From Xenophilus sp. Marseille-Q4582 (GTDB taxonomy: Bacteria > Pseudomonadota > Gammaproteobacteria > Burkholderiales > Burkholderiaceae_C), in NCBI RefSeq assembly GCF_916700565.1, contig NZ_CAKAKO010000004.1, positions 310,001 to 374,000 on the forward strand: a stretch of 64,000 bases of DNA. The letters run 5' to 3'. The translations under genes and the position numbers were made by a program. Numbering within the stretch: the first letter of the stretch is position 1; the number at the start of each line of letters is the position of its first letter. The notes under the pieces were generated by a model. The model saw only the letters and a program-made list of their open reading frames with translations. It searched no databases and had not been told where the DNA came from. Positions 1 through 64,000 of the stretch are shown in pieces.

Positions 1-36
1 CCGCAACGCAGTCTGAAGCGAGGGAGGCGTCCCGCC

Positions 37-519
37 ATGTCCGAGCCCGCGCCCTCCCGGCCCTGGAAGATCCCCGAGTCGGTGCTGGTGGTGATCCACA
101 CCCCTGCGCTGGACGTGCTGCTGATGCGCCGTGCCGACACGCAGGCCGATTTCTGGCAGTCGGTGACCGGCAGCAAGGATCGGCCGGAAGAGCCCTTCTT
201 CGACACCGCGGTGCGCGAGGTGGGCGAGGAGACAGGCTTCGACTGCGGTGCCGACGGCGCGCTGGCGGGGGCGCTCCGGGACTGGGGCCTGGAGAACGTC
301 TACGAGATCTACCCGCGCTGGCGCGCGCGCTACGCGCCCGGCGTGACGCACAACACCGAACACCTGTTCGGCCTGTGCCTGCCGGAGCGCTGGACACCCG
401 CGCTGCAGCCGCGCGAGCACACGCATTTCCGGTGGCTGCCGTGGCGCGAGGCGGCCGCCGCGTGCTTTTCTCCCTCGAATGCCGAAGCCATCCTCTTGCT
501 GCCACAATTTGTGCGATGA
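37..519 (+). CDS. nudB: Dihydroneopterin triphosphate diphosphatase (Nudix)
   Basis: A 160-residue Nudix hydrolase. NudB removes pyrophosphate from 7,8-dihydroneopterin triphosphate, the product of FolE, in folate synthesis in the cytosol. The Nudix box is visible as G-(5)-E-(7)-REVGEETG at about residues 47-68, and the family-typical FWQSVTGS stretch precedes it. The start has a GAGGGAGG ribosome site a few bases upstream. Its stop overlaps the next start (ATGA), so the two are translationally coupled, and folE lies 0.9 kb downstream, which supports the folate role. The first 16 bases of the window may be the tail of an upstream gene (TGA at 14-16); it cannot be identified. Confidence 0.88.
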   Translation: MSEPAPSRPWKIPESVLVVIHTPALDVLLMRRADTQADFWQSVTGSKDRPEEPFFDTAVREVGEETGFDCGADGALAGALRDWGLENVYEIYPRWRARYAPGVTHNTEHLFGLCLPERWTPALQPREHTHFRWLPWREAAAACFSPSNAEAILLLPQFVR

Positions 520-1322
520 GCCTCAGCGACGCCTCCACGTCCTCGGTGATCCTGCCGGGCAGCGATGCCTCGGAGCCGGGCTTCGCCGCGCTCGACACGC
601 TGCGGGTGGCCACCTACAACATCCACAAAGGGGTGCAGGGCCTGGGGCCGGCGCGGCGGCTTGAAATCCACAACCTCGGCCACGCGGTCGAACAGCTGGA
701 CGCCGACCTCGTCTGCCTGCAGGAGGTGCGCAAGGTGAACCGGCTGGGCGAGCGCCGCTTCGCGCGCTGGCCCGAGGTGGGGCAGGCCGATTTCCTGTGC
801 CCCGAAGGCTACACGGCGGTCTACGAGACCAACGCCTACACGCGCCATGGCGAGCATGGCAATGCGCTGCTCTCGCGCTGGCCCGTGGTGCGGCACCGGC
901 ACGAAGACATGTCCGACCACCGCTTCGAGCAGCGCGGCCTGCTGCACGTCGAGCTGATGATCGCTGGCCGGCCGGTGCACGTGATCGTCGTGCACCTGGG
1001 CCTCATCAAGGGCAGCCGCGTGCGCCAGGTGGCGCAGCTGGGCGCCTTCATCGAGCGCGAAGTGCCGCCGTTCGAACCCGTGGTGGTGGCGGGCGACTTC
1101 AACGACTGGGGCGCCCGCATGCGCGCGGCCATGAATGCCATGGGCCTGCAGGATCTGGCGGGCCAGCGCAGCTTCACCTACCCGTCGCGGCTGCCGCTCA
1201 CGCAGCTCGACTTCGTCTATGCGCGCCACCTGCGCCCCGTGTCGCTGCACGTGCCGCGCGGCCGCATCTGGGCGCGCATGTCGGACCACCTGCCGCTGGT
1301 GGCCGAATTCGCCCTCGACTGA
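516..1322 (+). CDS. Endonuclease/exonuclease/phosphatase family protein
   Basis: A 268-residue protein of the DNase I-like EEP fold. The sequence shows the metal and catalytic motifs in order: TYNIHKG (about residue 37), CLQEV, GNALLSRWP, VVHLGL, AGDFND and a terminal SDHLPL. Members cleave phosphodiester bonds in nucleic acids or phospholipids; the substrate here cannot be told from sequence. The ATG at 516 overlaps the nudB stop by four bases, so I chose it over longer in-frame starts inside nudB. It sits between two folate genes, but no folate role is known for the family, so the link may only be co-transcription. Confidence 0.85.
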   Translation: MSLSDASTSSVILPGSDASEPGFAALDTLRVATYNIHKGVQGLGPARRLEIHNLGHAVEQLDADLVCLQEVRKVNRLGERRFARWPEVGQADFLCPEGYTAVYETNAYTRHGEHGNALLSRWPVVRHRHEDMSDHRFEQRGLLHVELMIAGRPVHVIVVHLGLIKGSRVRQVAQLGAFIEREVPPFEPVVVAGDFNDWGARMRAAMNAMGLQDLAGQRSFTYPSRLPLTQLDFVYARHLRPVSLHVPRGRIWARMSDHLPLVAEFALD

Positions 1323-1383
1323 CGCCTCCCCTTCGCCGGGCCCTGCGCCGGCCGTCCCGGAACTCCACTGCTACGATCCCGCC

Positions 1384-2124
1384 ATGCTCAAGAATGCCGA
1401 CGCCGACCGGCTGCCCGCCGCTTCCCTGACCGAAGCGGACGAGGGCACGCCCGTGTCGCAGAAGATCCGTGAACGCCTGAAAGCGGCCCGCCAGCGCTTC
1501 AATGCCAACGACAACATCGCGGATTTCATCCGGCCCGGCGAGCTCGAAGCGCTGCTGGACGAAGTGGAAGTCAAGATGCGCGGCGTGCTCGACAGCCTCG
1601 TGATCGACATCGACAACGACCACAACACCGGCAACACCGCGCGCCGGGTGGCCAAGATGTACCTCAACGAGGTGTTCCGCGGCCGCTACGTGCACGGCCC
1701 CTCGCTCACCGAGTTCCCCAACGCCGAGCGGCTAAACGAGCTGATGATCGTGGGACCGATCACCGTGCGCAGCGCGTGCTCGCACCATTTCTGCCCCATC
1801 ATGGGCCGGCTGTGGATCGGCGTGATGCCCAACGAGCACACCAACGTCATCGGCCTGTCCAAATACGCGCGGCTGGCCGAATGGGTGATGGGCCGGCCGC
1901 AGATCCAGGAAGAGGCCGTGGTGCAGCTGGCCGACCTGATCCAGGAGAAGACGCAGCCCGACGGCCTGGCCCTGGTGATGGAGGCCGAGCATTTCTGCAT
2001 GCAGTGGCGCGGCGTGAAGGAGACCGACAGCAAGATGATCAACTCGGTCATGCGCGGCGTCTTCCTCAAGGACCCGAACCTGCGCCGCGAATTCCTGTCC
2101 CTGCTGCCGCGCCGCAACGGCTGA
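1384..2124 (+). CDS. folE: GTP cyclohydrolase I
   Basis: A 246-residue type I GTP cyclohydrolase, which converts GTP to 7,8-dihydroneopterin triphosphate as the first step of folate synthesis. Zinc and active-site motifs are intact: SACSHHFCPIMG, the NVIGLSKYAR substrate loop and the C-terminal EAEHFCMQWRG. The N-terminus carries about 50 polar residues before the core, as in many betaproteobacterial homologues. The ATG at 1384 gives the conserved length; an in-frame extension upstream would run into the preceding gene. The substrate of NudB, encoded two genes upstream, is the product of this enzyme. Confidence 0.95.
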   Translation: MLKNADADRLPAASLTEADEGTPVSQKIRERLKAARQRFNANDNIADFIRPGELEALLDEVEVKMRGVLDSLVIDIDNDHNTGNTARRVAKMYLNEVFRGRYVHGPSLTEFPNAERLNELMIVGPITVRSACSHHFCPIMGRLWIGVMPNEHTNVIGLSKYARLAEWVMGRPQIQEEAVVQLADLIQEKTQPDGLALVMEAEHFCMQWRGVKETDSKMINSVMRGVFLKDPNLRREFLSLLPRRNG

Positions 2125-2149
2125 GCGGCCGCCGTTCCCGGAGACACCC

Positions 2150-2572
2150 ATGCTTGTCCGCCTGCTTTACGCCAGCCGCGCCACCGATGCCAGCCCGAAG
2201 ACCATCGAGGCGATCCTCGCGCAGTCCCGCACCCACAACACGGCCAACGGGATCACGGGCATCCTGTGCTACGGGGCGGGCACCTTCCTGCAGGCCATCG
2301 AAGGCGGCCGACGGGCCGTGAACGAACTCTACGGCCACATCCTGCGCGATGCGCGCCACCAGGACGTGGTGCTGCTGCATTACGAAGAGATCCTGGAGCG
2401 CCGCTTCGGCAGCTGGACCATGGGCCAGGTCAATCTGGGCAAGCTCAACGCCTCCACGCTGCTCAAGTACTCCGAAAAGCCTGTGCTGGACCCGCATGCC
2501 GTCTCGGGCAAGGTCTCGCTGGCCCTGCTCGAGGAGCTGATGGCCACGGCCGCCATCGCGGGCCGCACCTGA
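2150..2572 (+). CDS. BLUF-domain blue-light sensor
   Basis: A 140-residue single-domain BLUF photoreceptor that should bind FAD. The residues of the light-switch network are present: Tyr7 in LLYAS, Asn30/Asn33 in the HNTANGITG segment, Gln48 in FLQAIEG, and Trp89/Met91 in SWTMGQ. No output domain is fused, so signalling would be through a protein partner, as in short BLUF proteins. It starts 25 bases after folE with a GGAG ribosome site, so it may be co-transcribed. Partner and physiological response are unknown. Confidence 0.9.
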   Translation: MLVRLLYASRATDASPKTIEAILAQSRTHNTANGITGILCYGAGTFLQAIEGGRRAVNELYGHILRDARHQDVVLLHYEEILERRFGSWTMGQVNLGKLNASTLLKYSEKPVLDPHAVSGKVSLALLEELMATAAIAGRT

Positions 2573-2641
2573 TCGGGCGGACCGACCGAGGGACCGAGGT
2601 CCGCGCCCGCGCCGGGTGAGGGCCCCGACGCCGCCTGCTGC

Positions 2642-3523
2642 ATGCCGATGTCCGCCTTCATCCTCGTCGTGCTGGCGGGGCTCATCCACGCGAGCTGGAA
2701 CATCGCGGCCAAGAAGGCCGATGGCGATGCGCGCTTCGCCTTCCAGAGCAGCGCTTTCCTGTCGCTGGTCTGGGCGCCGCTGGGCCTGTGGCTGGCCTGG
2801 CGCCACGTGCCCGGCTGGGGCGCGCGCGAATGGGCGTTCGTCGCCCTGAGCGGCCTGCTGCACGTGCTCTATTACGTGGTGCTGCTGCGCGGCTACCGGC
2901 GTTCGGACCTCACGGTGGTGTACCCGCTCGCGCGCGGCACCGGCCCGCTGCTGTCGTCGATGGCGGCCGTGCTGCTGCTGGGCGAGCGCCTCAGCCCCGT
3001 CGGCGTGGCCGGCATCGCCGGCGTGGTGCTGGGCGTCTTCCTGATCGCAGGCGGGCCGCGCCTGGCGCGCCGCGGGGGCGATGCGCAGCAGCAGGCGCGC
3101 GTGCGCAAGGGCATCCAGTACGGCGTGCTCACGGGCCTGTTCATCGCCTGCTACACGGTGGTCGACGGCTATGCCGTCAAGGTGCTGCTGATGTCGCCCA
3201 TCCTGGTCGACTACATGGGCAACTTCGTGCGCATGGCCCTGCTCGCGCCGGCGGTGCTGCGCGACCGCGCGCAGGCCGCCCGCCTGTGGCGCCTGCAATG
3301 GAAGCATGCGCTGCTGGTGGGCGCCATCAGCCCCATCTCCTATGTGCTGGTGCTCTACGCGATGCAGCAGGCGCCGCTGTCGCACGTGGCGCCGGCGCGG
3401 GAGGTGTCCATGCTCTTCGCGGCCCTGATCGGCGGCCATCTGCTGCGCGAAGGCGACCGGCTCCTGCGGCTGGCGGGCGCGGTCTTCATCGCGTTGGGCG
3501 TGGCGGGGCTCGCGCTGGGATGA
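2642..3523 (+). CDS. EamA/DMT-family transporter
   Basis: A 293-residue integral membrane protein with about ten hydrophobic segments arranged as two EamA repeats, the drug/metabolite transporter plan. The first repeat begins with LAGLIHASWNIAAKK, and the conserved YPLARGTGPLLSSM loop marks its end; the second has HVAPAREVSMLFAALIGG. Members export metabolites, amino acids or drugs across the inner membrane; the substrate cannot be inferred. The start could also be the ATG two codons later. Its stop overlaps the next start (ATGA), so the DUF429 gene follows in the same transcript. Confidence 0.85.
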   Translation: MPMSAFILVVLAGLIHASWNIAAKKADGDARFAFQSSAFLSLVWAPLGLWLAWRHVPGWGAREWAFVALSGLLHVLYYVVLLRGYRRSDLTVVYPLARGTGPLLSSMAAVLLLGERLSPVGVAGIAGVVLGVFLIAGGPRLARRGGDAQQQARVRKGIQYGVLTGLFIACYTVVDGYAVKVLLMSPILVDYMGNFVRMALLAPAVLRDRAQAARLWRLQWKHALLVGAISPISYVLVLYAMQQAPLSHVAPAREVSMLFAALIGGHLLREGDRLLRLAGAVFIALGVAGLALG

Positions 3524-4464
3524 ACGCCGCCTGCGACGCGCCGCCGCTGCTGCTGGGCTGCGACTTCACCTGCGCGCCCTCTCGCCGCAAGCCCGTGACG
3601 CTGGCGGTCGGGGCGCGGCAGGGCAATGCGGTGCATCTGCACCGGCTTTTGGACTTCGCCACGCTCGACGCCTGGCAGGGCTGGCTGCAGTCGCAACCGG
3701 CCTGGGTCGGCGCTTTCGACCTGCCTTTCGGCCTGCCGCGCGAGCTGCTGCAAGCCTGGCGCTGGACCGGCCCCTGGGAAGCGGGCATGCGGCGCTATGC
3801 CGCCCTGGAGCGCAGCGAGCTGCGCGAGCGCTTCAAGGCCTTTTGTGCGGCGCGCCCGGTGGGCGCCAAGTTCGCGCACCGCGCCACCGACGGGCCGGCC
3901 GGCTCGAGTTCATCGATGAAATGGGTCAATCCGCCGGTGGCCTGGATGATGCACGCCGCGGTGCCCCGATTGCTCGCAGTGGACGCCTTCTTCCCCGGCC
4001 TGGGCGGGCGGGCCGGGTCTCCGCGCGTGGCGCTCGAAGGCTACCCCGGTCTGCTGGCGCGCGATCTGATCGGCCGGCGCAGCTATAAGTCCGATGCCAT
4101 GGCCAAGCAGACGGCCGACCGGCGTGCGGCGCGCGACGAACTGCTGCGGCGGCTGGAAGACGAGGGCAGCGCCCGTCTGGGGCTGCGCCTGGCCCTGGAT
4201 GCCGCGCAGCGCGAACGGCTGGCGGCCGATGCCAGCGGCGATGCGCTGGATGCCGTGCTGTGCCTGTTGCTGGCCGCCTGGGGCGAGGCGCGGCGCAGCA
4301 GCCCGGGGCCGGGCTATGGGCTGCCTCCAGAGTCGGATCCACTCGAAGGCTGGATCATCGCCGCCGAACCAGCGCGGCCGGTGTTCAGCGGCGCGGGGGC
4401 GGGCGATGCGCGGCCGGGCGCGGCGCGGTCGTCAGCAGCAGACCCGCCGCCGCGCCGTGGCTGA
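3520..4464 (+). CDS. DUF429 family protein
   Basis: A 314-residue cytosolic protein that matches the DUF429 pattern, an RNase H-like fold of unknown function. An N-terminal strand LLLGCDFTCAPS carries the first acidic residue, GAFDLPFGLP forms the second motif, and SGDALDAVLCLLLAA carries the late Asp. It is coupled to the EamA transporter by an ATGA overlap. The last 25 or so residues are Ala/Gly/Arg-rich and low in information, so the exact C-terminus is uncertain. It also overlaps a convergent small reading frame on the other strand. Confidence 0.7.
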   Translation: MNAACDAPPLLLGCDFTCAPSRRKPVTLAVGARQGNAVHLHRLLDFATLDAWQGWLQSQPAWVGAFDLPFGLPRELLQAWRWTGPWEAGMRRYAALERSELRERFKAFCAARPVGAKFAHRATDGPAGSSSSMKWVNPPVAWMMHAAVPRLLAVDAFFPGLGGRAGSPRVALEGYPGLLARDLIGRRSYKSDAMAKQTADRRAARDELLRRLEDEGSARLGLRLALDAAQRERLAADASGDALDAVLCLLLAAWGEARRSSPGPGYGLPPESDPLEGWIIAAEPARPVFSGAGAGDARPGAARSSAADPPPRRG

Positions 4465-4732
4465 GCACGGTGCGCCACCACCAGCCGCGCGGCGCCCAGC
4501 GCCAGGGTCGCGCCAGGGCGATCAGCGAGCCGGCCGCCGCCGCGCCGAGCACCAGCCGCCACGGGTGCCGTTGTGCAGCGTGGTGAAGTGCCGGCCCGCT
4601 GGCCGCAGCCGCCGCCTGGAGCGGGTGCCGCTGCCACCAGCGCAAGGCAACGAAGCGCGCCATGCCGCGCCATGGCGTGGCGCGGGACATGGCGCGCGGC
4701 GTGGCGGGACGCAGGGGAGAAGGGGCCTGCAA
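4385..4732 (-). CDS. Hypothetical small membrane protein
   Basis: A frame of up to 115 residues, very rich in Trp, Arg and Ala, with one hydrophobic segment near RLVLGAAAAGSLIALA and another near the end. It lies just downstream of the DUF883 gene on the same strand, a place where small hydrophobic proteins are common in related bacteria. The 4732 start is TTG; the ATGs at 4690 and 4663 are alternatives, and none has a strong ribosome site. It overlaps the convergent DUF429 gene by 80 bases. No function is recognised. Confidence 0.4.
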   Translation of the reverse strand: MQAPSPLRPATPRAMSRATPWRGMARFVALRWWQRHPLQAAAAASGPALHHAAQRHPWRLVLGAAAAGSLIALARPWRWAPRGWWWRTVLSHGAAAGLLLTTAPRPAAHRPPPRR

Positions 4733-4743
4733 GGCGGCGGCGA

Positions 4744-5118
4744 TCAGTAGTCGTCGCGGCGGCGCGTGGCCAGCACCAGCAGGGCGGTGATGGCGGCCCC
4801 GGCGGCAGCGGCGATCAGCACCGAGCGCACGGGCTGGTCGGCGATGTAGCGCGTCGTGACCTGCGCCGCGTCGGAGAAGCGCTCCTGGGCGCGCACACCG
4901 CTCTTCGAGGCGGCTTCGAGGCCGCGCTGCACGGCCTGCTGCACGCGCGAGGCGATCTGCTCCACGGCCGGTTCCACGTCATGGCGCAGGTTGCGCACCT
5001 TCTGCCCGGCCGCGTCGACGGCGTTCTGCGCATAGGCGCGCGTCGTCTCCACGGCATCCTGAGCGGTGCCGCGCAGGTCGTCGGCCAGTTGCGAGGGAGA
5101 TTTGGCGGTCGAGTTCAT
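4744..5118 (-). CDS. DUF883 (ElaB/YqjD-type) membrane-anchored protein
   Basis: A 124-residue protein with a long amphipathic, probably coiled-coil body (LADDLRGTAQDAVETTRAYA onwards) and a C-terminal membrane anchor, VLIAAAAGAAITALLVLAT, ending RRRDDY. This is the ElaB/YqjD plan, where the tail anchors the protein in the inner membrane and the body can bind ribosomes in stationary phase. The ATG at 5118 follows an AAGGAAGG ribosome site, better than the earlier in-frame start. The DUF1328 gene lies upstream on the same strand, and both families are stress-linked. Confidence 0.8.
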   Translation of the reverse strand: MNSTAKSPSQLADDLRGTAQDAVETTRAYAQNAVDAAGQKVRNLRHDVEPAVEQIASRVQQAVQRGLEAASKSGVRAQERFSDAAQVTTRYIADQPVRSVLIAAAAGAAITALLVLATRRRDDY

Positions 5119-5240
5119 GGATACCTTCCTTTTTTGCTCAAAACTCAAGTGATCGGCAGGGCCTTACTCTAGCGCAGGGCCCTCCCGGAATGGGGGTCTG
5201 AAGCGCTCCCTTCGTGAAGGGATCGGGCTTTTCGGCGGTT

Positions 5241-5408
5241 TCAGGAACTGCGCCGCATCAGGCTGCCGATGAAGCTCGCGATGGTCAGGATCGCGAAGAT
5301 GACGAACAGCAGCTTGGCGATGCCCGCGGCACCGGCGGCCAGGCCACCGAAGCCGAGCAGGGCGGCCACCAGGGCGATGACCAGGAACACGACGGTGTAG
5401 TACAGCAT
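5241..5408 (-). CDS. DUF1328 small membrane protein (YtjA-like)
   Basis: A 55-residue protein, [20 protein letters not shown] followed by a Gly/Ala-rich turn and a second hydrophobic helix, ending SLMRRSS. Two short membrane helices joined by a [12 protein letters not shown] loop are the hallmark of DUF1328. A GAGGAG ribosome site precedes the start. The role is unknown; the family is often stress-induced. It is transcribed toward the DUF883 gene. Confidence 0.85.
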
Positions 5409-5552
5409 GGGCAAACGCTCCTCGAAGGACTGCCCCCGCGGCGCAAGGGATCGGTCCGTGCAAGCACTGTAGGCAGCGCGGCGGGCCCGAGGTGTCAGCA
5501 GGCTCGGGCCACCCCCGTAGGAAAGCGGCCCGCAGCCGCCGAGGGCCGGCGC

Positions 5553-6914
5553 TCACGCGGGGCGGCCGAGCTCGGACGTGCGCGTGGGGAGCATCGCGTG
5601 CAGGCGCGTGCCGCGGTTCTCCACCGAGCTCACGCTGAGCTTGCCGCCGCTGGCTTCGACGCGGTGGCGCATGCCGGCCAGCCCATGCGTGGAGGGGCGC
5701 ACGTGCAGCGGGTCGAAGCCCTTGCCGTTGTCGCTGACTTCGACGATCACATGGTTGTCGTAGTTCTTGAGCACCACGGTCGCCTCGGTAGCCTGCGCGT
5801 ACTTGCCGATGTTGGTCAGGCTTTCCTGCACCATGCGGTAGATGGTGAGCTGACGCCCCTCGTCGAGGTTCACCGTTTCCAGGGCCATGTCCACGCGCAC
5901 GCCGGAGCGCTCGCTGAACTCGCGGCCCAGGATCTCCAGCGAAGCCACTAGGCCCAGGTTGCTCAGCGACGAGGGGCGCAGGTCCTCGATGATGCGGCGC
6001 TTGAGCGCGATGCCCGAGTTGAGCAGATCCGTCAGGTGCTGCAGCCGCTGCACGGCATCGGGCGCGTCGGCCAGCCGCGACTTGAGGCGGGCCACGTCGA
6101 GCTTGGCGGCCGTGAGCAGCGCGCCCAGCTCGTCATGCAGTTCGCGCGCGAGGAAGCCGCGCTCCGTCTCGCGCACGTCCTGCAGGTGGGTCGCCAGCTC
6201 GGCCAGCGAGGCGGTGCGGTCGCGCACCTCCTGCTCCAGCAGGTTGCGCTCGCGCTGCAGGGCCTGCTGCTGGCGTTCGTTGGCCGAGCGCAGCGCCTCG
6301 CCCTGGCGCAGGTAGAGCACGAAGGCCAGCAGCCCCGCCGCCACGACCAGCGCGATGCCGATGCGCGAGAGCAGCAGCGAGTTGGCGATCTGCACCTGGG
6401 CCTGGGTCAGCGAGGCGTTGCTCAGCGCCACCAGCTTGGCGGTTTCCTCGCGGATGCGCGCCATTTCCTCCCGCCCCACGTCGGTGGTCAGGACGAAGCG
6501 CGAGGCATCCTCGTTGCCGGTGCGCACCAGGCGCAGGCTCATGTCCATCTCGGCCAGCTTGCGCGACAGGTGGTTCGACAGGCGCGCCAGCCCCTGCTGC
6601 TCGGCGGGGCGGTCCGCGTACAGCTCGTGCAGGCGCGCCAGGTGCAGGTCGATCTGTTGCAGCGCGTTGTCGTAGGGCTCGCGGTAGGTGTCCTCGCCGG
6701 TCAGCATGTAGCCGCGCTGGCCGGTCTCGGCGTCCAGCACGTTCTGCAGCAGCATGGTCACCGCGAAGCGCGCCTGCTGCGCCCGGCTGATCTCGGCCAG
6801 GGCGCGGCTCGACTGCCGGTAGCCCGTTTCGTTGATGGCCAGCAGCGCCGCCGCAGCCAGCAGCGCCAGCGCCAGGCTCCAGGCCGGTTTGGAAGACAGC
6901 CAGCGTCTCAGCAT
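5553..6914 (-). CDS. CHASE3 sensor histidine kinase (HisKA_3 type)
   Basis: A 453-residue membrane sensor kinase. Helix one lies at about residues 10-27, then a periplasmic CHASE3 domain (NVLDAETGQRGYMLTGEDTY motif, about 35-170), a second helix at about 184-203, a coiled coil to about 245, and the NarX-like dimerisation domain with the phosphoacceptor His260 in LARELHDELGALLTAAK. The HATPase part shows N-box ESLTNIGKYA and G-box SDNGKGFD. It is divergent from a NarL/FixJ response regulator gene, its likely partner. The periplasmic ligand is unknown. Confidence 0.9.
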   Translation of the reverse strand: MLRRWLSSKPAWSLALALLAAAALLAINETGYRQSSRALAEISRAQQARFAVTMLLQNVLDAETGQRGYMLTGEDTYREPYDNALQQIDLHLARLHELYADRPAEQQGLARLSNHLSRKLAEMDMSLRLVRTGNEDASRFVLTTDVGREEMARIREETAKLVALSNASLTQAQVQIANSLLLSRIGIALVVAAGLLAFVLYLRQGEALRSANERQQQALQRERNLLEQEVRDRTASLAELATHLQDVRETERGFLARELHDELGALLTAAKLDVARLKSRLADAPDAVQRLQHLTDLLNSGIALKRRIIEDLRPSSLSNLGLVASLEILGREFSERSGVRVDMALETVNLDEGRQLTIYRMVQESLTNIGKYAQATEATVVLKNYDNHVIVEVSDNGKGFDPLHVRPSTHGLAGMRHRVEASGGKLSVSSVENRGTRLHAMLPTRTSELGRPA

Positions 6915-7087
6915 CGCGTGGCTTTCATGAATAATGCTTGCCGTGCCATGCCCAGGATCTTTGGAACGCAGCGGCGCGCGGTCCAGCCCCGCAGGCGGAC
7001 CGGCGCACGCGGGGCGGTCCGGAGATGTCTTGAATGCGTCCTGCGGCCGGCTGCACGACCTTGGGCCACAGAGGGAGAGTACCCATC

Positions 7088-7720
7088 ATGATCAGAGTCG
7101 GCATTGTGGATGACCACGCCATTGTGCGTTCCGGGCTGCGGCAGTTCTTCTCGGAACACGTCGACCTGCGCGTGGCCGGCGAAGCCAGCACGGGGCGCGA
7201 GGCCATCGAGCTGGTGCGCACCACCGAGCTCGACGTGCTCGTGATGGACCTGTCCATGCCCGGGCAGAGCGGCATCGACGCGCTCGCGATGATCCGCGCC
7301 AAGGCCCCGGACGTCGGCATCCTCATCCTGAGCGCCTACCCCGAAGAGCATTACGCGATGAGCCTGCTGCGCCAGGGCGCGAGCGGCTATCTCAACAAGG
7401 ACTGCGAGCCCATCGAGATCGTGAATGCGATCCGCACGATCGCCCTGGGGCGCCGGCACATCACGCCGGCCGTGGCCGAACTGCTGGCCCGCCAGCTGGA
7501 CCGCAAGGACGATGCCGCGCCGCATGAGCAGTTGTCCGAGCGGGAGTTCCAGGTCTTCCTGAAGCTGGCGCGCGGCGAGACGGCTGGAGAGATCGCGCAG
7601 ACGCTGTCGCTGTCCGTGAAAACGGTGAGCACCTACCGCACGCGGCTGATGGAGAAGATGAATCTTTCCTCCAACAGCGACCTGACCTACTACGCGCTCA
7701 AGAACAAGCTGATCGACTGA
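7088..7720 (+). CDS. NarL/FixJ-family response regulator
   Basis: A 210-residue two-domain regulator. The receiver has Asp8/Asp9, phosphorylation site Asp54 in LVMDLSMPG, a Ser in LILSAYPEEH and Lys in YLNKD. A LuxR-type helix-turn-helix occupies about residues 145-205 (LSEREFQVFLKLARGETAGE to KTVSTYRTRLMEKM). It is divergent from the CHASE3 kinase across 173 bases, so kinase-to-regulator phosphotransfer is likely. A GGGAGAG ribosome site precedes the ATG at 7088. Target genes are not evident. Confidence 0.9.
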   Translation: MIRVGIVDDHAIVRSGLRQFFSEHVDLRVAGEASTGREAIELVRTTELDVLVMDLSMPGQSGIDALAMIRAKAPDVGILILSAYPEEHYAMSLLRQGASGYLNKDCEPIEIVNAIRTIALGRRHITPAVAELLARQLDRKDDAAPHEQLSEREFQVFLKLARGETAGEIAQTLSLSVKTVSTYRTRLMEKMNLSSNSDLTYYALKNKLID

Positions 7721-7743
7721 TTCGGGCCGCTGCCCGGGCGCAT

Positions 7744-8190
7744 TCATGGGTTGGTCGGCGGCTCGCCTGCAAGCTGGGGTTGAGCGGCTGCCGCAGGCGG
7801 GCTGGCCTGGCTCAGGCAGAAATCCAACAGGCCGTCGATCTCGTTGGATTTGTCGAACACCGCGTCGGCGCCCAGCTCCAGGCAGCGCTTGCGGATGTCG
7901 GGCGTGGCGTAGTTGGTCAGCACCACCACCTTCTGCTGCGGGCTGCGGCTCAGGCAGGCCTGCAGCACGCCCAGGCCGCTGCCCTGCTTGAGGAACAGAT
8001 CGACGATGGCCAGGTTCCAGGCCGAGCCGTGGTCGCCGAGCCACGCGCGGGCCTCGTCCTCGCCTTCGGCGAAACCCACCACGTTCATGGCGGTCAACTC
8101 CTCCAGCGTGCCCACGAGGTTCTCCCGGATGGTCCGGTTGTCTTCGACAAGATAGGTGTTGAGGCCCGCCTGCTCCACCGCGATCACCAT
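7744..8190 (-). CDS. Stand-alone response regulator receiver protein
   Basis: A 148-residue protein made of one receiver domain with no output domain. Glu16/Asp17 form the acidic pocket, Asp64 (AIVDLFLKQGSG) is the phosphorylation site, VVLTNYATPDIR holds the Thr, and AVFDKSNE the Lys. The last 20 residues are a Pro/Ala-rich tail. It converges on the NarL-type regulator gene (24 bases apart) and may take phosphate from the same CHASE3 kinase, acting as a phosphate sink or a protein-binding switch. A longer in-frame reading upstream has no ribosome site. Confidence 0.8.
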   Translation of the reverse strand: MVIAVEQAGLNTYLVEDNRTIRENLVGTLEELTAMNVVGFAEGEDEARAWLGDHGSAWNLAIVDLFLKQGSGLGVLQACLSRSPQQKVVVLTNYATPDIRKRCLELGADAVFDKSNEIDGLLDFCLSQASPPAAAAQPQLAGEPPTNP

Positions 8191-8559
8191 GGTTGTGTTG
8201 CTCCCGTTGCACGCCCGCTGGGGGCGCGCCGGTGTCCGGGCGAACCTTGAGCAGACGCCAGCATCGTACGCGCCGGGGTGAGCAGGCGCTTGCAAGCCCT
8301 TGAGGCCTGTTGGTGTAGGTGCCGACCTACGCCTCCTCACGCATTTCACATTCGGCAGCAGGAACAGCCGCCTTCCCGCCACAGCCTCGGTGAACACCTC
8401 TGGCGTAGGCGGCTTCGCACCCTGGATGCGGCCGCGGGACGACGGGCTGGCGCCCCGCCGCTTCCTAGACTTCGTGCCATTGCTCCCGCGTCGCGGCACC
8501 CTGCGCCTTCCAAGGGCACCCGGCGCTGTCCGGGGGTGTTCCGTACAAGGACCGAAGCC
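8191..8559. other. Intergenic region without recognised gene
   Basis: About 370 bases between the stand-alone receiver gene and a small exported protein gene, transcribed away in both directions, so promoters for both should lie here. I see one perfect short inverted repeat (8315-8330) and no convincing reading frame on either strand. Confidence 0.5.
8315..8330. promoter_or_regulatory. Inverted repeat, possible operator
   Basis: GTAGGT-GCCG-ACCTAC is a perfect repeat with 6-base arms, 125 bases upstream of the receiver gene start. The size suits a dimeric LuxR-type regulator such as the one encoded at 7088-7720, but no second copy was found and the assignment is a guess. Confidence 0.35.
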
Positions 8560-8748
8560 ATGAAGAAGGGGCTGGCGCAATACCTGATCGTGGGCCTGTT
8601 GGCCCTCCTGGCCGCCTTGGCCGTGGCGCAGGGGGATGTCGCGCTGGCCGGGCTGGGCTGGGTCCGCGCCTCCACCGAGGCGGCGACACCCGCGGGAGGC
8701 CCGGCGAAGGTCCTGCCAGCGGCCCTGTCGAACGCGCCGGCCCATTGA
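8560..8748 (+). CDS. Small putative exported protein
   Basis: A 62-residue frame beginning MKKGLAQYLIVGLLALLAAL, a short positive N-terminus followed by a hydrophobic helix that could be a signal peptide (possible cleavage after AVA) or a membrane anchor. The rest is Ala/Pro/Gly-rich. An AAGGA element lies 9 bases before the ATG. I recognise no family. Confidence 0.45.
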   Translation: MKKGLAQYLIVGLLALLAALAVAQGDVALAGLGWVRASTEAATPAGGPAKVLPAALSNAPAH

Positions 8749-8782
8749 GGGGACAGCGCGCACCGGCCGTCCGGAGTGCCGG

Positions 8783-9550
8783 TCAGGCCGCGGGCCGATG
8801 GCCGCAGACGCGGCAGTGCGGATCGCGGGCCACGCCCACGCTGTCGAAGCGGCTGGCGCGTCCATCGAACATCAGCAGCCGCCCCGTCAACCCGCCGCCC
8901 ATGCCGGCGAGCAATTTCAGCGCCTCGTGCGCCTGCAGCACGCCGATCGTGCCCACCACGGGCGCGAACACGCCCAGCACCGCGCAGCGGGTTTCCTCGA
9001 ACTGCGCATCAGGCGGGAACAGGCAGGCGTAGCAGGGCGACGCGGCATCCCGCAGGTCGTAGACGCTGATCTGGCCGTCGAAGCGAATGGCGGCGCCGGC
9101 CACCAGCGGCCGGGCATGCGCCACGCAGGCCGCATTGACGGCCTGGCGCGTGCGGAAGTTGTCGCTGCAGTCCAGCACCACATCGGCATCGGCCACCAGC
9201 CGGGCCAGGAGGGCCCCTTCGGCGCGCGCCTGCACGGTGCGCACGTCGAGCTGCGGATTGATCTCGCGCATCGCCTGCGCCGCCGAAGCCACCTTCGGCG
9301 CGCCCACGCGGGCATGCGTGTGCGCGATCTGCCGCTGCAGGTTCGTCAGATCCACCGTGTCGTCATCGACCAGCGTCAGGCGCCCCACGCCTGCGGCCGC
9401 GAGGTACAGCGCTGCCGGCGAGCCCAGGCCGCCCGCGCCGACGAGCAGTGCATGGGCGGCCGACACGCGGGCCTGGCCGTCGATGCCGAATTCCTCCAGC
9501 AGGATGTGGCGCGAATAGCGCAGCAGGTCGTCGTCGTCCAGATCGTCCAT
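8783..9550 (-). CDS. ThiF/MoeB/HesA-family adenylyltransferase
   Basis: A 255-residue E1-like enzyme that would adenylate the C-terminal Gly-Gly of a small sulfur carrier such as MoaD or ThiS. The nucleotide loop GAGGLGSP is at about residue 37, the Asp of TLVDDDTVDLTNLQRQ follows, and the R finger is in the same block. Two zinc Cys pairs, CYAC and CRVC, are present, and the Cys of EETRCAVLG may be the thioester residue. No rhodanese domain is fused. The start at 9550 (MDDLDDDDLLRYSRH) matches the family N-terminus; an upstream start adds 16 unlike residues. It is transcribed after the S41 protease gene. Confidence 0.85.
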   Translation of the reverse strand: MDDLDDDDLLRYSRHILLEEFGIDGQARVSAAHALLVGAGGLGSPAALYLAAAGVGRLTLVDDDTVDLTNLQRQIAHTHARVGAPKVASAAQAMREINPQLDVRTVQARAEGALLARLVADADVVLDCSDNFRTRQAVNAACVAHARPLVAGAAIRFDGQISVYDLRDAASPCYACLFPPDAQFEETRCAVLGVFAPVVGTIGVLQAHEALKLLAGMGGGLTGRLLMFDGRASRFDSVGVARDPHCRVCGHRPAA

Positions 9551-9643
9551 GGCAGGGGTGGGGCGAGGCGGCGCGGCGGCGCGGCGCGAAAGCGACATCG
9601 GCCTGCACAGGCAGGCCGATGCGGAGCAGGCGCCGGGCGGGCC

Positions 9644-11092
9644 TCAGTTCTCGCTTTTCTCTTTCTCTTCCTTGTTCTCGACGATCACCTGCGTCTTGCT
9701 GGCGATCACCGGCTGGCCCTTGAGCTGGTTCAGGGCCTGGATCAGCGGGAAGTCCTTGTCGGAGCCGAACTCGGGCACCTTGCGGTCCTGCGGCGGCTTC
9801 TTGGCTTCCTCCTCGAGGCGCTTGCGGGCCTCGTCACGCGCCTTCTCGCGTTCCGGGTCCTTCACCTCGGGCCCCTGGCCGCTGGACAGGTGCTTTTCCA
9901 GGTCGGCTTCGCGCATGCGCAGCGCGGCGTACGGGCTGCCCTCGGCCGTCTCGTCGATCAGCACGTTCGGCACGATGCCGCGCGCCTGGATCGAGGTGCC
10001 GCTGGGCGTGTAGTAGCGCGCCGTCGTGATCTTGAGGCCCGTGTCCGGACCCAGCGGGCGCACGGTCTGCACCGAGCCCTTGCCGAAGGTCTGGCTGCCC
10101 ATGATGGTGGCACGCTTGTGGTCCTGCAGCGCGCCGGCCACGATCTCGCTGGCCGAGGCCGAGCCTTCGTTGACCAGCACCACCAGCGGCACCGTCTTGA
10201 GCGCCGCCGGCAGGCCGCGCAGCGGGTCGGAACCCGAGCGGCGCTGGTAGTCGGCCGGCGTCGCCTTGTAGACCTGCTTGCTCTCGGCCAGCTGGCCGTC
10301 GGTGCTGACCACCGTCACGTTGGCCGGCAGGAAGGCCGCCGACACGGCCACGGCCGCGTCGAGCAGGCCGCCCGGGTCGTTGCGCAGGTCCAGCACCAGG
10401 CCCTTGAGGTTGGGTTCCTGCTTGTAGATTTCCTCGAGCTTCTTGACGAAGTCGGCGACCGTGCGCTCCTGGAACTGCGACAGGCGGATCCACGCATAGC
10501 CCGGCTCGATGACCTTGCCGCGCACGGACTGCGTGCGGATCTCCTCGCGCGTGATGGTCACGGGGAAGGTGCGGCTCTCGTCCTTGCGGAAGATGGTCAG
10601 CAGCACCTTGGTGCCGGCCTCGCCGCGCATGCGCTTGACGGCGTCGTTGAGCGTGAGCCCCTTGACGGCCGTGTCGTCGATCTTGGTGATCAGGTCGCCC
10701 GGTTTGAGGCCGGCGCGGAAGGCGGGCGAGCCCTCGATAGGCGAGACCACCTTGACCAGGCCGTCCTCCTGCGAGATCTCGATGCCCACACCCACGAAGC
10801 GGCCCGAGGTGCCTTCGCGGAATTCCTTGAAGGCCTTCTTGTCGAAGTACTGCGAGTGCGGATCCAGCCCGGCCACCATGCCGCTGATGGCGTCGGTGAT
10901 GAGTTTCTTCTCGTCGACCGGCTCGACGTAGTCGCTCTTGACCATCCCGAACACGGCGGCGAGCTGCTGCAGCTCCTCGAGCGGCAGCGGCGCCAGCGCA
11001 CCGCGCGCCACCGTCTGCAGCGACACGGTGGTCAGCGCGCCGGCCACGGCGCCGGCGGCGACCCAGCCTGTGATCTTGAGTTTCTGACCCAT
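9644..11092 (-). CDS. S41-family C-terminal processing protease
   Basis: A 482-residue exported protease of the CtpA/Prc type. It has an N-terminal signal/anchor helix (GWVAAGAVAGALTTV), a PDZ domain at about residues 95-170 (GLKPGDLITKIDD) and the S41 core with DLRNDPGG, the nucleophile Ser in NEGSASASE and the general-base Lys in TFGKGSVQT. The C-terminal tail of about 80 residues is highly charged. Such enzymes trim or degrade periplasmic proteins recognised by their C-termini. It is followed on the same strand by the ThiF-like gene, with gpmA 140 bases upstream. Confidence 0.92.
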   Translation of the reverse strand: MGQKLKITGWVAAGAVAGALTTVSLQTVARGALAPLPLEELQQLAAVFGMVKSDYVEPVDEKKLITDAISGMVAGLDPHSQYFDKKAFKEFREGTSGRFVGVGIEISQEDGLVKVVSPIEGSPAFRAGLKPGDLITKIDDTAVKGLTLNDAVKRMRGEAGTKVLLTIFRKDESRTFPVTITREEIRTQSVRGKVIEPGYAWIRLSQFQERTVADFVKKLEEIYKQEPNLKGLVLDLRNDPGGLLDAAVAVSAAFLPANVTVVSTDGQLAESKQVYKATPADYQRRSGSDPLRGLPAALKTVPLVVLVNEGSASASEIVAGALQDHKRATIMGSQTFGKGSVQTVRPLGPDTGLKITTARYYTPSGTSIQARGIVPNVLIDETAEGSPYAALRMREADLEKHLSSGQGPEVKDPEREKARDEARKRLEEEAKKPPQDRKVPEFGSDKDFPLIQALNQLKGQPVIASKTQVIVENKEEKEKSEN

Positions 11093-11234
11093 GAAAGTCC
11101 TTCCGGGGAGCGCCCTACGCACCCATGTTTGCGCCAATATACGCCGCTTGGAACCTCGAATCGGCCCCAGGTTCCGTGTCCCGGCGAGGCCAGCGGCTTT
11201 TTGCCGCCGGCCGCTTCGCCGGCCCGCAGACGTC

Positions 11235-11978
11235 TCAGGCCTTGCCTTGCGAGGCCACGGCCGCCGCTGCCTTGGCGGCGGCCTCGGCGTCGCCCAGGTA
11301 GTAGTGGCGCAGGGGCTTGAGGTCGTCGTCCAGTTCGTAGACCAGCGGGATGCCGTTGGGAATGTTCAGGCCCACGATGTCGCTGTCGGAGATGCCGTCC
11401 AGGTACTTGACCAGCGCCCGGATCGAGTTGCCGTGCGCCGCCACCACGATGCGGCGGCCGGCGCGGATGGCCGGCGCCATCGACTCGTTCCAGAAGGGCA
11501 GCACGCGCGCCACGGTGTCCTTCAGGCATTCGGTCAGCGGGATCTGCTCCGGCGCCAGCTTGGCGTAGCGCAGGTCGCCGCGCTCGCTGCGCGGATCGGT
11601 GGGCTCCAGCGCCGGCGGCGGGGTGTCGTAGCTGCGGCGCCAGATCAGCACCTGCTCGTCGCCGTACTGCTTGGCCATGTCGGCCTTGTTCAGGCCCTGC
11701 AGGGCGCCATAGTGGCGCTCGTTCAGGCGCCAGCTGTGCACCACGGGCAGCCAGGTGCGGTCGAGCTCGTCGAGCGTGTGCCACAGCGTGCGCGTGGCGC
11801 GCTTGAGCACGCTGGTGTAGGCCACGTCGAAGTCATACCCCTCGGCCTTGAGCAGGCGCCCCGCCTGCTTGGCCTGTTCCACACCCGTGGGCGTCAGGTC
11901 CACGTCGGTCCAGCCGGTGAAGCGGTTTTCGAGGTTCCAGGTCGATTCACCATGGCGGATCAGCACCAACTTATGCAT
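11235..11978 (-). CDS. gpmA: 2,3-bisphosphoglycerate-dependent phosphoglycerate mutase
   Basis: A 247-residue glycolytic enzyme interconverting 3- and 2-phosphoglycerate. The phosphohistidine motif [10 protein letters not shown] is at residues 6-15, followed by [12 protein letters not shown], the [12 protein letters not shown] catalytic block and the second His in [12 protein letters not shown]. Length and motifs match the proteobacterial dPGM family closely. It is divergent from the rhodanese gene, with a 69-base promoter region between them. Confidence 0.96.
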
Positions 11979-12047
11979 GGAAGCCTTTGTGTGTCTTTGG
12001 GTAAAGCCGACATTCTAGAATTCCCGGTTTTCGCCACTGACTTCGCC

Positions 12048-12455
12048 GTGAAATTCATCCTCGACAACTGGGTCCTGATCCTGATCGCCTTGAGCTCGGG
12101 CACCATGCTGGCGCTGCCCATGCTGCGCGGGGCCGGGCAGGGCACGCTCACGGCCCAGGGCGCGGTGCAGCTGATCAACCGCGAAAAGGCCGTGCTGATC
12201 GACGTGCGCGACGCCCAGGAGTACGCCGCCGGCCACCCGGTGGGCGCGCGCAGCGTGCCGCTGGCCGAACTGGAGGCCAAGCTGCCTTCGGTGGTGAAGA
12301 ACAAGAACCTGCCGGTGCTGCTGCTGTGCGGCACGGGCACGCGGGCCCGCCGCGCCGTGGACGCGGCCAAGAAGCTCGGTTACGAGAACGCCCAGGTCAT
12401 CGCCGGCGGCATGCGCGGCTGGAGCGACGCCAACCTGCCGGTGGAAAAGGCGTGA
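12048..12455 (+). CDS. Membrane-anchored rhodanese-like protein
   Basis: A 135-residue protein with an N-terminal membrane helix (about residues 5-22) and one rhodanese domain. The active-site loop is LLCGTGTRARRA with the persulfide Cys, and LIDVRDAQEYAAGH is the first rhodanese signature. It would carry or transfer sulfane sulfur at the membrane. The start is GTG at 12048, giving the usual short N-terminal tail before the helix. It precedes grxC, secB and gpsA in a row common in Burkholderiales. Confidence 0.82.
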   Translation: MKFILDNWVLILIALSSGTMLALPMLRGAGQGTLTAQGAVQLINREKAVLIDVRDAQEYAAGHPVGARSVPLAELEAKLPSVVKNKNLPVLLLCGTGTRARRAVDAAKKLGYENAQVIAGGMRGWSDANLPVEKA

Positions 12456-12501
12456 AGCGCCCCCATCTGGGTTGATCCGACCTTTCCCCCAGGAGTCCCG
12501 C

Positions 12502-12762
12502 ATGCAAGCCGTCAAGATGTACACCACCGCCGTGTGCCCCTACTGCATCCGCGCCAAGCAGATCCTCAAGTCCAAGGGTGTGGAGCAGATCGAGGAGATC
12601 CGCATCGACACCGACCCGCAGGCGCGCGCGCACATGATGGAAATCACCCAGCGCCGCACGGTGCCGCAGATCTTCATCGGCGACACGCATGTGGGCGGCT
12701 GCGACGACCTGATCGCCCTGGACGGGCGCGGCGGCCTGGTGCCGCTGCTCAACGCCGCCTGA
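12502..12762 (+). CDS. grxC: Glutaredoxin 3
   Basis: An 86-residue dithiol glutaredoxin with the active site CPYC at residues 12-15, the cis-Pro motif TVPQIFI and the glutathione-binding GGCDDL. It reduces disulfides and mixed disulfides in the cytosol with glutathione. An AGGAG ribosome site precedes the ATG. It is followed by secB, the classic grxC-secB-gpsA order. Confidence 0.96.
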   Translation: MQAVKMYTTAVCPYCIRAKQILKSKGVEQIEEIRIDTDPQARAHMMEITQRRTVPQIFIGDTHVGGCDDLIALDGRGGLVPLLNAA

Positions 12763-12882
12763 GGGCGTGGCGGCGTCGGCCGGGCTGTCACCGGCCGGGG
12801 CCATAATGTCCAGTTCCTTTTTCCGCAGACCCGCCGCGGGGGTGCCTTCCGCGGCGGCGTCGTCCTGACCTGAAAGAAAACC

Positions 12883-13344
12883 ATGGCCGACCAACAAGCC
12901 GCAGACCCCGTGTTCCAGATCCAGCGCGTCTACCTGAAGGACCTGTCCCTGGAGCAGCCCAACTCGCCGGCCATCCTGCTCGAGCAGACCCAGCCCACCG
13001 TGGACATCCAGCTCGGCGTGGAAGCGCAGAACGTGGCCGAAGGCATCTTCGAGATCGTCGTGTCGGCCACCGTGCAGACCAAGATCGAGGACCGCACCGT
13101 GTTCCTGGTCGAAGCCAAGCAGGCCGGCATCTTCGAAATCCGCAACCTGCCCGAGGACCAGATGGGTCCGGTGGTGGGCATCGCCTGCCCGCAGATCGTC
13201 TACCCCTACCTGCGCGGCAACGTGGCCGACGTGATCCAGCGCGCCGGCTTCCCGCCCGTGCACCTGGCCGAGATCAACTTCCAGGCCATGTACGAGCAGC
13301 AGCAGGCGCAGGCCGCCGGCCAGACGCCGGCCAACGCCCAGTAA
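12883..13344 (+). CDS. secB: Protein-export chaperone SecB
   Basis: A 153-residue SecB. It keeps preproteins unfolded and hands them to SecA at the Sec translocon, working as a tetramer. The family pattern is clear: [19 protein letters not shown] at the start, [11 protein letters not shown] in the middle and [15 protein letters not shown] before a short Gln/Ala-rich tail. A CATAAT hexamer about 80 bases upstream may serve its own promoter. Confidence 0.97.
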
Positions 13345-13414
13345 GCGCCTGCTTTTCTTGCCGCGGGAAAGGGGCGCCTCGCGCCCGCCGTGGCACTGAC
13401 CGTTCGAGCGCCCG

Positions 13415-14422
13415 ATGCAGATCACCGTCCTTGGCGCTGGCGCCTGGGGCACGGCCCTGGCCATAGCGGCCGCGACCGGGCCCGCGGCCCACGCCGTCCG
13501 CCTCTGGGCGCGCAGCGCCACCCAGGCCGCGGCCATGGCCCAGGCGCGCGAGAACGCGCGCTACCTGCCGGGCATCGCCCTGCCGCCTTCTCTGCAGATC
13601 GTCTCGGGCGACCCCGCGGCCGCGGTGGCGCAGGCCGACCTGGTCATCCTCGGCACGCCCATGGCCGCGCTGCGCACGCAGCTGCAGGCATTGCGTTCGC
13701 TGGCCGTGCCCGTCGCCTGGCTCTGCAAGGGCGTGGAGCCCGCCCATGGCGACGGCGCGCAGGGCCTGCTCGCGCACGAGGTGCAGGCGCAGGCCGCGCC
13801 CGAACTGCGGTGCGGCGTGCTCAGCGGCCCCAGCTTCGCGCAGGAAGTGGCGCGCGGCCGGCCTACCGCGCTGGTCGCGGCCAGCCCCGACGCCGCCCTG
13901 CGCGCGATGCTGGTCGAGGCCTTCCACGGCCCGGCATTGCGCGTCTATGCCAACGAGGACCTCGTGGGCGTGGAAGTGGGCGGCGCCGTCAAGAACGTGC
14001 TGGCCATCGCCACCGGCCTGGCCGATGGCCTGCAGCTGGGGCTGAATGCCCGCGCCGCGCTCATCACGCGCGGCCTGGCCGAGATGACGCGTTTCGGCCT
14101 CGCGCTGGGCGCGCGGCCCGAGACCTTCATGGGCCTGTCGGGCCTGGGCGACCTGGTGCTCACGGCCACCGGCGACCTGTCGCGCAACCGGCGCGTGGGC
14201 CTGCTGCTGGCCGAAGGCCGCACGCTGGCCCAGGCCGTCGAATCGCTGGGCCATGTGGCCGAAGGCGTGTATTGCGCCCGCACCGTGGTGCAGCGTGCGC
14301 GCCATCTGGGCGTGGACATGCCCATCGCCGAGGGCGTGGTGGCGGTGCTGGACGGCCGACTGGCACCGGCCGATGCCGTGCGCCGGCTGATGGAGCGCGA
14401 GCCGGGCGCCGAGCTCGGCTGA
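13415..14422 (+). CDS. gpsA: NAD(P)-dependent glycerol-3-phosphate dehydrogenase
   Basis: A 335-residue enzyme that reduces dihydroxyacetone phosphate to sn-glycerol 3-phosphate for phospholipid synthesis. The Rossmann motif is [10 protein letters not shown] at residues 7-16, [12 protein letters not shown] marks the substrate region, and the catalytic Lys is in [11 protein letters not shown]. The C-terminal helical domain has [20 protein letters not shown]. It completes the grxC-secB-gpsA cluster and converges on scpA. Confidence 0.96.
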
Positions 14423-14431
14423 GCCTCTCGC

Positions 14432-15295
14432 TCAGGTGGGGCTGTACGCCAGCCGCACGTAGATCGGCGCGAAGGCCTCGGCCTGCGTGATCTCGACCAG
14501 CGTTTCCTTGGCCAGCTCCAGCATCGCGATGAAGGTCACGACCAGCACCGGCACGCCGCGCGAGGGGTCGAACAGCGCTTCGAACTCCACGAAGCGCCGC
14601 CCCTGCAGCATGCGCAGCACGTAGCTCATGTGCTCGCGCACCGACAGCTCCTCGCGCGAGATCTTGTGGTGCTGCACCAGCTTGGCCCGCTTGAGGATGT
14701 CGGCCCAGGCGCTTTGCAGGTCCGCCAGGCTCACATCCGGAAAGCGCGGCTGCAGCGACTGCTCGATGTAGACCTGCGCCTTCCAGAAATCGCGCCCGTA
14801 GGTGGGCAGGGCATTGATGGCCGCGGCCTGCAGCTTGGCCTGCTCGTACTCCAGCAGGCGGCGCACCAGCTCGGCGCGCGGGTCCTCGGCCTCTTCGCCC
14901 TCGGCCGTCTTCTTGGGCGGCAGCAGCATGCGCGACTTGATCTCGATCAGCATGGCCGCCATCAGCAGGTACTCGGCCGCCAGCTCCAGGTTGCGCGTGC
15001 GGATCTCGTCCACGTACGTCAGGTACTGGCGCGTCAGCCCCGCCATCGGGATGTCGAGGATGTTGAAGTTCTGCTTGCGGATCAGGTACAGCAGCAGGTC
15101 CAGCGGCCCCTCGAAGGCCTCCAGGAAGACCTCCAGCGCATCGGGCGGGATGTAGAGGTCATTGGGCAGCGCGAACAGCGGCTCGCCGTACAGGCGCGCG
15201 AGCGCCACCTGGTCGACGACCTCGGGCATCGGCGCCAGCACGGCGCCGTCGTCTTCGTCGTCCGGGCGGGAGGCGCTCGCCTCGGGGCCGCTCAT
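14432..15295 (-). CDS. scpA: Segregation and condensation protein A
   Basis: A 287-residue ScpA kleisin, which bridges SMC heads with ScpB in chromosome condensation. The N-terminal kleisin motif FEGPLDLLLYLIRKQNFNIL and the following LEMAAEYLLMAAMLIEIKS-like block are intact, and the C-terminal winged-helix region is present (SREELSVREHMSYVLRML). It is longer than typical ScpA through an acidic N-terminal extension rich in Asp/Glu. The DUF3460 gene lies 19 bases upstream on the same strand. Confidence 0.93.
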   Translation of the reverse strand: MSGPEASASRPDDEDDGAVLAPMPEVVDQVALARLYGEPLFALPNDLYIPPDALEVFLEAFEGPLDLLLYLIRKQNFNILDIPMAGLTRQYLTYVDEIRTRNLELAAEYLLMAAMLIEIKSRMLLPPKKTAEGEEAEDPRAELVRRLLEYEQAKLQAAAINALPTYGRDFWKAQVYIEQSLQPRFPDVSLADLQSAWADILKRAKLVQHHKISREELSVREHMSYVLRMLQGRRFVEFEALFDPSRGVPVLVVTFIAMLELAKETLVEITQAEAFAPIYVRLAYSPT

Positions 15296-15314
15296 GAAGA
15301 AAGAAGGGCAGGCG

Positions 15315-15518
15315 TCAGCCGTGGGTCTGGTAGACGTAGGGCTGCTGCGCCACTTCGCCAGCGTTCATCTCGGCCTGCGCCTGGCGGTCGATCTGCTTGT
15401 CCCACAGGAGCGCGCGGCCGGCGCGCTGCTCGGCTTCCAGCGTGGGCTTTTGCTTGCGCATCTGCTCGATGAACTGGGTGGCGTCGGAGGTGTAGTGGGG
15501 GCGCGCGAAGAAGGACAT
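15315..15518 (-). CDS. DUF3460 family protein
   Basis: A 67-residue soluble protein of the DUF3460 family, found mainly in Burkholderiales beside scpA. It starts MSFFARPHYTSDATQFIEQM and has the conserved LLWDK motif. Function unknown. It is 19 bases upstream of scpA, so probably in one transcript. Confidence 0.88.
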   Translation of the reverse strand: MSFFARPHYTSDATQFIEQMRKQKPTLEAEQRAGRALLWDKQIDRQAQAEMNAGEVAQQPYVYQTHG

Positions 15519-15563
15519 AGACTTGGCTTTCGTGAGGCGCGGATTTTAGCGACCGCGACATCC

Positions 15564-16088
15564 ATGACATCAGCAGCACAGGGAATGGGGCGACGCATGG
15601 CCCTCTGGACGGCGATCGGCGCGGCACTGGCCGGCCTCGTAGGCTGCGACCCGCAGCGCATCCGCGAACTGGAGGAGGGCGTGTCGACCGAGGCTGACGT
15701 GCGCGCCCGCTTCGGCGAGCCCGAGGCGATCTGGGACGCCGCGCCCGGCAGCCCGCCCGGCCGCGTCTTCGAATACAACCGCCAGCCCGCGGGCCAGAAG
15801 AATTACATGATCACCATCGGCCCGGACGGCAAGATGGCCGCGCTGCGCCAGGTGCTCACGCCCGAGAACTTCGCGCGCGTACAGCCCGGCATGGCGATGG
15901 AGGACCTGCGCAAGCTGCTCGGCAAGCCGGCCAAGGTCACGCCCTATTCGCTCAAGCGCGAGACCGAATGGGAATGGCGCTGGGTGCAGCCGCCCAACCA
16001 GGACATGGTGTTCACGGCCGTGCTCAACGAGCAGCAGTACGTGGTGCGCAGCGGCTCGTCGCCCGACCGGGAGGTCGAGGCGCGGTAG
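15564..16088 (+). CDS. BamE/SmpA-like outer-membrane lipoprotein
   Basis: A 174-residue putative lipoprotein. The signal peptide ends in the lipobox LVGC, after which the chain continues DPQRIRELEEG. Two copies of a BamE-like motif are seen: GVSTEADVRARFGEPEAIW and GMAMEDLRKLLGKPAKV, each followed by a beta-rich stretch with aromatic residues. This is the fold of SmpA/OmlA repeats, but the short length and duplication differ from canonical BamE, so a direct role in the BAM complex is not assured. ATGs at 15585 and 15597 are alternative starts. An IS element begins about 60 bases downstream. Confidence 0.7.
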   Translation: MTSAAQGMGRRMALWTAIGAALAGLVGCDPQRIRELEEGVSTEADVRARFGEPEAIWDAAPGSPPGRVFEYNRQPAGQKNYMITIGPDGKMAALRQVLTPENFARVQPGMAMEDLRKLLGKPAKVTPYSLKRETEWEWRWVQPPNQDMVFTAVLNEQQYVVRSGSSPDREVEAR

Positions 16089-16151
16089 CCGACGGTGGCG
16101 CGCTGGCCCCGGCAGGAGCGCGGCAATACCGCAGTAAAGCCCTCTGTCTAA

Positions 16152-17472
16152 CAGGCCGTTGAAAAATCCCCTGCGAGCGTCCGCGTCGGCCGCTACGATC
16201 TGAAGCCATCCCGGAACAACTGCGACAAGAAAGATGAGAGGCAACCAAGACTTCCAGGGGGCGATGTTTAGCTACATCAGCCTTGAAGAAAGAGTGCCAG
16301 CGGCACACCCGCTGCGCAAGTTGCGCGCCGTGGTGGATGCGCTGCTGTCGAGCATGAACAGCGAGTTCGAAGCGGTGTACGCCCGCCGTGGCCGCCCCTC
16401 GGTGCCGCCGGAGATGCTGCTCAAGGCCTTGCTGCTGCAAATCCTGTTCTCCATCCGCAGCGAACGCCAGCTGGTCGAGGCGGTCAACTACAACCTGCTG
16501 TACCGCTGGTTCGTGGGCCTGAACATTGAAGACAAGGTCTGGGACCACTCCACCTTCAGCGCCAACCGCGAACGCCTCTTCAACGAAGACCTGGCGCGCG
16601 CCTTCTTCGAGCGCGTCAAGCTCAGCGCCCAGTGGGGCCGGCTTGCCAGCGACGAACACTTCAGCGTGGACGGCACGCTGATTGAGGCCTGGGCCTCGCA
16701 CAAGAGTTTCAAACGCAAAGACGACGACAGCGGCACGCCACCCGGACGCAACCCCGAGGTGAACTTCAAAGGGCAGGAGCGCTGCAACGACACCCACGCC
16801 AGCACCACCGATGCCGATGCCCGGCTGTTCAAGAAGAGCGCGGGCGACAAATCTCGCCTGTGCCACATGGGGCACATCCTCATGGAGAACCGCAACGGGC
16901 TGATCGTGGATGTGGAGATCACACATGCCAGTGGCACCGCCGAGCGCGAGGCGGCGCTGGCGATGCTCAAACGCCGGGGAAACAAGAACAAGCGGGCCAC
17001 GGTCGGGGCCGACAAAGGTTACGACAGCCAGGCCTTCATCAAGGGCTGCCGAAAGCTCAAAGTCACGCCACACGTGGCGGCCAAGGACAAGCACTCGGCG
17101 GTCGATGGCCGCATCCGGCGCCACGAGGGCTACAAGACCAGCCTCAAAGTGCGCAAGCGCATCGAGGAGGCCTTTGGCTGGATCAAGACAGTGGGTGGTC
17201 TGGCCAAGACCAAATTGATCGGTCAGGCCAAGCTCGCGGGCCAGGCGCTGCTGTGCTTTGCCACCTACAACCTGGTGCGCATGGGCAGTCTGGGCGGCTG
17301 GTGGGACGCGCATCATGCGTGAACCATGGGATACGTGCGCCCGGAACGGGCAAAACGGCCTGCAAACAGGCCGAAATGGCCGCTCCAATCGCTGCGCAGG
17401 CCAGTTTGGGCGATCCGTTTCTTCGAAATCCACGACCCTGGCGCGTTCGATGAGCATTTTTTCAACGGCCTG
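16152..17472 (+). mobile_element. IS5-family insertion sequence with CTAA target duplication
   Basis: A complete 1321-base element. The ends are 15-base perfect inverted repeats, CAGGCCGTTGAAAAA. It is flanked on both sides by CTAA (16148-16151 and 17473-17476), a 4-base duplication of the YTAR type used by IS5-group elements. One transposase gene fills the element. It lies between the BamE-like lipoprotein gene and fdnG, 78 bases before the fdnG start, so it may have altered fdn expression. Confidence 0.9.
16234..17322 (+). CDS. IS5-family DDE transposase
   Basis: A 362-residue transposase that appears intact. The N-terminal domain has FSYISLEERVPAAHPLRKLR and the catalytic residues fit DDE spacing: Asp in FSVDGTLIEAW, Asp in VGADKGYDSQ, and Glu in KRIEEAFGWIKT. 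It belongs to the DDE_Tnp_1 type found in IS5 and IS1182-like elements. No frameshift is seen, so the element may still be active. Confidence 0.92.
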   Translation: MRGNQDFQGAMFSYISLEERVPAAHPLRKLRAVVDALLSSMNSEFEAVYARRGRPSVPPEMLLKALLLQILFSIRSERQLVEAVNYNLLYRWFVGLNIEDKVWDHSTFSANRERLFNEDLARAFFERVKLSAQWGRLASDEHFSVDGTLIEAWASHKSFKRKDDDSGTPPGRNPEVNFKGQERCNDTHASTTDADARLFKKSAGDKSRLCHMGHILMENRNGLIVDVEITHASGTAEREAALAMLKRRGNKNKRATVGADKGYDSQAFIKGCRKLKVTPHVAAKDKHSAVDGRIRRHEGYKTSLKVRKRIEEAFGWIKTVGGLAKTKLIGQAKLAGQALLCFATYNLVRMGSLGGWWDAHHA

Positions 17473-17550
17473 CTAAGGGGTGACCAGAGGTTCCAGGCAT
17501 TGACCCGGTTCCTAGAATGGTCTCACCCACCCCATCCAGAGGGAACCACG

Positions 17551-20500
17551 ATGCAACTCTCACGCCGCCAGTTCATGAAAGTGACTGGCTCCACGCTGGC
17601 GGGATCCAGCCTGGCGTTGATGGGCTTCTCGCCCGCGACGGCCCTGGCTGAAGTCCGCCAGTTCAAGCTGGCCTCCACCACCGTCACCCGGCAGACCTGC
17701 ACCTACTGTTCGGTCGGCTGCGGCATCCTCATGTATTCGCTGGGCACGGGCGGCAAGAACGCCAAGTCCTCGGTGATCCACGTCGAGGGCGACCCGGACC
17801 ATCCGGTCAACCGCGGCACGCTGTGCCCCAAGGGCGCGGGCCTGCTGGACTACATCAACAGCCCCAACCGCCTGCTCTACCCCGAGTACCGCGCACCGGG
17901 CTCCAACGAGTGGCAGCGCCTGTCCTGGGACGAGGCGCTGGACCGCATCGCGAAGCTGCTCAAGGCCGACCGCGACGCCAACTTCCAGGCCACCACGCCC
18001 GAGGGCCTGAAGGTCAACCGCTGGCTCACCACCGGCATGCTGGCCGCCTCGGCGTCGAGCAACGAAGCCGGCTACATCACCCACAAGGTCGCCCGTTCCT
18101 GGGGCCTGCTCGCATTCGACAACCAAGCGCGTGTCTGACACGGCCCGACGGTGGCAGGTCTTGCCCCGACGTTCGGCCGTGGAGCGATGACGAACCATTG
18201 GGTCGACATTCGCAACGCAGATGTGATCTTGATCATGGGCGGCAATGCCGCCGAAGCCCACCCGTGCGGCTTCAAGTGGGTGACCGAAGCCAAGGCGCAC
18301 AACAAGGCGCACTTCATGGTGGTGGACCCGCGCTTCAACCGCTCGGCCTCGGTGGCGGACTTCTACGCGCCCATCCGTTCGGGCAGCGACATCGTCTTTC
18401 TCGGCGGGATCATCAACTACCTGCTTACCAACGACAAGATCCACCACGAGTACGTGCACAACTACACGGACTTCAGCTTCATCGTCCGTGACGACTACCA
18501 GTTCGTGGACGGCATCTTCTCGGGCTACGACGAGGAAAAGCGCAGCTACGACAAGAAGAGCTGGGACTACGAGCTGGGTGACGACGGGTACGTCAAGACC
18601 GACCCGACGCTGCAGCATCCGCGCTGCGTCTACCAGCTGATGAAGCAGCACTACGCGTCGTACACGCCCGAGAAGGTCGAGAGCGCCTGCGGCACGCCCA
18701 AGGCCAAGTTCCTGCACGTGTGCGAGAAGTTCGCGTCCACGGCCGTGCCGGGCCGGGCCGCGACCATCATGTATGCGCTGGGCTGGACGCAGCATTCCAT
18801 CGGCTCGCAGATCCTGCGCTGCGCGGCGATGGTGCAGCTGCTGTGCGGCAACATCGGCGTGGCCGGCGGCGGCATGAACGCACTGCGCGGGCATTCCAAC
18901 ATCCAGGGCCTCACCGACCTGGGCCTGCTGTCGGCCAGCCTGCCGGGCTACCTGACGCTGCCCAACGAGAAGGAGCAGGACTACCAGGCCTACATCGACG
19001 CGCGCACCCAGAAGCCGCTGCGGGCCAACCAGATGAGCTACTGGCAGAACTACCCCAAGTTCCACGTCAGCCTCATGAAGTCCTGGTTCGGCGCCAGCGC
19101 CACGGCCGAGAACCAGTGGGCCTTCGACTACCTGCCCAAGCTGGACAAGCAGTACGACATGCTGCAGTACTTCCAGCTCATGGCCGAGGGCAAGGTCAAC
19201 GGCTACATCGCGCAGGGCTTCAACCCCATCGCGGCGCTGTCGGACAGCAACCGCCTGCGCACGGGCCTGGCCAAGCTCAAGTTCCTGGTCATCATGGACC
19301 CGCTGGCCACCGAGACCTCCGAGTTCTGGAAGAACTTCGGCGAGTTCAACGACGTGGACACGAAGGCCATCCAGACCGAGGTGTTCCGCCTGCCCACCAC
19401 CTGCTTCGCGGAGGAGGAGGGGGCGGTGGTCAGCAGCTCGCGCGTGCTGCAGTGGCACTGGAAGGCGGCCGAGCCGCCGGGCGAGGCCAGGACCGACGTG
19501 GCCATCATGTCGGCCCTGCACCTGCGCCTGAAGGCCCTGTACCAGAAGGAGGCCGGCGCCTGGGCCGACCCGATCCTGAACCTGGACTGGAAGTACTCGC
19601 ACCCCGAGCACCCGAGTTCCGAGGAGATCGCCAAGGAATACAACGGCAAGGCGCTGGTGGACCTGGTCGACCCGAAGGACCCGACCAAGGTGCTGCGCCC
19701 GGCGGGCCAGCAGGTGTCGGGTTTCGGCGAACTGCGCGACGACGGCACCACGGCTTCGGGCTGCTGGATCTACGCCGGCGCCTGGACGCAGGCGGGCAAC
19801 CAGATGGGCCGGCGCGACAACTCCGACCCCACGGGCATCGGCAATACGCTGAACTGGGCCTGGGCCTGGCCGGCCAACCGGCGCGTGCTCTACAACCGCG
19901 CCTCGGCCGACCTGCAGGGCAAGCCCTTCAACCCGCACCGCAAGCTGGTCGAGTGGAACGGCAAGGCCTGGACGGGCGCCGACGTGCCCGACACGGGCGC
20001 GGCCATCGGCCCGGAGACGGGCAACGGCCCCTTCATCATGAACCCCGAAGGCGTGGCGCGCTTCTTCGCCCGCAAGGGGCTCAACGAAGGGCCCTTCCCC
20101 ACGCACTACGAGCCCTTCGACACGCCGCTGGGCTTCAACCCGGTCTACCCGAACAACCCCAAGGCCACGAACTCGCCCGCGGCCCGGGTGTTCAAGAACG
20201 TCTGGGACACCTTCGGCAAGGCGGCGGACTTCCCGCACGTGGGCACCACCTACCGCCTGACCGAGCACTTCCACTACTGGACCAAGCACTCGCTGGTCAA
20301 CGCCATCACGCAGCCCGAGCAGTTCGTCGAGATCGGCGAGGCGCTGGCGCAGGAGCTGGGCATCGTCGCCGGCGACCGCGTGCGCGTGAGCTCCAAGCGC
20401 GGCTTCATCAAGGCCGTGGCCGTGGTCACCAAGCGCATGAAGGCCATGAAGATCGAGGGCAGGAACGTGCACCACGTGGGCATCCCGATCCACTGGGGCT

Positions 20501-20616
20501 TCAAGGGCTTGACCAAACCCGGCTTCCTGGCCAACACGCTGACGCCGTTCGTGGGGGATGGCAACACCAACACCCCCGAATTCAAGACCTTCCTCGTGAA
20601 GGTCGAGAAGCTGTAA
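17551..20616 (+). CDS. fdnG: Formate dehydrogenase-N/O alpha subunit, selenoprotein
   Basis: A 1021-residue catalytic subunit of the membrane-bound, periplasm-facing formate dehydrogenase, holding the bis-MGD molybdenum cofactor, one [4Fe-4S] cluster and a selenocysteine ligand. A Tat signal ([10 protein letters not shown]) opens the protein, followed by CTYCSVGCG...CPKGAG for the cluster. The in-frame TGA at 18136-18138 is codon 196, exactly the Sec position of E. coli FdnG, in [21 protein letters not shown]; reading continues to 20616 with strong homology. Automatic gene callers would split it into two. It heads fdnGHI; an IS element sits immediately upstream. Confidence 0.96.
18136..18168 (+). 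promoter_or_regulatory. Selenocysteine UGA and bacterial SECIS hairpin
   Basis: The Sec codon TGA (18136-18138) is followed 10 bases later by a hairpin with stem CGG/CCG (18149-18151 with 18166-18168), a bulged T at 18152, inner stem GGCA/TGCC and apical loop GGTCT (18157-18161). The bulged U and GGUCU loop are the SelB-binding features of the E. coli fdhF and fdnG SECIS. SelB is encoded at 25936-28323 in this window. Confidence 0.92.
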
Positions 20617-20626
20617 AGGGGGCACG

Positions 20627-21604
20627 ATGTCTTTGCAATCCCTCGATATCCACCGCCGTTCCGCCACCACCACGCCTTCGCCGCAGGCGCGAGCGCCCCA
20701 GTCGGGCGAGGTGGCCAAGCTCATCGACGTGTCCAAGTGCATCGGCTGCAAGGCCTGCCAGACCGCGTGCATGGAATGGAACGACCTGCGCCAGGAGCCC
20801 GGCCACACGGTCGGCGTGTACGACAACCCGGCGGACCTGACCGAGAACGCGTGGACGGTGATGAAGTTCACCGAATACGAGAACGAGGAATCCGGCAACC
20901 TCGAATGGCTGATCCGCAAGGACGGCTGCATGCACTGCGCCGACCCGGGCTGCCTCAAGGCCTGCCCCTCGCCCGGCGCCATCGTGCAGTACACGAACGG
21001 CATCGTGGACTTCCACGAAGAGAACTGCATCGGCTGCGGCTACTGCATCACCGGCTGCCCCTTCAACATCCCGCGCATCTCGCAGAAGGACAAGAAGGCC
21101 TACAAGTGCACGCTGTGCTCCGACCGCGTGGCCGTGGGCCGTGAGCCGGCCTGCGTCACCACCTGCCCCACGGGCGCCATCATGTTCGGCACCAAGAAGG
21201 CGATGAAGGACCAGGCGGATGAGCGCATCGCCGACCTGAAGGAGCGCGGCTTCCAGAACGCGGGCCTGTACGACCCGGCCGGCGTGGGCGGCACGCACGT
21301 CATGTACGTGCTGCACCATGCCGACCAGCCGGCGCTGTATTCGGGCCTGCCCAAGGAGCCGAAGATCAGCTCCATGGTCGCAGTGTGGAAGGGCATGGCC
21401 AAGCCGCTGGCGCTGGCGGGCATCGCGCTCACGGCGATCGCCGGCTTCTTCCACTACACGCGCGTGGGCCCCAACGAGACCAGCGACGAGGAAGAAGCCC
21501 AGGCCAACGCCGACGCGCTGGCCCGCCGCGAGGCGGCCGGGGTGCCCGCGCGCAGCGCCGATCACGCCGCTTCAGCCCAGGAGGTGCGCCATGAGCAAGG
21601 TTGA
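20627..21604 (+). CDS. fdnH: Formate dehydrogenase iron-sulfur (beta) subunit
   Basis: A 325-residue electron-transfer subunit that carries four [4Fe-4S] clusters from FdnG to the cytochrome b subunit. Four Cys-rich motifs are visible: [35 protein letters not shown] and [11 protein letters not shown] with a later CVTTC. A C-terminal helix near [17 protein letters not shown] anchors it in the membrane. It begins 10 bases after fdnG and overlaps fdnI by 14 bases. Confidence 0.96.
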
Positions 21605-22325
21605 ACGTCCCACCGCGGCGGACTTCGCCGTTGCGCGCGAGGAGCCGGTGATCCAGCGCTACACGCCCAACGAGCGCAGCAACCACTGGGTGACCGCCAT
21701 CACCTTCGTGTTGCTGGCGCTCTCGGGGCTGGCGCTGTTCCATCCGTCGATGTACTGGCTCACCCACCTCTTCGGCGGCGGGCCGTGGACGCGCATCCTG
21801 CATCCCTTCATCGGGATCGTGATGTTCCTGTCCTTCCTCTTCCTGGTCATCCGCTTCTGGCACCACAACATCCTGGAGCCGCGCGATCGCCAATGGATGA
21901 AGCAGATGGGCGACGTCGTCAACAACCGCGAAGAGCGCCTGCCGCCGGTCGGCCGCTACAACGCGGGCCAGAAGCTGCTGTTCTGGGTGCTGGTGCTGTC
22001 CATGCTGGGCCTGCTCGTCACGGGCCTGATCATGTGGCGCGCCTACTTCAGCCACCTGTTCACGATCGACGTGCTGCGCATCGCCTCGCTGCTGCATGCC
22101 TTCTTCGGCTTCGTGATCATCTGCGCGATCATCGTGCACATCTATGCGGCCCTGTGGATCAAGGGCGCCATGCGCGCCATGACCCGCGGCACCGTGAGCT
22201 ACGCCTGGGCGCGCAAGCACCACGGCGCGTGGTACGACGACGTGGTGGCGCGCGAAGAGCAACTGGCCCGCGACCGCCGCAACGCGCCCGACATGCGCCG
22301 CGATCCGCAGGCGCCGCCGGCGTGA
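21591..22325 (+). CDS. fdnI: Formate dehydrogenase cytochrome b556 (gamma) subunit
   Basis: A 244-residue membrane subunit with four transmembrane helices that passes electrons to quinone. Heme-ligand His residues lie in the first helix region ([17 protein letters not shown]), in [13 protein letters not shown] and in [20 protein letters not shown]. It is longer at the C-terminus than E. coli FdnI, ending in a charged tail. The ATG at 21591 follows an AGGAGG site and overlaps the fdnH end. Confidence 0.94.
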
Positions 22326-22413
22326 GCCCGGCCCTGCATGCCCGTGCGCGGCGCCCTGCCGCTGCTGCGCCACCGCCCGCCCCGCGCGTGGCTGGCATAG
22401 ACTGAGACGCAAG

Positions 22414-22435
22414 CGCCGGGTCCGCCCGGCGTTTT
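22414..22435 (+). terminator. Rho-independent terminator after fdnGHI
   Basis: CGCCGGG-TCCG-CCCGGCG followed by TTTT, a strong GC stem with a 4-base loop, 88 bases after fdnI. It separates the structural genes from fdhE, which starts 41 bases downstream, so fdhE and sel genes probably depend on readthrough or another promoter. Confidence 0.75.
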
Positions 22436-22475
22436 GCTTCCTGCCCTTTCTTCCCATCCTCCTTATAGCGCCACC

Positions 22476-23417
22476 GTGCAACGCATCCTCCAGCCCGGCG
22501 AAATCGAAGCCCTCGACCGCGTGAGCTTTCCGCGCGTGCGCCCGCCCCAGGTGGCCGCACTGTTCCAGGAACGCGCCGCGCGACTCGAACAACTGGCCGA
22601 CGGCAACCCCATCGCCGACTACCTGCGCTTCGCCGCGCGCGTGGTGCGTGCGCAGCACGGCCTGGCCATGCAGGCGCCCGCTGCGCCGCCGCCGTCCGGC
22701 GAAGCCGTGCGTCGTGCGGGCGAGAACGGCATGCCGCTCATGCCCGCCTCGGAGCCGCTGCCCGAAAGCTGGCGCGCCACGCTGCGCGCGCTGGTGGCGC
22801 AACTGGCCGCCGACGGCGCCATCCCGGCCGTGTTGCAACCCGTGCTGGCGCGCTTGGCCGCCACGCCCGACGATGCGCTCGACACCCTGGCGCGCCAGGC
22901 GCTGGCCGACAACCTGGGCCGCGAGGACATCGCCGCCGCGCCGCTGGTCATGGCCGCGCTGCAGGTCGAGTTCGTCTTGCGCGCCGCGGCCGTGGCGCCC
23001 ACCCAGGTGCCCTACACCGAGCCCGCCACCGTCTGCCCCGTGTGCGGCAGCGCGCCCGTGGCCAGCGTGCTGCGCATCGGCGGCAACATCGCCGGCCACC
23101 GCTACCTGCACTGCGGCCTGTGCGCCACCGAATGGCACATGGTGCGCATCAAGTGCAGCCATTGCGAATCGACGAAGGGCGTGCGCTACCAGGGCGCCGA
23201 AGACGCGAGCGGCAAGATCGGCGAAGTGGTGCAGGCCGAAACCTGCACGGCCTGTCACACCTACCGCAAGCTCGTGAGCCAGGAGAAAGACCCCTACGCC
23301 GAGCCGCTGGCCGACGACCTGGCCAGCCTCACGCTCGACCTGCTGATGGGCGACACCGACTTTTCGCGCGCCAGCGGCAACCCGCTGCTGTTCATCGAAA
23401 AGCCGCTGGCGGTATGA
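22476..23417 (+). CDS. fdhE: Formate dehydrogenase accessory protein FdhE
   Basis: A 313-residue cytosolic factor needed for active respiratory formate dehydrogenases. It has rubredoxin-like Cys pairs binding iron: [24 protein letters not shown] and CTACHTYRK, in the C-terminal half. The GTG at 22476 gives a length close to the 309 residues of E. coli FdhE; a more upstream start would cross the terminator. selA follows after 61 bases. Confidence 0.93.
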
Positions 23418-23478
23418 GCCCCCGCCCGGCCGTTCCGAAGGGGGCTCGCACCGCAGTGCGAAGCACGGAGGTTACCCA

Positions 23479-24909
23479 ATGAACGCCCGCACGCCGACGT
23501 CGCTGCGCCTGCCTTCGGTGGACCGCGCCCTGGCCACCGACGCCATGCGCGCCCTGGCCGCGCAGTACGGCCACAGCGCGCTGGCCGGTGCGTTGCGCGC
23601 CGAGTTCGACGCCCTGCGCCCGCAGGCCCTGGCCGGCGAACTGGCGCCCGACGCCATCGCCGACGCGGCCTTGCACGCCGCCTGCGAACGCCGCCTGGCG
23701 GCCCGCTTTGCGCCGCGCCTGCGCACGGTGTTCAACCTCACGGGCACCGTGCTGCACACCAACCTGGGCCGCGCACTGCTGCCCGACGAGGCCGTGCAGT
23801 CGGTGCTGCGCGCACTCACCGCGCCGGCCAATCTGGAATTCGACCTGGCCACCGGCGGACGCGGCGACCGCGACGATCTGGTCGACGAGGTGCTGTGCGA
23901 GCTGACCGGCGCCGAGGCCGCCACCGTGGTCAACAACAACGCCGCAGCCGTGCTGCTCACGCTCAATGCGCTGGCGCAGGACCGGGAAGTGATCGTCTCG
24001 CGTGGCGAGCTGGTGGAGATCGGCGGCGCCTTCCGCATCCCCGACATCATGGCCCGCGCGGGCGCCAAGCTGGTCGAGGTGGGCACCACCAACCGCACCC
24101 ACGCCAAGGACTACGCCGAGTCCATCACCGAGCGCACCGCGCTGCTGATGAAGGTACACACCAGCAACTACGCCGTGAGCGGCTTTACCAAGAGCGTGAG
24201 CGAAGCCGAAGTGGCCGCCATCGCCCACGCGAAGCAACTGCCCCTGGCCGTGGACCTGGGCAGCGGCACGCTGGTGGACATGGCGCAATGGGGCCTGCCG
24301 CACGAACCCACCGTGCGCGACACCGTGAACGCCGGCGCCGACCTCGTCACCTTCAGCGGCGACAAGCTGCTGGGCGGCCCGCAGGCCGGCCTCATCGTCG
24401 GCCGCAAGGACCTGATCGCGAAGATCAAGAAGAACCCGCTCAAGCGCGCGCTGCGCGTGGGCAAGCTCACGCTGGCCGCGCTGGAACCCGTGCTGCGCCT
24501 GTACCAGCAGCCCGAGCACCTGGCGCAGCGCCTGACCACCTTGCGCCTGTTCACGCGCCCGCAGGCCGCCATGCAGCAGCAGGCCCAGGCCCTGCTGGCG
24601 CCGCTGCAAGCCGCCGTGGGCGTGGCCTTCACTGTCGAGGTGGCCGCCATGAGCAGCCAGATCGGCAGCGGCGCCTTGCCCGTCGACGTGCTGCCCAGCG
24701 CCGGCCTGCGCCTGCGCCCCACTGCCGCGCGCCAGACCGGCCGCCAGCTCGCGCGGCTGGAAGAAGCCCTGCGCAGCCTGCCGCGCCCCGTCATCGGCCG
24801 CGTGGCCGATCAGGCGCTGTGGCTGGATCTGCGCTGCCTCGAAGCTGCGGACCAGCCCATCTTTGAAAGCCAGTTGCCCGCCCTTTCAGCTGCACTGGCT
24901 GGGGCGTGA
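23479..24909 (+). CDS. selA: L-seryl-tRNA(Sec) selenium transferase
   Basis: A 476-residue PLP enzyme that converts Ser-tRNA(Sec) to Sec-tRNA(Sec) with selenophosphate. The PLP Lys is in [14 protein letters not shown], and the N-terminal tRNA-binding domain precedes [17 protein letters not shown]. Length fits the bacterial decameric enzyme. It belongs with selB, selC and selD in this window. A toxin-antitoxin pair on the opposite strand separates it from selB. Confidence 0.97.
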
Positions 24910-25033
24910 AAGAGGCCGAACGGTGAAGCAGCGGCGGCTGTTTGAAGAGATTGCCGAGGGCTTTCGCGGCTTTGGCAAAGGCGCGCGTGGGCCCGGCTGT
25001 TCAGCGCCCAAGCGCTTCGCGTCGAGCTCGGAA

Positions 25034-25815
<782 letters not shown>

Positions 25816-25848
25816 GCTCAGGCCTCCACAGGAAATCACGGCATCCAG

Positions 25849-25869
25849 TGTAATGCCGACGTCATTACA
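25849..25869. promoter_or_regulatory. Inverted repeat operator upstream of tacA-like gene
   Basis: TGTAATG-7 bases-CATTACA, perfect 7-base arms, centred 44 bases upstream of the antitoxin start. Ribbon-helix-helix antitoxins bind such repeats to repress their own operon. It also lies in the 120 bases before selB, so the TA complex could affect selB transcription. Confidence 0.65.
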
Positions 25870-25935
25870 TTGCAGACTGTATGGCATCGTGCGGTCCCAG
25901 GCGACCATGACGGTCAGACAACCAACATCCACAAC

Positions 25936-28323
25936 ATGATCATCGGCACCGCCGGTCACATCGACCACGGCAAGACCACGCTGGTGCGGGCGCTCACAGG
26001 CGTGGACACGGACCGGCTCAAGGAAGAGAAGGCGCGCGGCATTTCCATCGAGCTGGGCTATGCCTACATGCCCGTGCCCCCGCTGACCTTGCGGCCGCAT
26101 GTGTCGCAGCAGCAGCCGACCGCCGATGCGGCATCGGCCGCCGCGCAGACCGCTGGCACGAGCGGGGAGGGTTCGCAGTCTGGAGGCACAACTGACGCCA
26201 CCGACGACGACAGCACCCAAGTCCTCGGCATCATCGACGTCCCCGGCCACGAGAAGTTCGTCCACACCATGGCGGCTGGCGCCTCGGGCATCGACCATGC
26301 GCTGCTGGTCGTGGCCGCCGACGACGGCGTGATGCCGCAGACGCGCGAGCACCTGGCCATCGCGCTGCTCTTCGGCATCACCCAGGGCACGGTGGCGCTC
26401 ACCAAGTGCGACCGGGCCGACGCGCAGCGCATCGCCGCCGTGAAGGCCGAAGTGGCCGCATTGCTGGCCGGCACGCCGCTGGCCGGCGCGCCCGTCTTTG
26501 AAACCGCCATCCGCCCCGCGGCGGCGGCGCCCGCCGCACACGCCCCTGAGGGCGCAGTGCCTGCCGCGCAAGCCTCGGAAGGCTCCGCGCCCGCGGCCCA
26601 AGGCATCGGCGCCTTGCGCAACCACCTCTTCACCTTGGCCCGCCAGCAGCACGCCCGACGCAGGGACGGCCTGTTCCGCCTCGCCGTCGACCGCGTGTTC
26701 ACGCTCGCGGGTCACGGCACCGTGGTGACGGGCACCGTCTTCGCCGGGCAGGTGCAGGTGGGCGACACGCTCGTGCATTCCGCCACCGGCCAGGCCGTGC
26801 GCGTGCGCAGCCTGCACGCGCAGAACCGCGCCGCGCAGCAGGGCCGCGCCGGCCAGCGCGTGGCGCTCAACCTCACGGGCGTGGACAAGCAGGCCATTGC
26901 ACGCGGCGACTGGGTCGCCGACGCCCGCGTGCTGCAGCCCAGCACGCGCATCGACGTGCGCCTGCGCCTGCTGGACGACGCGCCCCCACTCACGGCCTGG
27001 ACGCCGCTGCACGTGCACCTGGGCGCCGCCCACCGGCAGGCGCATGCCGTGCCGCTGCAGGGCGACACCGTCGCGCCCGGCACCGAGGCGCGCGTGCAAC
27101 TGGTCTTCGACCCCGGCGCGCCCGTGTTCGTGGTGCCCGGCGACCGGCTCATCCTGCGCAACGCCCAGGGCACGCGCACCGTGGGCGGCGGCGCCGTGCT
27201 CGATCCGCAGGCGCCCGAGCGCCGCCGCCGCAGCGCCGAGCGCATGCAGTGGCTCGATGCCCTGGAAACCCTGATCGGCCGCGCGGGGGGCGAAGCGCCC
27301 GGCGACGCCCGCCCGCTGCTGGCCGTGGCGCCCGCGGGCCTCACGCGCAGCGGCCTGGCGCGCCTGCTGGGCCGCCTGCCCGCGCCCGACTGGGCCGGGC
27401 CCGACGCGCCCGCCTTCCCGCTGGGCCAGGCCGGACCGCTGGCCGGTGCCGCGCTGGGCGCGCCCGGCGCGGGCGAGTCCGACAAGGCCGGCCAAGCCGG
27501 CCGGGCCGACATCCTCTGGCTCTCGCCCGCGGCCTGGGCGCAGGTGCAGGCCCGCATCCTCGACGCACTGGCGCGCCACCACGCCCGCTCGCCCGACGAA
27601 CCCGGCCTCAACAGCGCGCGCCTGCAGCGCATGGCTTTCCCGGCCCAATCGGCGCTCGCGGGCTTTGGCACGGCCATGCCCGGCTGGCCCGCCTGGCTCG
27701 ACAAGCTGGTGGCCGACGGCGTGCTGGCCCGCAGCGGCCAGTGGCTGCACCTGCCCGGCCACAGCATCACCCTGAACGACGCCGAACAGGCCCTGGCCGA
27801 CCGCCTGCTGCCCCTGCTGCTGGCCGGCGGCAACGACCCGCCCTGGGTGCGCGACCTGGCCCAGGCCACCGGCACGCGCGAAGACGCCGTGCGCGACCTG
27901 CTGCGCAAACAGGCCCGCCTGGGCGCGCTCTACCAGGTCGTCAAAGACCTGTTCTACCCCGCGCAGCGCATGGCCGAACTGGCCGCCACCTTTGCCACCC
28001 TGTCCGCGCAAGCCACCCACGCGGCGGATTCGCTCCCTCTCCCCCCGCGGGAGAGGGCTGAGAGGGCTGGACAGAGGGGGCGACAAGCGCTGGCCCCGCG
28101 CCTGCCCCCCGGCGCCGTGGAAGCCCGCGTCTTCCGCGACGCCGTGCAACTGGGCCGCAAGCGGGCCATCCAGATCCTCGAATGCTTCGACCGCATCGGC
28201 TACACCCGCCGTGTGGGCGACGCGCACCTGCTGCGCCCCCACACCCGCTGGACGCCGGAAGGCCCGATCACCGGCCCGGCCGCTGACCCCGCCGCCCCGG
28301 CCCCCGCGCCGGCGCAGCCCTGA
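25936..28323 (+). CDS. selB: Selenocysteine-specific translation elongation factor
   Basis: A 795-residue GTPase that brings Sec-tRNA(Sec) to UGA codons and binds the SECIS hairpin. G motifs: [10 protein letters not shown] (G1), DVPGHEKF (G3), TKCDRA (G4). Winged-helix domains form the C-terminal part. It is longer than E. coli SelB (614) through low-complexity inserts: about 45 Gln/Thr/Ser/Asp-rich residues just before G3, an Ala/Pro-rich stretch after the G domain, and about 30 residues within the last winged helices encoded by a repeat. The core stays in frame. selC follows 960 bases after its stop, with a lipoprotein gene between. Confidence 0.95.
28033..28079 (+). repeat. Intergenic-type palindromic repeat inside selB
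   Basis: CTCCCTCTCCC-CCCGC-GGGAGAGGG followed by CTGAGAGGGCTGGACAGAGG. The same kind of unit occurs between genes at 29125-29160. Here it lies inside the selB coding region, in frame, encoding a [18 protein letters not shown]-like insert between two winged-helix elements. Confidence 0.75.
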
Positions 28324-28360
28324 GCCCGACCCCCCGCACCTCAGAAGGAAGCGCCCACCC

Positions 28361-29110
28361 ATGCCCCCAAGCACGGCCCGACGAGCCGGCCCTTCCTGCC
28401 GCAAGAACAAGACAACCCAGCGCTGGCTGCCCACCGCCGCCGCGCTGATCACCGTGGGCCTGGCGCTCAGCGCCTGCGGCCCGCGCCCGCCCACCGCGCA
28501 GTTCCAGGCCGACCTGTGCGGCCGCACCCTGAGCTGGGAAGAAAAGAGCGACTACTGGGACGTGCTCTACACCGGCCAACTGCCCGGCCAGCGCGAACTG
28601 ACCCTGGCGTTGAGCATCCCGCGCCAGACCCCCTCTCAGCCTGATCGCCCCGAACAGCCCGTCGACGAGTTGAACGTGCAGTTCAACCTGCAGGGCGAAC
28701 CCGGCCTGCTGCAGGCCGACGGCGCCCCGCGGCTGGTGGGCCGCTTTCCGCTGCGGGCCAATGACCTGATGAAACGCGCCGAAGAAAGCGCCGACCCCGT
28801 GGCCCAGCGCCGCGCCGACCTGGCGGCTGCCACCGGGGCTGCCACCGGGGCTGCCACGCCGCCCACCCCCGAATCCCGCACTGGCATGGCCACCGTCTTT
28901 GGCGACAAGGGCGTGATGTGGAAGGGCGGCGAGGGCGAACTGCAGATCACCGACGTGCGCGTGCTGGCGCGCGATGAAGACGAGGGCGGCACGGGCGGCC
29001 TGGCTGTGGCCAGCGGCAGCTACCGCTTCGACGCCACCCCCGCCGGCAGCGGCATGGCCTGCGTCATCAGCGGCAGCTTCAAAGACGCGAGCTTCCGCCT
29101 GCGCCGTTGA
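28361..29110 (+). CDS. Putative lipoprotein of unknown function
   Basis: A 249-residue protein with an N-terminal signal ending in the lipobox LSAC (about residue 42), preceded by a long basic region RRAGPSCRKNKTTQRW. The body has two beta-rich parts separated by a low-complexity segment in which a 12-base unit (28826-28849) is repeated to give AATGAATGAAT. I recognise no domain. It follows selB by 37 bases with an AGAAGGAA ribosome site, so it is probably co-transcribed, but a selenium role is unproven. Confidence 0.7.
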   Translation: MPPSTARRAGPSCRKNKTTQRWLPTAAALITVGLALSACGPRPPTAQFQADLCGRTLSWEEKSDYWDVLYTGQLPGQRELTLALSIPRQTPSQPDRPEQPVDELNVQFNLQGEPGLLQADGAPRLVGRFPLRANDLMKRAEESADPVAQRRADLAAATGAATGAATPPTPESRTGMATVFGDKGVMWKGGEGELQITDVRVLARDEDEGGTGGLAVASGSYRFDATPAGSGMACVISGSFKDASFRLRR

Positions 29111-29124
29111 CGGCTGTCTGTCTT

Positions 29125-29160
29125 GCTCCCTCGCCCGCTGGGAGAGGGCTGGGGTGAGGG
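29125..29160 (+). repeat. Palindromic intergenic repeat
   Basis: GCTCCCTCGCCCGCTGGGAGAGGGCTGGGGTGAGGG, an imperfect GC-rich palindrome just after the lipoprotein stop. It resembles the unit inside selB. It could form a hairpin and act as a transcript end. Confidence 0.6.
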
Positions 29161-29286
29161 CCGCACGTCGGTCGCCCACGCGCAAGCGCCCCTAGAATCC
29201 CGCCCCAGTGGCTGAGCCCGCGCAGGCCGCCACGTGAAAAATGAGAGCAGCGCATGCGCCCGACCGTGCATGCATGCGCCTCACAA

Positions 29287-29382
29287 GGAAGGCAAACGCA
29301 CCCGGTGGTGCGCCCGGGCTTCAAACCCGGTAGGGGGCGCCAGCCGCTTCCTGGTCGGTTCGACTCCGGCTGCTTTCCGCCA
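29287..29382 (+). tRNA. selC: tRNA-Sec (anticodon UCA)
   Basis: A 96-base tRNA with the features of bacterial tRNA(Sec): an 8-base-pair acceptor stem (GGAAGGCA with TGCTTTCC, one G-T wobble), anticodon stem CCGGG/CCCGG with loop CTTCAAA and anticodon TCA at 29321-29323, a long variable arm, the T loop GGTTCGACTCC, discriminator G and encoded CCA. Close to E. coli selC (95 bases). A TAGAAT hexamer about 95 bases upstream may be its -10 element. An IS cluster starts 105 bases downstream. Confidence 0.96.
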
Positions 29383-29487
29383 ACTGATGTGCAGGTCGTC
29401 GACCCACTGCGAGTGACTGTTGAAGACTGGTTGCTGCCGTTCAGCACCTGCGAGCTAGATGTCTGCAGCAACGCTGACAGCGGTCAT

Positions 29488-30867
29488 TTAGTACTACAGC
29501 CGTACTTATGGAGGAGCATGTCCTCTGCGGCGGTAGTGGCACGCACGTGCCCTGTGCTGATGCCTTCGTCGCCACAGCGACCAGTGCAGGACATGGCCGA
29601 AGTGCTGTTCGCCCGGCCACACCAGCCCGGCCAGCAGCCTGCGCAGTTCAGGCACGCTCAACTCGATCAGGTCCTCCGGCGTTTTTTTTCTCCGCACTCC
29701 TGAGTACCGCCAGCACCGCGTGCGCCAGCAGCGACAGCGTGATGTGCCGATACCAGCCCTGCCAGCGGCGCACCTCGTATTGGTCCAGCCCACACTCGCC
29801 CTTGGCCGCTTCGAACCCGATCTCGATCTCCCAGCGCCTGCCAGCGATCTGAACCAGCTTGCCCAGCTTGGCCTTGGCACGCGGCGCAAACACCACGTAG
29901 TAGGCCAGCTCACGCTTTTCATCGAGACTGCGCCGCACCAGCAGGTAGTGTCCCCAGCGTTGCTCCTGTGGCGTCAACTGCAAGCGCCACAGCGGCGCCA
30001 GCGCCCAGTCGTAGAGCCGCTCTCCTTTGGCACCGGGCCCTGCCGACAGGCGTTTCCAGGCTTGCAGCCTCAGGCTACCTGCAATCGACTCGGCCTTCAC
30101 CGACTTCGGGCCTTGCCACCACAGCGGCTCATTGCAGGCCACCGCCAGCACGAAGGGCTGCTCGCGCGACTCCAACCACAGCCGCAGGTGCCGGTCGCCA
30201 CCGTAGACCTCGTCGCCTGTGACCCACCCGCAGGGAACACCGGCATCCAGCGCCCGCTCGATCATCTGGCGCGCCAGCCTGGGCTTGGTCGCGAATTCCA
30301 CAGACGCCGGGATGCCCGCCGCATCGCAGCGTTGGCGATCAGCACTCCACTGGCGCGGCACGTACAACTCACGGTCGATGAAGGCGCTGGCCCCACGCCC
30401 GGCGTAGCACAGGAACACCCCGATCTGGCAGTTCTCGATGCGCCCGGCCGTGCCGCTGTACTGGCGCTGCACGCCCGCGGAGTGCACTCCCTTTTTCAGG
30501 AAGCCCGTCTCGTCGACGATCAGCACGCCTTCGCGGTCGCCAAGATGTTCGGCCACGTAGCTGCGCAGCACGTCCCGTGCCGCGTCGGCGTCCCACACGG
30601 CGCGCTCCAGAAGGTGCTGCACGCCATCGGGCGTGGCCTCGCCAATCCACTCGGCCAGCTGCCAGCCGTTCTTGCGCTCAACGCTGCCGAGCAGCCCCTG
30701 GAGGTATGCCAGGCTGCGCTGGCGCGGCTCCGAACGGCGGAACAAGCCGCCCAGGCGCTCGTGCATCGATACCAGTTCTCGCTCCCACGCCTTGAGCCTT
30801 GTGCGCATCCCGTGCCTGTGGTCGAGTCAACAATAGGCACATTCTATATCTACGGCTGTAGTACTAA
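29488..30867 (-). mobile_element. IS701-family insertion sequence, copy A
   Basis: A 1380-base element bounded by inverted repeats TTAGTACTACAGCCGTA. A nearly identical copy in opposite orientation lies at 31741-33120, with an IS5-family element between them. No clear target duplication flanks the copy: outside the left end is TCAT, outside the right end GAGC. Confidence 0.85.
29506..30808 (-). CDS. IS701-family transposase, with probable -1 frameshift
   Basis: The zero frame (30808 down to 29648) encodes 386 residues ending soon after a run of eight A. A -1 shift at this run (A-AAA-AAC heptamer) continues as RKKTPEDLIELSVPELRRLL to a TAA at 29506, adding about 60 residues. Catalytic residues fit DDE: Asp in LIVDETGFLKKG, Asp in VTGDEVYGGD, Glu in IGFEAAKGECG. 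Both copies in the window have the same run, so a programmed shift is more likely than a fresh mutation. This copy has no internal stop. Confidence 0.8.
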
Positions 30868-31740
30868 GAGCTACTAACAAAACCATGTCATCATCGAGCG
30901 CTTGATTGGTGTTTGATGAGGCATGGGTCGAAACAGGAATAGAGAAATCAGCGCCGCGCTGTTCAAGAAGGTTGCCCCGCTGTTGCCGGTAGTCGTTGCC
31001 TCGGCCAAAGGCGGTCGCCCACGAGTGAGCGACGAGATGGCCCTGAACGGCATTCTGTTCGTGCTGCGCACCGGCATTCCCTGGGAGGAGTTGCCCCAGG
31101 AACTGGGCTTCGGCAGTGGCATGACCTGTTGGCGGCGTCTGCGTGATTGGCAGGCTGCGGGCGTGTGGCATCGCCTGCATCTGTTGTTGCTCGGTGAATT
31201 GCGCGGCGCCGGCAAACTGGACTTCAGCCGTGCGAGCATGGACGCGGCCAGTGTGGCCAGCCCCCGGGGGGCCACTACACCGGCCCCAACCCCACGGACA
31301 GGGGCAAACTCGCAAGCAAGCGCCACATCATCACGGACCGCCAAGGCATCCCACTGATCTTCTGCGTCACGGGCGCCAACGGGCATGACTCGGTGGTTTT
31401 CGAGCAACTGGTCGACGCGTTGCCAGCGGTACGTGGCTGTCGCGGTCGGCCCAGGCGCTGGCCGCACAAACTGCATGCCGACAAGGGCTATGACTATGCT
31501 CGCTGCCGCTTTCACCTGCGCAAGCTGGGGATCACCGCGCGTATTGCCCGGCGCGGCATCGAACGCAACGACCGGCTCGGGCGTCATCGCTGGGTGGTCG
31601 AGCGCACGCACGCCTGGCTGGCCGCCTTCGGCAAGCTGCGTACTCGTTTCGAGCGCCGCATCGACATTCATGTCGCGTTGCTCTCGCTGGCCTGCTGCGT
31701 TATCTGCATTCGCCATCTCCCACCGTTTTGTTAGCCGCTC
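30868..31740 (+). mobile_element. IS5-family (IS427-like) insertion sequence
   Basis: An 873-base element lying exactly between the two IS701 copies. Its ends are imperfect inverted repeats: GAGCTACTAACAAAAC on the left and the complement of GAGCGGCTAACAAAAC on the right. The two-frame transposase arrangement is typical of the IS427 group. Target duplication cannot be judged because the flanks are themselves inverted copies. Confidence 0.8.
30923..31734 (+). CDS. IS5-family transposase in two frames (orfA/orfB, -1 shift)
   Basis: orfA (30923-31357) gives MGRNRNREISAALFKK and the DUF4096-like helix-turn-helix, with the first Asp in SMDAASV. The true chain then moves to the -1 frame near CCCCCGGGGGG (31260-31271), reading GHYTGPNPTDRGK and on to HADKGYDYARC (second Asp) and WVVERTHAWL (Glu), ending at 31734. 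Shift sites of this form are normal for IS427-type elements, so the element may be functional. Confidence 0.78.
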
Positions 31741-33120
31741 TTAGTACTACAGCCGTAGATATAGAATGTGCCTATTGTTGACTCGACCACAGGCACGGGA
31801 TGCGCACAAGGCTCAAGGCGTGGGAGCGAGAACTGGTATCGATGCACGAGCGCCTGGGCGGCTTGTTCCGCCGTTCGGAGCCGCGCCAGCGCAGCCTGGC
31901 ATACCTCCAGGGGCTGCTCGGCAGCGTTGAGCGCAAGAACGGCTGGCAGCTGGCCGAGTGGATTGGCGAGGCCACGCCCGATGGCGTGCAGCACCTTCTG
32001 GAGCGCGCCGTGTGGGACGCCGACGCGGCACGGGACGTGCTGCGCAGCTACGTGGCCGAACATCTTGGCGACCGCGAAGGCGTGCTGATCGTCGACGAGA
32101 CGGGCTTCCTGAAAAAGGGAGTGCACTCCGCGGGCGTGCAGCGCCAGTACAGCGGCACGGCCGGGCGCATCGAGAACTGCCAGATCGGGGTGTTCCTGTG
32201 CTACGCCGGGGGTGGGGCCAGCGCCTTCATCGACCGTGAGTTGTTCGTGCCGCGCCAGTGGAGTGCTGATCGCCAACGCTGCGATGCGGCGGGCATCCCG
32301 GCGTCTGTGGAATTCGCGACCAAGCCCAGGCTGGCGCGCCAGATGATCGAGCGGGCGCTGGATGCCGGTGTTCCCTGCGGGTGGGTCACAGGCGACGAGG
32401 TCTACGGTGGCGACCGGCACCTGCGGCTGTGGTTGGAGTCGCGCGAGCAGCCCTTCGTGCTGGCGGTGGCCTGCAATGAGCCGCTGTGGTGGCAAGGCCC
32501 GAAGTCGGTGAAGGCCGAGTCGATTGCAGGTAGCCTGAGGCTGCAAGCCTGGAAACGCCTGTCGGCAGGGCCCGGTGCCAAAGGAGAGCGGCTCTACGAC
32601 CGGGCGCTGGCGCCGCAGGGGCGCTAGCAGCTGACGCCACAGGAGCAACGCTGGGGACACTACCTGCTGGTGCGGCGCCGTCTCGATGAAAAGCGTGAGC
32701 TGGCCTACTACGTGGTGTTTGCGCCGCGTGCCAAGGCCAAGCTGGGCAAGCTGGTTCAGATCGCTGGCAGGCGCTGGGAGATCGAGATCGGGTTCGAAGC
32801 GGCCAAGGGCGAGTGTGGGCTGGACCAATACGAGGTGCGCCGCTGGCAGGGCTGGTATCGGCACATCACGCTGTCGCTGCTGGCGCACGCGGTGCTGGCG
32901 GTACTCAGGAGTGCGGAGAAAAAAAACGCCGGAGGACCTGATCGAGTTGAGCGTGCCTGAACTGCGCAGGCTGCTGGCCGGGCTGGTGTGGCCGGGCGAA
33001 CAGCACTTCGGCCATGTCCTGCACTGGTCGCTGTGGCGACGAAGGCATCAGCACAGGGCACGTGCGTGCCACTACCGCCGCAGAGGACATGCTCCTCCAT
33101 AAGTACGGCTGTAGTACTAA
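31741..33120 (+). mobile_element. IS701-family insertion sequence, copy B (inverted)
   Basis: The second 1380-base copy, in inverse orientation to copy A, with the same TTAGTACTACAGCCGTA ends. Together the copies form a 1.4 kb inverted repeat around the IS427-like element, the shape of a composite transposon with inverted IS arms. Outer flanks (TCAT left, AGGG right) do not match. Confidence 0.85.
31800..33102 (+). pseudogene. IS701-family transposase, broken by an amber stop
   Basis: It matches copy A almost throughout but reads into a TAG at 32625-32627 where copy A has TTG (Leu). Five substitutions sit within about 30 bases here (Trp to Arg, Leu to Gln, Trp to Gly, Leu to stop, and a silent Leu change), while the rest differs at only a few positions. 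The chain resumes in the same frame to the A8 run at about 32929 and then, after a -1 shift, to 33102. This copy likely cannot make its own transposase. Confidence 0.8.
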
Positions 33121-33273
33121 AGGGTTGGGACTCGGCCGTCATCGCGCCGGAAGCGTACCCCAGAGCTGCCGCTAGCGACCGGCAGGTGGTGGCCGAATCT
33201 GGACAGGGGGTACCTGTGGTGCCACCGTCCGCAATCGCTGCAAAACGGACGTTGGCGGGCGTAGCTGCTTTTG

Positions 33274-33981
33274 TCACCCCAACCTCATCATGTTCGTGCA
33301 CCGGGTCTTCCCATAGTTCGCGCACCCCCAAAACGACGACGACCCATCCCTCTTCTCCCGGAGAACCATCTTCACGCCGCATTTCACGCAGGTCGGTTTC
33401 CAGTATTCGCCTTCATAAGCCGTTCGGAGCAGCGCACTTTGCTGATCTTGGGCTCGACCGGCAATCAATCGCAGCAAGCCCTCGCGATCCTGCGCATTGA
33501 TCCGGTTGTCCTTCGCAAAGGCCAGTGCGTCCTGCGAAAACGTCGAACTCGTCGCAAACGTCCCATACGTCAGGTCATGCGACTTCAGCACCCCGTAGAA
33601 CTCGCGCAGTTCCTTCACGCCCACCACGCGCTTCTTCCAGTGCTTGCACTGCACGATCACGGGCTTGTCGCTGAACTGGCTCCACAGCCAGATGTCCACG
33701 CCACCATCGGCGCCGTGGGATTGGGTTTCGGCGCGCATACCGCTCTGGGCGAACAGGCCTTCGCACACGGCCTCGAAGCGGCGCCACTCGATGTGTTCGA
33801 ACACGCGGGCGTTCCAGCTGGTCTCGGGCACGGGCGGCTGCAGGGCGGTTGCCGTTGGCGTGGCGCGGCGGGCCGCCGCCGCTGCGGAGGCCGTGGGTGC
33901 CGGGCGGCTCAAGGTCGGCTCGGTTCGTTCCTCGGCCTTGGGCGCGCGCTGGGCGCCGCCCCATTTCATTCCCCATCCCAT
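33274..33981 (-). CDS. Mrr-like restriction endonuclease with zinc ribbon
   Basis: A 235-residue protein. An Ala/Pro-rich leader of about 55 residues precedes the Mrr_cat nuclease domain, whose core is GGVDIW and VIVQCKHWKK, the D-(n)-QxK catalytic set of the PD-(D/E)xK fold. The C-terminus is a topoisomerase-type zinc ribbon (CVKCGVKM...WGCANYGKTRC). Mrr-like enzymes cut modified DNA; whether this acts in defence or repair is unknown. It lies between an IS cluster and an AraC regulator, a likely accessory site. Confidence 0.82.
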   Translation of the reverse strand: MGWGMKWGGAQRAPKAEERTEPTLSRPAPTASAAAAARRATPTATALQPPVPETSWNARVFEHIEWRRFEAVCEGLFAQSGMRAETQSHGADGGVDIWLWSQFSDKPVIVQCKHWKKRVVGVKELREFYGVLKSHDLTYGTFATSSTFSQDALAFAKDNRINAQDREGLLRLIAGRAQDQQSALLRTAYEGEYWKPTCVKCGVKMVLREKRDGSSSFWGCANYGKTRCTNMMRLG

Positions 33982-34222
33982 CCGGCGTGCTCCTTTTTTC
34001 AGTGCATGCCTTTAATGTAAGTGGCTGTTACATCTCTGTGAACCCTCTGTTTTCATAGGTGAGCGGGCGCTCTTTGGATGCGCGTCAAAAGCATGGCGCC
34101 ATTGGCCGCGCGGGGGCGGGGCGCAAGCACAGGCCCTTGGCCGGAGGCTGGTGGCGCGCATCTGTCGGCCAGGTGCTCAAACGGCGCGGTGCGGCAACGA
34201 GCGAACGCCTGCGCCCGCCCGC

Positions 34223-35170
34223 TCAACCCGCCCGGCTGTCCCGCCGCACCGCCTGCGGTGCCGTGCCGTACCCGCGCAGAAAGGCCTCCCGCAGATGCCG
34301 CCGGTCGCGAAAGCCCGTTTCGCGCGCAATGGTCTCCAGCGGGTGCCGGCTCTGTTCGATCAGGAGCCGCGCTGCTTCCAGCCGCAGCCCCTCGATGGCC
34401 TTGGCCGGCGACTGGCCGGTTTCGGCCGTGAACACGCGGCTGAACTGGCGCGGGCTCAGGTGCGCCACTTCGGCCAGCTGTTCCACGCCCAGCGGCTCCT
34501 TCAGGTGCTGGCGCGCATGGGCCAGCGCCTGCTGGATGCGGTCGGATTTGGGCGCGAGCTTGAGCATTTCCGAATGCTGTGACTGGCCGCCCGCGCGGCG
34601 CTGGTGCATCACCAGCCGGTGCGCCACGGCGCGCGCCATGGGCTCGCCCAGGTCCTGCTCGACCAGGGCCAGCGCCAGGTCGAATTCGGCCGTCATGCCG
34701 GCCGAGGTCCACATCGCGCCGTCGGCGATGTAGATGCGGTCGGCCTCGACCTGGATGCGCGGGTGGCGCTGCTGCAGCGCGTCGGCAAAGGTCCAGTGCG
34801 TGGTCGCGCGCCGGCCGTCGAGCAGCCCGGCCTCGGCCAGCGCGAAGCCGCCGGTGCACAGGCCCACGGTGCGCCGCGCATGCGCGCTGATCTTGGGCAG
34901 CAGGCGCAGCAGCGCGGGCGGGGTGGGCGTGGCCAGCGGGTGCACGGTGCCCACCACCAGCCAGCTGTCGGCCCGGCTGCGCGCGGTGAGCGGGCGGGCC
35001 TGCACGCTGACGCCGACCGAGGCCTGCACTGCGCCGTCGGCGCTCAGCCCGAAGTTTTCCACGGCATAGACGCGCTCGCCGGCCAGCAGGTTGGCGAATT
35101 CGAACACGGCCTGGGTGCCGAGCGCGATGACCTGGAAGCCGGGCGGAAGGATGTAGCCGATGCGGTGCAT
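34223..35170 (-). CDS. AraC-family regulator with DJ-1/PfpI domain (GlxA type)
   Basis: A 315-residue regulator. The N-terminal amidase-like DJ-1/PfpI domain (about residues 1-190) keeps the nucleophile-elbow form in VGLCTGGFALAEAGLL, with Cys present. The C-terminal AraC double helix-turn-helix (about 215-310) has HLSPRQFSRVFTAETGQSPA and ARETGFRDRRHLREAFLRGYG. It is divergent from an SDR gene across 122 bases and likely controls the SDR, aldo/keto reductase and perhaps thiolase genes. The inducer is unknown. Confidence 0.88.
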   Translation of the reverse strand: MHRIGYILPPGFQVIALGTQAVFEFANLLAGERVYAVENFGLSADGAVQASVGVSVQARPLTARSRADSWLVVGTVHPLATPTPPALLRLLPKISAHARRTVGLCTGGFALAEAGLLDGRRATTHWTFADALQQRHPRIQVEADRIYIADGAMWTSAGMTAEFDLALALVEQDLGEPMARAVAHRLVMHQRRAGGQSQHSEMLKLAPKSDRIQQALAHARQHLKEPLGVEQLAEVAHLSPRQFSRVFTAETGQSPAKAIEGLRLEAARLLIEQSRHPLETIARETGFRDRRHLREAFLRGYGTAPQAVRRDSRAG

Positions 35171-35211
35171 GGTGGGGCGCGCCGAGGTGTGCGGCGGTGA
35201 TGGCCTAAAAC

Positions 35212-35228
35212 ATGACTATATACGTCAT
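35212..35228. promoter_or_regulatory. Inverted repeat in AraC/SDR divergent promoter
   Basis: ATGAC-TATATAC-GTCAT, 5-base arms with an AT-rich 7-base spacer in otherwise GC-rich DNA. The TATATA could also be part of a -10 element. It lies between the AraC-type gene and the SDR gene and is a reasonable regulator site. Confidence 0.45.
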
Positions 35229-35292
35229 TTGAGACATGGCGTATCGGGCGCACCATTCGGGGCATCCACTGGCTCGCAAGGAGTTCCCTCTC

Positions 35293-36093
35293 ATGACTTC
35301 GATTTCACTCGGCACGGCCCTCATCACCGGCGCCTCGACCGGCATGGGCGCGCTGTACGCGCAGCGGCTGGCGCGGCGTGGTTACGACCTGGTGCTGGTC
35401 GCCCGCCAGCGCGAGCGGCTCAACGCCCTGGCGCGCGACATCAGCAACGCGACCGGCCGCGCGGTCGAAGTGCTGCCGGCCGACCTGGCCACGCCCGACG
35501 GCCTGGCCACGGTCGAACACAGGCTGCGGCACGACGCGAGCATCACGCTGCTGGTGAACAACGCGGGCATCGGCACGCACACGCCGCTGCTGGCCAGCGA
35601 CGTGGAGCGCATGACGCAGATGGTGGCGCTCAACGTGACGGCGCCGATGCGGCTGGCCTACGCGGCGGTGCCCGGCTTTGTGGCCCGCGGGCGCGGCGCG
35701 CTGATCAACATCGCCTCCATCGTCGCCGTGGCGCCCGAGGTGCTCAACGGCGTGTACGGCGGCAGCAAGGCCTTTCTGCTGGCCTTCAGCCAGTCGCTGC
35801 AGCACGAGCTGGCCGGCCAGGGCGTGCAGGTGCAGGCCGTGCTGCCGGGGGCCACGGCCACCGATTTCTGGGCCGCCGGCGGGCTGCCGGCCGAACAGCT
35901 CGACGCGCGCATCGTGATGCGGGCCGAAGACATGGTGGACGCGGCCCTGGTGGGCTTCGACCGCGGCGAGGCCGTGACCATTCCGTCGCTGCAGTCCGTG
36001 GCGCACTGGGAGGCTTTCGAGGCCGCGCGCAAGGCGCTGGCGCCGCACCTGTCGAGCAATACGCCCGCGCCGCGCTACGCGGCGCTGCATTGA
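35293..36093 (+). CDS. Short-chain dehydrogenase/reductase
   Basis: A 266-residue classical SDR. The cofactor motif is TGASTGMGALYAQRLA (TGxxxGxG), the NNAG motif is present, and the catalytic Ser-Tyr-Lys are in NIASIVA and VYGGSKAFLLAFS. VARQRER after strand two suggests NADPH. The ATG at 35293 has AAGGAG upstream. It leads an SDR-aldo/keto reductase pair under a divergent AraC regulator; the substrate is unknown. Confidence 0.88.
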   Translation: MTSISLGTALITGASTGMGALYAQRLARRGYDLVLVARQRERLNALARDISNATGRAVEVLPADLATPDGLATVEHRLRHDASITLLVNNAGIGTHTPLLASDVERMTQMVALNVTAPMRLAYAAVPGFVARGRGALINIASIVAVAPEVLNGVYGGSKAFLLAFSQSLQHELAGQGVQVQAVLPGATATDFWAAGGLPAEQLDARIVMRAEDMVDAALVGFDRGEAVTIPSLQSVAHWEAFEAARKALAPHLSSNTPAPRYAALH

Positions 36094-36123
36094 GCCACGC
36101 GCGCCCAGGAGGAAGGCACCACC

Positions 36124-37134
36124 ATGCAGTTCCATACCTTCGGCACCACCGGCCTCGCGCTGTCGCAGATCGCGCTGGGCACCGCCAACTTCGGCCAGCG
36201 CTGGGGCCACGGCGCCGATGCGGCCGAGAGCGCCGCCATCTTCAACGCCTATGCGGAAGCGGGCGGCAACGTCATCGACACGGCCGACGTGTACCAGTTC
36301 GGCCAGTCAGAAGAGATCCTGGGCGGCCTGCTGGCCGGCCGGCGCGAGGAGTTCTTCCTGGCCACCAAGTTCACGAACGGCGCCGCGCCGCAGGCGGGCC
36401 GGCTGGTCACGGGCAACAGCCGCAAGGCGATGGTCGCCTCGGTCGAGGCCAGCCTGCGCCGGCTGCAGACCGACCGCATCGACCTGTACTGGGTGCATCA
36501 CCCGGACGGCGTGACGCCCTCGGACGAGATCGTGCGCGGCCTGGACGATCTGGCGCGGGCCGGCAAGATCCTCTACGCGGGCCTGTCGAACTTCCCGGCC
36601 TGGCGCCTGGCGCGCGCGGTGACGCTGGCCGAGCTGACGCGCAGCGTGCCCATCGCGGCCGCGCAGTTCGAATACAGCCTGGTGCACCGCGCGCCCGAGG
36701 CCGACCTGCTGCCCGCCGCGCGCGCCCTGGGCGTGGCGCCGGTCACTTGGTCGCCGCTGGGCGGCGGCATGCTGACCGGCAAGTACCGCCAAGGCGAGCA
36801 GGGCCGGGCGCAGGGCCTGGGCGGCGAGGTCTTCCAGGCCGAAGACACGCCGCAGCGCGCGGCCGTGCTCGACGAGGTGCTGGCCATCGCGGGCGAGCTG
36901 GGCGCATCGCCGGACCAGGTCGCCATCGCCTGGGTGGCCAGCCGCGGCGCGCAGCCGCTGATCGGCCCGCGCTCGCTGGCGCAGCTGCGTTCCAACCTCG
37001 GGGCGGCCGGTCTGGCGCTCACGCCGGCCCAGCTGGCGCGGCTCGACGCAGTCAGCGCGCCGCCGCGCGCGGCGGCAGCGGCGTCCGCGGCCCCTGCGCG
37101 CGACGCCGTGGCAGCAGGCCCGGTGGTGGCCTGA
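36124..37134 (+). CDS. Aldo/keto reductase
   Basis: A 336-residue NADP-dependent oxidoreductase with the TIM-barrel family pattern: GTTGLALSQIALGTANFG, the catalytic Asp in VIDTADVYQFGQSEE, Lys in FLATKF and His in DLYWVHHPD, and the C-terminal cofactor site IGPRSLAQLRSNLGA. The tail after residue 320 is Ala-rich. It follows the SDR gene by 30 bases, with an AGGAGG site. Related enzymes act on xenobiotic carbonyls, but the substrate is open. Confidence 0.9.
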   Translation: MQFHTFGTTGLALSQIALGTANFGQRWGHGADAAESAAIFNAYAEAGGNVIDTADVYQFGQSEEILGGLLAGRREEFFLATKFTNGAAPQAGRLVTGNSRKAMVASVEASLRRLQTDRIDLYWVHHPDGVTPSDEIVRGLDDLARAGKILYAGLSNFPAWRLARAVTLAELTRSVPIAAAQFEYSLVHRAPEADLLPAARALGVAPVTWSPLGGGMLTGKYRQGEQGRAQGLGGEVFQAEDTPQRAAVLDEVLAIAGELGASPDQVAIAWVASRGAQPLIGPRSLAQLRSNLGAAGLALTPAQLARLDAVSAPPRAAAAASAAPARDAVAAGPVVA

Positions 37135-37174
37135 TCCCTTTTCTCTCCCTTTCTTTCCCTCCAAGGAGCCCTTC

Positions 37175-38308
37175 ATGAAAGCCGTCATCAGCGCCTATGC
37201 GCGTTCGCCCTTCCACTTCGCCCGCAAGGGCCGCCTGGCCGAGGTGCGGCCCGACACGCTGGCCGCGCAGGTGGTGCAGGGCCTGCTGCAGCGCACCGAC
37301 CTGGACCCGGCGCTGCTCGAAGACGTGATCCTGGGCTGCGCGTATCCGGAAGCGGCGCAGGGCAACAACCTGGCGCGCATCGTCGGCCTGCTGGCCGGCC
37401 TGCCGCAGGAAGTGGGCGGCATGACCGTCAACCGCTTCTGCGGCTCGTCCATGCAGGCGGTGCACATCGCGGCCGCGCAGATCGAGGCCGGCATGGGCGA
37501 GGCCTTTCTGTGCGTGGGCGTGGAGTCCATGACGATGGTGCCGCAGGGCGGCTTCAACTTCTCGCCCAGCCCCGAGCTGCTGGCGAACAGCGACGCCTAC
37601 ATCTCGATGGGCGACACGGCCGAGAACGTGGCCGCGCAGTGGCAGGTGAGCCGCGCCGACCAGGAGCTGCTGGCGCTGCAGTCGCACCAGAAGGCCGCCG
37701 CAGCGCGCGACGAAGGGCGGCTGCGCGACGAGATCGTGCCGATCCGCCTGGCCAGCGGCGAAGTGGTGGACGCCGACGGCTGCATCCGCCCCGGCACCAC
37801 GCTGGAGGCGCTGGCCGGCCTGAAGCCCGCCTTCCGCCCCGACGGCGTGGTGACGGCGGGCACCTCGTCGCCGCTGACCGACGGTGCGGCGGCCGTGCTG
37901 GTGACCAGCGACGCCTTCGCGGCCCGCCACGGCCTGCAGCCGCTGGCGCGCGTGCGCAGCTTCGCGAGCGTCGGCGTCGATCCGGCGATCATGGGCATCG
38001 GCCCGATCCCGGCCACGCGCAAGGCGCTGGCACGCGCGGGCCTCACGGTGGCCGACCTGGACGTGGTGGAGATCAACGAGGCCTTCTCCTCGCAGGCGCT
38101 GGCCTGCATCCGCGACCTGGGCCTGGATCCGGCCACCGTCAACCTCGACGGCGGTGGTCTGGCCATCGGCCACCCGCTGGGCGCCACCGGCGCGCGCATC
38201 ACGGGCAAGGCGGCGGCGCTGCTGGCGCGCACGGGCGGGCGCTACGCGCTTTCGACGCAGTGCATCGGCGGCGGGCAGGGGATTGCGACGGTGCTGGAGC
38301 GGGTGTGA
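37175..38308 (+). CDS. Thiolase-family acetyl-CoA acyltransferase
   Basis: A 377-residue thiolase that forms or cleaves beta-ketoacyl-CoA. The acylated Cys89 is in NRFCGSSMQAVH, the His in GGGLAIGHPLGATGAR and the second Cys in STQCIGGGQG. Length matches FadA-like degradative thiolases. It lies 40 bases after the aldo/keto reductase gene in the same direction and may be the end of that operon. No beta-oxidation multifunctional enzyme is adjacent, so the substrate chain length is unclear. Confidence 0.9.
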   Translation: MKAVISAYARSPFHFARKGRLAEVRPDTLAAQVVQGLLQRTDLDPALLEDVILGCAYPEAAQGNNLARIVGLLAGLPQEVGGMTVNRFCGSSMQAVHIAAAQIEAGMGEAFLCVGVESMTMVPQGGFNFSPSPELLANSDAYISMGDTAENVAAQWQVSRADQELLALQSHQKAAAARDEGRLRDEIVPIRLASGEVVDADGCIRPGTTLEALAGLKPAFRPDGVVTAGTSSPLTDGAAAVLVTSDAFAARHGLQPLARVRSFASVGVDPAIMGIGPIPATRKALARAGLTVADLDVVEINEAFSSQALACIRDLGLDPATVNLDGGGLAIGHPLGATGARITGKAAALLARTGGRYALSTQCIGGGQGIATVLERV

Positions 38309-38334
38309 AGTCAGGGTGTCCATCGCTAGATAAA

Positions 38335-38350
38335 ATACAGATATCTGTAT
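38335..38350. promoter_or_regulatory. Perfect 16-base palindrome, vapBC operator
   Basis: ATACAGATATCTGTAT is a perfect palindrome 17 bases upstream of the antitoxin start and touches a TAAAAT that may be the -10 hexamer. Such sites are bound by the antitoxin or TA complex for autorepression. Confidence 0.75.
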
Positions 38351-38367
38351 CGAAGCCGGTGGATGCC

Positions 38368-38601
38368 ATGAAGACCACGCTGAATCTCAATGACGCCCTC
38401 GTCACCCAGGCCAAGACCTTGGCGGCACAGCAGCGCACGAGCTTGACGCGGCTGATCGAGGAGGGCCTGCAACTGCGCCTGAACGCGGTGCCGAAGCGCG
38501 GCGCCGCGCGGAGCCTGCCGGTGTTCCACGGCAAGGGTGGCTTGGCGCCGGGGCTGGGCGGCTTGAGCAACAAGGAAATGCTGGACGCCGCCGATTCATG
38601 A
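38368..38601 (+). CDS. VapB-like antitoxin
   Basis: A 77-residue protein with an N-terminal ribbon-helix-helix: MKTTLNLNDALVTQAKTLAA followed by TSLTRLIEEGLQLRL. The C-terminal tail (LPVFHGKGGLAPGLGGL) should bind the PIN toxin. Its stop overlaps the toxin start (ATGA). The palindrome just upstream supports autoregulation. Confidence 0.85.
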   Translation: MKTTLNLNDALVTQAKTLAAQQRTSLTRLIEEGLQLRLNAVPKRGAARSLPVFHGKGGLAPGLGGLSNKEMLDAADS

Positions 38602-39035
38602 CGCCCGACGTCAATGTGCTGGTCGCCGCCTCGCGCAGCGACCATCCGCATCACGCCAGTGCGCGCGAATGGCTGTTGGCTGCGCTGGCCGAGGCCGAGA
38701 GCGCGGTGCCTCTCACCCTGCAGCCGATGGTGACCGCCAGCTTCCTGCGACTGGTCACGCATCCCCGAATCTTCTCTCAGCCCACACCCGTCGCCGAAGC
38801 CATGCGTTTCGTCGACGCTTTGCTGGAGGCACCAGGCGTGCGTGCGCCGGTGCTCGGCGACGAATGGCCCGTCTTCCGCGCGCTTTGCATCGACAAGGGG
38901 CTGACGGCCAACGACCTGCCGGACGCCTGGCTGGCCGCGGCGGTCATTCAGCAGGGCGAGCATCTGGTCACTTTCGACCGCGACTTCCGGCGCCTGCTGT
39001 CGCGCAGTCAGTTCACGCGGCTTGACCCGGGCTGA
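38598..39035 (+). CDS. VapC-like PIN-domain toxin
   Basis: A 145-residue PIN ribonuclease. Acidic metal ligands are seen at Asp4 (TPDVNVLVAAS), a mid-chain Glu/Asp region, NDLPDAWLAA and the late TFDRDFRRL. PIN toxins cleave tRNA or rRNA. It is translationally coupled to the antitoxin by a four-base overlap, the normal vapBC arrangement. Confidence 0.87.
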   Translation: MTPDVNVLVAASRSDHPHHASAREWLLAALAEAESAVPLTLQPMVTASFLRLVTHPRIFSQPTPVAEAMRFVDALLEAPGVRAPVLGDEWPVFRALCIDKGLTANDLPDAWLAAAVIQQGEHLVTFDRDFRRLLSRSQFTRLDPG

Positions 39036-39070
39036 GCTTGCTGTGGGGGCACGGTGCCTTGCCCCCCGTC

Positions 39071-40570
39071 TCACTCCATGCCCGGCAACTCCGGCGCCTC
39101 GGGCGTGCCGCCGGGCGGCAGCTGCGGGCGGCGGCTGCCGTTGCTGCCGGCCTTCTTCAGTTCGTCGAACTTGGCCGCCATGGTCGGGTTGCCCCGCGTC
39201 AGCTTCTTGAGCGTCACGTCCTGCGCCTTGTCGTTGGCCAGGCGCAGGTTGCGGTCGGCGCCGAGCAGGGCGTCCTTGGTCTTCTGCAGATGGTCGATGG
39301 ACTTGTCGATCTCTTCGATGGCCGTGGCGAAGCGGCGCGACGCCAGGTCGTAGTTCTTCGAGAACGCATTCTTGAAGCTGTCGAGCTGGGTCTCGAAGTT
39401 GGTGATGTCGATGTTCTGCGCCTTCACCAGCGCCAGCTCGTTCTTGTATTGCAGCGCGCCCATGGCCGCGTTGCGCAGCAGCGTGATGATGGGAATGAAG
39501 AACTGCGGGCGCACCACGTACATCTTCGGGAAGCGGTAGGACACGTCGACGATGCCGCTGTTGTAGAGCTCGTTCTCGGGCTCGAGCAAAGACACGAGGA
39601 TCGCATACTCGCAGCCCTTCTCGTTGCGGTCCTTGTCCAGTTCCTTGAAGAAGTCCTCGTTGCGCTTCTTCGTGGCCGTGAGGTCGGCTTCGTTCTTCAT
39701 CTCGAACATGATCGAGACGATCTCGGTGCCGGCCTCGTCGCTGTCGCGGAAGATGAAGTCGCCCTTGCTGCCGCTGCGCGCGTCGTTGTCTTTTTCGAAG
39801 TAGGCGCGCGGGAAGGCGGTGGCGCGGATGCGGTTGAACTCGGTCTCGCAGTGCTGCTCCAGCGTCTCGCCCACCATCTTGGTCGACAGGCGCGCCTTCA
39901 TGTCGCGCAGCCGCTCGATGGCGTCGTCGCGGTCCTTGATCTGCGTTTCGTACTTGTCCTTGAGCGACTTCTCGGCCAGTTCCTTTTCGAGTGCGGCGCG
40001 CGCCAGGCGGCTTTGCAGCGTGTCGCGCTCCTTCTCGACCGCTCCCACGGCCTGCGTGATGGCGAGCTGTTGCGCGACCTCGGCGGCGGCCAGGCGGGCG
40101 CTCAGGGCCTGCAACTCGGCGTCCTTGGCCGCGGCCGTCTTCTGCAGCGCGGCGGCCTGCGCGGCGGCGGCTTTTTGCAACTCGTTCTGCAGGCGCGCGG
40201 CGGCCAGTTCGGCCGCGGCCTGCTGCGCCTGGCGGGCCTGCTGCAGTTCGCCGGCCAGCGCATCGCGCTCGCGCTCCAGGGCGGCCAGCGCCTCGGCCAC
40301 CGCCAGGCGGCGCGCCACTTCCTCACTGTCCAGGCGCGCCTTCAGGTCCTGGATTTCGGCCTCCTTGGCGGCCACCGCCGCGCTGGACTGGCTGGCCAGG
40401 CGCGCCTCGGCCAGCGCAAGGGCATTGCGCTTGTCGCGCTCGGCCAGCTCCAGGCGTTCGTGCAGCAGCCGGTCGAACTCCTTGTCGCGCACCTGCTTCT
40501 GGATGTCGGCGTAACCAGCCTCGTCGATCTTGAAGGCTTTGCCGCAGTGCGGGCAGATGATTTCGTGCAT
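39071..40570 (-). CDS. DUF2130 coiled-coil protein
   Basis: A 499-residue protein. It opens with a zinc-ribbon half, [20 protein letters not shown], then a coiled coil of roughly 200 residues rich in Ala, Glu, Arg and Leu (about residues 30-235), and the DUF2130 domain ([20 protein letters not shown] to [20 protein letters not shown]). The C-terminus is Pro/Gly-rich. The DUF2130 region resembles nuclease-like folds in some predictions, but the role is unknown. It is transcribed toward the VapC-like gene. Confidence 0.85.
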
Positions 40571-40829
40571 GCTCGTTTCCTCGTCTGAGCGCGGATTGTG
40601 GCCGCCGCCATAATGGGCGGGGCGCTGCCGTTCGCGGGGCGTTCCATCGTGAGTCGCTGTTGCAGGTCTGCACCGAAGTCACATGCCGCACGCACCCGCT
40701 GCGTCGGCGCAGGGGCCGCCGCCAGGCGGCCGATCCGGCCCGCGCGAGGGGCGGGGCCTGTGGACGCAGATGCAGGGCATGCCGCGGCGGCTCGAAGTGT
40801 CTTTCCGACCCTCACCCCGGAGTTGCCTC

Positions 40830-41957
40830 ATGCGCTTTCTGCAAGCCCTCGAACCCATCGTCCGTGACATCATCGCGCCCGCCGCGGCCGAGACCGACCG
40901 CGAGGCGCGCTTTCCGCGCCAGGCGCTGGACGCGCTGGGCGCGGCCGGGCTGCTGGGCTTGGTGAGCAGCCCGGAGGTGGGCGGGCAAGGCTTGGGCCTG
41001 GCCGAAGCAGCGCAGGTGGTGCAGCGCATCGCGCAGGACTGCCCCGCCACGGCCATGGTGCTGACCATGCACTACGCCGGCACGGTGCTGATCGAGAAGT
41101 ACGGCCCGCAGCAGGTGCGCCAGGCGATCGCGGCCGGCCGGCACATCACCACGCTGGCCTGGTCCGAGATGGGCACGCGCAGCCACTTCTGGGCGCCCGT
41201 GGGCACCGCGCGCCGCGAGGGCGACCAGGTGGTGCTCGACGGCTTCAAGAGCATGGTCACCTCGGCCGCGGAGGCCGATTCGTACGTGTGGTCCTCGCGC
41301 CCCACGCAGGGCGACGGGGCGTCGAGCATCTGGCTGGTCGACGCAAAGGCCGCGGGCCTCGCGCGCACCGCCGTGTTCGACGGGCTGGGTCTGCGCGGCA
41401 ATGCCTCGGCCCCCGTGAAGGGCGAGGGCGTGCGCATTCCGGCCACGGCACTGCTGGGTGAAGACGGCCAGGGCGGCGACCTGATGAACAACGACGAGCT
41501 GCCGGTGTTCGCGACGCTGATCGCGTCCAGCTCCATCGGGCTGATGGACGGCGCGCTGGCGCGCGCCACCGCCCACCTGGTGAAGAACCGCTTTGCCGAA
41601 AGCGACACGAGCCTGTCGGAGCTGCCCACCATCCGCGCCTACCTGGCGCGCGCGCAGATCCGCGCCGACCAGGCCCGCACCCTGCGCGATGACACCCTCG
41701 CCGCGATGGCCGCCGGCCGGCCCGACACGATGCTGCGCGTGCTGGAGGTGAAGGCCAGCGCCGCCGAGGCCGCGCTGGAAGTCACGGACACCGCGATGCG
41801 CATCTGCGGCGGCGCGGCCTTCCGCAAGGACGTCGGCATCGAGCGCCTGTTCCGCGATGCGCGGGCGGCCTCGGTCATGGCGCCGACCTCGGACGTGCTG
41901 TACGACTTCATCGGCAGCGCGTTGTGCGATGCCGCGGCCAAGGCCCAGGCGGCGTGA
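40830..41957 (+). CDS. Acyl-CoA-dehydrogenase-fold flavoprotein
   Basis: A 375-residue ACAD-superfamily protein: helical N-domain, a middle beta domain with TLAWSEMGTRSHFWAP and GFKSMVTSAAEADSYV, and the C-terminal bundle with RICGGAAFRKDVGIERLFRDAR. FAD binding looks intact. At the position of the catalytic base (YEGTS in short-chain enzymes) it has MAPTS, so the usual Glu appears missing, as in ACAD-fold monooxygenases and oxidases. It starts a tight gene row with a PhnD-like gene 21 bases later, a ferritin-like gene and selD. The ATG at 40830 matches the family N-terminus better than an upstream start. Confidence 0.85.
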   Translation: MRFLQALEPIVRDIIAPAAAETDREARFPRQALDALGAAGLLGLVSSPEVGGQGLGLAEAAQVVQRIAQDCPATAMVLTMHYAGTVLIEKYGPQQVRQAIAAGRHITTLAWSEMGTRSHFWAPVGTARREGDQVVLDGFKSMVTSAAEADSYVWSSRPTQGDGASSIWLVDAKAAGLARTAVFDGLGLRGNASAPVKGEGVRIPATALLGEDGQGGDLMNNDELPVFATLIASSSIGLMDGALARATAHLVKNRFAESDTSLSELPTIRAYLARAQIRADQARTLRDDTLAAMAAGRPDTMLRVLEVKASAAEAALEVTDTAMRICGGAAFRKDVGIERLFRDARAASVMAPTSDVLYDFIGSALCDAAAKAQAA

Positions 41958-41978
41958 ACAGAAAAAAGGAGCCCGACG

Positions 41979-42845
41979 ATGAGCCAACCCCAACCCTTCA
42001 TGCTGGGCGCCGTCGCGTATGCGCCCAAGGTCGTCACCATCTGGGAAGGTTTCAAGACCTACCTGGCCGAGCGCGGCTTCGCGATGGACTACATCCTCTA
42101 TTCGAACTACGAGACGCAGGTGCAGGCGCAGTTCACGGGCGACATCGCCTTTGCCTGGAACTCGCCGCTGGCCTGGGTGCGCGCCGACCGCATGGCCCGT
42201 GCGCGCGGGCAGGCGGTGCAGTCGCTCGTGATGCGCGACACCGACCAGGACCTGCAGTCGGTGCTGGTCGTGAAGGCCGACAGCCCGGCGCAGAGCCTGG
42301 CCGACCTGAAGGGCCGGACGGTGGGCTTTGGCGCCATCGATTCGCCGCAGGCCACGCTGATCCCGCTGGACCACCTGCAGCACGAGGGTGGCCTGGTGCC
42401 GGGCCGGGACTACGAGGTGCGCCGCTTCGATGTGCTGGGCGGCAAGCATGGCGACCACATCGGCGGCGAGCGCGATGCGGCGTTGGCCATGCTCCAGGGC
42501 GAAGTGGCCGCAAGCTGGATGATCGCCGGCAACCACCGCGCCTTTGCCAAGGAAGGCACCTTGCCCGCGGGCGGCACGCGCGTGCTGGCCACCACGGGGC
42601 GGTACGACCATTGCACGATGACCGTGAGCCCCGGTGTGGACGCCGCCGCCACGCAGCGCTTCGCCGACCTGCTGCTGGCGATGGACTGGAACGACGCCCA
42701 GGTGCGGCCGCTGCTGGAGCTGGAAGGCCTGAAGCAGTGGCGCCCGGGCCGCGCGGACCACTTCCGTCTGCTGGAGCGCGCGGCCACCGAACAGGGCTTC
42801 TATGACGCGCTCGGGAACATCGTTGCCGCCGACTATCGATATTGA
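41979..42845 (+). CDS. PhnD-like periplasmic-binding-fold protein without signal peptide
   Basis: A 288-residue type 2 periplasmic-binding protein related to the phosphate/phosphonate-binding PhnD group: LGAVAYAPKVVTIWEGFKTY, then DIAFAWNSPLAWVRA, the SLADLKGRTVGFGAIDSPQA hinge block and EVAASWMIAGN. The N-terminus (MSQPQPFMLGAVAY) has no signal sequence or lipobox, so it should stay in the cytosol. No permease or ATPase gene is near. A cytosolic enzyme of this fold (compare MqnA/MqnD and Thi5-type proteins) is more likely than a transporter part. Confidence 0.8.
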   Translation: MSQPQPFMLGAVAYAPKVVTIWEGFKTYLAERGFAMDYILYSNYETQVQAQFTGDIAFAWNSPLAWVRADRMARARGQAVQSLVMRDTDQDLQSVLVVKADSPAQSLADLKGRTVGFGAIDSPQATLIPLDHLQHEGGLVPGRDYEVRRFDVLGGKHGDHIGGERDAALAMLQGEVAASWMIAGNHRAFAKEGTLPAGGTRVLATTGRYDHCTMTVSPGVDAAATQRFADLLLAMDWNDAQVRPLLELEGLKQWRPGRADHFRLLERAATEQGFYDALGNIVAADYRY

Positions 42846-44022
42846 GACGCTGGGCTTCGACGCCGGAGCGCACCTGCTGGTGAAGCATGCGCTGGCGACG
42901 CTGCCCGAGGGCGCATCGCTGCGCGTGACCGGCCAGGCACCGGGCTGGCAGGCGCAGCTGGCCGACTGGTGCCGCGCGCAGGGCCATGCGCTGGCGTGGG
43001 CCGATGCGTCGCAACGCCTGGCGCATGTCACGCCCGGCACCGCCGAGGCCGGCCGCTGGCGCGACGCCGCGCACACCGGCCATGCCGACCCGCGCGCCGC
43101 CGGCGCGGTGCTGCCCGAGGCCCGCGCCCACTGGGGGCTGGCCGCGCGCGGTGCCCGCGTGGAAGCGGGCTCGCCCGACATCGCCTTCCGGCTGGACCGC
43201 AAGGACGAGGTCTGGGCCGAGAACGCGGCCGAGCTCTATGCCCAGGCCGTCAGCGCGCAGTGGGACCCGGAGGTGGCGCTGGACTGGCAGGTGGCCTTCA
43301 CCCACCCGCCCGAGGTCGAAGCCGCGATCCGCCAGGTCATGACCTACATGGTCGAGAACGAGAACGCGGCGCTGCTCGTGCCCGCGCGCTTTCTCGGGCA
43401 GATCCACCCGCACTACCGCGAGCTGCAGGCCGCGCTGGCGATCCAGGTGGCCGACGAGGCGCGCCACATCGAGGTCTTCACAAGGCGCATCCGCCTGGGC
43501 GGCGGCGAGCCCGCGCTGTCCACGGCGGGCGGCCAGGCCTCGCTCAAGAGCCTGCTGGACGAGCCCGACTTCTCCGTCGCGGGTTTCCTGCTGTCGGTGC
43601 TGGGCGAAGGCACCTTCGTCAACCTGCTGCAGTTCCTGGCCGCGCATGCGCCCGATCCGCTCACGCGGCAGATCGCGAAGCTGGCGGCGCGCGACGAGGC
43701 GCGCCATGTGGCGCTCGGCATGTCGCACCTGCTGTACCGCCTGCAGCAGGAGCCGGCGATGCGCGGGCGCCTCGCGCACGCCGTGGAGGCGCGGCACGAC
43801 AGCCTGGCCGGCACCGCGGGCCTGAACGAGGAGGTGTTCGACGCGCTGGTGCTCATCGGCGCCGGCGCGCTCACGCCCGCCGCCGTGGCCGCCGGCTTTG
43901 CCAAGGTGCAGCAGCTCATGCGCGAGATGGCCGACGGCCGCTTCACGCGCCTGCTGCGCCTGGGCTTCGAGCGCGCCGAGGCCGAGCGGCTGTCGGCGCT
44001 GCATACGCGAAACTTCATGTGA
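42802..44022 (+). CDS. Degenerate TusA-like domain fused to ferritin-like di-iron protein
   Basis: A 406-residue protein. Residues 12-65 align with TusA/SirA (IETLGFDAGAHLLVKHALAT and a late ADWCRAQGHAL), but the sulfurtransferase CPxP motif is replaced by DAGAH, so the transfer Cys is absent. A ferritin-like bundle follows with two E-(n)-DEARH sets: MVENENAALL with ADEARHIEVF, and LGEGTFVNLL with ARDEARHVALG, enough for a di-iron site. It overlaps the PhnD-like gene by 44 bases and is 45 bases before selD. TTG at 42823 is another possible start. Function unknown; genomic context points to selenium metabolism. Confidence 0.8.
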   Translation: MTRSGTSLPPTIDIETLGFDAGAHLLVKHALATLPEGASLRVTGQAPGWQAQLADWCRAQGHALAWADASQRLAHVTPGTAEAGRWRDAAHTGHADPRAAGAVLPEARAHWGLAARGARVEAGSPDIAFRLDRKDEVWAENAAELYAQAVSAQWDPEVALDWQVAFTHPPEVEAAIRQVMTYMVENENAALLVPARFLGQIHPHYRELQAALAIQVADEARHIEVFTRRIRLGGGEPALSTAGGQASLKSLLDEPDFSVAGFLLSVLGEGTFVNLLQFLAAHAPDPLTRQIAKLAARDEARHVALGMSHLLYRLQQEPAMRGRLAHAVEARHDSLAGTAGLNEEVFDALVLIGAGALTPAAVAAGFAKVQQLMREMADGRFTRLLRLGFERAEAERLSALHTRNFM

Positions 44023-44067
44023 GACCGCGGCCGTTCGCGGCCCCCTTTCCCCCATCCATTCCGAACC

Positions 44068-45135
44068 ATGACTGCTGCCACCGACTCCGCCCCGCGCCTC
44101 ACCTCCCTGTCCCACGGCGGCGGCTGCGGCTGCAAGATCGCGCCGGGGGTGCTCAGCGAACTGCTGGCCCGCAGCAGCCTGCCGAAAATGGGTTTCCCCG
44201 ACCTGCTGGTGGGCACCGAGACCGCCGACGACGCGGCCGTCTACCGCATCAACGAGCGGCAGGCCATCGTCGCGACCACGGACTTCTTCATGCCTATCGT
44301 GGACGACCCGCGCGACTTCGGCCGCATCGCGGCCACCAATGCGCTGTCGGACCTCTACGCCATGGGCGCGCAGCCGCTGATGGCGCTGGCCATCGTCGGC
44401 ATGCCGATCAACGTGCTGCCGCACGAGGTCATCGCGAAGATCCTCGAAGGCGGCGAATCGGTGTGCCGCGAGGCCGGCATCCCGCTGGCGGGCGGGCATT
44501 CCATCGATTCGGTCGAGCCCATCTACGGCCTGGTCGGCATCGGGATCGTGGAGATCGCGCACCTGAAGCGCAACGCCACCGCGCAGGCCGGCGACGTGCT
44601 GGTCCTCGGCAAGCCCCTAGGGGTGGGCATCCTGTCGGCAGCGCTGAAGAAGGGCGAACTCGACGCCATGGGCTATGCGGCCATGATCGAGGCGACCACG
44701 AAACTCAACCGCCCCGGCACCGAACTCGCGCGGCTGCCGGGCGTGCATGCGCTGACCGACGTGACCGGCTTCGGCCTGTTGGGCCACACGCTGGAACTGG
44801 CGCGCGGCGCGGGCCTGGCGGCGCACCTCGACAGCGGCGCGCTGCGCTGGCTGCCCGGCGTGCAGGCGCTGGCCGCGCGCGGGATCGTCACCGGCGCCTC
44901 GGGGCGCAACTGGGCTTCTTACGGGGCCCAGGTGGAAGGCGCCGTGACGGAGGACGCCACGCTGCGCGCGCTGCTGACCGACCCGCAGACCTCGGGCGGC
45001 CTGCTCGTGGCCTGCGCGCCCGAAGCCGCGGCGCAGGTGCTGGAGCTCTTTGCGAAGGGCGGCTTCACCGATGCGGCGGTGATCGGCCGGATGAGCGCCG
45101 GTGCACCGGGCGTGCGCGTTTTTTCAGAGGACTGA
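44068..45135 (+). CDS. selD: Selenide, water dikinase
   Basis: A 355-residue selenophosphate synthetase that makes selenophosphate from selenide and ATP for SelA. The Gly-rich loop SHGGGCGCKIAP has Cys20 and Lys23, matching Cys17 and Lys20 of E. coli SelD; DDAAVY, TDFFMPIVDDPRDFGRIAATN and AGGHSID bind metal and ATP. This is the Cys form, not a selenoprotein. It ends the four-gene row and converges on an L,D-transpeptidase gene with a 12-base overlap. No mnmH (selenouridine synthase) gene is in the window. Confidence 0.97.
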   Translation: MTAATDSAPRLTSLSHGGGCGCKIAPGVLSELLARSSLPKMGFPDLLVGTETADDAAVYRINERQAIVATTDFFMPIVDDPRDFGRIAATNALSDLYAMGAQPLMALAIVGMPINVLPHEVIAKILEGGESVCREAGIPLAGGHSIDSVEPIYGLVGIGIVEIAHLKRNATAQAGDVLVLGKPLGVGILSAALKKGELDAMGYAAMIEATTKLNRPGTELARLPGVHALTDVTGFGLLGHTLELARGAGLAAHLDSGALRWLPGVQALAARGIVTGASGRNWASYGAQVEGAVTEDATLRALLTDPQTSGGLLVACAPEAAAQVLELFAKGGFTDAAVIGRMSAGAPGVRVFSED

Positions 45136-45993
45136 CGCGGTGCGCGTGCCCGGCGGGGCGCTGGCGCGCGCGGCGGACCCGGGCCCGGGCGCGTCGGCGA
45201 ACAGGTGCGGGAACTGCCTCTCCAGGCTGCGCGTTTCCGGCAGCACGTAGACCACGCCGCCGCCCTGGCCCAGCGTCGGGCGGATGTGGGCGTCGTAGAA
45301 GGGCGGCGGGATGTTGACGCAGCCCATGGAGATGCGGTTGTCGGCCACCGACTCGCTGGCCAGGCGCTGCGGCCGGCGCTCGGCCGGCGCCGCGCTGTCG
45401 CGCAGCCGGTGCATGGACACGGCGGCGTCGTAGTCGATCCAGACGATGTCTTCGTGCTCGTGGTTCAGGCCAGGCTCGGCCACGAAGCGGCCGGCGGGCG
45501 TGGTGCGCTCGCTGGGGCGGATCTGGGCGATGGGCCGCTGGCCGATGCCGGGCACCGAGTCGTCGCCCACGGCCAGGCCCAGCAGCACCAGCGACTGGCC
45601 CTGCAGTTCCCCCTCGCCATTGAAGACGAAGAGCCGGGCGGCGCGCTTGTCCAGGATCACGAAGGGCGCGCCGCCGCTGTCCGCCTGCATCATCACGCGG
45701 GTCCACAGCGTGGCCACTGGCGGCGTCAGTCCGGCGGGCGGGGTGGGCAGGGGTGGCGGGTCGCTGCGCGGCACATGCCTCGCCAGCGAGAGCCCGGCGT
45801 CGGACGGCACGGCTTGCGAAGCGGGTGGCGCCAGCGGTGCCGCGGGCGCGCCGGAGGGCTCGGCGCTCGGTGCGAGGGAATGGGCGGTGCCCGCCGGATC
45901 GGCCGGCGGCACCCCGATCACCACCGCGCCCAGCGCGGCCAGCCCCAGGACGAACCCGGCGATCAGCGTGCGGCGCGGGGCGGCGGGGGTCAT
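45124..45993 (-). CDS. L,D-transpeptidase (YkuD)
   Basis: A 289-residue exported protein with an N-terminal helix (TLIAGFVLGLAALGAVVIG), a Pro/Ala-rich linker to about residue 85, and a YkuD domain. The catalytic block is DNRISMGCVNIPP with the nucleophile Cys and the preceding VSMHRL. Such enzymes crosslink peptidoglycan stems or attach outer-membrane proteins. The ATG at 45993 is chosen because upstream sequence is low-complexity; a small exported protein gene ends 17 bases upstream. Confidence 0.85.
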   Translation of the reverse strand: MTPAAPRRTLIAGFVLGLAALGAVVIGVPPADPAGTAHSLAPSAEPSGAPAAPLAPPASQAVPSDAGLSLARHVPRSDPPPLPTPPAGLTPPVATLWTRVMMQADSGGAPFVILDKRAARLFVFNGEGELQGQSLVLLGLAVGDDSVPGIGQRPIAQIRPSERTTPAGRFVAEPGLNHEHEDIVWIDYDAAVSMHRLRDSAAPAERRPQRLASESVADNRISMGCVNIPPPFYDAHIRPTLGQGGGVVYVLPETRSLERQFPHLFADAPGPGSAARASAPPGTRTASVL

Positions 45994-46010
45994 GGCAGCG
46001 ATCCTTGCGA

Positions 46011-46322
46011 TCAGCCGCGGTCGGCGCGGGCCGGACGCATGGGGGCGTCCATGTTCGTGCTGGGCGGTGCCGACGGCGTGGCGGGGGCGACGGCCGTGCC
46101 CGACGAAGTGGCGGGGGCCTGCTGCATCGTGCCCGTGGTGCCGCCGGGGGCCGGGGTGGGCACGCCGGTGGTGCCCATCGACGTGCCTTGCTGGGTCTGC
46201 TGGCCGGCGCCCAGGGCGGGGTTGGCGACGTTGGGGTTCGGCGGCGTGCCCTGGGCCACGACGGCGCCGGCGGCTGCCAGGGCGGCGGCGGCGATGGACA
46301 GCTGGATCTTCGATGCGTTCAT
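46011..46322 (-). CDS. Small exported Pro/Thr/Gly-rich protein
   Basis: A 103-residue protein with a clear signal peptide ([20 protein letters not shown], cleavage near VVA-QG) and a mature part made of Pro, Thr, Gly, Ala and Gln with little order. AAGGAG precedes the ATG. No family recognised; it is transcribed into the L,D-transpeptidase gene, so a cell-envelope role is possible. Confidence 0.65.
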   Translation of the reverse strand: MNASKIQLSIAAAALAAAGAVVAQGTPPNPNVANPALGAGQQTQQGTSMGTTGVPTPAPGGTTGTMQQAPATSSGTAVAPATPSAPPSTNMDAPMRPARADRG

Positions 46323-46667
46323 GGTGTGCTCCTTGGGTGGGTGGTGGCCGGGGACCGGCCGGATGTCTGCATTGCGGACAGGCGCACCTTAAAGAGCCCG
46401 GCCGCGCGCCCGGGGTCGGTGCGGCTCGTGGGGTGTCGTAGGACATGCGGGGCCGGGCGGCATCGGCCAATGGCCGCGCGGGCGTCGGTGCAAGCCCGGC
46501 GATACACTGCGGCGCCTTCCCTTTCCAAGTCCCTTCGCGTCTGGTACCGCGCCGGGGCCCTCCGCTCGCACGGAGCGCCCGCCAGCCTGCGCCAGCTTCC
46601 CTGGCGGCACCGGATGCGCCGGCTTCGCGCGCTGCGGCGTGCGGGCCGGCCCTGCCGGATCTGCTTC
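46323..46667. other. Intergenic region, probable divergent promoters
   Basis: About 345 bases between the small exported protein gene and the MFS gene, transcribed apart. Upstream in-frame extensions of the MFS reading frame run through it but contain no plausible start. I see no RNA gene or clear operator. Confidence 0.4.
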
Positions 46668-47918
46668 ATGTCCTCTGCGCTTCCCCCTTCCTCCGGCGCC
46701 GCCCCGCGGGCGGCCGCCATGCCTTCGGCCGCCGCCGCCGCGCCCCTGCGCCTGTACCCGCTGCTGCTGGCGGCCCTTCTGGGCACCATGGCCATGATGG
46801 CCTACGTGGCCGTCATCGGCCCGGCCGTGCGGCGCCTGGGCCTGCCCGAATGGGTGGCCGGGCTGTCGGTGACCGCCGGTGGCATCTTCTGGATGCTGCT
46901 GGCGCGCGCCTGGGGCCGCGCCAGCGACCGCGCGGGCCGCAAGCCCGTGCTGCTGGTGGGCCTGGGCGTGTTCGCGCTGACCTACCTGGGCATGGCGCTG
47001 GGCGTGGACCTGGCGCTGCGCGGCGCCCTGGGCGGTGTGGCCGTGGTGGCGCTGCTGATCGTCACGCGGGCGCTGGTGGGCGCCTTCTACGCCGCGGTGC
47101 CGCCCACGGCGGCGGCCGTGATCGCCGACCACACGCCACCCGCCTCGCGCGGGGTGGTGATGGCCAAGCTGGGCTCGGCCAACGCGCTGGGCATGGTGGC
47201 CGGGCCGGCGGCGGCCGGCTGGCTGGCTTCGCGCGACCTGGGGCTGGCGCTCTACGCGGCGGCGGCGCTGCCGGCCATCGCCTTCGTGCTGATCGCGCTG
47301 CGCCTGCCCGCGCGCGCACCGGTGGCTGCGCCCGCGGGCGGCCCGGGCGGCAAGGGCGGCATCGGCCTGTGGGACGCCCGCCTGCGCCTGCCCGTGCTGA
47401 CGGCCTTCATCGCCATGGCTTCGGTGGCGGTGGCGCAGGTGTCGGTGGGCTTCTTCGCCATCGACCGCTTCGGCCTGCGCGAGGAGGAGGGCGCGCGCGT
47501 GGCGGGCCTGGCGCTCACGGCCGTGGGCTGCGCGCTGATCCTGTCGCAGCAGCTGGTGATGCGCCTCAGGGGCGTGCCGCCGCTGCGCTGGGTGTGGGTC
47601 GGCGCGCTGATCTCGGGCCTGGGTTTCCTCAGCGTGTTCTGGATCCATTCGCAGGCGGCGCTGCTGGCGGCGTACGGCTGCGCGGCCTTCGGCATGGGCT
47701 TCATCTTTCCCACCTTCCAGGCCATGGCCGCCAATGCCGTGCAGGCGCACGAGCAGGGCGCGGCCGCGGGCAACCTGTCGGCCGCGCAGGGCCTGGGCAT
47801 GGTGCTGGGGCCGCTGATCGGCACCCTGGTCTACCGGCTGGCGCCAGGCGCGCCCTATGCCCTGGTGGGCGCCGCGCTGCTCACACTTTCCCTCAGCGTG
47901 GCTTTACGTCCGCGATAA
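46668..47918 (+). CDS. MFS exporter, probably siderophore
   Basis: A 416-residue major facilitator with 12 predicted membrane segments. The loop 2-3 motif WGRASDRAGRKPVLLVG is typical, and TRALVGAFYAAVPPTAAAVI marks helix 4-5. It is immediately upstream of the enterobactin-type genes, and its stop lies inside the Fur box, so an EntS-like exporter of the catecholate product is likely. Being before the Fur box, it must be transcribed from its own promoter. Confidence 0.8.
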   Translation: MSSALPPSSGAAPRAAAMPSAAAAAPLRLYPLLLAALLGTMAMMAYVAVIGPAVRRLGLPEWVAGLSVTAGGIFWMLLARAWGRASDRAGRKPVLLVGLGVFALTYLGMALGVDLALRGALGGVAVVALLIVTRALVGAFYAAVPPTAAAVIADHTPPASRGVVMAKLGSANALGMVAGPAAAGWLASRDLGLALYAAAALPAIAFVLIALRLPARAPVAAPAGGPGGKGGIGLWDARLRLPVLTAFIAMASVAVAQVSVGFFAIDRFGLREEEGARVAGLALTAVGCALILSQQLVMRLRGVPPLRWVWVGALISGLGFLSVFWIHSQAALLAAYGCAAFGMGFIFPTFQAMAANAVQAHEQGAAAGNLSAAQGLGMVLGPLIGTLVYRLAPGAPYALVGAALLTLSLSVALRPR

Positions 47919-47930
47919 GAATGATTCTTG
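47914..47930 (+). promoter_or_regulatory. Fur box upstream of entE
   Basis: GATAAGAATGATTCTTG contains AAGAAT-G-ATTCTT, a 6-1-6 inverted repeat close to the GATAAT-based Fur consensus. It overlaps the MFS stop codon and lies 53 bases before the entE start. Ferric-Fur would repress the siderophore operon under iron sufficiency. Confidence 0.8.
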
Positions 47931-47982
47931 TTGATGGTGGACAATGGCGGGCTCGTTTCCGAGCGAATCCCGCCTTGTGCCC

Positions 47983-49659
47983 ATGCCTGAACCCCTGATT
48001 CCCCTGCGCCAGAGCTGGCCCGACGCCTTCGTTCGCCGATATCGGGGAGCCGGCTACTGGCGCGGCGAGACCTTCCCGGCCTTCCTGCGCGAGCGTGCCC
48101 AGCGCCTGGGCGCGCGCACGGCGGTGGTGGGCAGCGGCCAGCGCTGGAGCTATGCCGAGCTGTGGCAGCGCGCCGAAACGGCTGCCGCCGGCTTCCTGGC
48201 GCTGGGCCTTTCGCCCGGCGACCGCGTGGTGGTGCAGCTGGGCAACGTGCCGGCCTTCTACAGCGTGGTCTTCGGCCTGTTCCGCGCCGGCCTGGTGCCG
48301 GTCTATGCGCTGCCCGCGCACCGGATCACCGAGATCGGCCATTTCATGCACAAGGCCCAGGCCGCGGCCTATGTGGCGCTGCGCAGCTACGAGGCCTACG
48401 ACTACCGCCTCCTGGCGCGCGAACTGGTGGCCCGCAAGGAGGCCGGCGAGCTGCCGCATTTCCGCCAGGCCGTGATCGTGGGCGGCGACGCGGCCGAGTT
48501 CGCCGACTTCGACGCCTTCCAGCCCGACCCTTCGCTGCTGCCCAACCAGGACCCGGATCCGCAGTCGGTCGCCTTCCTGCAGATCTCGGGCGGCAGCACG
48601 GGCCTGTCCAAGCTGATCCCGCGCACGCACGACGACTACATCTACAGCTTCCGCGCCAGCAACGAGATCTGCGGCATCGGCGAAGACAGCGTCTACATGG
48701 TCGCGCTGCCGGCCGCGCACAACTTCCCGATGAGCTCGCCGGGCGCCATGGGCGCCTTTTATGCCGGGGCCACGGTGGTGCTGTCGCCTTCGCCCTCGCC
48801 CGAAGCGGCCTTTCCGCTCATCGCGCGCGAAAAAGTGACCGACCTGGGCCTGGTGCCACCGCTGGCGCTGCTGTGGGCGCAGGCCGCCGAGACGACCGCG
48901 CACGATCTTTCGAGCCTGCGCGTGCTGCAGGTGGGTGGCGCCAAGCTCACGACTGAGGCCGCGCGCCGCGTGGTGGCGGGGCTGAAATGCCAACTGCAGC
49001 AGGTCTTCGGCATGGCCGAAGGGCTGGTCAACTACACGCGCCTGGATGACCCTCAGGAGATCGTGCTGAACACCCAGGGCCGGCCGATCAGCCCCGACGA
49101 CGAGGTGCTGATCGTGGACGACCACGGCCAGCCGGTGCCCGAAGGTCAGCCCGGCTACCTGCTCACGCGCGGGCCGTACACCATCCGTGGCTACCACAAC
49201 GACGACGCGGCCAACGCGCGCAGCTTCACCGACGACGGCTTCTACCGCACCGGCGACGTGGTGCTGCGCACGCCCGAGGGCTACCTGAACGTGCAGGGCC
49301 GCGCGCACGACCACATCAACCGCGCGGGCGAGAAGATCTCGGCCGAGGAGGTGGAAGACCACCTGCTCGCGCATCCGCAGGTCTTCGACGTGGCCGTGGT
49401 GTCCATCCCCGACGAATACCTGGGCGAGCGCATCTGCGCCTTCGTCATTCCCAACGCGCCGCGCGCGGGTGAAGACAAGCCCCGCGGTCCCGCGCTCAAG
49501 GCCTGGATGCGCGCGCGCGGCGTGGCCGCGTACAAGATCCCCGACCAGATCGTGTTCGTCGAGGCCTTCGAGACCACCGCCGTGGGCAAGACCAGCCGCA
49601 AGGAGCTGCGCGCCCGACTGCGCGAAGAGTTCCTAAAAGCGCAGCCCGCGCAGGGCTGA
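47983..49659 (+). CDS. entE: 2,3-dihydroxybenzoate-AMP ligase
   Basis: A 558-residue adenylating enzyme that activates 2,3-dihydroxybenzoate and loads it on the aryl carrier protein. Core motifs: [15 protein letters not shown] (P-loop), the aryl-acid pocket [37 protein letters not shown] and the C-terminal GKTSRKELR Lys. The AAHNFP signature with Asn is the DHB-type pocket. The ATG at 47983 is preferred because 47944 would almost touch the Fur-controlled promoter. The carrier protein gene follows by 73 bases. Confidence 0.92.
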
Positions 49660-49732
49660 ACTCTTTCATCGATTTTTCTTTCCAGGCGCGCCGCGTGTGT
49701 GAGGCGCGCCGCTTGCTGACTGTTTTTCTGCC

Positions 49733-49996
49733 ATGACCGATCCGACTGCCTCCACCCCCGTCCTGACCCTGGAAAAGCTGCGTGCCGACGTGGCCCGCAT
49801 GGTGGGCGAGGCGCCCGAGGACATCGCCCTCACCGACAACCTGATGGACGTGGGGCTGGATTCCATGCGCATGCTCAACCTCATCATGGGCTGGAACGAG
49901 GCGGGCCTGAAGATCGACTTCTCGGACCTGGCGGAGCACACCACGCTGGAAGGCTGGTGGAAGGTGCTGTCGGCCCGCCAAGGTATTCAAGAATGA
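49733..49996 (+). CDS. Free-standing aryl carrier protein
   Basis: An 87-residue carrier with the phosphopantetheine Ser in NLMDVGLDSMRML. In E. coli this domain is the C-terminal part of EntB; here it is a separate gene, and the isochorismatase is encoded 6 kb downstream. It receives the DHB group from EntE and presents it to the condensation domain of the synthetase. A phosphopantetheinyl transferase gene is not in the window. Confidence 0.9.
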   Translation: MTDPTASTPVLTLEKLRADVARMVGEAPEDIALTDNLMDVGLDSMRMLNLIMGWNEAGLKIDFSDLAEHTTLEGWWKVLSARQGIQE

Positions 49997-50141
49997 CGGC
50001 AACCCCCAAGCCGCTTCGCGGCTCCCCCTTCTGCTGCGCGAAGGGGGCGCAGCCGACGGTTCGGCAAAGCCGGTCCCGTGGCTGCCCTGAGATGGGTGGC
50101 ATGTGGCGCGTGGTCCGTGGGGCGTGGCCCGGGGAGGCCGC

Positions 50142-54113
<3,972 letters not shown>

Positions 54114-54130
54114 CGATACGAGGACCGAAC

Positions 54131-54904
54131 ATGCAACTCACAGGATTCGAGGGCCGCATCGCCTTCGTGACCGGCGCGGCCGGCGGCATCGGCCAGGCGC
54201 TGGTGCGCCAGCTGCTGCTGGCCGGCAGCACGGTCGTGGCCACCGACGTGGCCGCACCCGCCTTGGCCGCTCCCGAAGGTGCGCGCGGCCGCCTGCTGCC
54301 GCGCGCGCTGGACGTGAGCGACGGCCAGGCCGTCACGCGCCTGGTGCAGCAGACCGAGGCCGAGCTCGGCCCCATCGCGCTGGGCGTGAACGTGGCCGGC
54401 GTGCTGGGCAGCACCTTGGTGACCGAGACCAGCGACGCCGAATGGCGCCGCGTGTTCGCCGTGAACTGCGACGGCGTGTTCCATGTCGGCCGCGCGCTGG
54501 CGCAGGTGATGCAGCCGCGCGGGCAGGGCGCCATCGTCACGGTGAGCTCCAACGCGGCGGGCGTGCCGCGCCACGCGATGGCCGCCTATGCCGCCTCGAA
54601 GGCCGCCGCCACCATGTTCACGCGCTGCCTGGGGCTGGAACTGGCGCCGCACGGCATCCGCTGCAACATCGTGGCGCCGGGCTCCACGCTCACGCCCATG
54701 CAGACCGGCATGTGGGCCGACGAGCGCGGCGCCGAGCGCGTGATCGCGGGCCTGCCCGAGCAGTACAAGGCCGGCATTCCGCTGCGCAAGCTGGCCACGC
54801 CGCAGGACATCGCGAATGCCGTGATGTTCCTGCTGTCCGATCAGGCCGGCCACATCGCGATGAGCGACCTGTACGTGGACGGCGGCGCCACGCTGAGGGC
54901 CTGA
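54131..54904 (+). CDS. entA: 2,3-dihydro-2,3-dihydroxybenzoate dehydrogenase
   Basis: A 257-residue SDR that oxidises 2,3-dihydro-DHB to 2,3-dihydroxybenzoate with NAD. It has TGAAGGIGQALV, NVAGVLG, the Ser in VTVSSNAAGVPR, Tyr/Lys in AYAASKAA and the family-typical GSTLTPMQTGMW. It starts 18 bases after the synthetase gene and is followed by entC after 3 bases, a tight operon. Confidence 0.94.
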   Translation: MQLTGFEGRIAFVTGAAGGIGQALVRQLLLAGSTVVATDVAAPALAAPEGARGRLLPRALDVSDGQAVTRLVQQTEAELGPIALGVNVAGVLGSTLVTETSDAEWRRVFAVNCDGVFHVGRALAQVMQPRGQGAIVTVSSNAAGVPRHAMAAYAASKAAATMFTRCLGLELAPHGIRCNIVAPGSTLTPMQTGMWADERGAERVIAGLPEQYKAGIPLRKLATPQDIANAVMFLLSDQAGHIAMSDLYVDGGATLRA

Positions 54905-54907
54905 GCC

Positions 54908-56128
54908 ATGGGTGCATTCACCGGGGATCCGATCATGTCCACACCGGCCCTCGCCGATGTCGCCGAAGACGGCCGCGGCCATGTGCTGCTGCAATCGAAG
55001 GACGGCAGCCGCCTGACCGAAGGCGTGGCCGCCGTGCTGTCGCCGGCCCTGCCGGACCTGGGCGAGGCCGTGGCGCGGCATTTCGCCGCCCCTCTGGCCG
55101 TGGAGGCCGGCCTGCTGGCCGGCGCCTTGCCCTTCGACCGCGCGCAGCCCGCGCACCTGATCGCGCCGCAGCGCGTGGTCGACGCCGGCCCGGCGCAGGC
55201 CTGGCTGCAGCGCATGGCCGCGCAGGGCGCCGCGCCCGCGCCCTGGGCCCTCACGCCGCAGCCCACGCGGGCCCGCTACGAAGAGGCCGTCGCGCAGGCC
55301 TTGACGGCGCTGCGCGGTGCGGGGGAACTGCGCAAGGTGGTGCTGGCGCGCACGCTGCGCGCGCACAGCGCGCAGCCGGTCAACCCGTGGCGGCTGCTGC
55401 AGCGCCTGGCCGGCGATCCGGGCGTGATGCGCTACGTGGTGCCGCTGCCCGTGGCCGCCGGCGAGGCGCCGGCCTGGCTGGTGGGCGCGACGCCCGAGCT
55501 GCTGCTCTCGCGCCGCGGCGCGCGCATCGTGAGCGAGCCGCTGGCCGGCTCCGCGCCGCGCGTGGGCGACGCGGCGCAGAGCCAGGCCCTGGCCGAGGCG
55601 TTGCGCGGCTCCGCCAAGGACCAGCAGGAACACCGCTATGTCGTGCAAGCAATCGCCGACCTGCTGGCCCCGCTGTGCCGCCAGCTGCGCGTGCCCGATG
55701 CGCCCGCGCTGCATGCCACGGCCACCATGTGGCACCTGGGCACGCACATCGAGGGCGAGCTCAAGGATGCGTCGCCCGACGGCCTGCCCGCCGCATCGAG
55801 CGCCGCGCTGGCCGCGCTGCTGCACCCCACGCCGGCCGTGTGCGGCACGCCGCGTGCGCTGGCCGCGCAGGCCATCGCGCAGCTTGAAAGCGTGCCGCGC
55901 GGCTTCTATGCCGGTGCCGTGGGCTGGTGCGATGCGGCCGGCGACGGCGACTGGCATGTGGCGCTGCGCTGCGCGCGCGTGCAGGGCCATGAAGCGCGCC
56001 TGTTCGCGGGCGCCGGCATCGTGGCCGATTCGGTGCCCGCCTCCGAAGGCGCCGAGACGCGCGCCAAGTTCAACGCCATGTTGAATGCGCTGGAGCTGGA
56101 CCTGTCGGCCCTGCCGGCCGACCTTTGA
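54908..56128 (+). CDS. entC: Isochorismate synthase
   Basis: A 406-residue chorismate-binding enzyme that converts chorismate to isochorismate, the first step to DHB. The general-base Lys is in ELRKVVLARTL, and the substrate and Mg motifs are GATPELLLSRRG, ATMWHLGTHIEGEL, HPTPAVCGTPR and GFYAGAVGW. The ATG at 54935 (MSTPALADV) is an alternative start. It is 16 bases before the isochorismatase gene. Confidence 0.93.
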   Translation: MGAFTGDPIMSTPALADVAEDGRGHVLLQSKDGSRLTEGVAAVLSPALPDLGEAVARHFAAPLAVEAGLLAGALPFDRAQPAHLIAPQRVVDAGPAQAWLQRMAAQGAAPAPWALTPQPTRARYEEAVAQALTALRGAGELRKVVLARTLRAHSAQPVNPWRLLQRLAGDPGVMRYVVPLPVAAGEAPAWLVGATPELLLSRRGARIVSEPLAGSAPRVGDAAQSQALAEALRGSAKDQQEHRYVVQAIADLLAPLCRQLRVPDAPALHATATMWHLGTHIEGELKDASPDGLPAASSAALAALLHPTPAVCGTPRALAAQAIAQLESVPRGFYAGAVGWCDAAGDGDWHVALRCARVQGHEARLFAGAGIVADSVPASEGAETRAKFNAMLNALELDLSALPADL

Positions 56129-56144
56129 TTGCTCTTTTCATCCA

Positions 56145-56795
56145 ATGACCGATCCAACTGCCCGCAGCCTGCCTCGCATCCCGGCCTACGCGCTGCCGCG
56201 TGCCGATGAACTGCCCACGCCGCGCGGCCCCTGGCGCTTCGCTGCCGCGCGCGCGGCGCTGCTGGTGCACGACATGCAGGCCTACTTCCTGGCCGCGTAC
56301 GGCGACGCGCCGCAGCCGCTGCCGGCCGTGGTCGCGAACATCGCGCGCCTGATCGCCGCCGCGCGCGCGGCCGGCGTGCCGGTCTTCTACACGGCGCAGC
56401 ACGGCAACCAGGACCGGCGCGACCGGGGCCTGCAGGCCGACCTGTGGGGCCCGGGCATGCGCGCCATCCCCGAACATGAAAGCATCGTCGAAGCGCTGGC
56501 ACCGCAGGCCGGCGACCATGTGCTGACCAAGCACCGCTACAGCGCCTTCCAGCGCAGCAACCTCGAGACGCTGATGCGCGTGCGCGGGCGCGACCAGCTG
56601 GTGATCTGCGGCGTGTATGCGCACATCGGCTGCATGGCCACGGCCGTGGAAGCCTTCCAGCGCGACATCGAACCCTTCTTCGTGGCCGACGCATTGGCCG
56701 ACTTCTCGCGCGAGAAGCACGACCTGGCCGTGCAATGGGTGGCCGCGACCTGCGGCGTGCCGCTCACGGCGGATCAGTTGCTGGCGCAGTTCTGA
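56145..56795 (+). CDS. entB: Isochorismatase (EntB N-terminal-type, no carrier domain)
   Basis: A 216-residue cysteine-hydrolase-superfamily enzyme that cleaves isochorismate to 2,3-dihydro-DHB and pyruvate. Conserved: [43 protein letters not shown] and [24 protein letters not shown]. It stops where the EntB carrier domain would begin; that domain is a separate gene at 49733-49996. It is the last gene of the siderophore operon. Confidence 0.93.
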
Positions 56796-56837
56796 ATCGG
56801 ACCTCCCTGGTCGTTGGCGCCTCTCAACCGTCCACAA

Positions 56838-57078
56838 CGCCTTGCGGCCCAGGGCTGTGCGCGGGCGACTTGTGGGGTGGCGAGAAGCGCAGCGAAGCCG
56901 GTGTGCCCGCGCGAAGTCGCGCGGGCTTCGTGATCTGACTCATCGCGGCTGTCCGAGCGGAATGAACGCAGTGAATGCAGCGAGTTCCGCGATGCACCGG
57001 CTTCGCGAGCATCGCAGCGCAGTCGGCGCAGCCGACCACCCCGCCAGGAGCCCGCGCACAGTCCTGGGTCGCAAGGCG
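56838..57078. repeat. Long imperfect inverted repeat
   Basis: Arms of 43 bases at 56838-56880 and 57036-57078 match in about 36 positions, reading CGCCTTGCG-CCCAGG-CTGTGCGCGGGC inward. A further 12-base complement (GCGAAGCCGGTG with CACCGGCTTCGC) lies inside. The 150-base loop holds another perfect hairpin. There is no coding sequence here; it could be a non-autonomous mobile relic or a double terminator between entB and the E1 gene, which converge. Confidence 0.65.
56905..56926 (+). terminator. Hairpin, possible end of ent operon
   Basis: GCCCGCGCGA-AG-TCGCGCGGGC, perfect 10-base arms followed by a weak TTCGTGATCT, 110 bases after entB. The stem is strong but the T-run is poor, so termination strength is uncertain. 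It also sits between the arms of the longer inverted repeat. Confidence 0.4.
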
Positions 57079-57141
57079 TCGCGCGCAACTTCAACTGTCA
57101 GCCGATTTCAGCCAGCAAAGCCCCGCATTTGGCGCTTTCGC

Positions 57142-59826
57142 TCAGCCCACCAGCCGCTTCGCCGCGTGCACGACGTGCGCCGCATCCACGCCGAAGAAGT
57201 CGCGCAGCGCCGCCCGCGTGTCGCTGCGCCCGAAGCCGTCGGTGCCCAGCGTGAGGTAGCGCCGGCCCGCGGGCAGGAAGGCGCGCACGCTTTCGGGCAC
57301 GGCGCGCACGTAGTCGGTGGCGGCGATCACCGGGCCTTCGGTGCCGGCCAGCACCTTCGCGATGTGGGCGATGAAGGGCTCGCCCGCATCCGCCTCGCCC
57401 GCCAGCGCACGCGCCTCGCAGGCCTGCCCATCGCGCGCCAGCTCGCTCCAGCTCGTGACGCTGATCACCGTGGCTTCGATGCCTTCCAGCGCCAGTTGCT
57501 GCGCCGCCTTCACCACTTCGGTCAGGATGGCGCCGCTGCCCAGCAGCGTGACCCGGCGCGTGGCAGCCGGCGCGCCTTCGGGCCGCTGCCAGCCGTCGTA
57601 GCGCCAGGCGCCGCGCAGCAGGTCGGCATGCGCGGCCGCGGGCACGTCGGGCTGCGCGTAGTTCTCGTTCATCAGCGTGACGTAGTAGAAGACGTCCTGC
57701 TGCTCCACCAGCATCTCGCGCATGCCGGCGTCGACGATCACGGCCATCTCGCCCGCGAAGGCCGGGTCGTAAGCCTTGCAGTTGGGAATGGTTGCGGCCA
57801 CCAGGTGGCTGCTGCCGTCCTGGTGCTGCAGGCCCTCGCCGCCGAGCGTGGTGCGGCCCGAGGTGGCGCCGAGCAGGAAGCCGCGTGCGCGCTGGTCGGC
57901 CGCGGCCCAGATCGCGTCGCCCACGCGCTGGAAGCCGAACATCGAGTAGTAAATGTAGAAGGGCAGCATGGCCAGGCCGTGCACGCTGTAGCTGGTGGCC
58001 GCGGCCGTCCAGCTCGCGATGGCGCCGGCCTCGCTGATGCCTTCTTCGAGGATCTGGCCGTCCAGCGCCTCGCGGTAACTGAGCACCGAGCCGATGTCCT
58101 CCGGCGCGTAGCGCTGGCCCACGCTGGAATAGATGCCCACCTGCTTGAACAGGTTGGCCATGCCGAAGGTGCGCGCCTCGTCGGCCACGATGGGCACGAT
58201 GCGCGGGCCCAGCTGCGCGTCCTTGAGCAGGTTGCCCAGCAGGCGCACGAAGGCCATGGTGGTGCTCATTTCCTTGCCGGCAGCCTCGGTGGCGAACCTG
58301 GCGTAGCCGTCGAGCGCGGGCACGGGGACGATGTCGCAGGCCGTCTCGCGGCGCGGCAGCGCACCGCCCAGGGCGGCGCGGCGTTCGCGCAGGTAGCGCA
58401 TCTCGGCGCTGTCCTCGGCGGGCTTGTAGAAGGTGAGCGACGTGGCCTGCTCGTCGCTGAGCGGCAGGTTGAATCGGTTGCGGAATTCGATGAGGTCGGC
58501 CTCATCCAGCTTCTTCTGCGAATGCGTGGTCATCTTGCCCTGGCCGGCCGCGCCCATGCCGTAGCCCTTCTTGGTATGGGCCAGGATCACCACTGGCTGG
58601 CCGCTGTGCGCGGCGGCCGCCGCGTAGGCGGCGTGGATCTTCACCAGGTCGTGCCCGCCGCGCTTCAAGCGGTCGATCTGCTCGTCGGTCATGCCCTGGG
58701 CCAGGCGCTGCAGCTCGGGGTTCTGGCCGAAGAAATGGTCGCGGTTGAAACGGCCGTCCTTGGCCGCGAAGGTTTGCATCTGGCCGTCCACCGTGTCGGC
58801 GAAGGCGCGCAGCAGGGCGCCTTGCGCGTCGCGCGCGAACAGGCCGTCCCAGTCGCTGCCCCACACCAGCTTGATCACGCGCCAGCCGGCGCCGGCGAAG
58901 AGCTTTTCCAGCTCGTCGATGATGCGGCCGTTGCCGCGCACGGGGCCGTCCAGGCGCTGCAGGTTGCAGTTGACCACCCACACCAGGTTGTCCAGCTTCT
59001 CGCGCGCGGCCAGCGTGAGGGCGCTCATGGATTCGGGCTCGTCCATCTCGCCGTCGCCGAACACGCCCCACACCCGTCGCTTGTCGATGGGTGTTTCATG
59101 TTCATTGCGGCCCTCGCAGTTCAGCAGGTTGCGGTGCGTGAGGTAGCGCATGAAGCGCGCGTGGTAGATGCTGCTGATCGGGCCGATGCCCATCGAGCCG
59201 GTGGGGAACTGCCAGAAGTCCGGCATCAGCCAGGGGTGCGGGTAGCTCGACAGGCCGCGCGCGCCTTTCTCTGACGCCGTGATTTCCTGGCGGTAGTGCG
59301 ACAGGTCGGCCTCGGTGAGCCGCCCTTCGAGGAAGGCGCGCGCGTACACGCCCGGCGCGCTGTGCGGCTGGAAGAACACCAGGTCGCCGCCATGGCTTGC
59401 GGTGCGGCCATGGAAGAAATGGTTGAAGCCGGTCTCGAACAGGTCGGCTGCGCTGGCATAGCTGGCGATGTGGCCGCCCAGCTCGCCATAGGCCTGGTTG
59501 GCGCGCACCACCATCGCCAGCGCGTTCCAGCGCATCAGCGAGCCCAGCCGTTCCTCGATGGCCAGGTCACCCGGGAAGACCGGCTGCTGGTCTACGCCGA
59601 TGGTGTTGGCATAGGGCGTGGCCAGCTCGGGCTGCCAGCCGATGCGGTGGGCGCGCGCCAGCCGCGCCAGCTCGTCGAGCATCCAGCGTGCGCGCGCCGG
59701 GCCTTGCGCCTCGATCAGCGCGGCATAGGCTTCGCGCCACTCGGCCGTCTCGCCGGGGTCGATGTCGTGGGCGTCGGCGGCCGTTTGCAGCAGACGCATC
59801 TGGTCGGGGGTGAGAGGGGCGTTCAT
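57142..59826 (-). CDS. Homodimeric 2-oxo acid dehydrogenase E1 (AceE/MdeB type)
   Basis: An 894-residue thiamine-diphosphate enzyme. The TPP motif is GDGEMDEPESMSALTLAAREK with a late NCNLQRLDG; the N-terminal part has GGHIASYASAADLFE and FFHGRTASHGGDLVFFQ, and the transketolase-C domain ends the chain. It decarboxylates pyruvate or 2-oxobutyrate and passes the acyl group to an E2. No aceF or lpd is next to it; it is divergent from an Lrp-type regulator and near acdS, as the MdeB E1 is to MdeR in pseudomonads. This favours 2-oxobutyrate over the housekeeping pyruvate role, but that is inference. Confidence 0.88.
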   Translation of the reverse strand: MNAPLTPDQMRLLQTAADAHDIDPGETAEWREAYAALIEAQGPARARWMLDELARLARAHRIGWQPELATPYANTIGVDQQPVFPGDLAIEERLGSLMRWNALAMVVRANQAYGELGGHIASYASAADLFETGFNHFFHGRTASHGGDLVFFQPHSAPGVYARAFLEGRLTEADLSHYRQEITASEKGARGLSSYPHPWLMPDFWQFPTGSMGIGPISSIYHARFMRYLTHRNLLNCEGRNEHETPIDKRRVWGVFGDGEMDEPESMSALTLAAREKLDNLVWVVNCNLQRLDGPVRGNGRIIDELEKLFAGAGWRVIKLVWGSDWDGLFARDAQGALLRAFADTVDGQMQTFAAKDGRFNRDHFFGQNPELQRLAQGMTDEQIDRLKRGGHDLVKIHAAYAAAAAHSGQPVVILAHTKKGYGMGAAGQGKMTTHSQKKLDEADLIEFRNRFNLPLSDEQATSLTFYKPAEDSAEMRYLRERRAALGGALPRRETACDIVPVPALDGYARFATEAAGKEMSTTMAFVRLLGNLLKDAQLGPRIVPIVADEARTFGMANLFKQVGIYSSVGQRYAPEDIGSVLSYREALDGQILEEGISEAGAIASWTAAATSYSVHGLAMLPFYIYYSMFGFQRVGDAIWAAADQRARGFLLGATSGRTTLGGEGLQHQDGSSHLVAATIPNCKAYDPAFAGEMAVIVDAGMREMLVEQQDVFYYVTLMNENYAQPDVPAAAHADLLRGAWRYDGWQRPEGAPAATRRVTLLGSGAILTEVVKAAQQLALEGIEATVISVTSWSELARDGQACEARALAGEADAGEPFIAHIAKVLAGTEGPVIAATDYVRAVPESVRAFLPAGRRYLTLGTDGFGRSDTRAALRDFFGVDAAHVVHAAKRLVG

Positions 59827-59932
59827 GGCTGTCACTCTAGGCGGCGCGCAGCGGAATGAGGTGTTGAACTGAGGCGCCTTAGCGCTTGAAGGCGGAATAA
59901 TCTGCTGCCAAACATGAGACTGACGGCATTTC

Positions 59933-60415
59933 ATGAGCATGGACACGATCGACCTGCGCATCCTGGACGAACTGCAGCGCGATGGCGCGCTGTCGAACGT
60001 GGAGCTGGCGCGGCGGGTGCATCTGTCGCCCTCGCCCTGCCTGGCGCGCGTCAAGGCGCTGGAGGCGGCCGGCGTCATCGACCGCTACGTGGCGCTGTGC
60101 AGCGCGCCCGCGCTGGGGCTGGGGCTCAATGTCTTCATCTCGATCAGCCTCCGAACGCAGAGCAAGGAGTCGCTGGCCGATTTCGAGCGGCGCATCGCCG
60201 AGCACGAGGAGGTGATGGAGTGCTACCTGATGACCGGCGACAGCGACTACCTGATCCGCATCGCGGTGGCCGACATGGCGGCGCTGGAAAAATTCATCCT
60301 GGAACAGCTCACGCCGATCCCGGGCATCGAGAAGATCCGCTCCAGCTTCGCGCTCAAGCAGGTGCGCTACAAGACGGCGCTGCCGCTGCCTGGACCTGTG
60401 CCGCCTGCGCGCTGA
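59933..60415 (+). CDS. Lrp/AsnC-family regulator
   Basis: A 160-residue regulator with an N-terminal helix-turn-helix (DTIDLRILDELQRDGALSNV and LARRVHLSPSPCLARVKALE) and a RAM ligand domain (ECYLMTGDSDYLIRIAVADM). It is divergent from the E1 gene over about 100 bases, so it likely controls it in response to an amino acid. MdeR and AcdR, which control 2-oxobutyrate and ACC genes elsewhere, are of this family. MSMDT at 59933 and MDT at 59939 are both possible starts. Confidence 0.88.
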   Translation: MSMDTIDLRILDELQRDGALSNVELARRVHLSPSPCLARVKALEAAGVIDRYVALCSAPALGLGLNVFISISLRTQSKESLADFERRIAEHEEVMECYLMTGDSDYLIRIAVADMAALEKFILEQLTPIPGIEKIRSSFALKQVRYKTALPLPGPVPPAR

Positions 60416-60434
60416 GTCCGCAGCCATGGCCGGC

Positions 60435-60851
60435 TCAATCGACGGCCAGCGTGAGCCAATGGCCGGCGTGGGCCTGTGCCAGCTGCCACGCGGCCAGGGC
60501 GATGGCCTGCGGATCGCCGGCCTCGGCGCCCCACAGCCCCAGGTAAGCCCGGCCGGGCGGTGCGAAGGCGCGCAGCGATTCCGCCCGCGTGCGCTCCGCG
60601 TCGGTGATGACCAGCACCGGCCCGGGACTGGCGGCCATCCAGCCTTCGAGCGGGCTGTCCACGCGCTCGCGCTGCCCGCGCCGCCACAGCGTCTCGCAGG
60701 CGATGCTGGCTTCCAGTTGCGCCGACCAGTCGGCCAGATGGCGCAATTCGACCGTCAGGCCGTGGTCGCGCTCGAAGGCACGGGCGGCCGACTGCGCGGC
60801 GGCCAGCACGCCGGTCGCGCAGATCCATTGCATGTCCGGCGCGCGTGGCAT
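60435..60851 (-). CDS. Orphan E1/transketolase C-terminal-like domain protein
   Basis: A 138-residue protein resembling only the last third of the E1 at 57142-59826. Matching blocks include GPVLVITDAERTRAESLRAF with GPVIAATDYVRAVPESVRAF, and RAYLGLWGAEA with RRYLTLGTDGF. It lacks the TPP domains. It begins 8 bases after acdS on the same strand, so it is in the acdS operon, and converges on the Lrp gene. It may be a regulatory or docking subunit, or a relic; function is unknown. Confidence 0.65.
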   Translation of the reverse strand: MPRAPDMQWICATGVLAAAQSAARAFERDHGLTVELRHLADWSAQLEASIACETLWRRGQRERVDSPLEGWMAASPGPVLVITDAERTRAESLRAFAPPGRAYLGLWGAEAGDPQAIALAAWQLAQAHAGHWLTLAVD

Positions 60852-60859
60852 GGCAGGCC

Positions 60860-61876
60860 TCAGCCGTTGCGGAAGATGTAGCTGTAGGCGCTCAGGGCCG
60901 GTGCGCCGCCCAGATGCGCGTAGAGCACGCGCGAGCCGGCCGGGAATTCGCCTTGGCGCACCTTCTCGATCATGCCGTGCATGGACTTGCCCTCGTACAC
61001 CGGGTCGGTCAGCATGCCCTCGGTGCGTGCGCACAGGCGGATCGCCTCCAGCGTGCCTTCGCTGGGCAGGCCGTATTCGGGACCGCCGAAGCGCGTGTCG
61101 AGCACGACGTCCTTGTCGGTGATGTCGCGGTCCAGCTCGACGAGCTGGGCCGTGTTCTTGGCGATGCGCAGGATCTGGTCGAAGGTCTGCTGCGGCTTGG
61201 CCGAGGCGTCGATGCCGATCACGCGGTCGGCCCGGCCGTCGGCCGCGAAGCCCACCACCATGCCGGCCTGCGTGCTGCCCGTGACCGAGCAGACGACGAT
61301 GTAGTCGAACTGAAAGCCCAGCTCCTTTTCCTGCTCGCGCACCTCTTCGGCAAAGCCGACGAAGCCCAGGCCGCCCCGGGGATGCTCGGAGCAGCCAGCC
61401 GGGATCGGGAAGGGCTTGCCGCCGGCGCGGCGCACGCTGTCCATCGCCTCTTCCCAGCTCTTGCGGATGCCGATGTCGAAGCCCGAGGCGTCCAGCCGCA
61501 CGTCGGCGCCCATGATGCGCGAGAGCTCGATGTTGCCCACGCGGTCGTACACGGCGTCGGCGTAGTTGACCCAGTTCTCCTGCACCAGCACGCACTTCAT
61601 GCCCAGGTGCGCGGCCACGGCGGCGACCTGGCGCGTCTGGTTGGACTGGATGCCGCCGATGGAGACCAGCGTGTCGTAGCCGCCCTCGATGGCTTCGGGG
61701 ATCAGGTATTCGAGCTTGCGCGTCTTGTTGCCGCCGAAGGCCAGGCCGCTGTTGCAGTCCTCGCGCTTGGCGTAGAGCTGCACCTCGCCGCCCAGGTGGG
61801 CGCTCAGGCGCTTGAGCGGCTGGATGGGCGTGGGGCCGAAGGTCAGCGGATGGCGGGGGAATTTCTGCAGGTTCAT
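60860..61876 (-). CDS. acdS: 1-aminocyclopropane-1-carboxylate deaminase
   Basis: A 338-residue PLP enzyme that opens ACC, the plant ethylene precursor, to 2-oxobutyrate and ammonia. The PLP Lys is Lys51 in [11 protein letters not shown], matching the known enzyme. The residues that separate true ACC deaminases from D-cysteine desulfhydrases are present: [14 protein letters not shown] and [19 protein letters not shown]. Length matches AcdS exactly. Carriage suggests a plant-associated life. The orphan E1-like gene follows it. Confidence 0.95.
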
Positions 61877-62066
61877 GCGGGACTCCTGTATGTGACAAGC
61901 GGGTGATCGATGGCTCAAAGCATAGGAGCCATGCCCGGAAACAGGGTTGCGAAATCAGGGCTGCAGAAGGCCCGGAAATTTCTGAATGACCGGCGAAATG
62001 GGCGAATCGATGTGCGGGAATGGCTTCGTGCACAACAAAATTCCGTTTCTCCCTGAGCGCGCCATG

Positions 62067-63035
62067 TCAGCCCTTCCTGGTCCTCCTTTTCGCCACGGCC
62101 ACCGGTGGGGCAGCGCTGCACGGTGCCGCCATGTGCGAGATCAGGAAATCGCGGAACACGCGCACGGGTTCGGGATGCGTGCGCTCGGGCCGCATCTGCA
62201 CCTCGATGTCGCGCCCGCTGAAGGTGCGGTCGCGGATCGGCACGGCGCTGAGGCCTTCTTCGGCCAGCAGGCCGCGCACGGAAATCTCGCTGGCCAGCGT
62301 GACCGCATCGCGCAGCCGCACGAAGCGCAGCAGCGCGCCCACGTAGTTGCTCGTGAACACGGTGTCCACCGACACACGCTGCTTGATGCAGGCGATATCG
62401 AACAGCTGGCGCAGCGTGGTGTCGGTGCCCGGGAGCGCCATCGGGTGGCCCTGCAGTTGCGCCAGCGTGATCTGCTTGAGCGGGGCCAGCGGGTGGGTGC
62501 TGCGCATCACGGCCATGCCGGGTGCCGGCTGGCGGTGCGCGACCTTCACGTCGGTGTAGCCCACGCGGCTGTAGCTGAACACCACGCCGATGTCACAGGC
62601 CGCCTGGCGCACGCGCTGCGTGACCTCGGCCGGTGCGGCCACGCTGAGTTGAACCGAGACACCGCGGTGCTTGTCCAGAAACGCGTCGATCAGCGTGGGC
62701 AGGAACTGCAGCGCGAAGCCTTCCGAACTGGCGATGCGCACCTGGCCACTGCCCAGGCCCTGCAGCGCCTGCATGCTGGCGACGATGCGTTCGGCGTCGG
62801 CGCCGGACTTGCGCGCGTGCTCGGCCAGCAGTTCACCGGCCGGGCTCAGCGTCATGCCGCGCGGGCGGCGCTCGAACAGGGCCAGGCCCAGCGCCTCCTC
62901 GAGCCCCGCGATCTGCCGGCTCACGGCCGAGCCGGACACGTTGACGCGCAGCGCGGCCTCGCTGATCGAGCCGCAGCGCACCACCTCGAGGAAGTAACGC
63001 AAGGCGGTGCTCTGCAGCCGGTGGGAAGGATCCAT
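62067..63035 (-). CDS. LysR-family transcriptional regulator
   Basis: A 322-residue LysR regulator. The winged helix-turn-helix is in the first 65 residues (LRYFLEVVRCGSISEAALRV then SGSAVSRQIAGLEEALGLAL), followed by the linker helix and a periplasmic-binding-like effector domain. It ends in a basic tail, VAKRRTRKG. It is divergent from an M20 peptidase gene with an operator-like repeat between them, so this peptidase is its probable target. Confidence 0.9.
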   Translation of the reverse strand: MDPSHRLQSTALRYFLEVVRCGSISEAALRVNVSGSAVSRQIAGLEEALGLALFERRPRGMTLSPAGELLAEHARKSGADAERIVASMQALQGLGSGQVRIASSEGFALQFLPTLIDAFLDKHRGVSVQLSVAAPAEVTQRVRQAACDIGVVFSYSRVGYTDVKVAHRQPAPGMAVMRSTHPLAPLKQITLAQLQGHPMALPGTDTTLRQLFDIACIKQRVSVDTVFTSNYVGALLRFVRLRDAVTLASEISVRGLLAEEGLSAVPIRDRTFSGRDIEVQMRPERTHPEPVRVFRDFLISHMAAPCSAAPPVAVAKRRTRKG

Positions 63036-63061
63036 GGGGTTCGTCCTGGGAAGCGCGGCGA

Positions 63062-63078
63062 TTTGCCATTTTGGCAAA
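63062..63078. promoter_or_regulatory. LysR-type operator
   Basis: TTTGCCATTTTGGCAAA, perfect 7-base arms with a 3-base spacer, within the 134-base gap between the LysR gene and the M20 peptidase gene. Symmetric repeats with T and A at the arm ends are typical LysR binding sites. Confidence 0.7.
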
Positions 63079-63169
63079 CGATGCATCTGAATATTCTGCT
63101 TCTCGCAAGCACCGGGGCTCCCTACCATGCGCCCGTCCACCCCCTTTCCCGCAGGCTGGAGAACCCTCG

Positions 63170-64000
63170 ATGAGCAGAGAACAGGCGCTGGCCGCTGCCG
63201 CGGCCCACTTCGACACAGGCCGCTTCCTCCACACGCTCTCGCGCCGCGTGGCGCTGCGCACTGAGAGCCAGACGCCTGAAGGCCGTCCCGTGCTGTGCGC
63301 CTACCTGGCCGAGGACATCACGCCTGAGTTGCAGGCGCTGGGTTTTTCCTGCCGCATCCTCGACAACCCGGTGGCCGGCGGCGGCCCCTTCCTGGTCGCC
63401 GAACGCATCGAGGCCGGGGCCGCATTCACCGTGCTGAGCTATGGCCATGCCGACGTGGTGCGTGGCCAGCAGGCCCAGTGGCGGGAAGGGCTGCACCCGT
63501 GGCAGCTGACGGTGGAGGGCGACCGCTGGTACGGCCGCGGCAGCGCCGACAACAAGGGCCAGCATACGATCAACCTGGCCGCACTGGCGCAGGTGCTGCG
63601 GGCACGCGGCGGCAGGCTGGGCTACAACCTCAAGCTGCTCATGGAGACCGGTGAGGAGATCGGCTCGCCCGGCCTGCATGCCTTCTGCACGTTGCACCGC
63701 GAGGCGCTGGCGGCCGACCTCTTCATCGCTTCGGACGGGCCGCGTGTGGCGGCGCCGCGGCCCACGCTCTTCCTGGGCTCGCGCGGCTTCTTCAACTTCC
63801 GCTTGAACGTGCACTTGCGTCCAGGCGGCCACCATTCGGGCAACTGGGGCGGCCTGCTGCGCAACGCGGGCACGCGCCTGGCGCACGCCATCGCCTGCCT
63901 GGTCGATGCGCAGGGCCGTGTGCGCGTGCCCGGCTTGCTCCCCGATGCGCTGCCGGACAACGTCCGCGCGGCGCTGGCGAGCATCGAGGTCGGCGGCGGG
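63170..64000 (+). CDS. M20-family metallopeptidase, cut by the window end
   Basis: At least 277 residues; the window ends before a stop. Zinc-ligand motifs of the M20 family are present: SYGHADVV (His, Asp) at about residue 88, GRGSADNKGQH and the catalytic METGEEIGS. Members are amidohydrolases on dipeptides, N-acyl amino acids or carbamoyl compounds; the substrate is not clear. The ATG at 63170 is divergent from the LysR gene. Confidence 0.85.
   Translation, partial: MSREQALAAAAAHFDTGRFLHTLSRRVALRTESQTPEGRPVLCAYLAEDITPELQALGFSCRILDNPVAGGGPFLVAERIEAGAAFTVLSYGHADVVRGQQAQWREGLHPWQLTVEGDRWYGRGSADNKGQHTINLAALAQVLRARGGRLGYNLKLLMETGEEIGSPGLHAFCTLHREALAADLFIASDGPRVAAPRPTLFLGSRGFFNFRLNVHLRPGGHHSGNWGGLLRNAGTRLAHAIACLVDAQGRVRVPGLLPDALPDNVRAALASIEVGGG

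Follow-up and report, generated by a model that had tools for sequence, protein, structure and literature searches.

The window analysed here, a 64,000-nucleotide stretch of Xenophilus sp. Marseille-Q4582 (contig NZ_CAKAKO010000004.1, positions 310,001 to 374,000), contains four closely spaced genes on the + strand that end in selD, and the gaps of 21, -44 and 45 bases given in a preliminary description of this DNA were all reproduced from the open reading frames. Besides this set the window carries an operon for a selenocysteine-type formate dehydrogenase, accompanied by selA, selB and selC. The features, by position in the window, are:

17551..20616, + strand: fdhA, formate dehydrogenase alpha, with an in-frame TGA (Sec) at 18136-18138; inferred start inside ORF 17326-20616
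18133..18191, + strand: SECIS element (RF01989)
20711..21604, + strand: fdhB, assigned from a BLAST match to its counterpart in the relatives
21591..22325, + strand: formate dehydrogenase gamma subunit, assigned from a BLAST match to its counterpart in the relatives
22434..23417, + strand: fdhE
23518..24909, + strand: selA
25582..28323, + strand: selB (ORF; start unrefined)
29287..29382, + strand: selC, tRNA-Sec
40830..41957, + strand: ACAD-fold flavoprotein (FadE16/Rv1679-like), 375 aa, with VMAPT replacing the catalytic Glu
41979..42845, + strand: P0002, cytosolic SBP-like protein (Rv1680-like; PtxB/PhnD fold), 288 aa
42802..44022, + strand: P0003, degenerate TusA-like N-terminal domain followed by a ferritin-like diiron-type domain (VlmB/ADO/R2lox-like fold), 406 aa
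44068..45135, + strand: selD, selenide water dikinase, 355 aa

The selD product scores well above the curated NCBIfam SelD profiles (538.6 bits against a cut-off of 299, and 421.8 against 125). The three genes upstream of it, hereafter the module, are a genuine conserved unit: among the matches listed (80 of 291 matching loci), all three genes are present in 72, the ACAD gene likewise in 72/80, and the SBP and third genes occur together in 79. Because the set is conserved in other genomes it is no chance assembly. Single genes missing from the locus maps may be artefacts of the home-made gene caller with which the maps were drawn; the label of the module ACAD and/or SBP is missing on the maps of L047, L050, L053, L057 and L087, and tblastn finds both in each. 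Two genomes, G389 and G626, have a close ACAD-SBP pair and SelD with the diiron protein not detected, suggesting that the third gene is dispensable to the pair.

The first protein matches the N-terminal, middle and C-terminal acyl-CoA dehydrogenase (ACAD) domains above all of their Pfam cut-offs, and its profile is closest to the true short-chain ACADs and less close to the DszC-type monooxygenases. Ordinary ACADs carry a Glu-Gly-Thr motif at the position of the catalytic base. The prior suggestion that this base is absent proved correct: the site reads M-(A/G)-P-T-x-D in the family, with M350, P352, T353 and D355 present in 72 of 73 aligned rows and the sole remaining row having a gap at the motif. 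The protein thus has the three domains of an acyl-CoA dehydrogenase enzyme but lacks the C-terminal catalytic Glu. Loss of the base reportedly occurs also in 3-sulfinopropanoyl-CoA desulfinase, SfnB and DszC. These have the ACAD fold in common with the window flavoprotein, which differs in having its own motif; it matches their profiles weakly (98, 69 and 46 bits respectively), and lies far under every curated cut-off.

The second protein, P0002, matches the phosphonate-binding fold profile with 112.7 bits (cut-off 27), and its predicted fold resembles PtxB and PhnD as well as ArrX and AioX. It had been proposed to be cytosolic, and the alignment agrees, as the protein starts directly at the first strand with no leader. 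The alignment contains H157-G-D-H160 and D210-H-C212 in all 79 rows, and K156 in 78; by profile alignment to a PhnD, these KHGDH and DHC motifs appear to lie near the ligand loops. In a wider comparison the HC motif is retained in all nine cytosolic SBPs and is missing from the transporter protein at L058:14500-15357, which, unlike the module SBPs, has a signal-like N-terminus. The TIGR04553 putative selenate ABC transporter binding protein belongs to the same PhnD/PtxB superfamily as P0002, but it has a signal-like N-terminus and neither KHGD nor HC, whereas P0002 has both motifs and no leader, hence no export signal; P0002 reaches only 65.3 bits against the TIGR04553 cut-off of 250.

For the third protein, P0003, the single-sequence Pfam scores fall under the gathering thresholds (AurF, 23.2 of 29.6 bits; TusA, 18.4 of 28.6), but at the level of the family AurF matches 22 and TusA 14 of 23 members (E<=0.01). 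These matches, together with the predicted fold, bear out its description as a ferritin-like protein with a TusA-like N-terminus. E185, E187, E219xxH222, E269, E299xxH302 and a C-terminal HTRNFM are invariant in the 23 rows, and the Glu and ExxH pairs fall on four helices in the predicted structure, as in ferritin-like diiron proteins. All 11 Foldseek matches at E <= 0.001 are of the VlmB, aldehyde-deformylating oxygenase (ADO) and R2lox kinds (TMt 0.56 to 0.83), which have the predicted fold and ligand-like residues on four helices in common with P0003; it differs from them in its low identity (16-22%), its additional TusA-like domain and the conserved HTRNFM. CPxP is the sulfurtransferase cysteine motif of TusA. 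In the TusA-like domain here there is no Cys at position 21, and a Gly at position 22, in all 80 ungapped rows, so the argument for selenium made earlier from YedF and TusA fails in the form in which it was put, and a selenium-carrier role through the CPxP cysteine is ruled out; a different cysteine, C57, is retained in 76 of 81 rows and may still have a role.

The closest named relatives form the mycobacterial-type operon Rv1679 (NF049984), Rv1680 (NF049985) and Rv1681 (NF049973), where an ACAD-SBP pair occurs in the same order as in the window and the VMAPT, KHGD and HC motifs are shared. The window proteins lie below the curated cut-offs of the first two families (349 of 600 bits for the flavoprotein and 214.2 of 400 for the SBP). 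The Rv1681-type third gene has a short, weakly TusA-like N-terminal region, as does its counterpart in the window, but this is followed by a radical-SAM domain in place of the diiron-type domain. We have read the radical-SAM form in two genomes, both without detected SelD. In one paper (PMC8562490), Rv1680 is named as a putative phosphonate transporter component.

A sel gene (selA, selB or selD) lies within the stretch taken around the locus in 28 of 87 loci, and in several different arrangements. In 12 loci including the window, selD directly follows the module, as seen in Xenophilus and Hydrogenophaga; in 14 others, from Variovorax, Pseudacidovorax, Rhizobacter, Roseateles and Ideonella, the order is selA-[module]-selB with tRNA-Sec, and in Variovorax, Rhizobacter and Roseateles these flanking genes belong to operons for a selenocysteine-type formate dehydrogenase. 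An actinobacterial copy, divergent at about 40% identity, adjoins selB, selA, selC and selD, and in Variovorax a TIGR04553 putative selenate ABC transporter stands beside the module (368 bits against the cut-off of 250 in L058, where it lies by selD). On a quick tree with long branches, for which the tool warned about the placement of L122, linkage changed state a minimum of 8 times, at least 7 of these being forced by the starred branches (shuffled mean 24); such repeated linkage to sel genes is what a selenium-utilisation set should display. In a sample of 150 genomes from the window's family, a sel gene neighbours the module in all five carriers, one of which is the genome that the window comes from, and among Actinomycetota sel genes stand beside only one of seven diiron-type copies read in context. 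Once the genes of the module itself and those of the sel, fdh and transporter groups are set aside, the families most widely shared among the loci, as judged by eye, resemble SDR proteins (17 loci) and LysR proteins (12 loci).

The proposal that these genes form a selenium-handling set is therefore upheld in part. The module is a real unit and is associated with selenium genes in several different layouts, but adjacency to selD is ruled out as a general rule, since selA, selB and selD are all missing from the stretch taken at 59 of the 87 loci; nor is the whole family specific for selenium, given the radical-SAM forms in genomes without detected SelD. The association of the module with selenium is genuine, though less strict than membership of one operon with selD would be.

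The co-occurrence of these families with selD, put forward as a check on that proposal, gives a similarly divided answer. Most loci lack an adjoining sel gene, but 46 of the 49 genomes in which the module stands alone (solo genomes) carry SelD, the three in which it was not detected all being labelled as metagenome assemblies. The baseline, however, is already high: SelD is present in 135 of 150 genomes (90%) in the window's family, 61 of 150 in Caulobacterales and 194 of 296 in Actinomycetota, each sample being centred on a genome chosen for carrying the module. Because SelD is this common without the module (41-90% of sampled genomes), genome-level co-occurrence is weak evidence, and we do not use it as strong evidence alone. 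The Caulobacterales sample contains no carrier besides its centre, and in the Actinomycetota SelD occurs in all eight strong carriers. A hand estimate for 4/4 family carriers and 7/7 strong Actinomycetota carriers under these baselines is about 0.03, with kinship ignored and the sample centres (G000, G186 and G194) left out. The 46 SelD-bearing solo genomes comprise 24 with SelB and SelU, 7 with SelB only, 12 with SelU only and 3 with neither, where absence means a score below the curated cut-off in a possibly incomplete genome; in the SelU-only group, G184 and G187 are narrowly under the SelB cut-off of 242 (237 and 240 bits), and the three with neither are labelled as metagenome assemblies and may be incomplete. 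The module is thus present with SelD whichever known sink, SelB or SelU, follows.

The recurrence of the module among selenium genes suggests that a selenium compound is handled in a manner not yet described. The reading we prefer, with a probability of roughly 0.4, is that the module is oxidative, optional and concerned with selenium supply, releasing selenium to feed SelD. The cytosolic PtxB/PhnD-fold SBP would bind a small selenium compound, oxyanion- or methylphosphonate-like (for example methylseleninate or selenite), held by two motifs specific to the family, KHGDH and DHC, on the ligand-side loops; the base-less flavoprotein and the diiron-type oxygenase would oxidise or dealkylate it, with the degenerate TusA-like domain perhaps acting as a docking or substrate domain, and the released selenium, after reduction, would pass to SelD. 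In this scheme we infer the ligand, the metal content, the order of the reactions and the direction of selenium flow. Several observations count against it: the high SelD baseline, the 59 unlinked loci, the three solo genomes without detected SelD, the single sel-linked copy among seven in Actinomycetota, the pairs with no diiron protein detected in G389 and G626, and the ACAD-SBP pairs found with a radical-SAM partner in two genomes without detected SelD and in an arsenosugar-like cluster of a third genome. In addition, the module itself encodes no flavin reductase, and the similarity of the flavoprotein to true short-chain ACADs means that its substrate may be CoA-linked.

The same genes could instead act downstream of SelD to make a new selenium-containing small molecule, a further sink with a logic like that of the sen cluster, in which the phosphonate-fold protein would bind selenophosphate supplied by SelD, or the resulting product, for tailoring by the flavin and diiron-type enzymes. 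This seems unlikely to us, although several observations fit it: selD directly follows the module in the 12 loci above, PhnD/PtxB folds bind phosphate-like groups, of which selenophosphate is one, an ACAD-SBP pair at L113 lies amid radical-SAM, methyltransferase-like and arsenosugar-type glycosyltransferase genes, and three SelD-bearing solo genomes have neither known sink. Supply, however, is the better match for a module inserted between selA and selB with a putative selenate transporter alongside, no fixed biosynthetic partner was seen beyond the SDR-like and LysR-like genes, and the three genomes with neither sink may simply be incomplete. SenA and SenB are not known to be ACAD, SBP or diiron proteins. 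The sen cluster (SenABC, selenoneine biosynthesis) likewise has genes of unknown role adjoining selD (PMC9814287), but the module, unlike that cluster, is also found inside selA-selB operons.

We regard it as slightly less probable that the module acts on a substrate without selenium, its linkage to selenium genes arising incidentally, either from common regulation or because the genes moved together with formate-dehydrogenase islands. The radical-SAM versions without detected SelD, the 59 unlinked loci and the high SelD baseline would all fit; at least seven linkage changes and several gene orders, one of them actinobacterial at about 40% identity, make hitchhiking an unlikely route, and the three solo genomes lacking SelD are metagenome assemblies. 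Improbable in our view is a carrier or protective function, in which the His-Cys pair would let the cytosolic SBP hold selenite or selenophosphate, as a store or as a shield, while the redox proteins detoxify any excess selenium. The universal D210-H211-C212, the retention of HC in cytosolic SBPs and its absence from the L058 transporter protein, and the oxyanion-binding ArrX and AioX among the fold matches are consistent with this, but two redox proteins with strongly conserved sites favour turnover over storage.

The cluster was not found described in the open PMC literature, as far as the openings of abstracts tell, and the primary selenoneine paper might already include it; in the sections available, neither PMC5322559 nor PMC5029168 uses the terms ferritin, acyl-CoA or phosphonate in its main text. 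Bacterial selenium acquisition is an open question, and according to a 2022 review (PMC9312934) bacteria have no identified high-affinity system for selenium transport; a conserved, testable three-protein set that sits inside Sec-formate-dehydrogenase operons and adjoins a putative selenate transporter offers a direct way into the question of where selenium comes from.

More doubtfully than the supply-side reading itself, we suggest an undescribed pathway in which flavin and diiron enzymes, paired around a cytosolic phosphonate-type SBP, oxidise a small organic selenium compound so that its selenium is freed for SelD, and in which the catalytic domain is exchangeable, the TusA-like docking domain being joined to a diiron domain in selenium users or to a radical-SAM domain of the Rv1681 type where SelD is absent, so that one scaffold would serve two chemistries or elements. 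The comparison links Rv1679-Rv1681, for which the literature consulted gives no role, to a wider scaffold whose members differ in having a diiron-type or a radical-SAM catalytic domain.

Directly upstream of selD, the window carries three genes (here, the module) encoding an ACAD flavoprotein, a binding-fold protein (SBP) and a third protein with TusA-like and diiron-type domains. The preliminary description had presented these with selD as a selenium-linked cluster, an observation that is upheld as a whole; the positions of the four genes and the gaps between them (21, -44 and 45 bases) are exactly as it gave them:

40830-41957, + strand: P0001, ACAD flavoprotein
41979-42845, + strand: P0002, SBP
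42802-44022, + strand: P0003, third protein
44068-45135, + strand: P0004, SelD

Domain and family searches identify P0004 as SelD, place P0001 over the cut-off for all three ACAD domains, assign P0002 to the phosphonate-binding fold, and give AurF and TusA matches to P0003, both weak. In NCBIfam these two proteins score best against mycobacterial families, P0001 against Rv1679 (349 bits; cut-off 600) and P0002 against Rv1680 (214 bits; cut-off 400).

A scan of the genome collection with aligned third-protein sequences brought up 291 relatives, and we analysed the best 80 of the 291 loci, which judged by title come mostly from Burkholderiales and their kin, followed by Caulobacterales, Myxococcota, Acidobacteriota, Actinomycetota and Chloroflexota. 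Of these best 80, tblastn detects the SBP in 79 (the stretch of the exception, L055, opens where a contig begins or ends) and the ACAD in 72; no ACAD was found in the available stretch of L019, L055 and six Caulobacterales loci, and we note that the L074 stretch starts too near the SBP for an ACAD to be visible. The third protein is rare in the window's own family (5 of 150 genomes). The module of [Pseudomonas] boreopolis (L020:3316-6476) shares 81-86% identity with that of the window and is a candidate for recent transfer.

The module lies beside selenium genes in several different arrangements, with selA, selB or selD within the fetched stretch in 28 of 87 rows. Gene maps show selD immediately 3' of the module in 12 loci (the window, L013-L017, L045, L055, L067, L070, L071 and L075), and the row selA-module-selB in 14 others (L056-L066, L068, L069 and L078), all of which also contain tRNA-Sec; the row follows formate-dehydrogenase genes in all but L057, whose stretch begins too late to tell. 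In an Azoarcus locus (L083) selA is upstream of the module, and in an actinobacterium (G447, locus L122) a module copy of about 40% identity adjoins selB, selA, tRNA-Sec and selD; for L028 and L085 the maps show formate-dehydrogenase genes alone. A quick tree requires eight changes of linkage label, and starred branches force at least seven of these; shuffled labels need 24 on average. The association has thus been gained or lost several times. Within the family sample a sel gene adjoins the module in all five carriers, the window's own genome counted (selD in G000, G071 and G023; selA and selB in G119 and G144); by our rough estimate, the share of genomes in which a randomly chosen gene would have a sel locus only a few genes away is well below 1%. 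The proposed link to selenium is better supported than the sequence alone could have allowed.

The gene adjoining selD in L013 and L058, first labelled c11, encodes MnmH/SelU, and a divergent ABC transporter adjoins selD in nine Variovorax and Pseudacidovorax loci (L057-L063, L066 and L078). Its binding protein, taken through the family test in L058 only among the nine, belongs to TIGR04553, putative selenate binding proteins (368 bits, cut-off 250). Gene maps also show similar transporter genes nearby in the Hydrogenophaga loci L070, L071 and L075.

At the genome level, SelD is over cut-off in 46 of the 49 genomes whose module stretch lacks any selenium or formate-dehydrogenase gene. It was not detected in the other three (L030, L072 and L086), all metagenome assemblies by title; the L086 genome has SelB and SelU despite this. 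Co-occurrence with SelD backs the selenium link only modestly, because the baseline is high: 135 of 150 genomes in the window's family, 194 of 296 Actinomycetota, and 61 of 150 in a Caulobacterales sample whose sole carrier is its centre, as compared with five of the six Caulobacterales carriers in the set of 49. The third protein is matched in 15 of the 296 Actinomycetota at E<=1e-15, eight strongly (E<1e-90) and seven partially, and all eight strong carriers have SelD. The SelD matches of G189, G191, G193, G194 and G197, and of 10 of 13 SelD-bearing genomes in the SelD search that also covered the genomes of L113, L116 and L120, contain one in-frame TGA, consistent with SelD being itself a selenoprotein there.

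More telling is independence from the selenium sink. The 46 SelD-bearing genomes comprise 24 with both SelB and SelU over cut-off, 7 with SelB only, 12 with SelU only (two falling narrowly short of the SelB cut-off), and 3 with neither. The module thus tracks SelD whichever sink uses the selenium, which points either to the supply side or to the module being a sink of its own. The latter is the main rival explanation, in which the module would act after SelD and produce a novel selenium metabolite. We consider oxidative selenium release feeding SelD most likely: the SBP would hold a small selenium compound, organic or like an oxyanion, from which the module would free selenium oxidatively, and the product, once reduced, would supply SelD; the ligand and the order of steps are guesses. 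We found no description of such a pathway in the open-access literature searched, a scope that excludes the primary selenoneine paper.

The ACAD keeps its fold, with M-(A/G)-P-T-x-D at the place of the expected base in 72 of 73 rows (the other a gap) and VMAPT in all nine ACADs of the wider comparison. The SBP model (pLDDT 93.5) matches PtxB, PhnD, ArrX and AioX, and structure titles among its matches include PhnD H157 and HtxB D206 variants. H157-G-D-H160 and D210-H-C212 occur in 79/79 rows and K156 in 78; in the wider set, KHGD and HC are shared by every one of the nine cytosolic SBPs and are absent from the L058 transporter protein. In a profile alignment to a solved PhnD these motifs fall near the ligand-holding loops of this fold. 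The modelled third protein (pLDDT 82.7) resembles VlmB, aldehyde-deformylating oxygenase and R2lox in its C-terminal domain, and 23 rows show no variation in its presumed metal ligands or in a C-terminal HTRNFM. Likeness of its TusA-like domain to YedF had been offered as an argument for selenium handling, which fails as put, since the CPxP cysteine is missing in 80 of 80 ungapped rows; another cysteine, C57, at a different site in the domain, is conserved in 76 of 81 rows.

Among 296 Actinomycetota, 16 have an SBP homologue, which in three scores near 60 bits and is transporter-like; we read twelve module-type neighbourhoods. A diiron-type protein adjoins the ACAD-SBP pair in six by BLAST (L114, L117, L118, L119, L121 and L122), and in L115 one was found by profile. 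L116 and L120 instead have, after ACAD and SBP, a radical-SAM protein that scores over the cut-off of the Rv1681 family (433.7 and 537.6 bits against 380):

L116:5180-6172: Rv1681-family radical-SAM protein
L120:6697-7695: Rv1681-family radical-SAM protein

A short N-terminal region of both is weakly like the TusA-like domain (Pfam TusA at E 0.032 in L120, no Pfam match in L116), and SelD was not detected in either genome. Nor was it in the genome of L113, where the pair sits in a cluster (3403-16469) with radical-SAM, methyltransferase-like, MTAP-like phosphorylase and methionine-synthase-like genes, a PhnD-type transporter, an arsenosugar-type glycosyltransferase (TIGR04282, over cut-off), and a LysR gene whose nearest model is selenium-associated, at a score below cut-off. 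L111 and L112 (genomes G389 and G626) have SelD and close pairs (62-66%), but next to the pair no third protein of either the diiron or the radical-SAM type was recognised, and at E<=1e-15 neither genome yielded a diiron-type protein anywhere. These forms imply a scaffold broader than selenium, of which the diiron form is the selenium-associated one. Diiron-type matches without a TusA-like domain in G438, G535 and G567 are possibly paralogues.

The module and selD lie about 11 kb beyond a Sec-formate-dehydrogenase operon in the window:

17326-29382: operon, which looks complete (fdhA with in-frame TGA, fdhB, gamma subunit, fdhE, selA, selB, tRNA-Sec)
18133-18191: SECIS in fdhA
29287-29382: tRNA-Sec

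By eye, a transposase-like ORF (16234-17322) ends just upstream of the operon, and between selC and the module (29648-32960) another ORF start (MRTRLKAWERELV...), also a transposase by eye, occurs twice in opposite orientations; insertion sequences may have split the window's selenium genes apart. Shortly 3' of selD (46719-56795) are transporter-like, AMP-ligase, carrier-protein, NRPS, SDR, isochorismate-synthase-like and isochorismatase-like genes, by eye a catecholate siderophore cluster.
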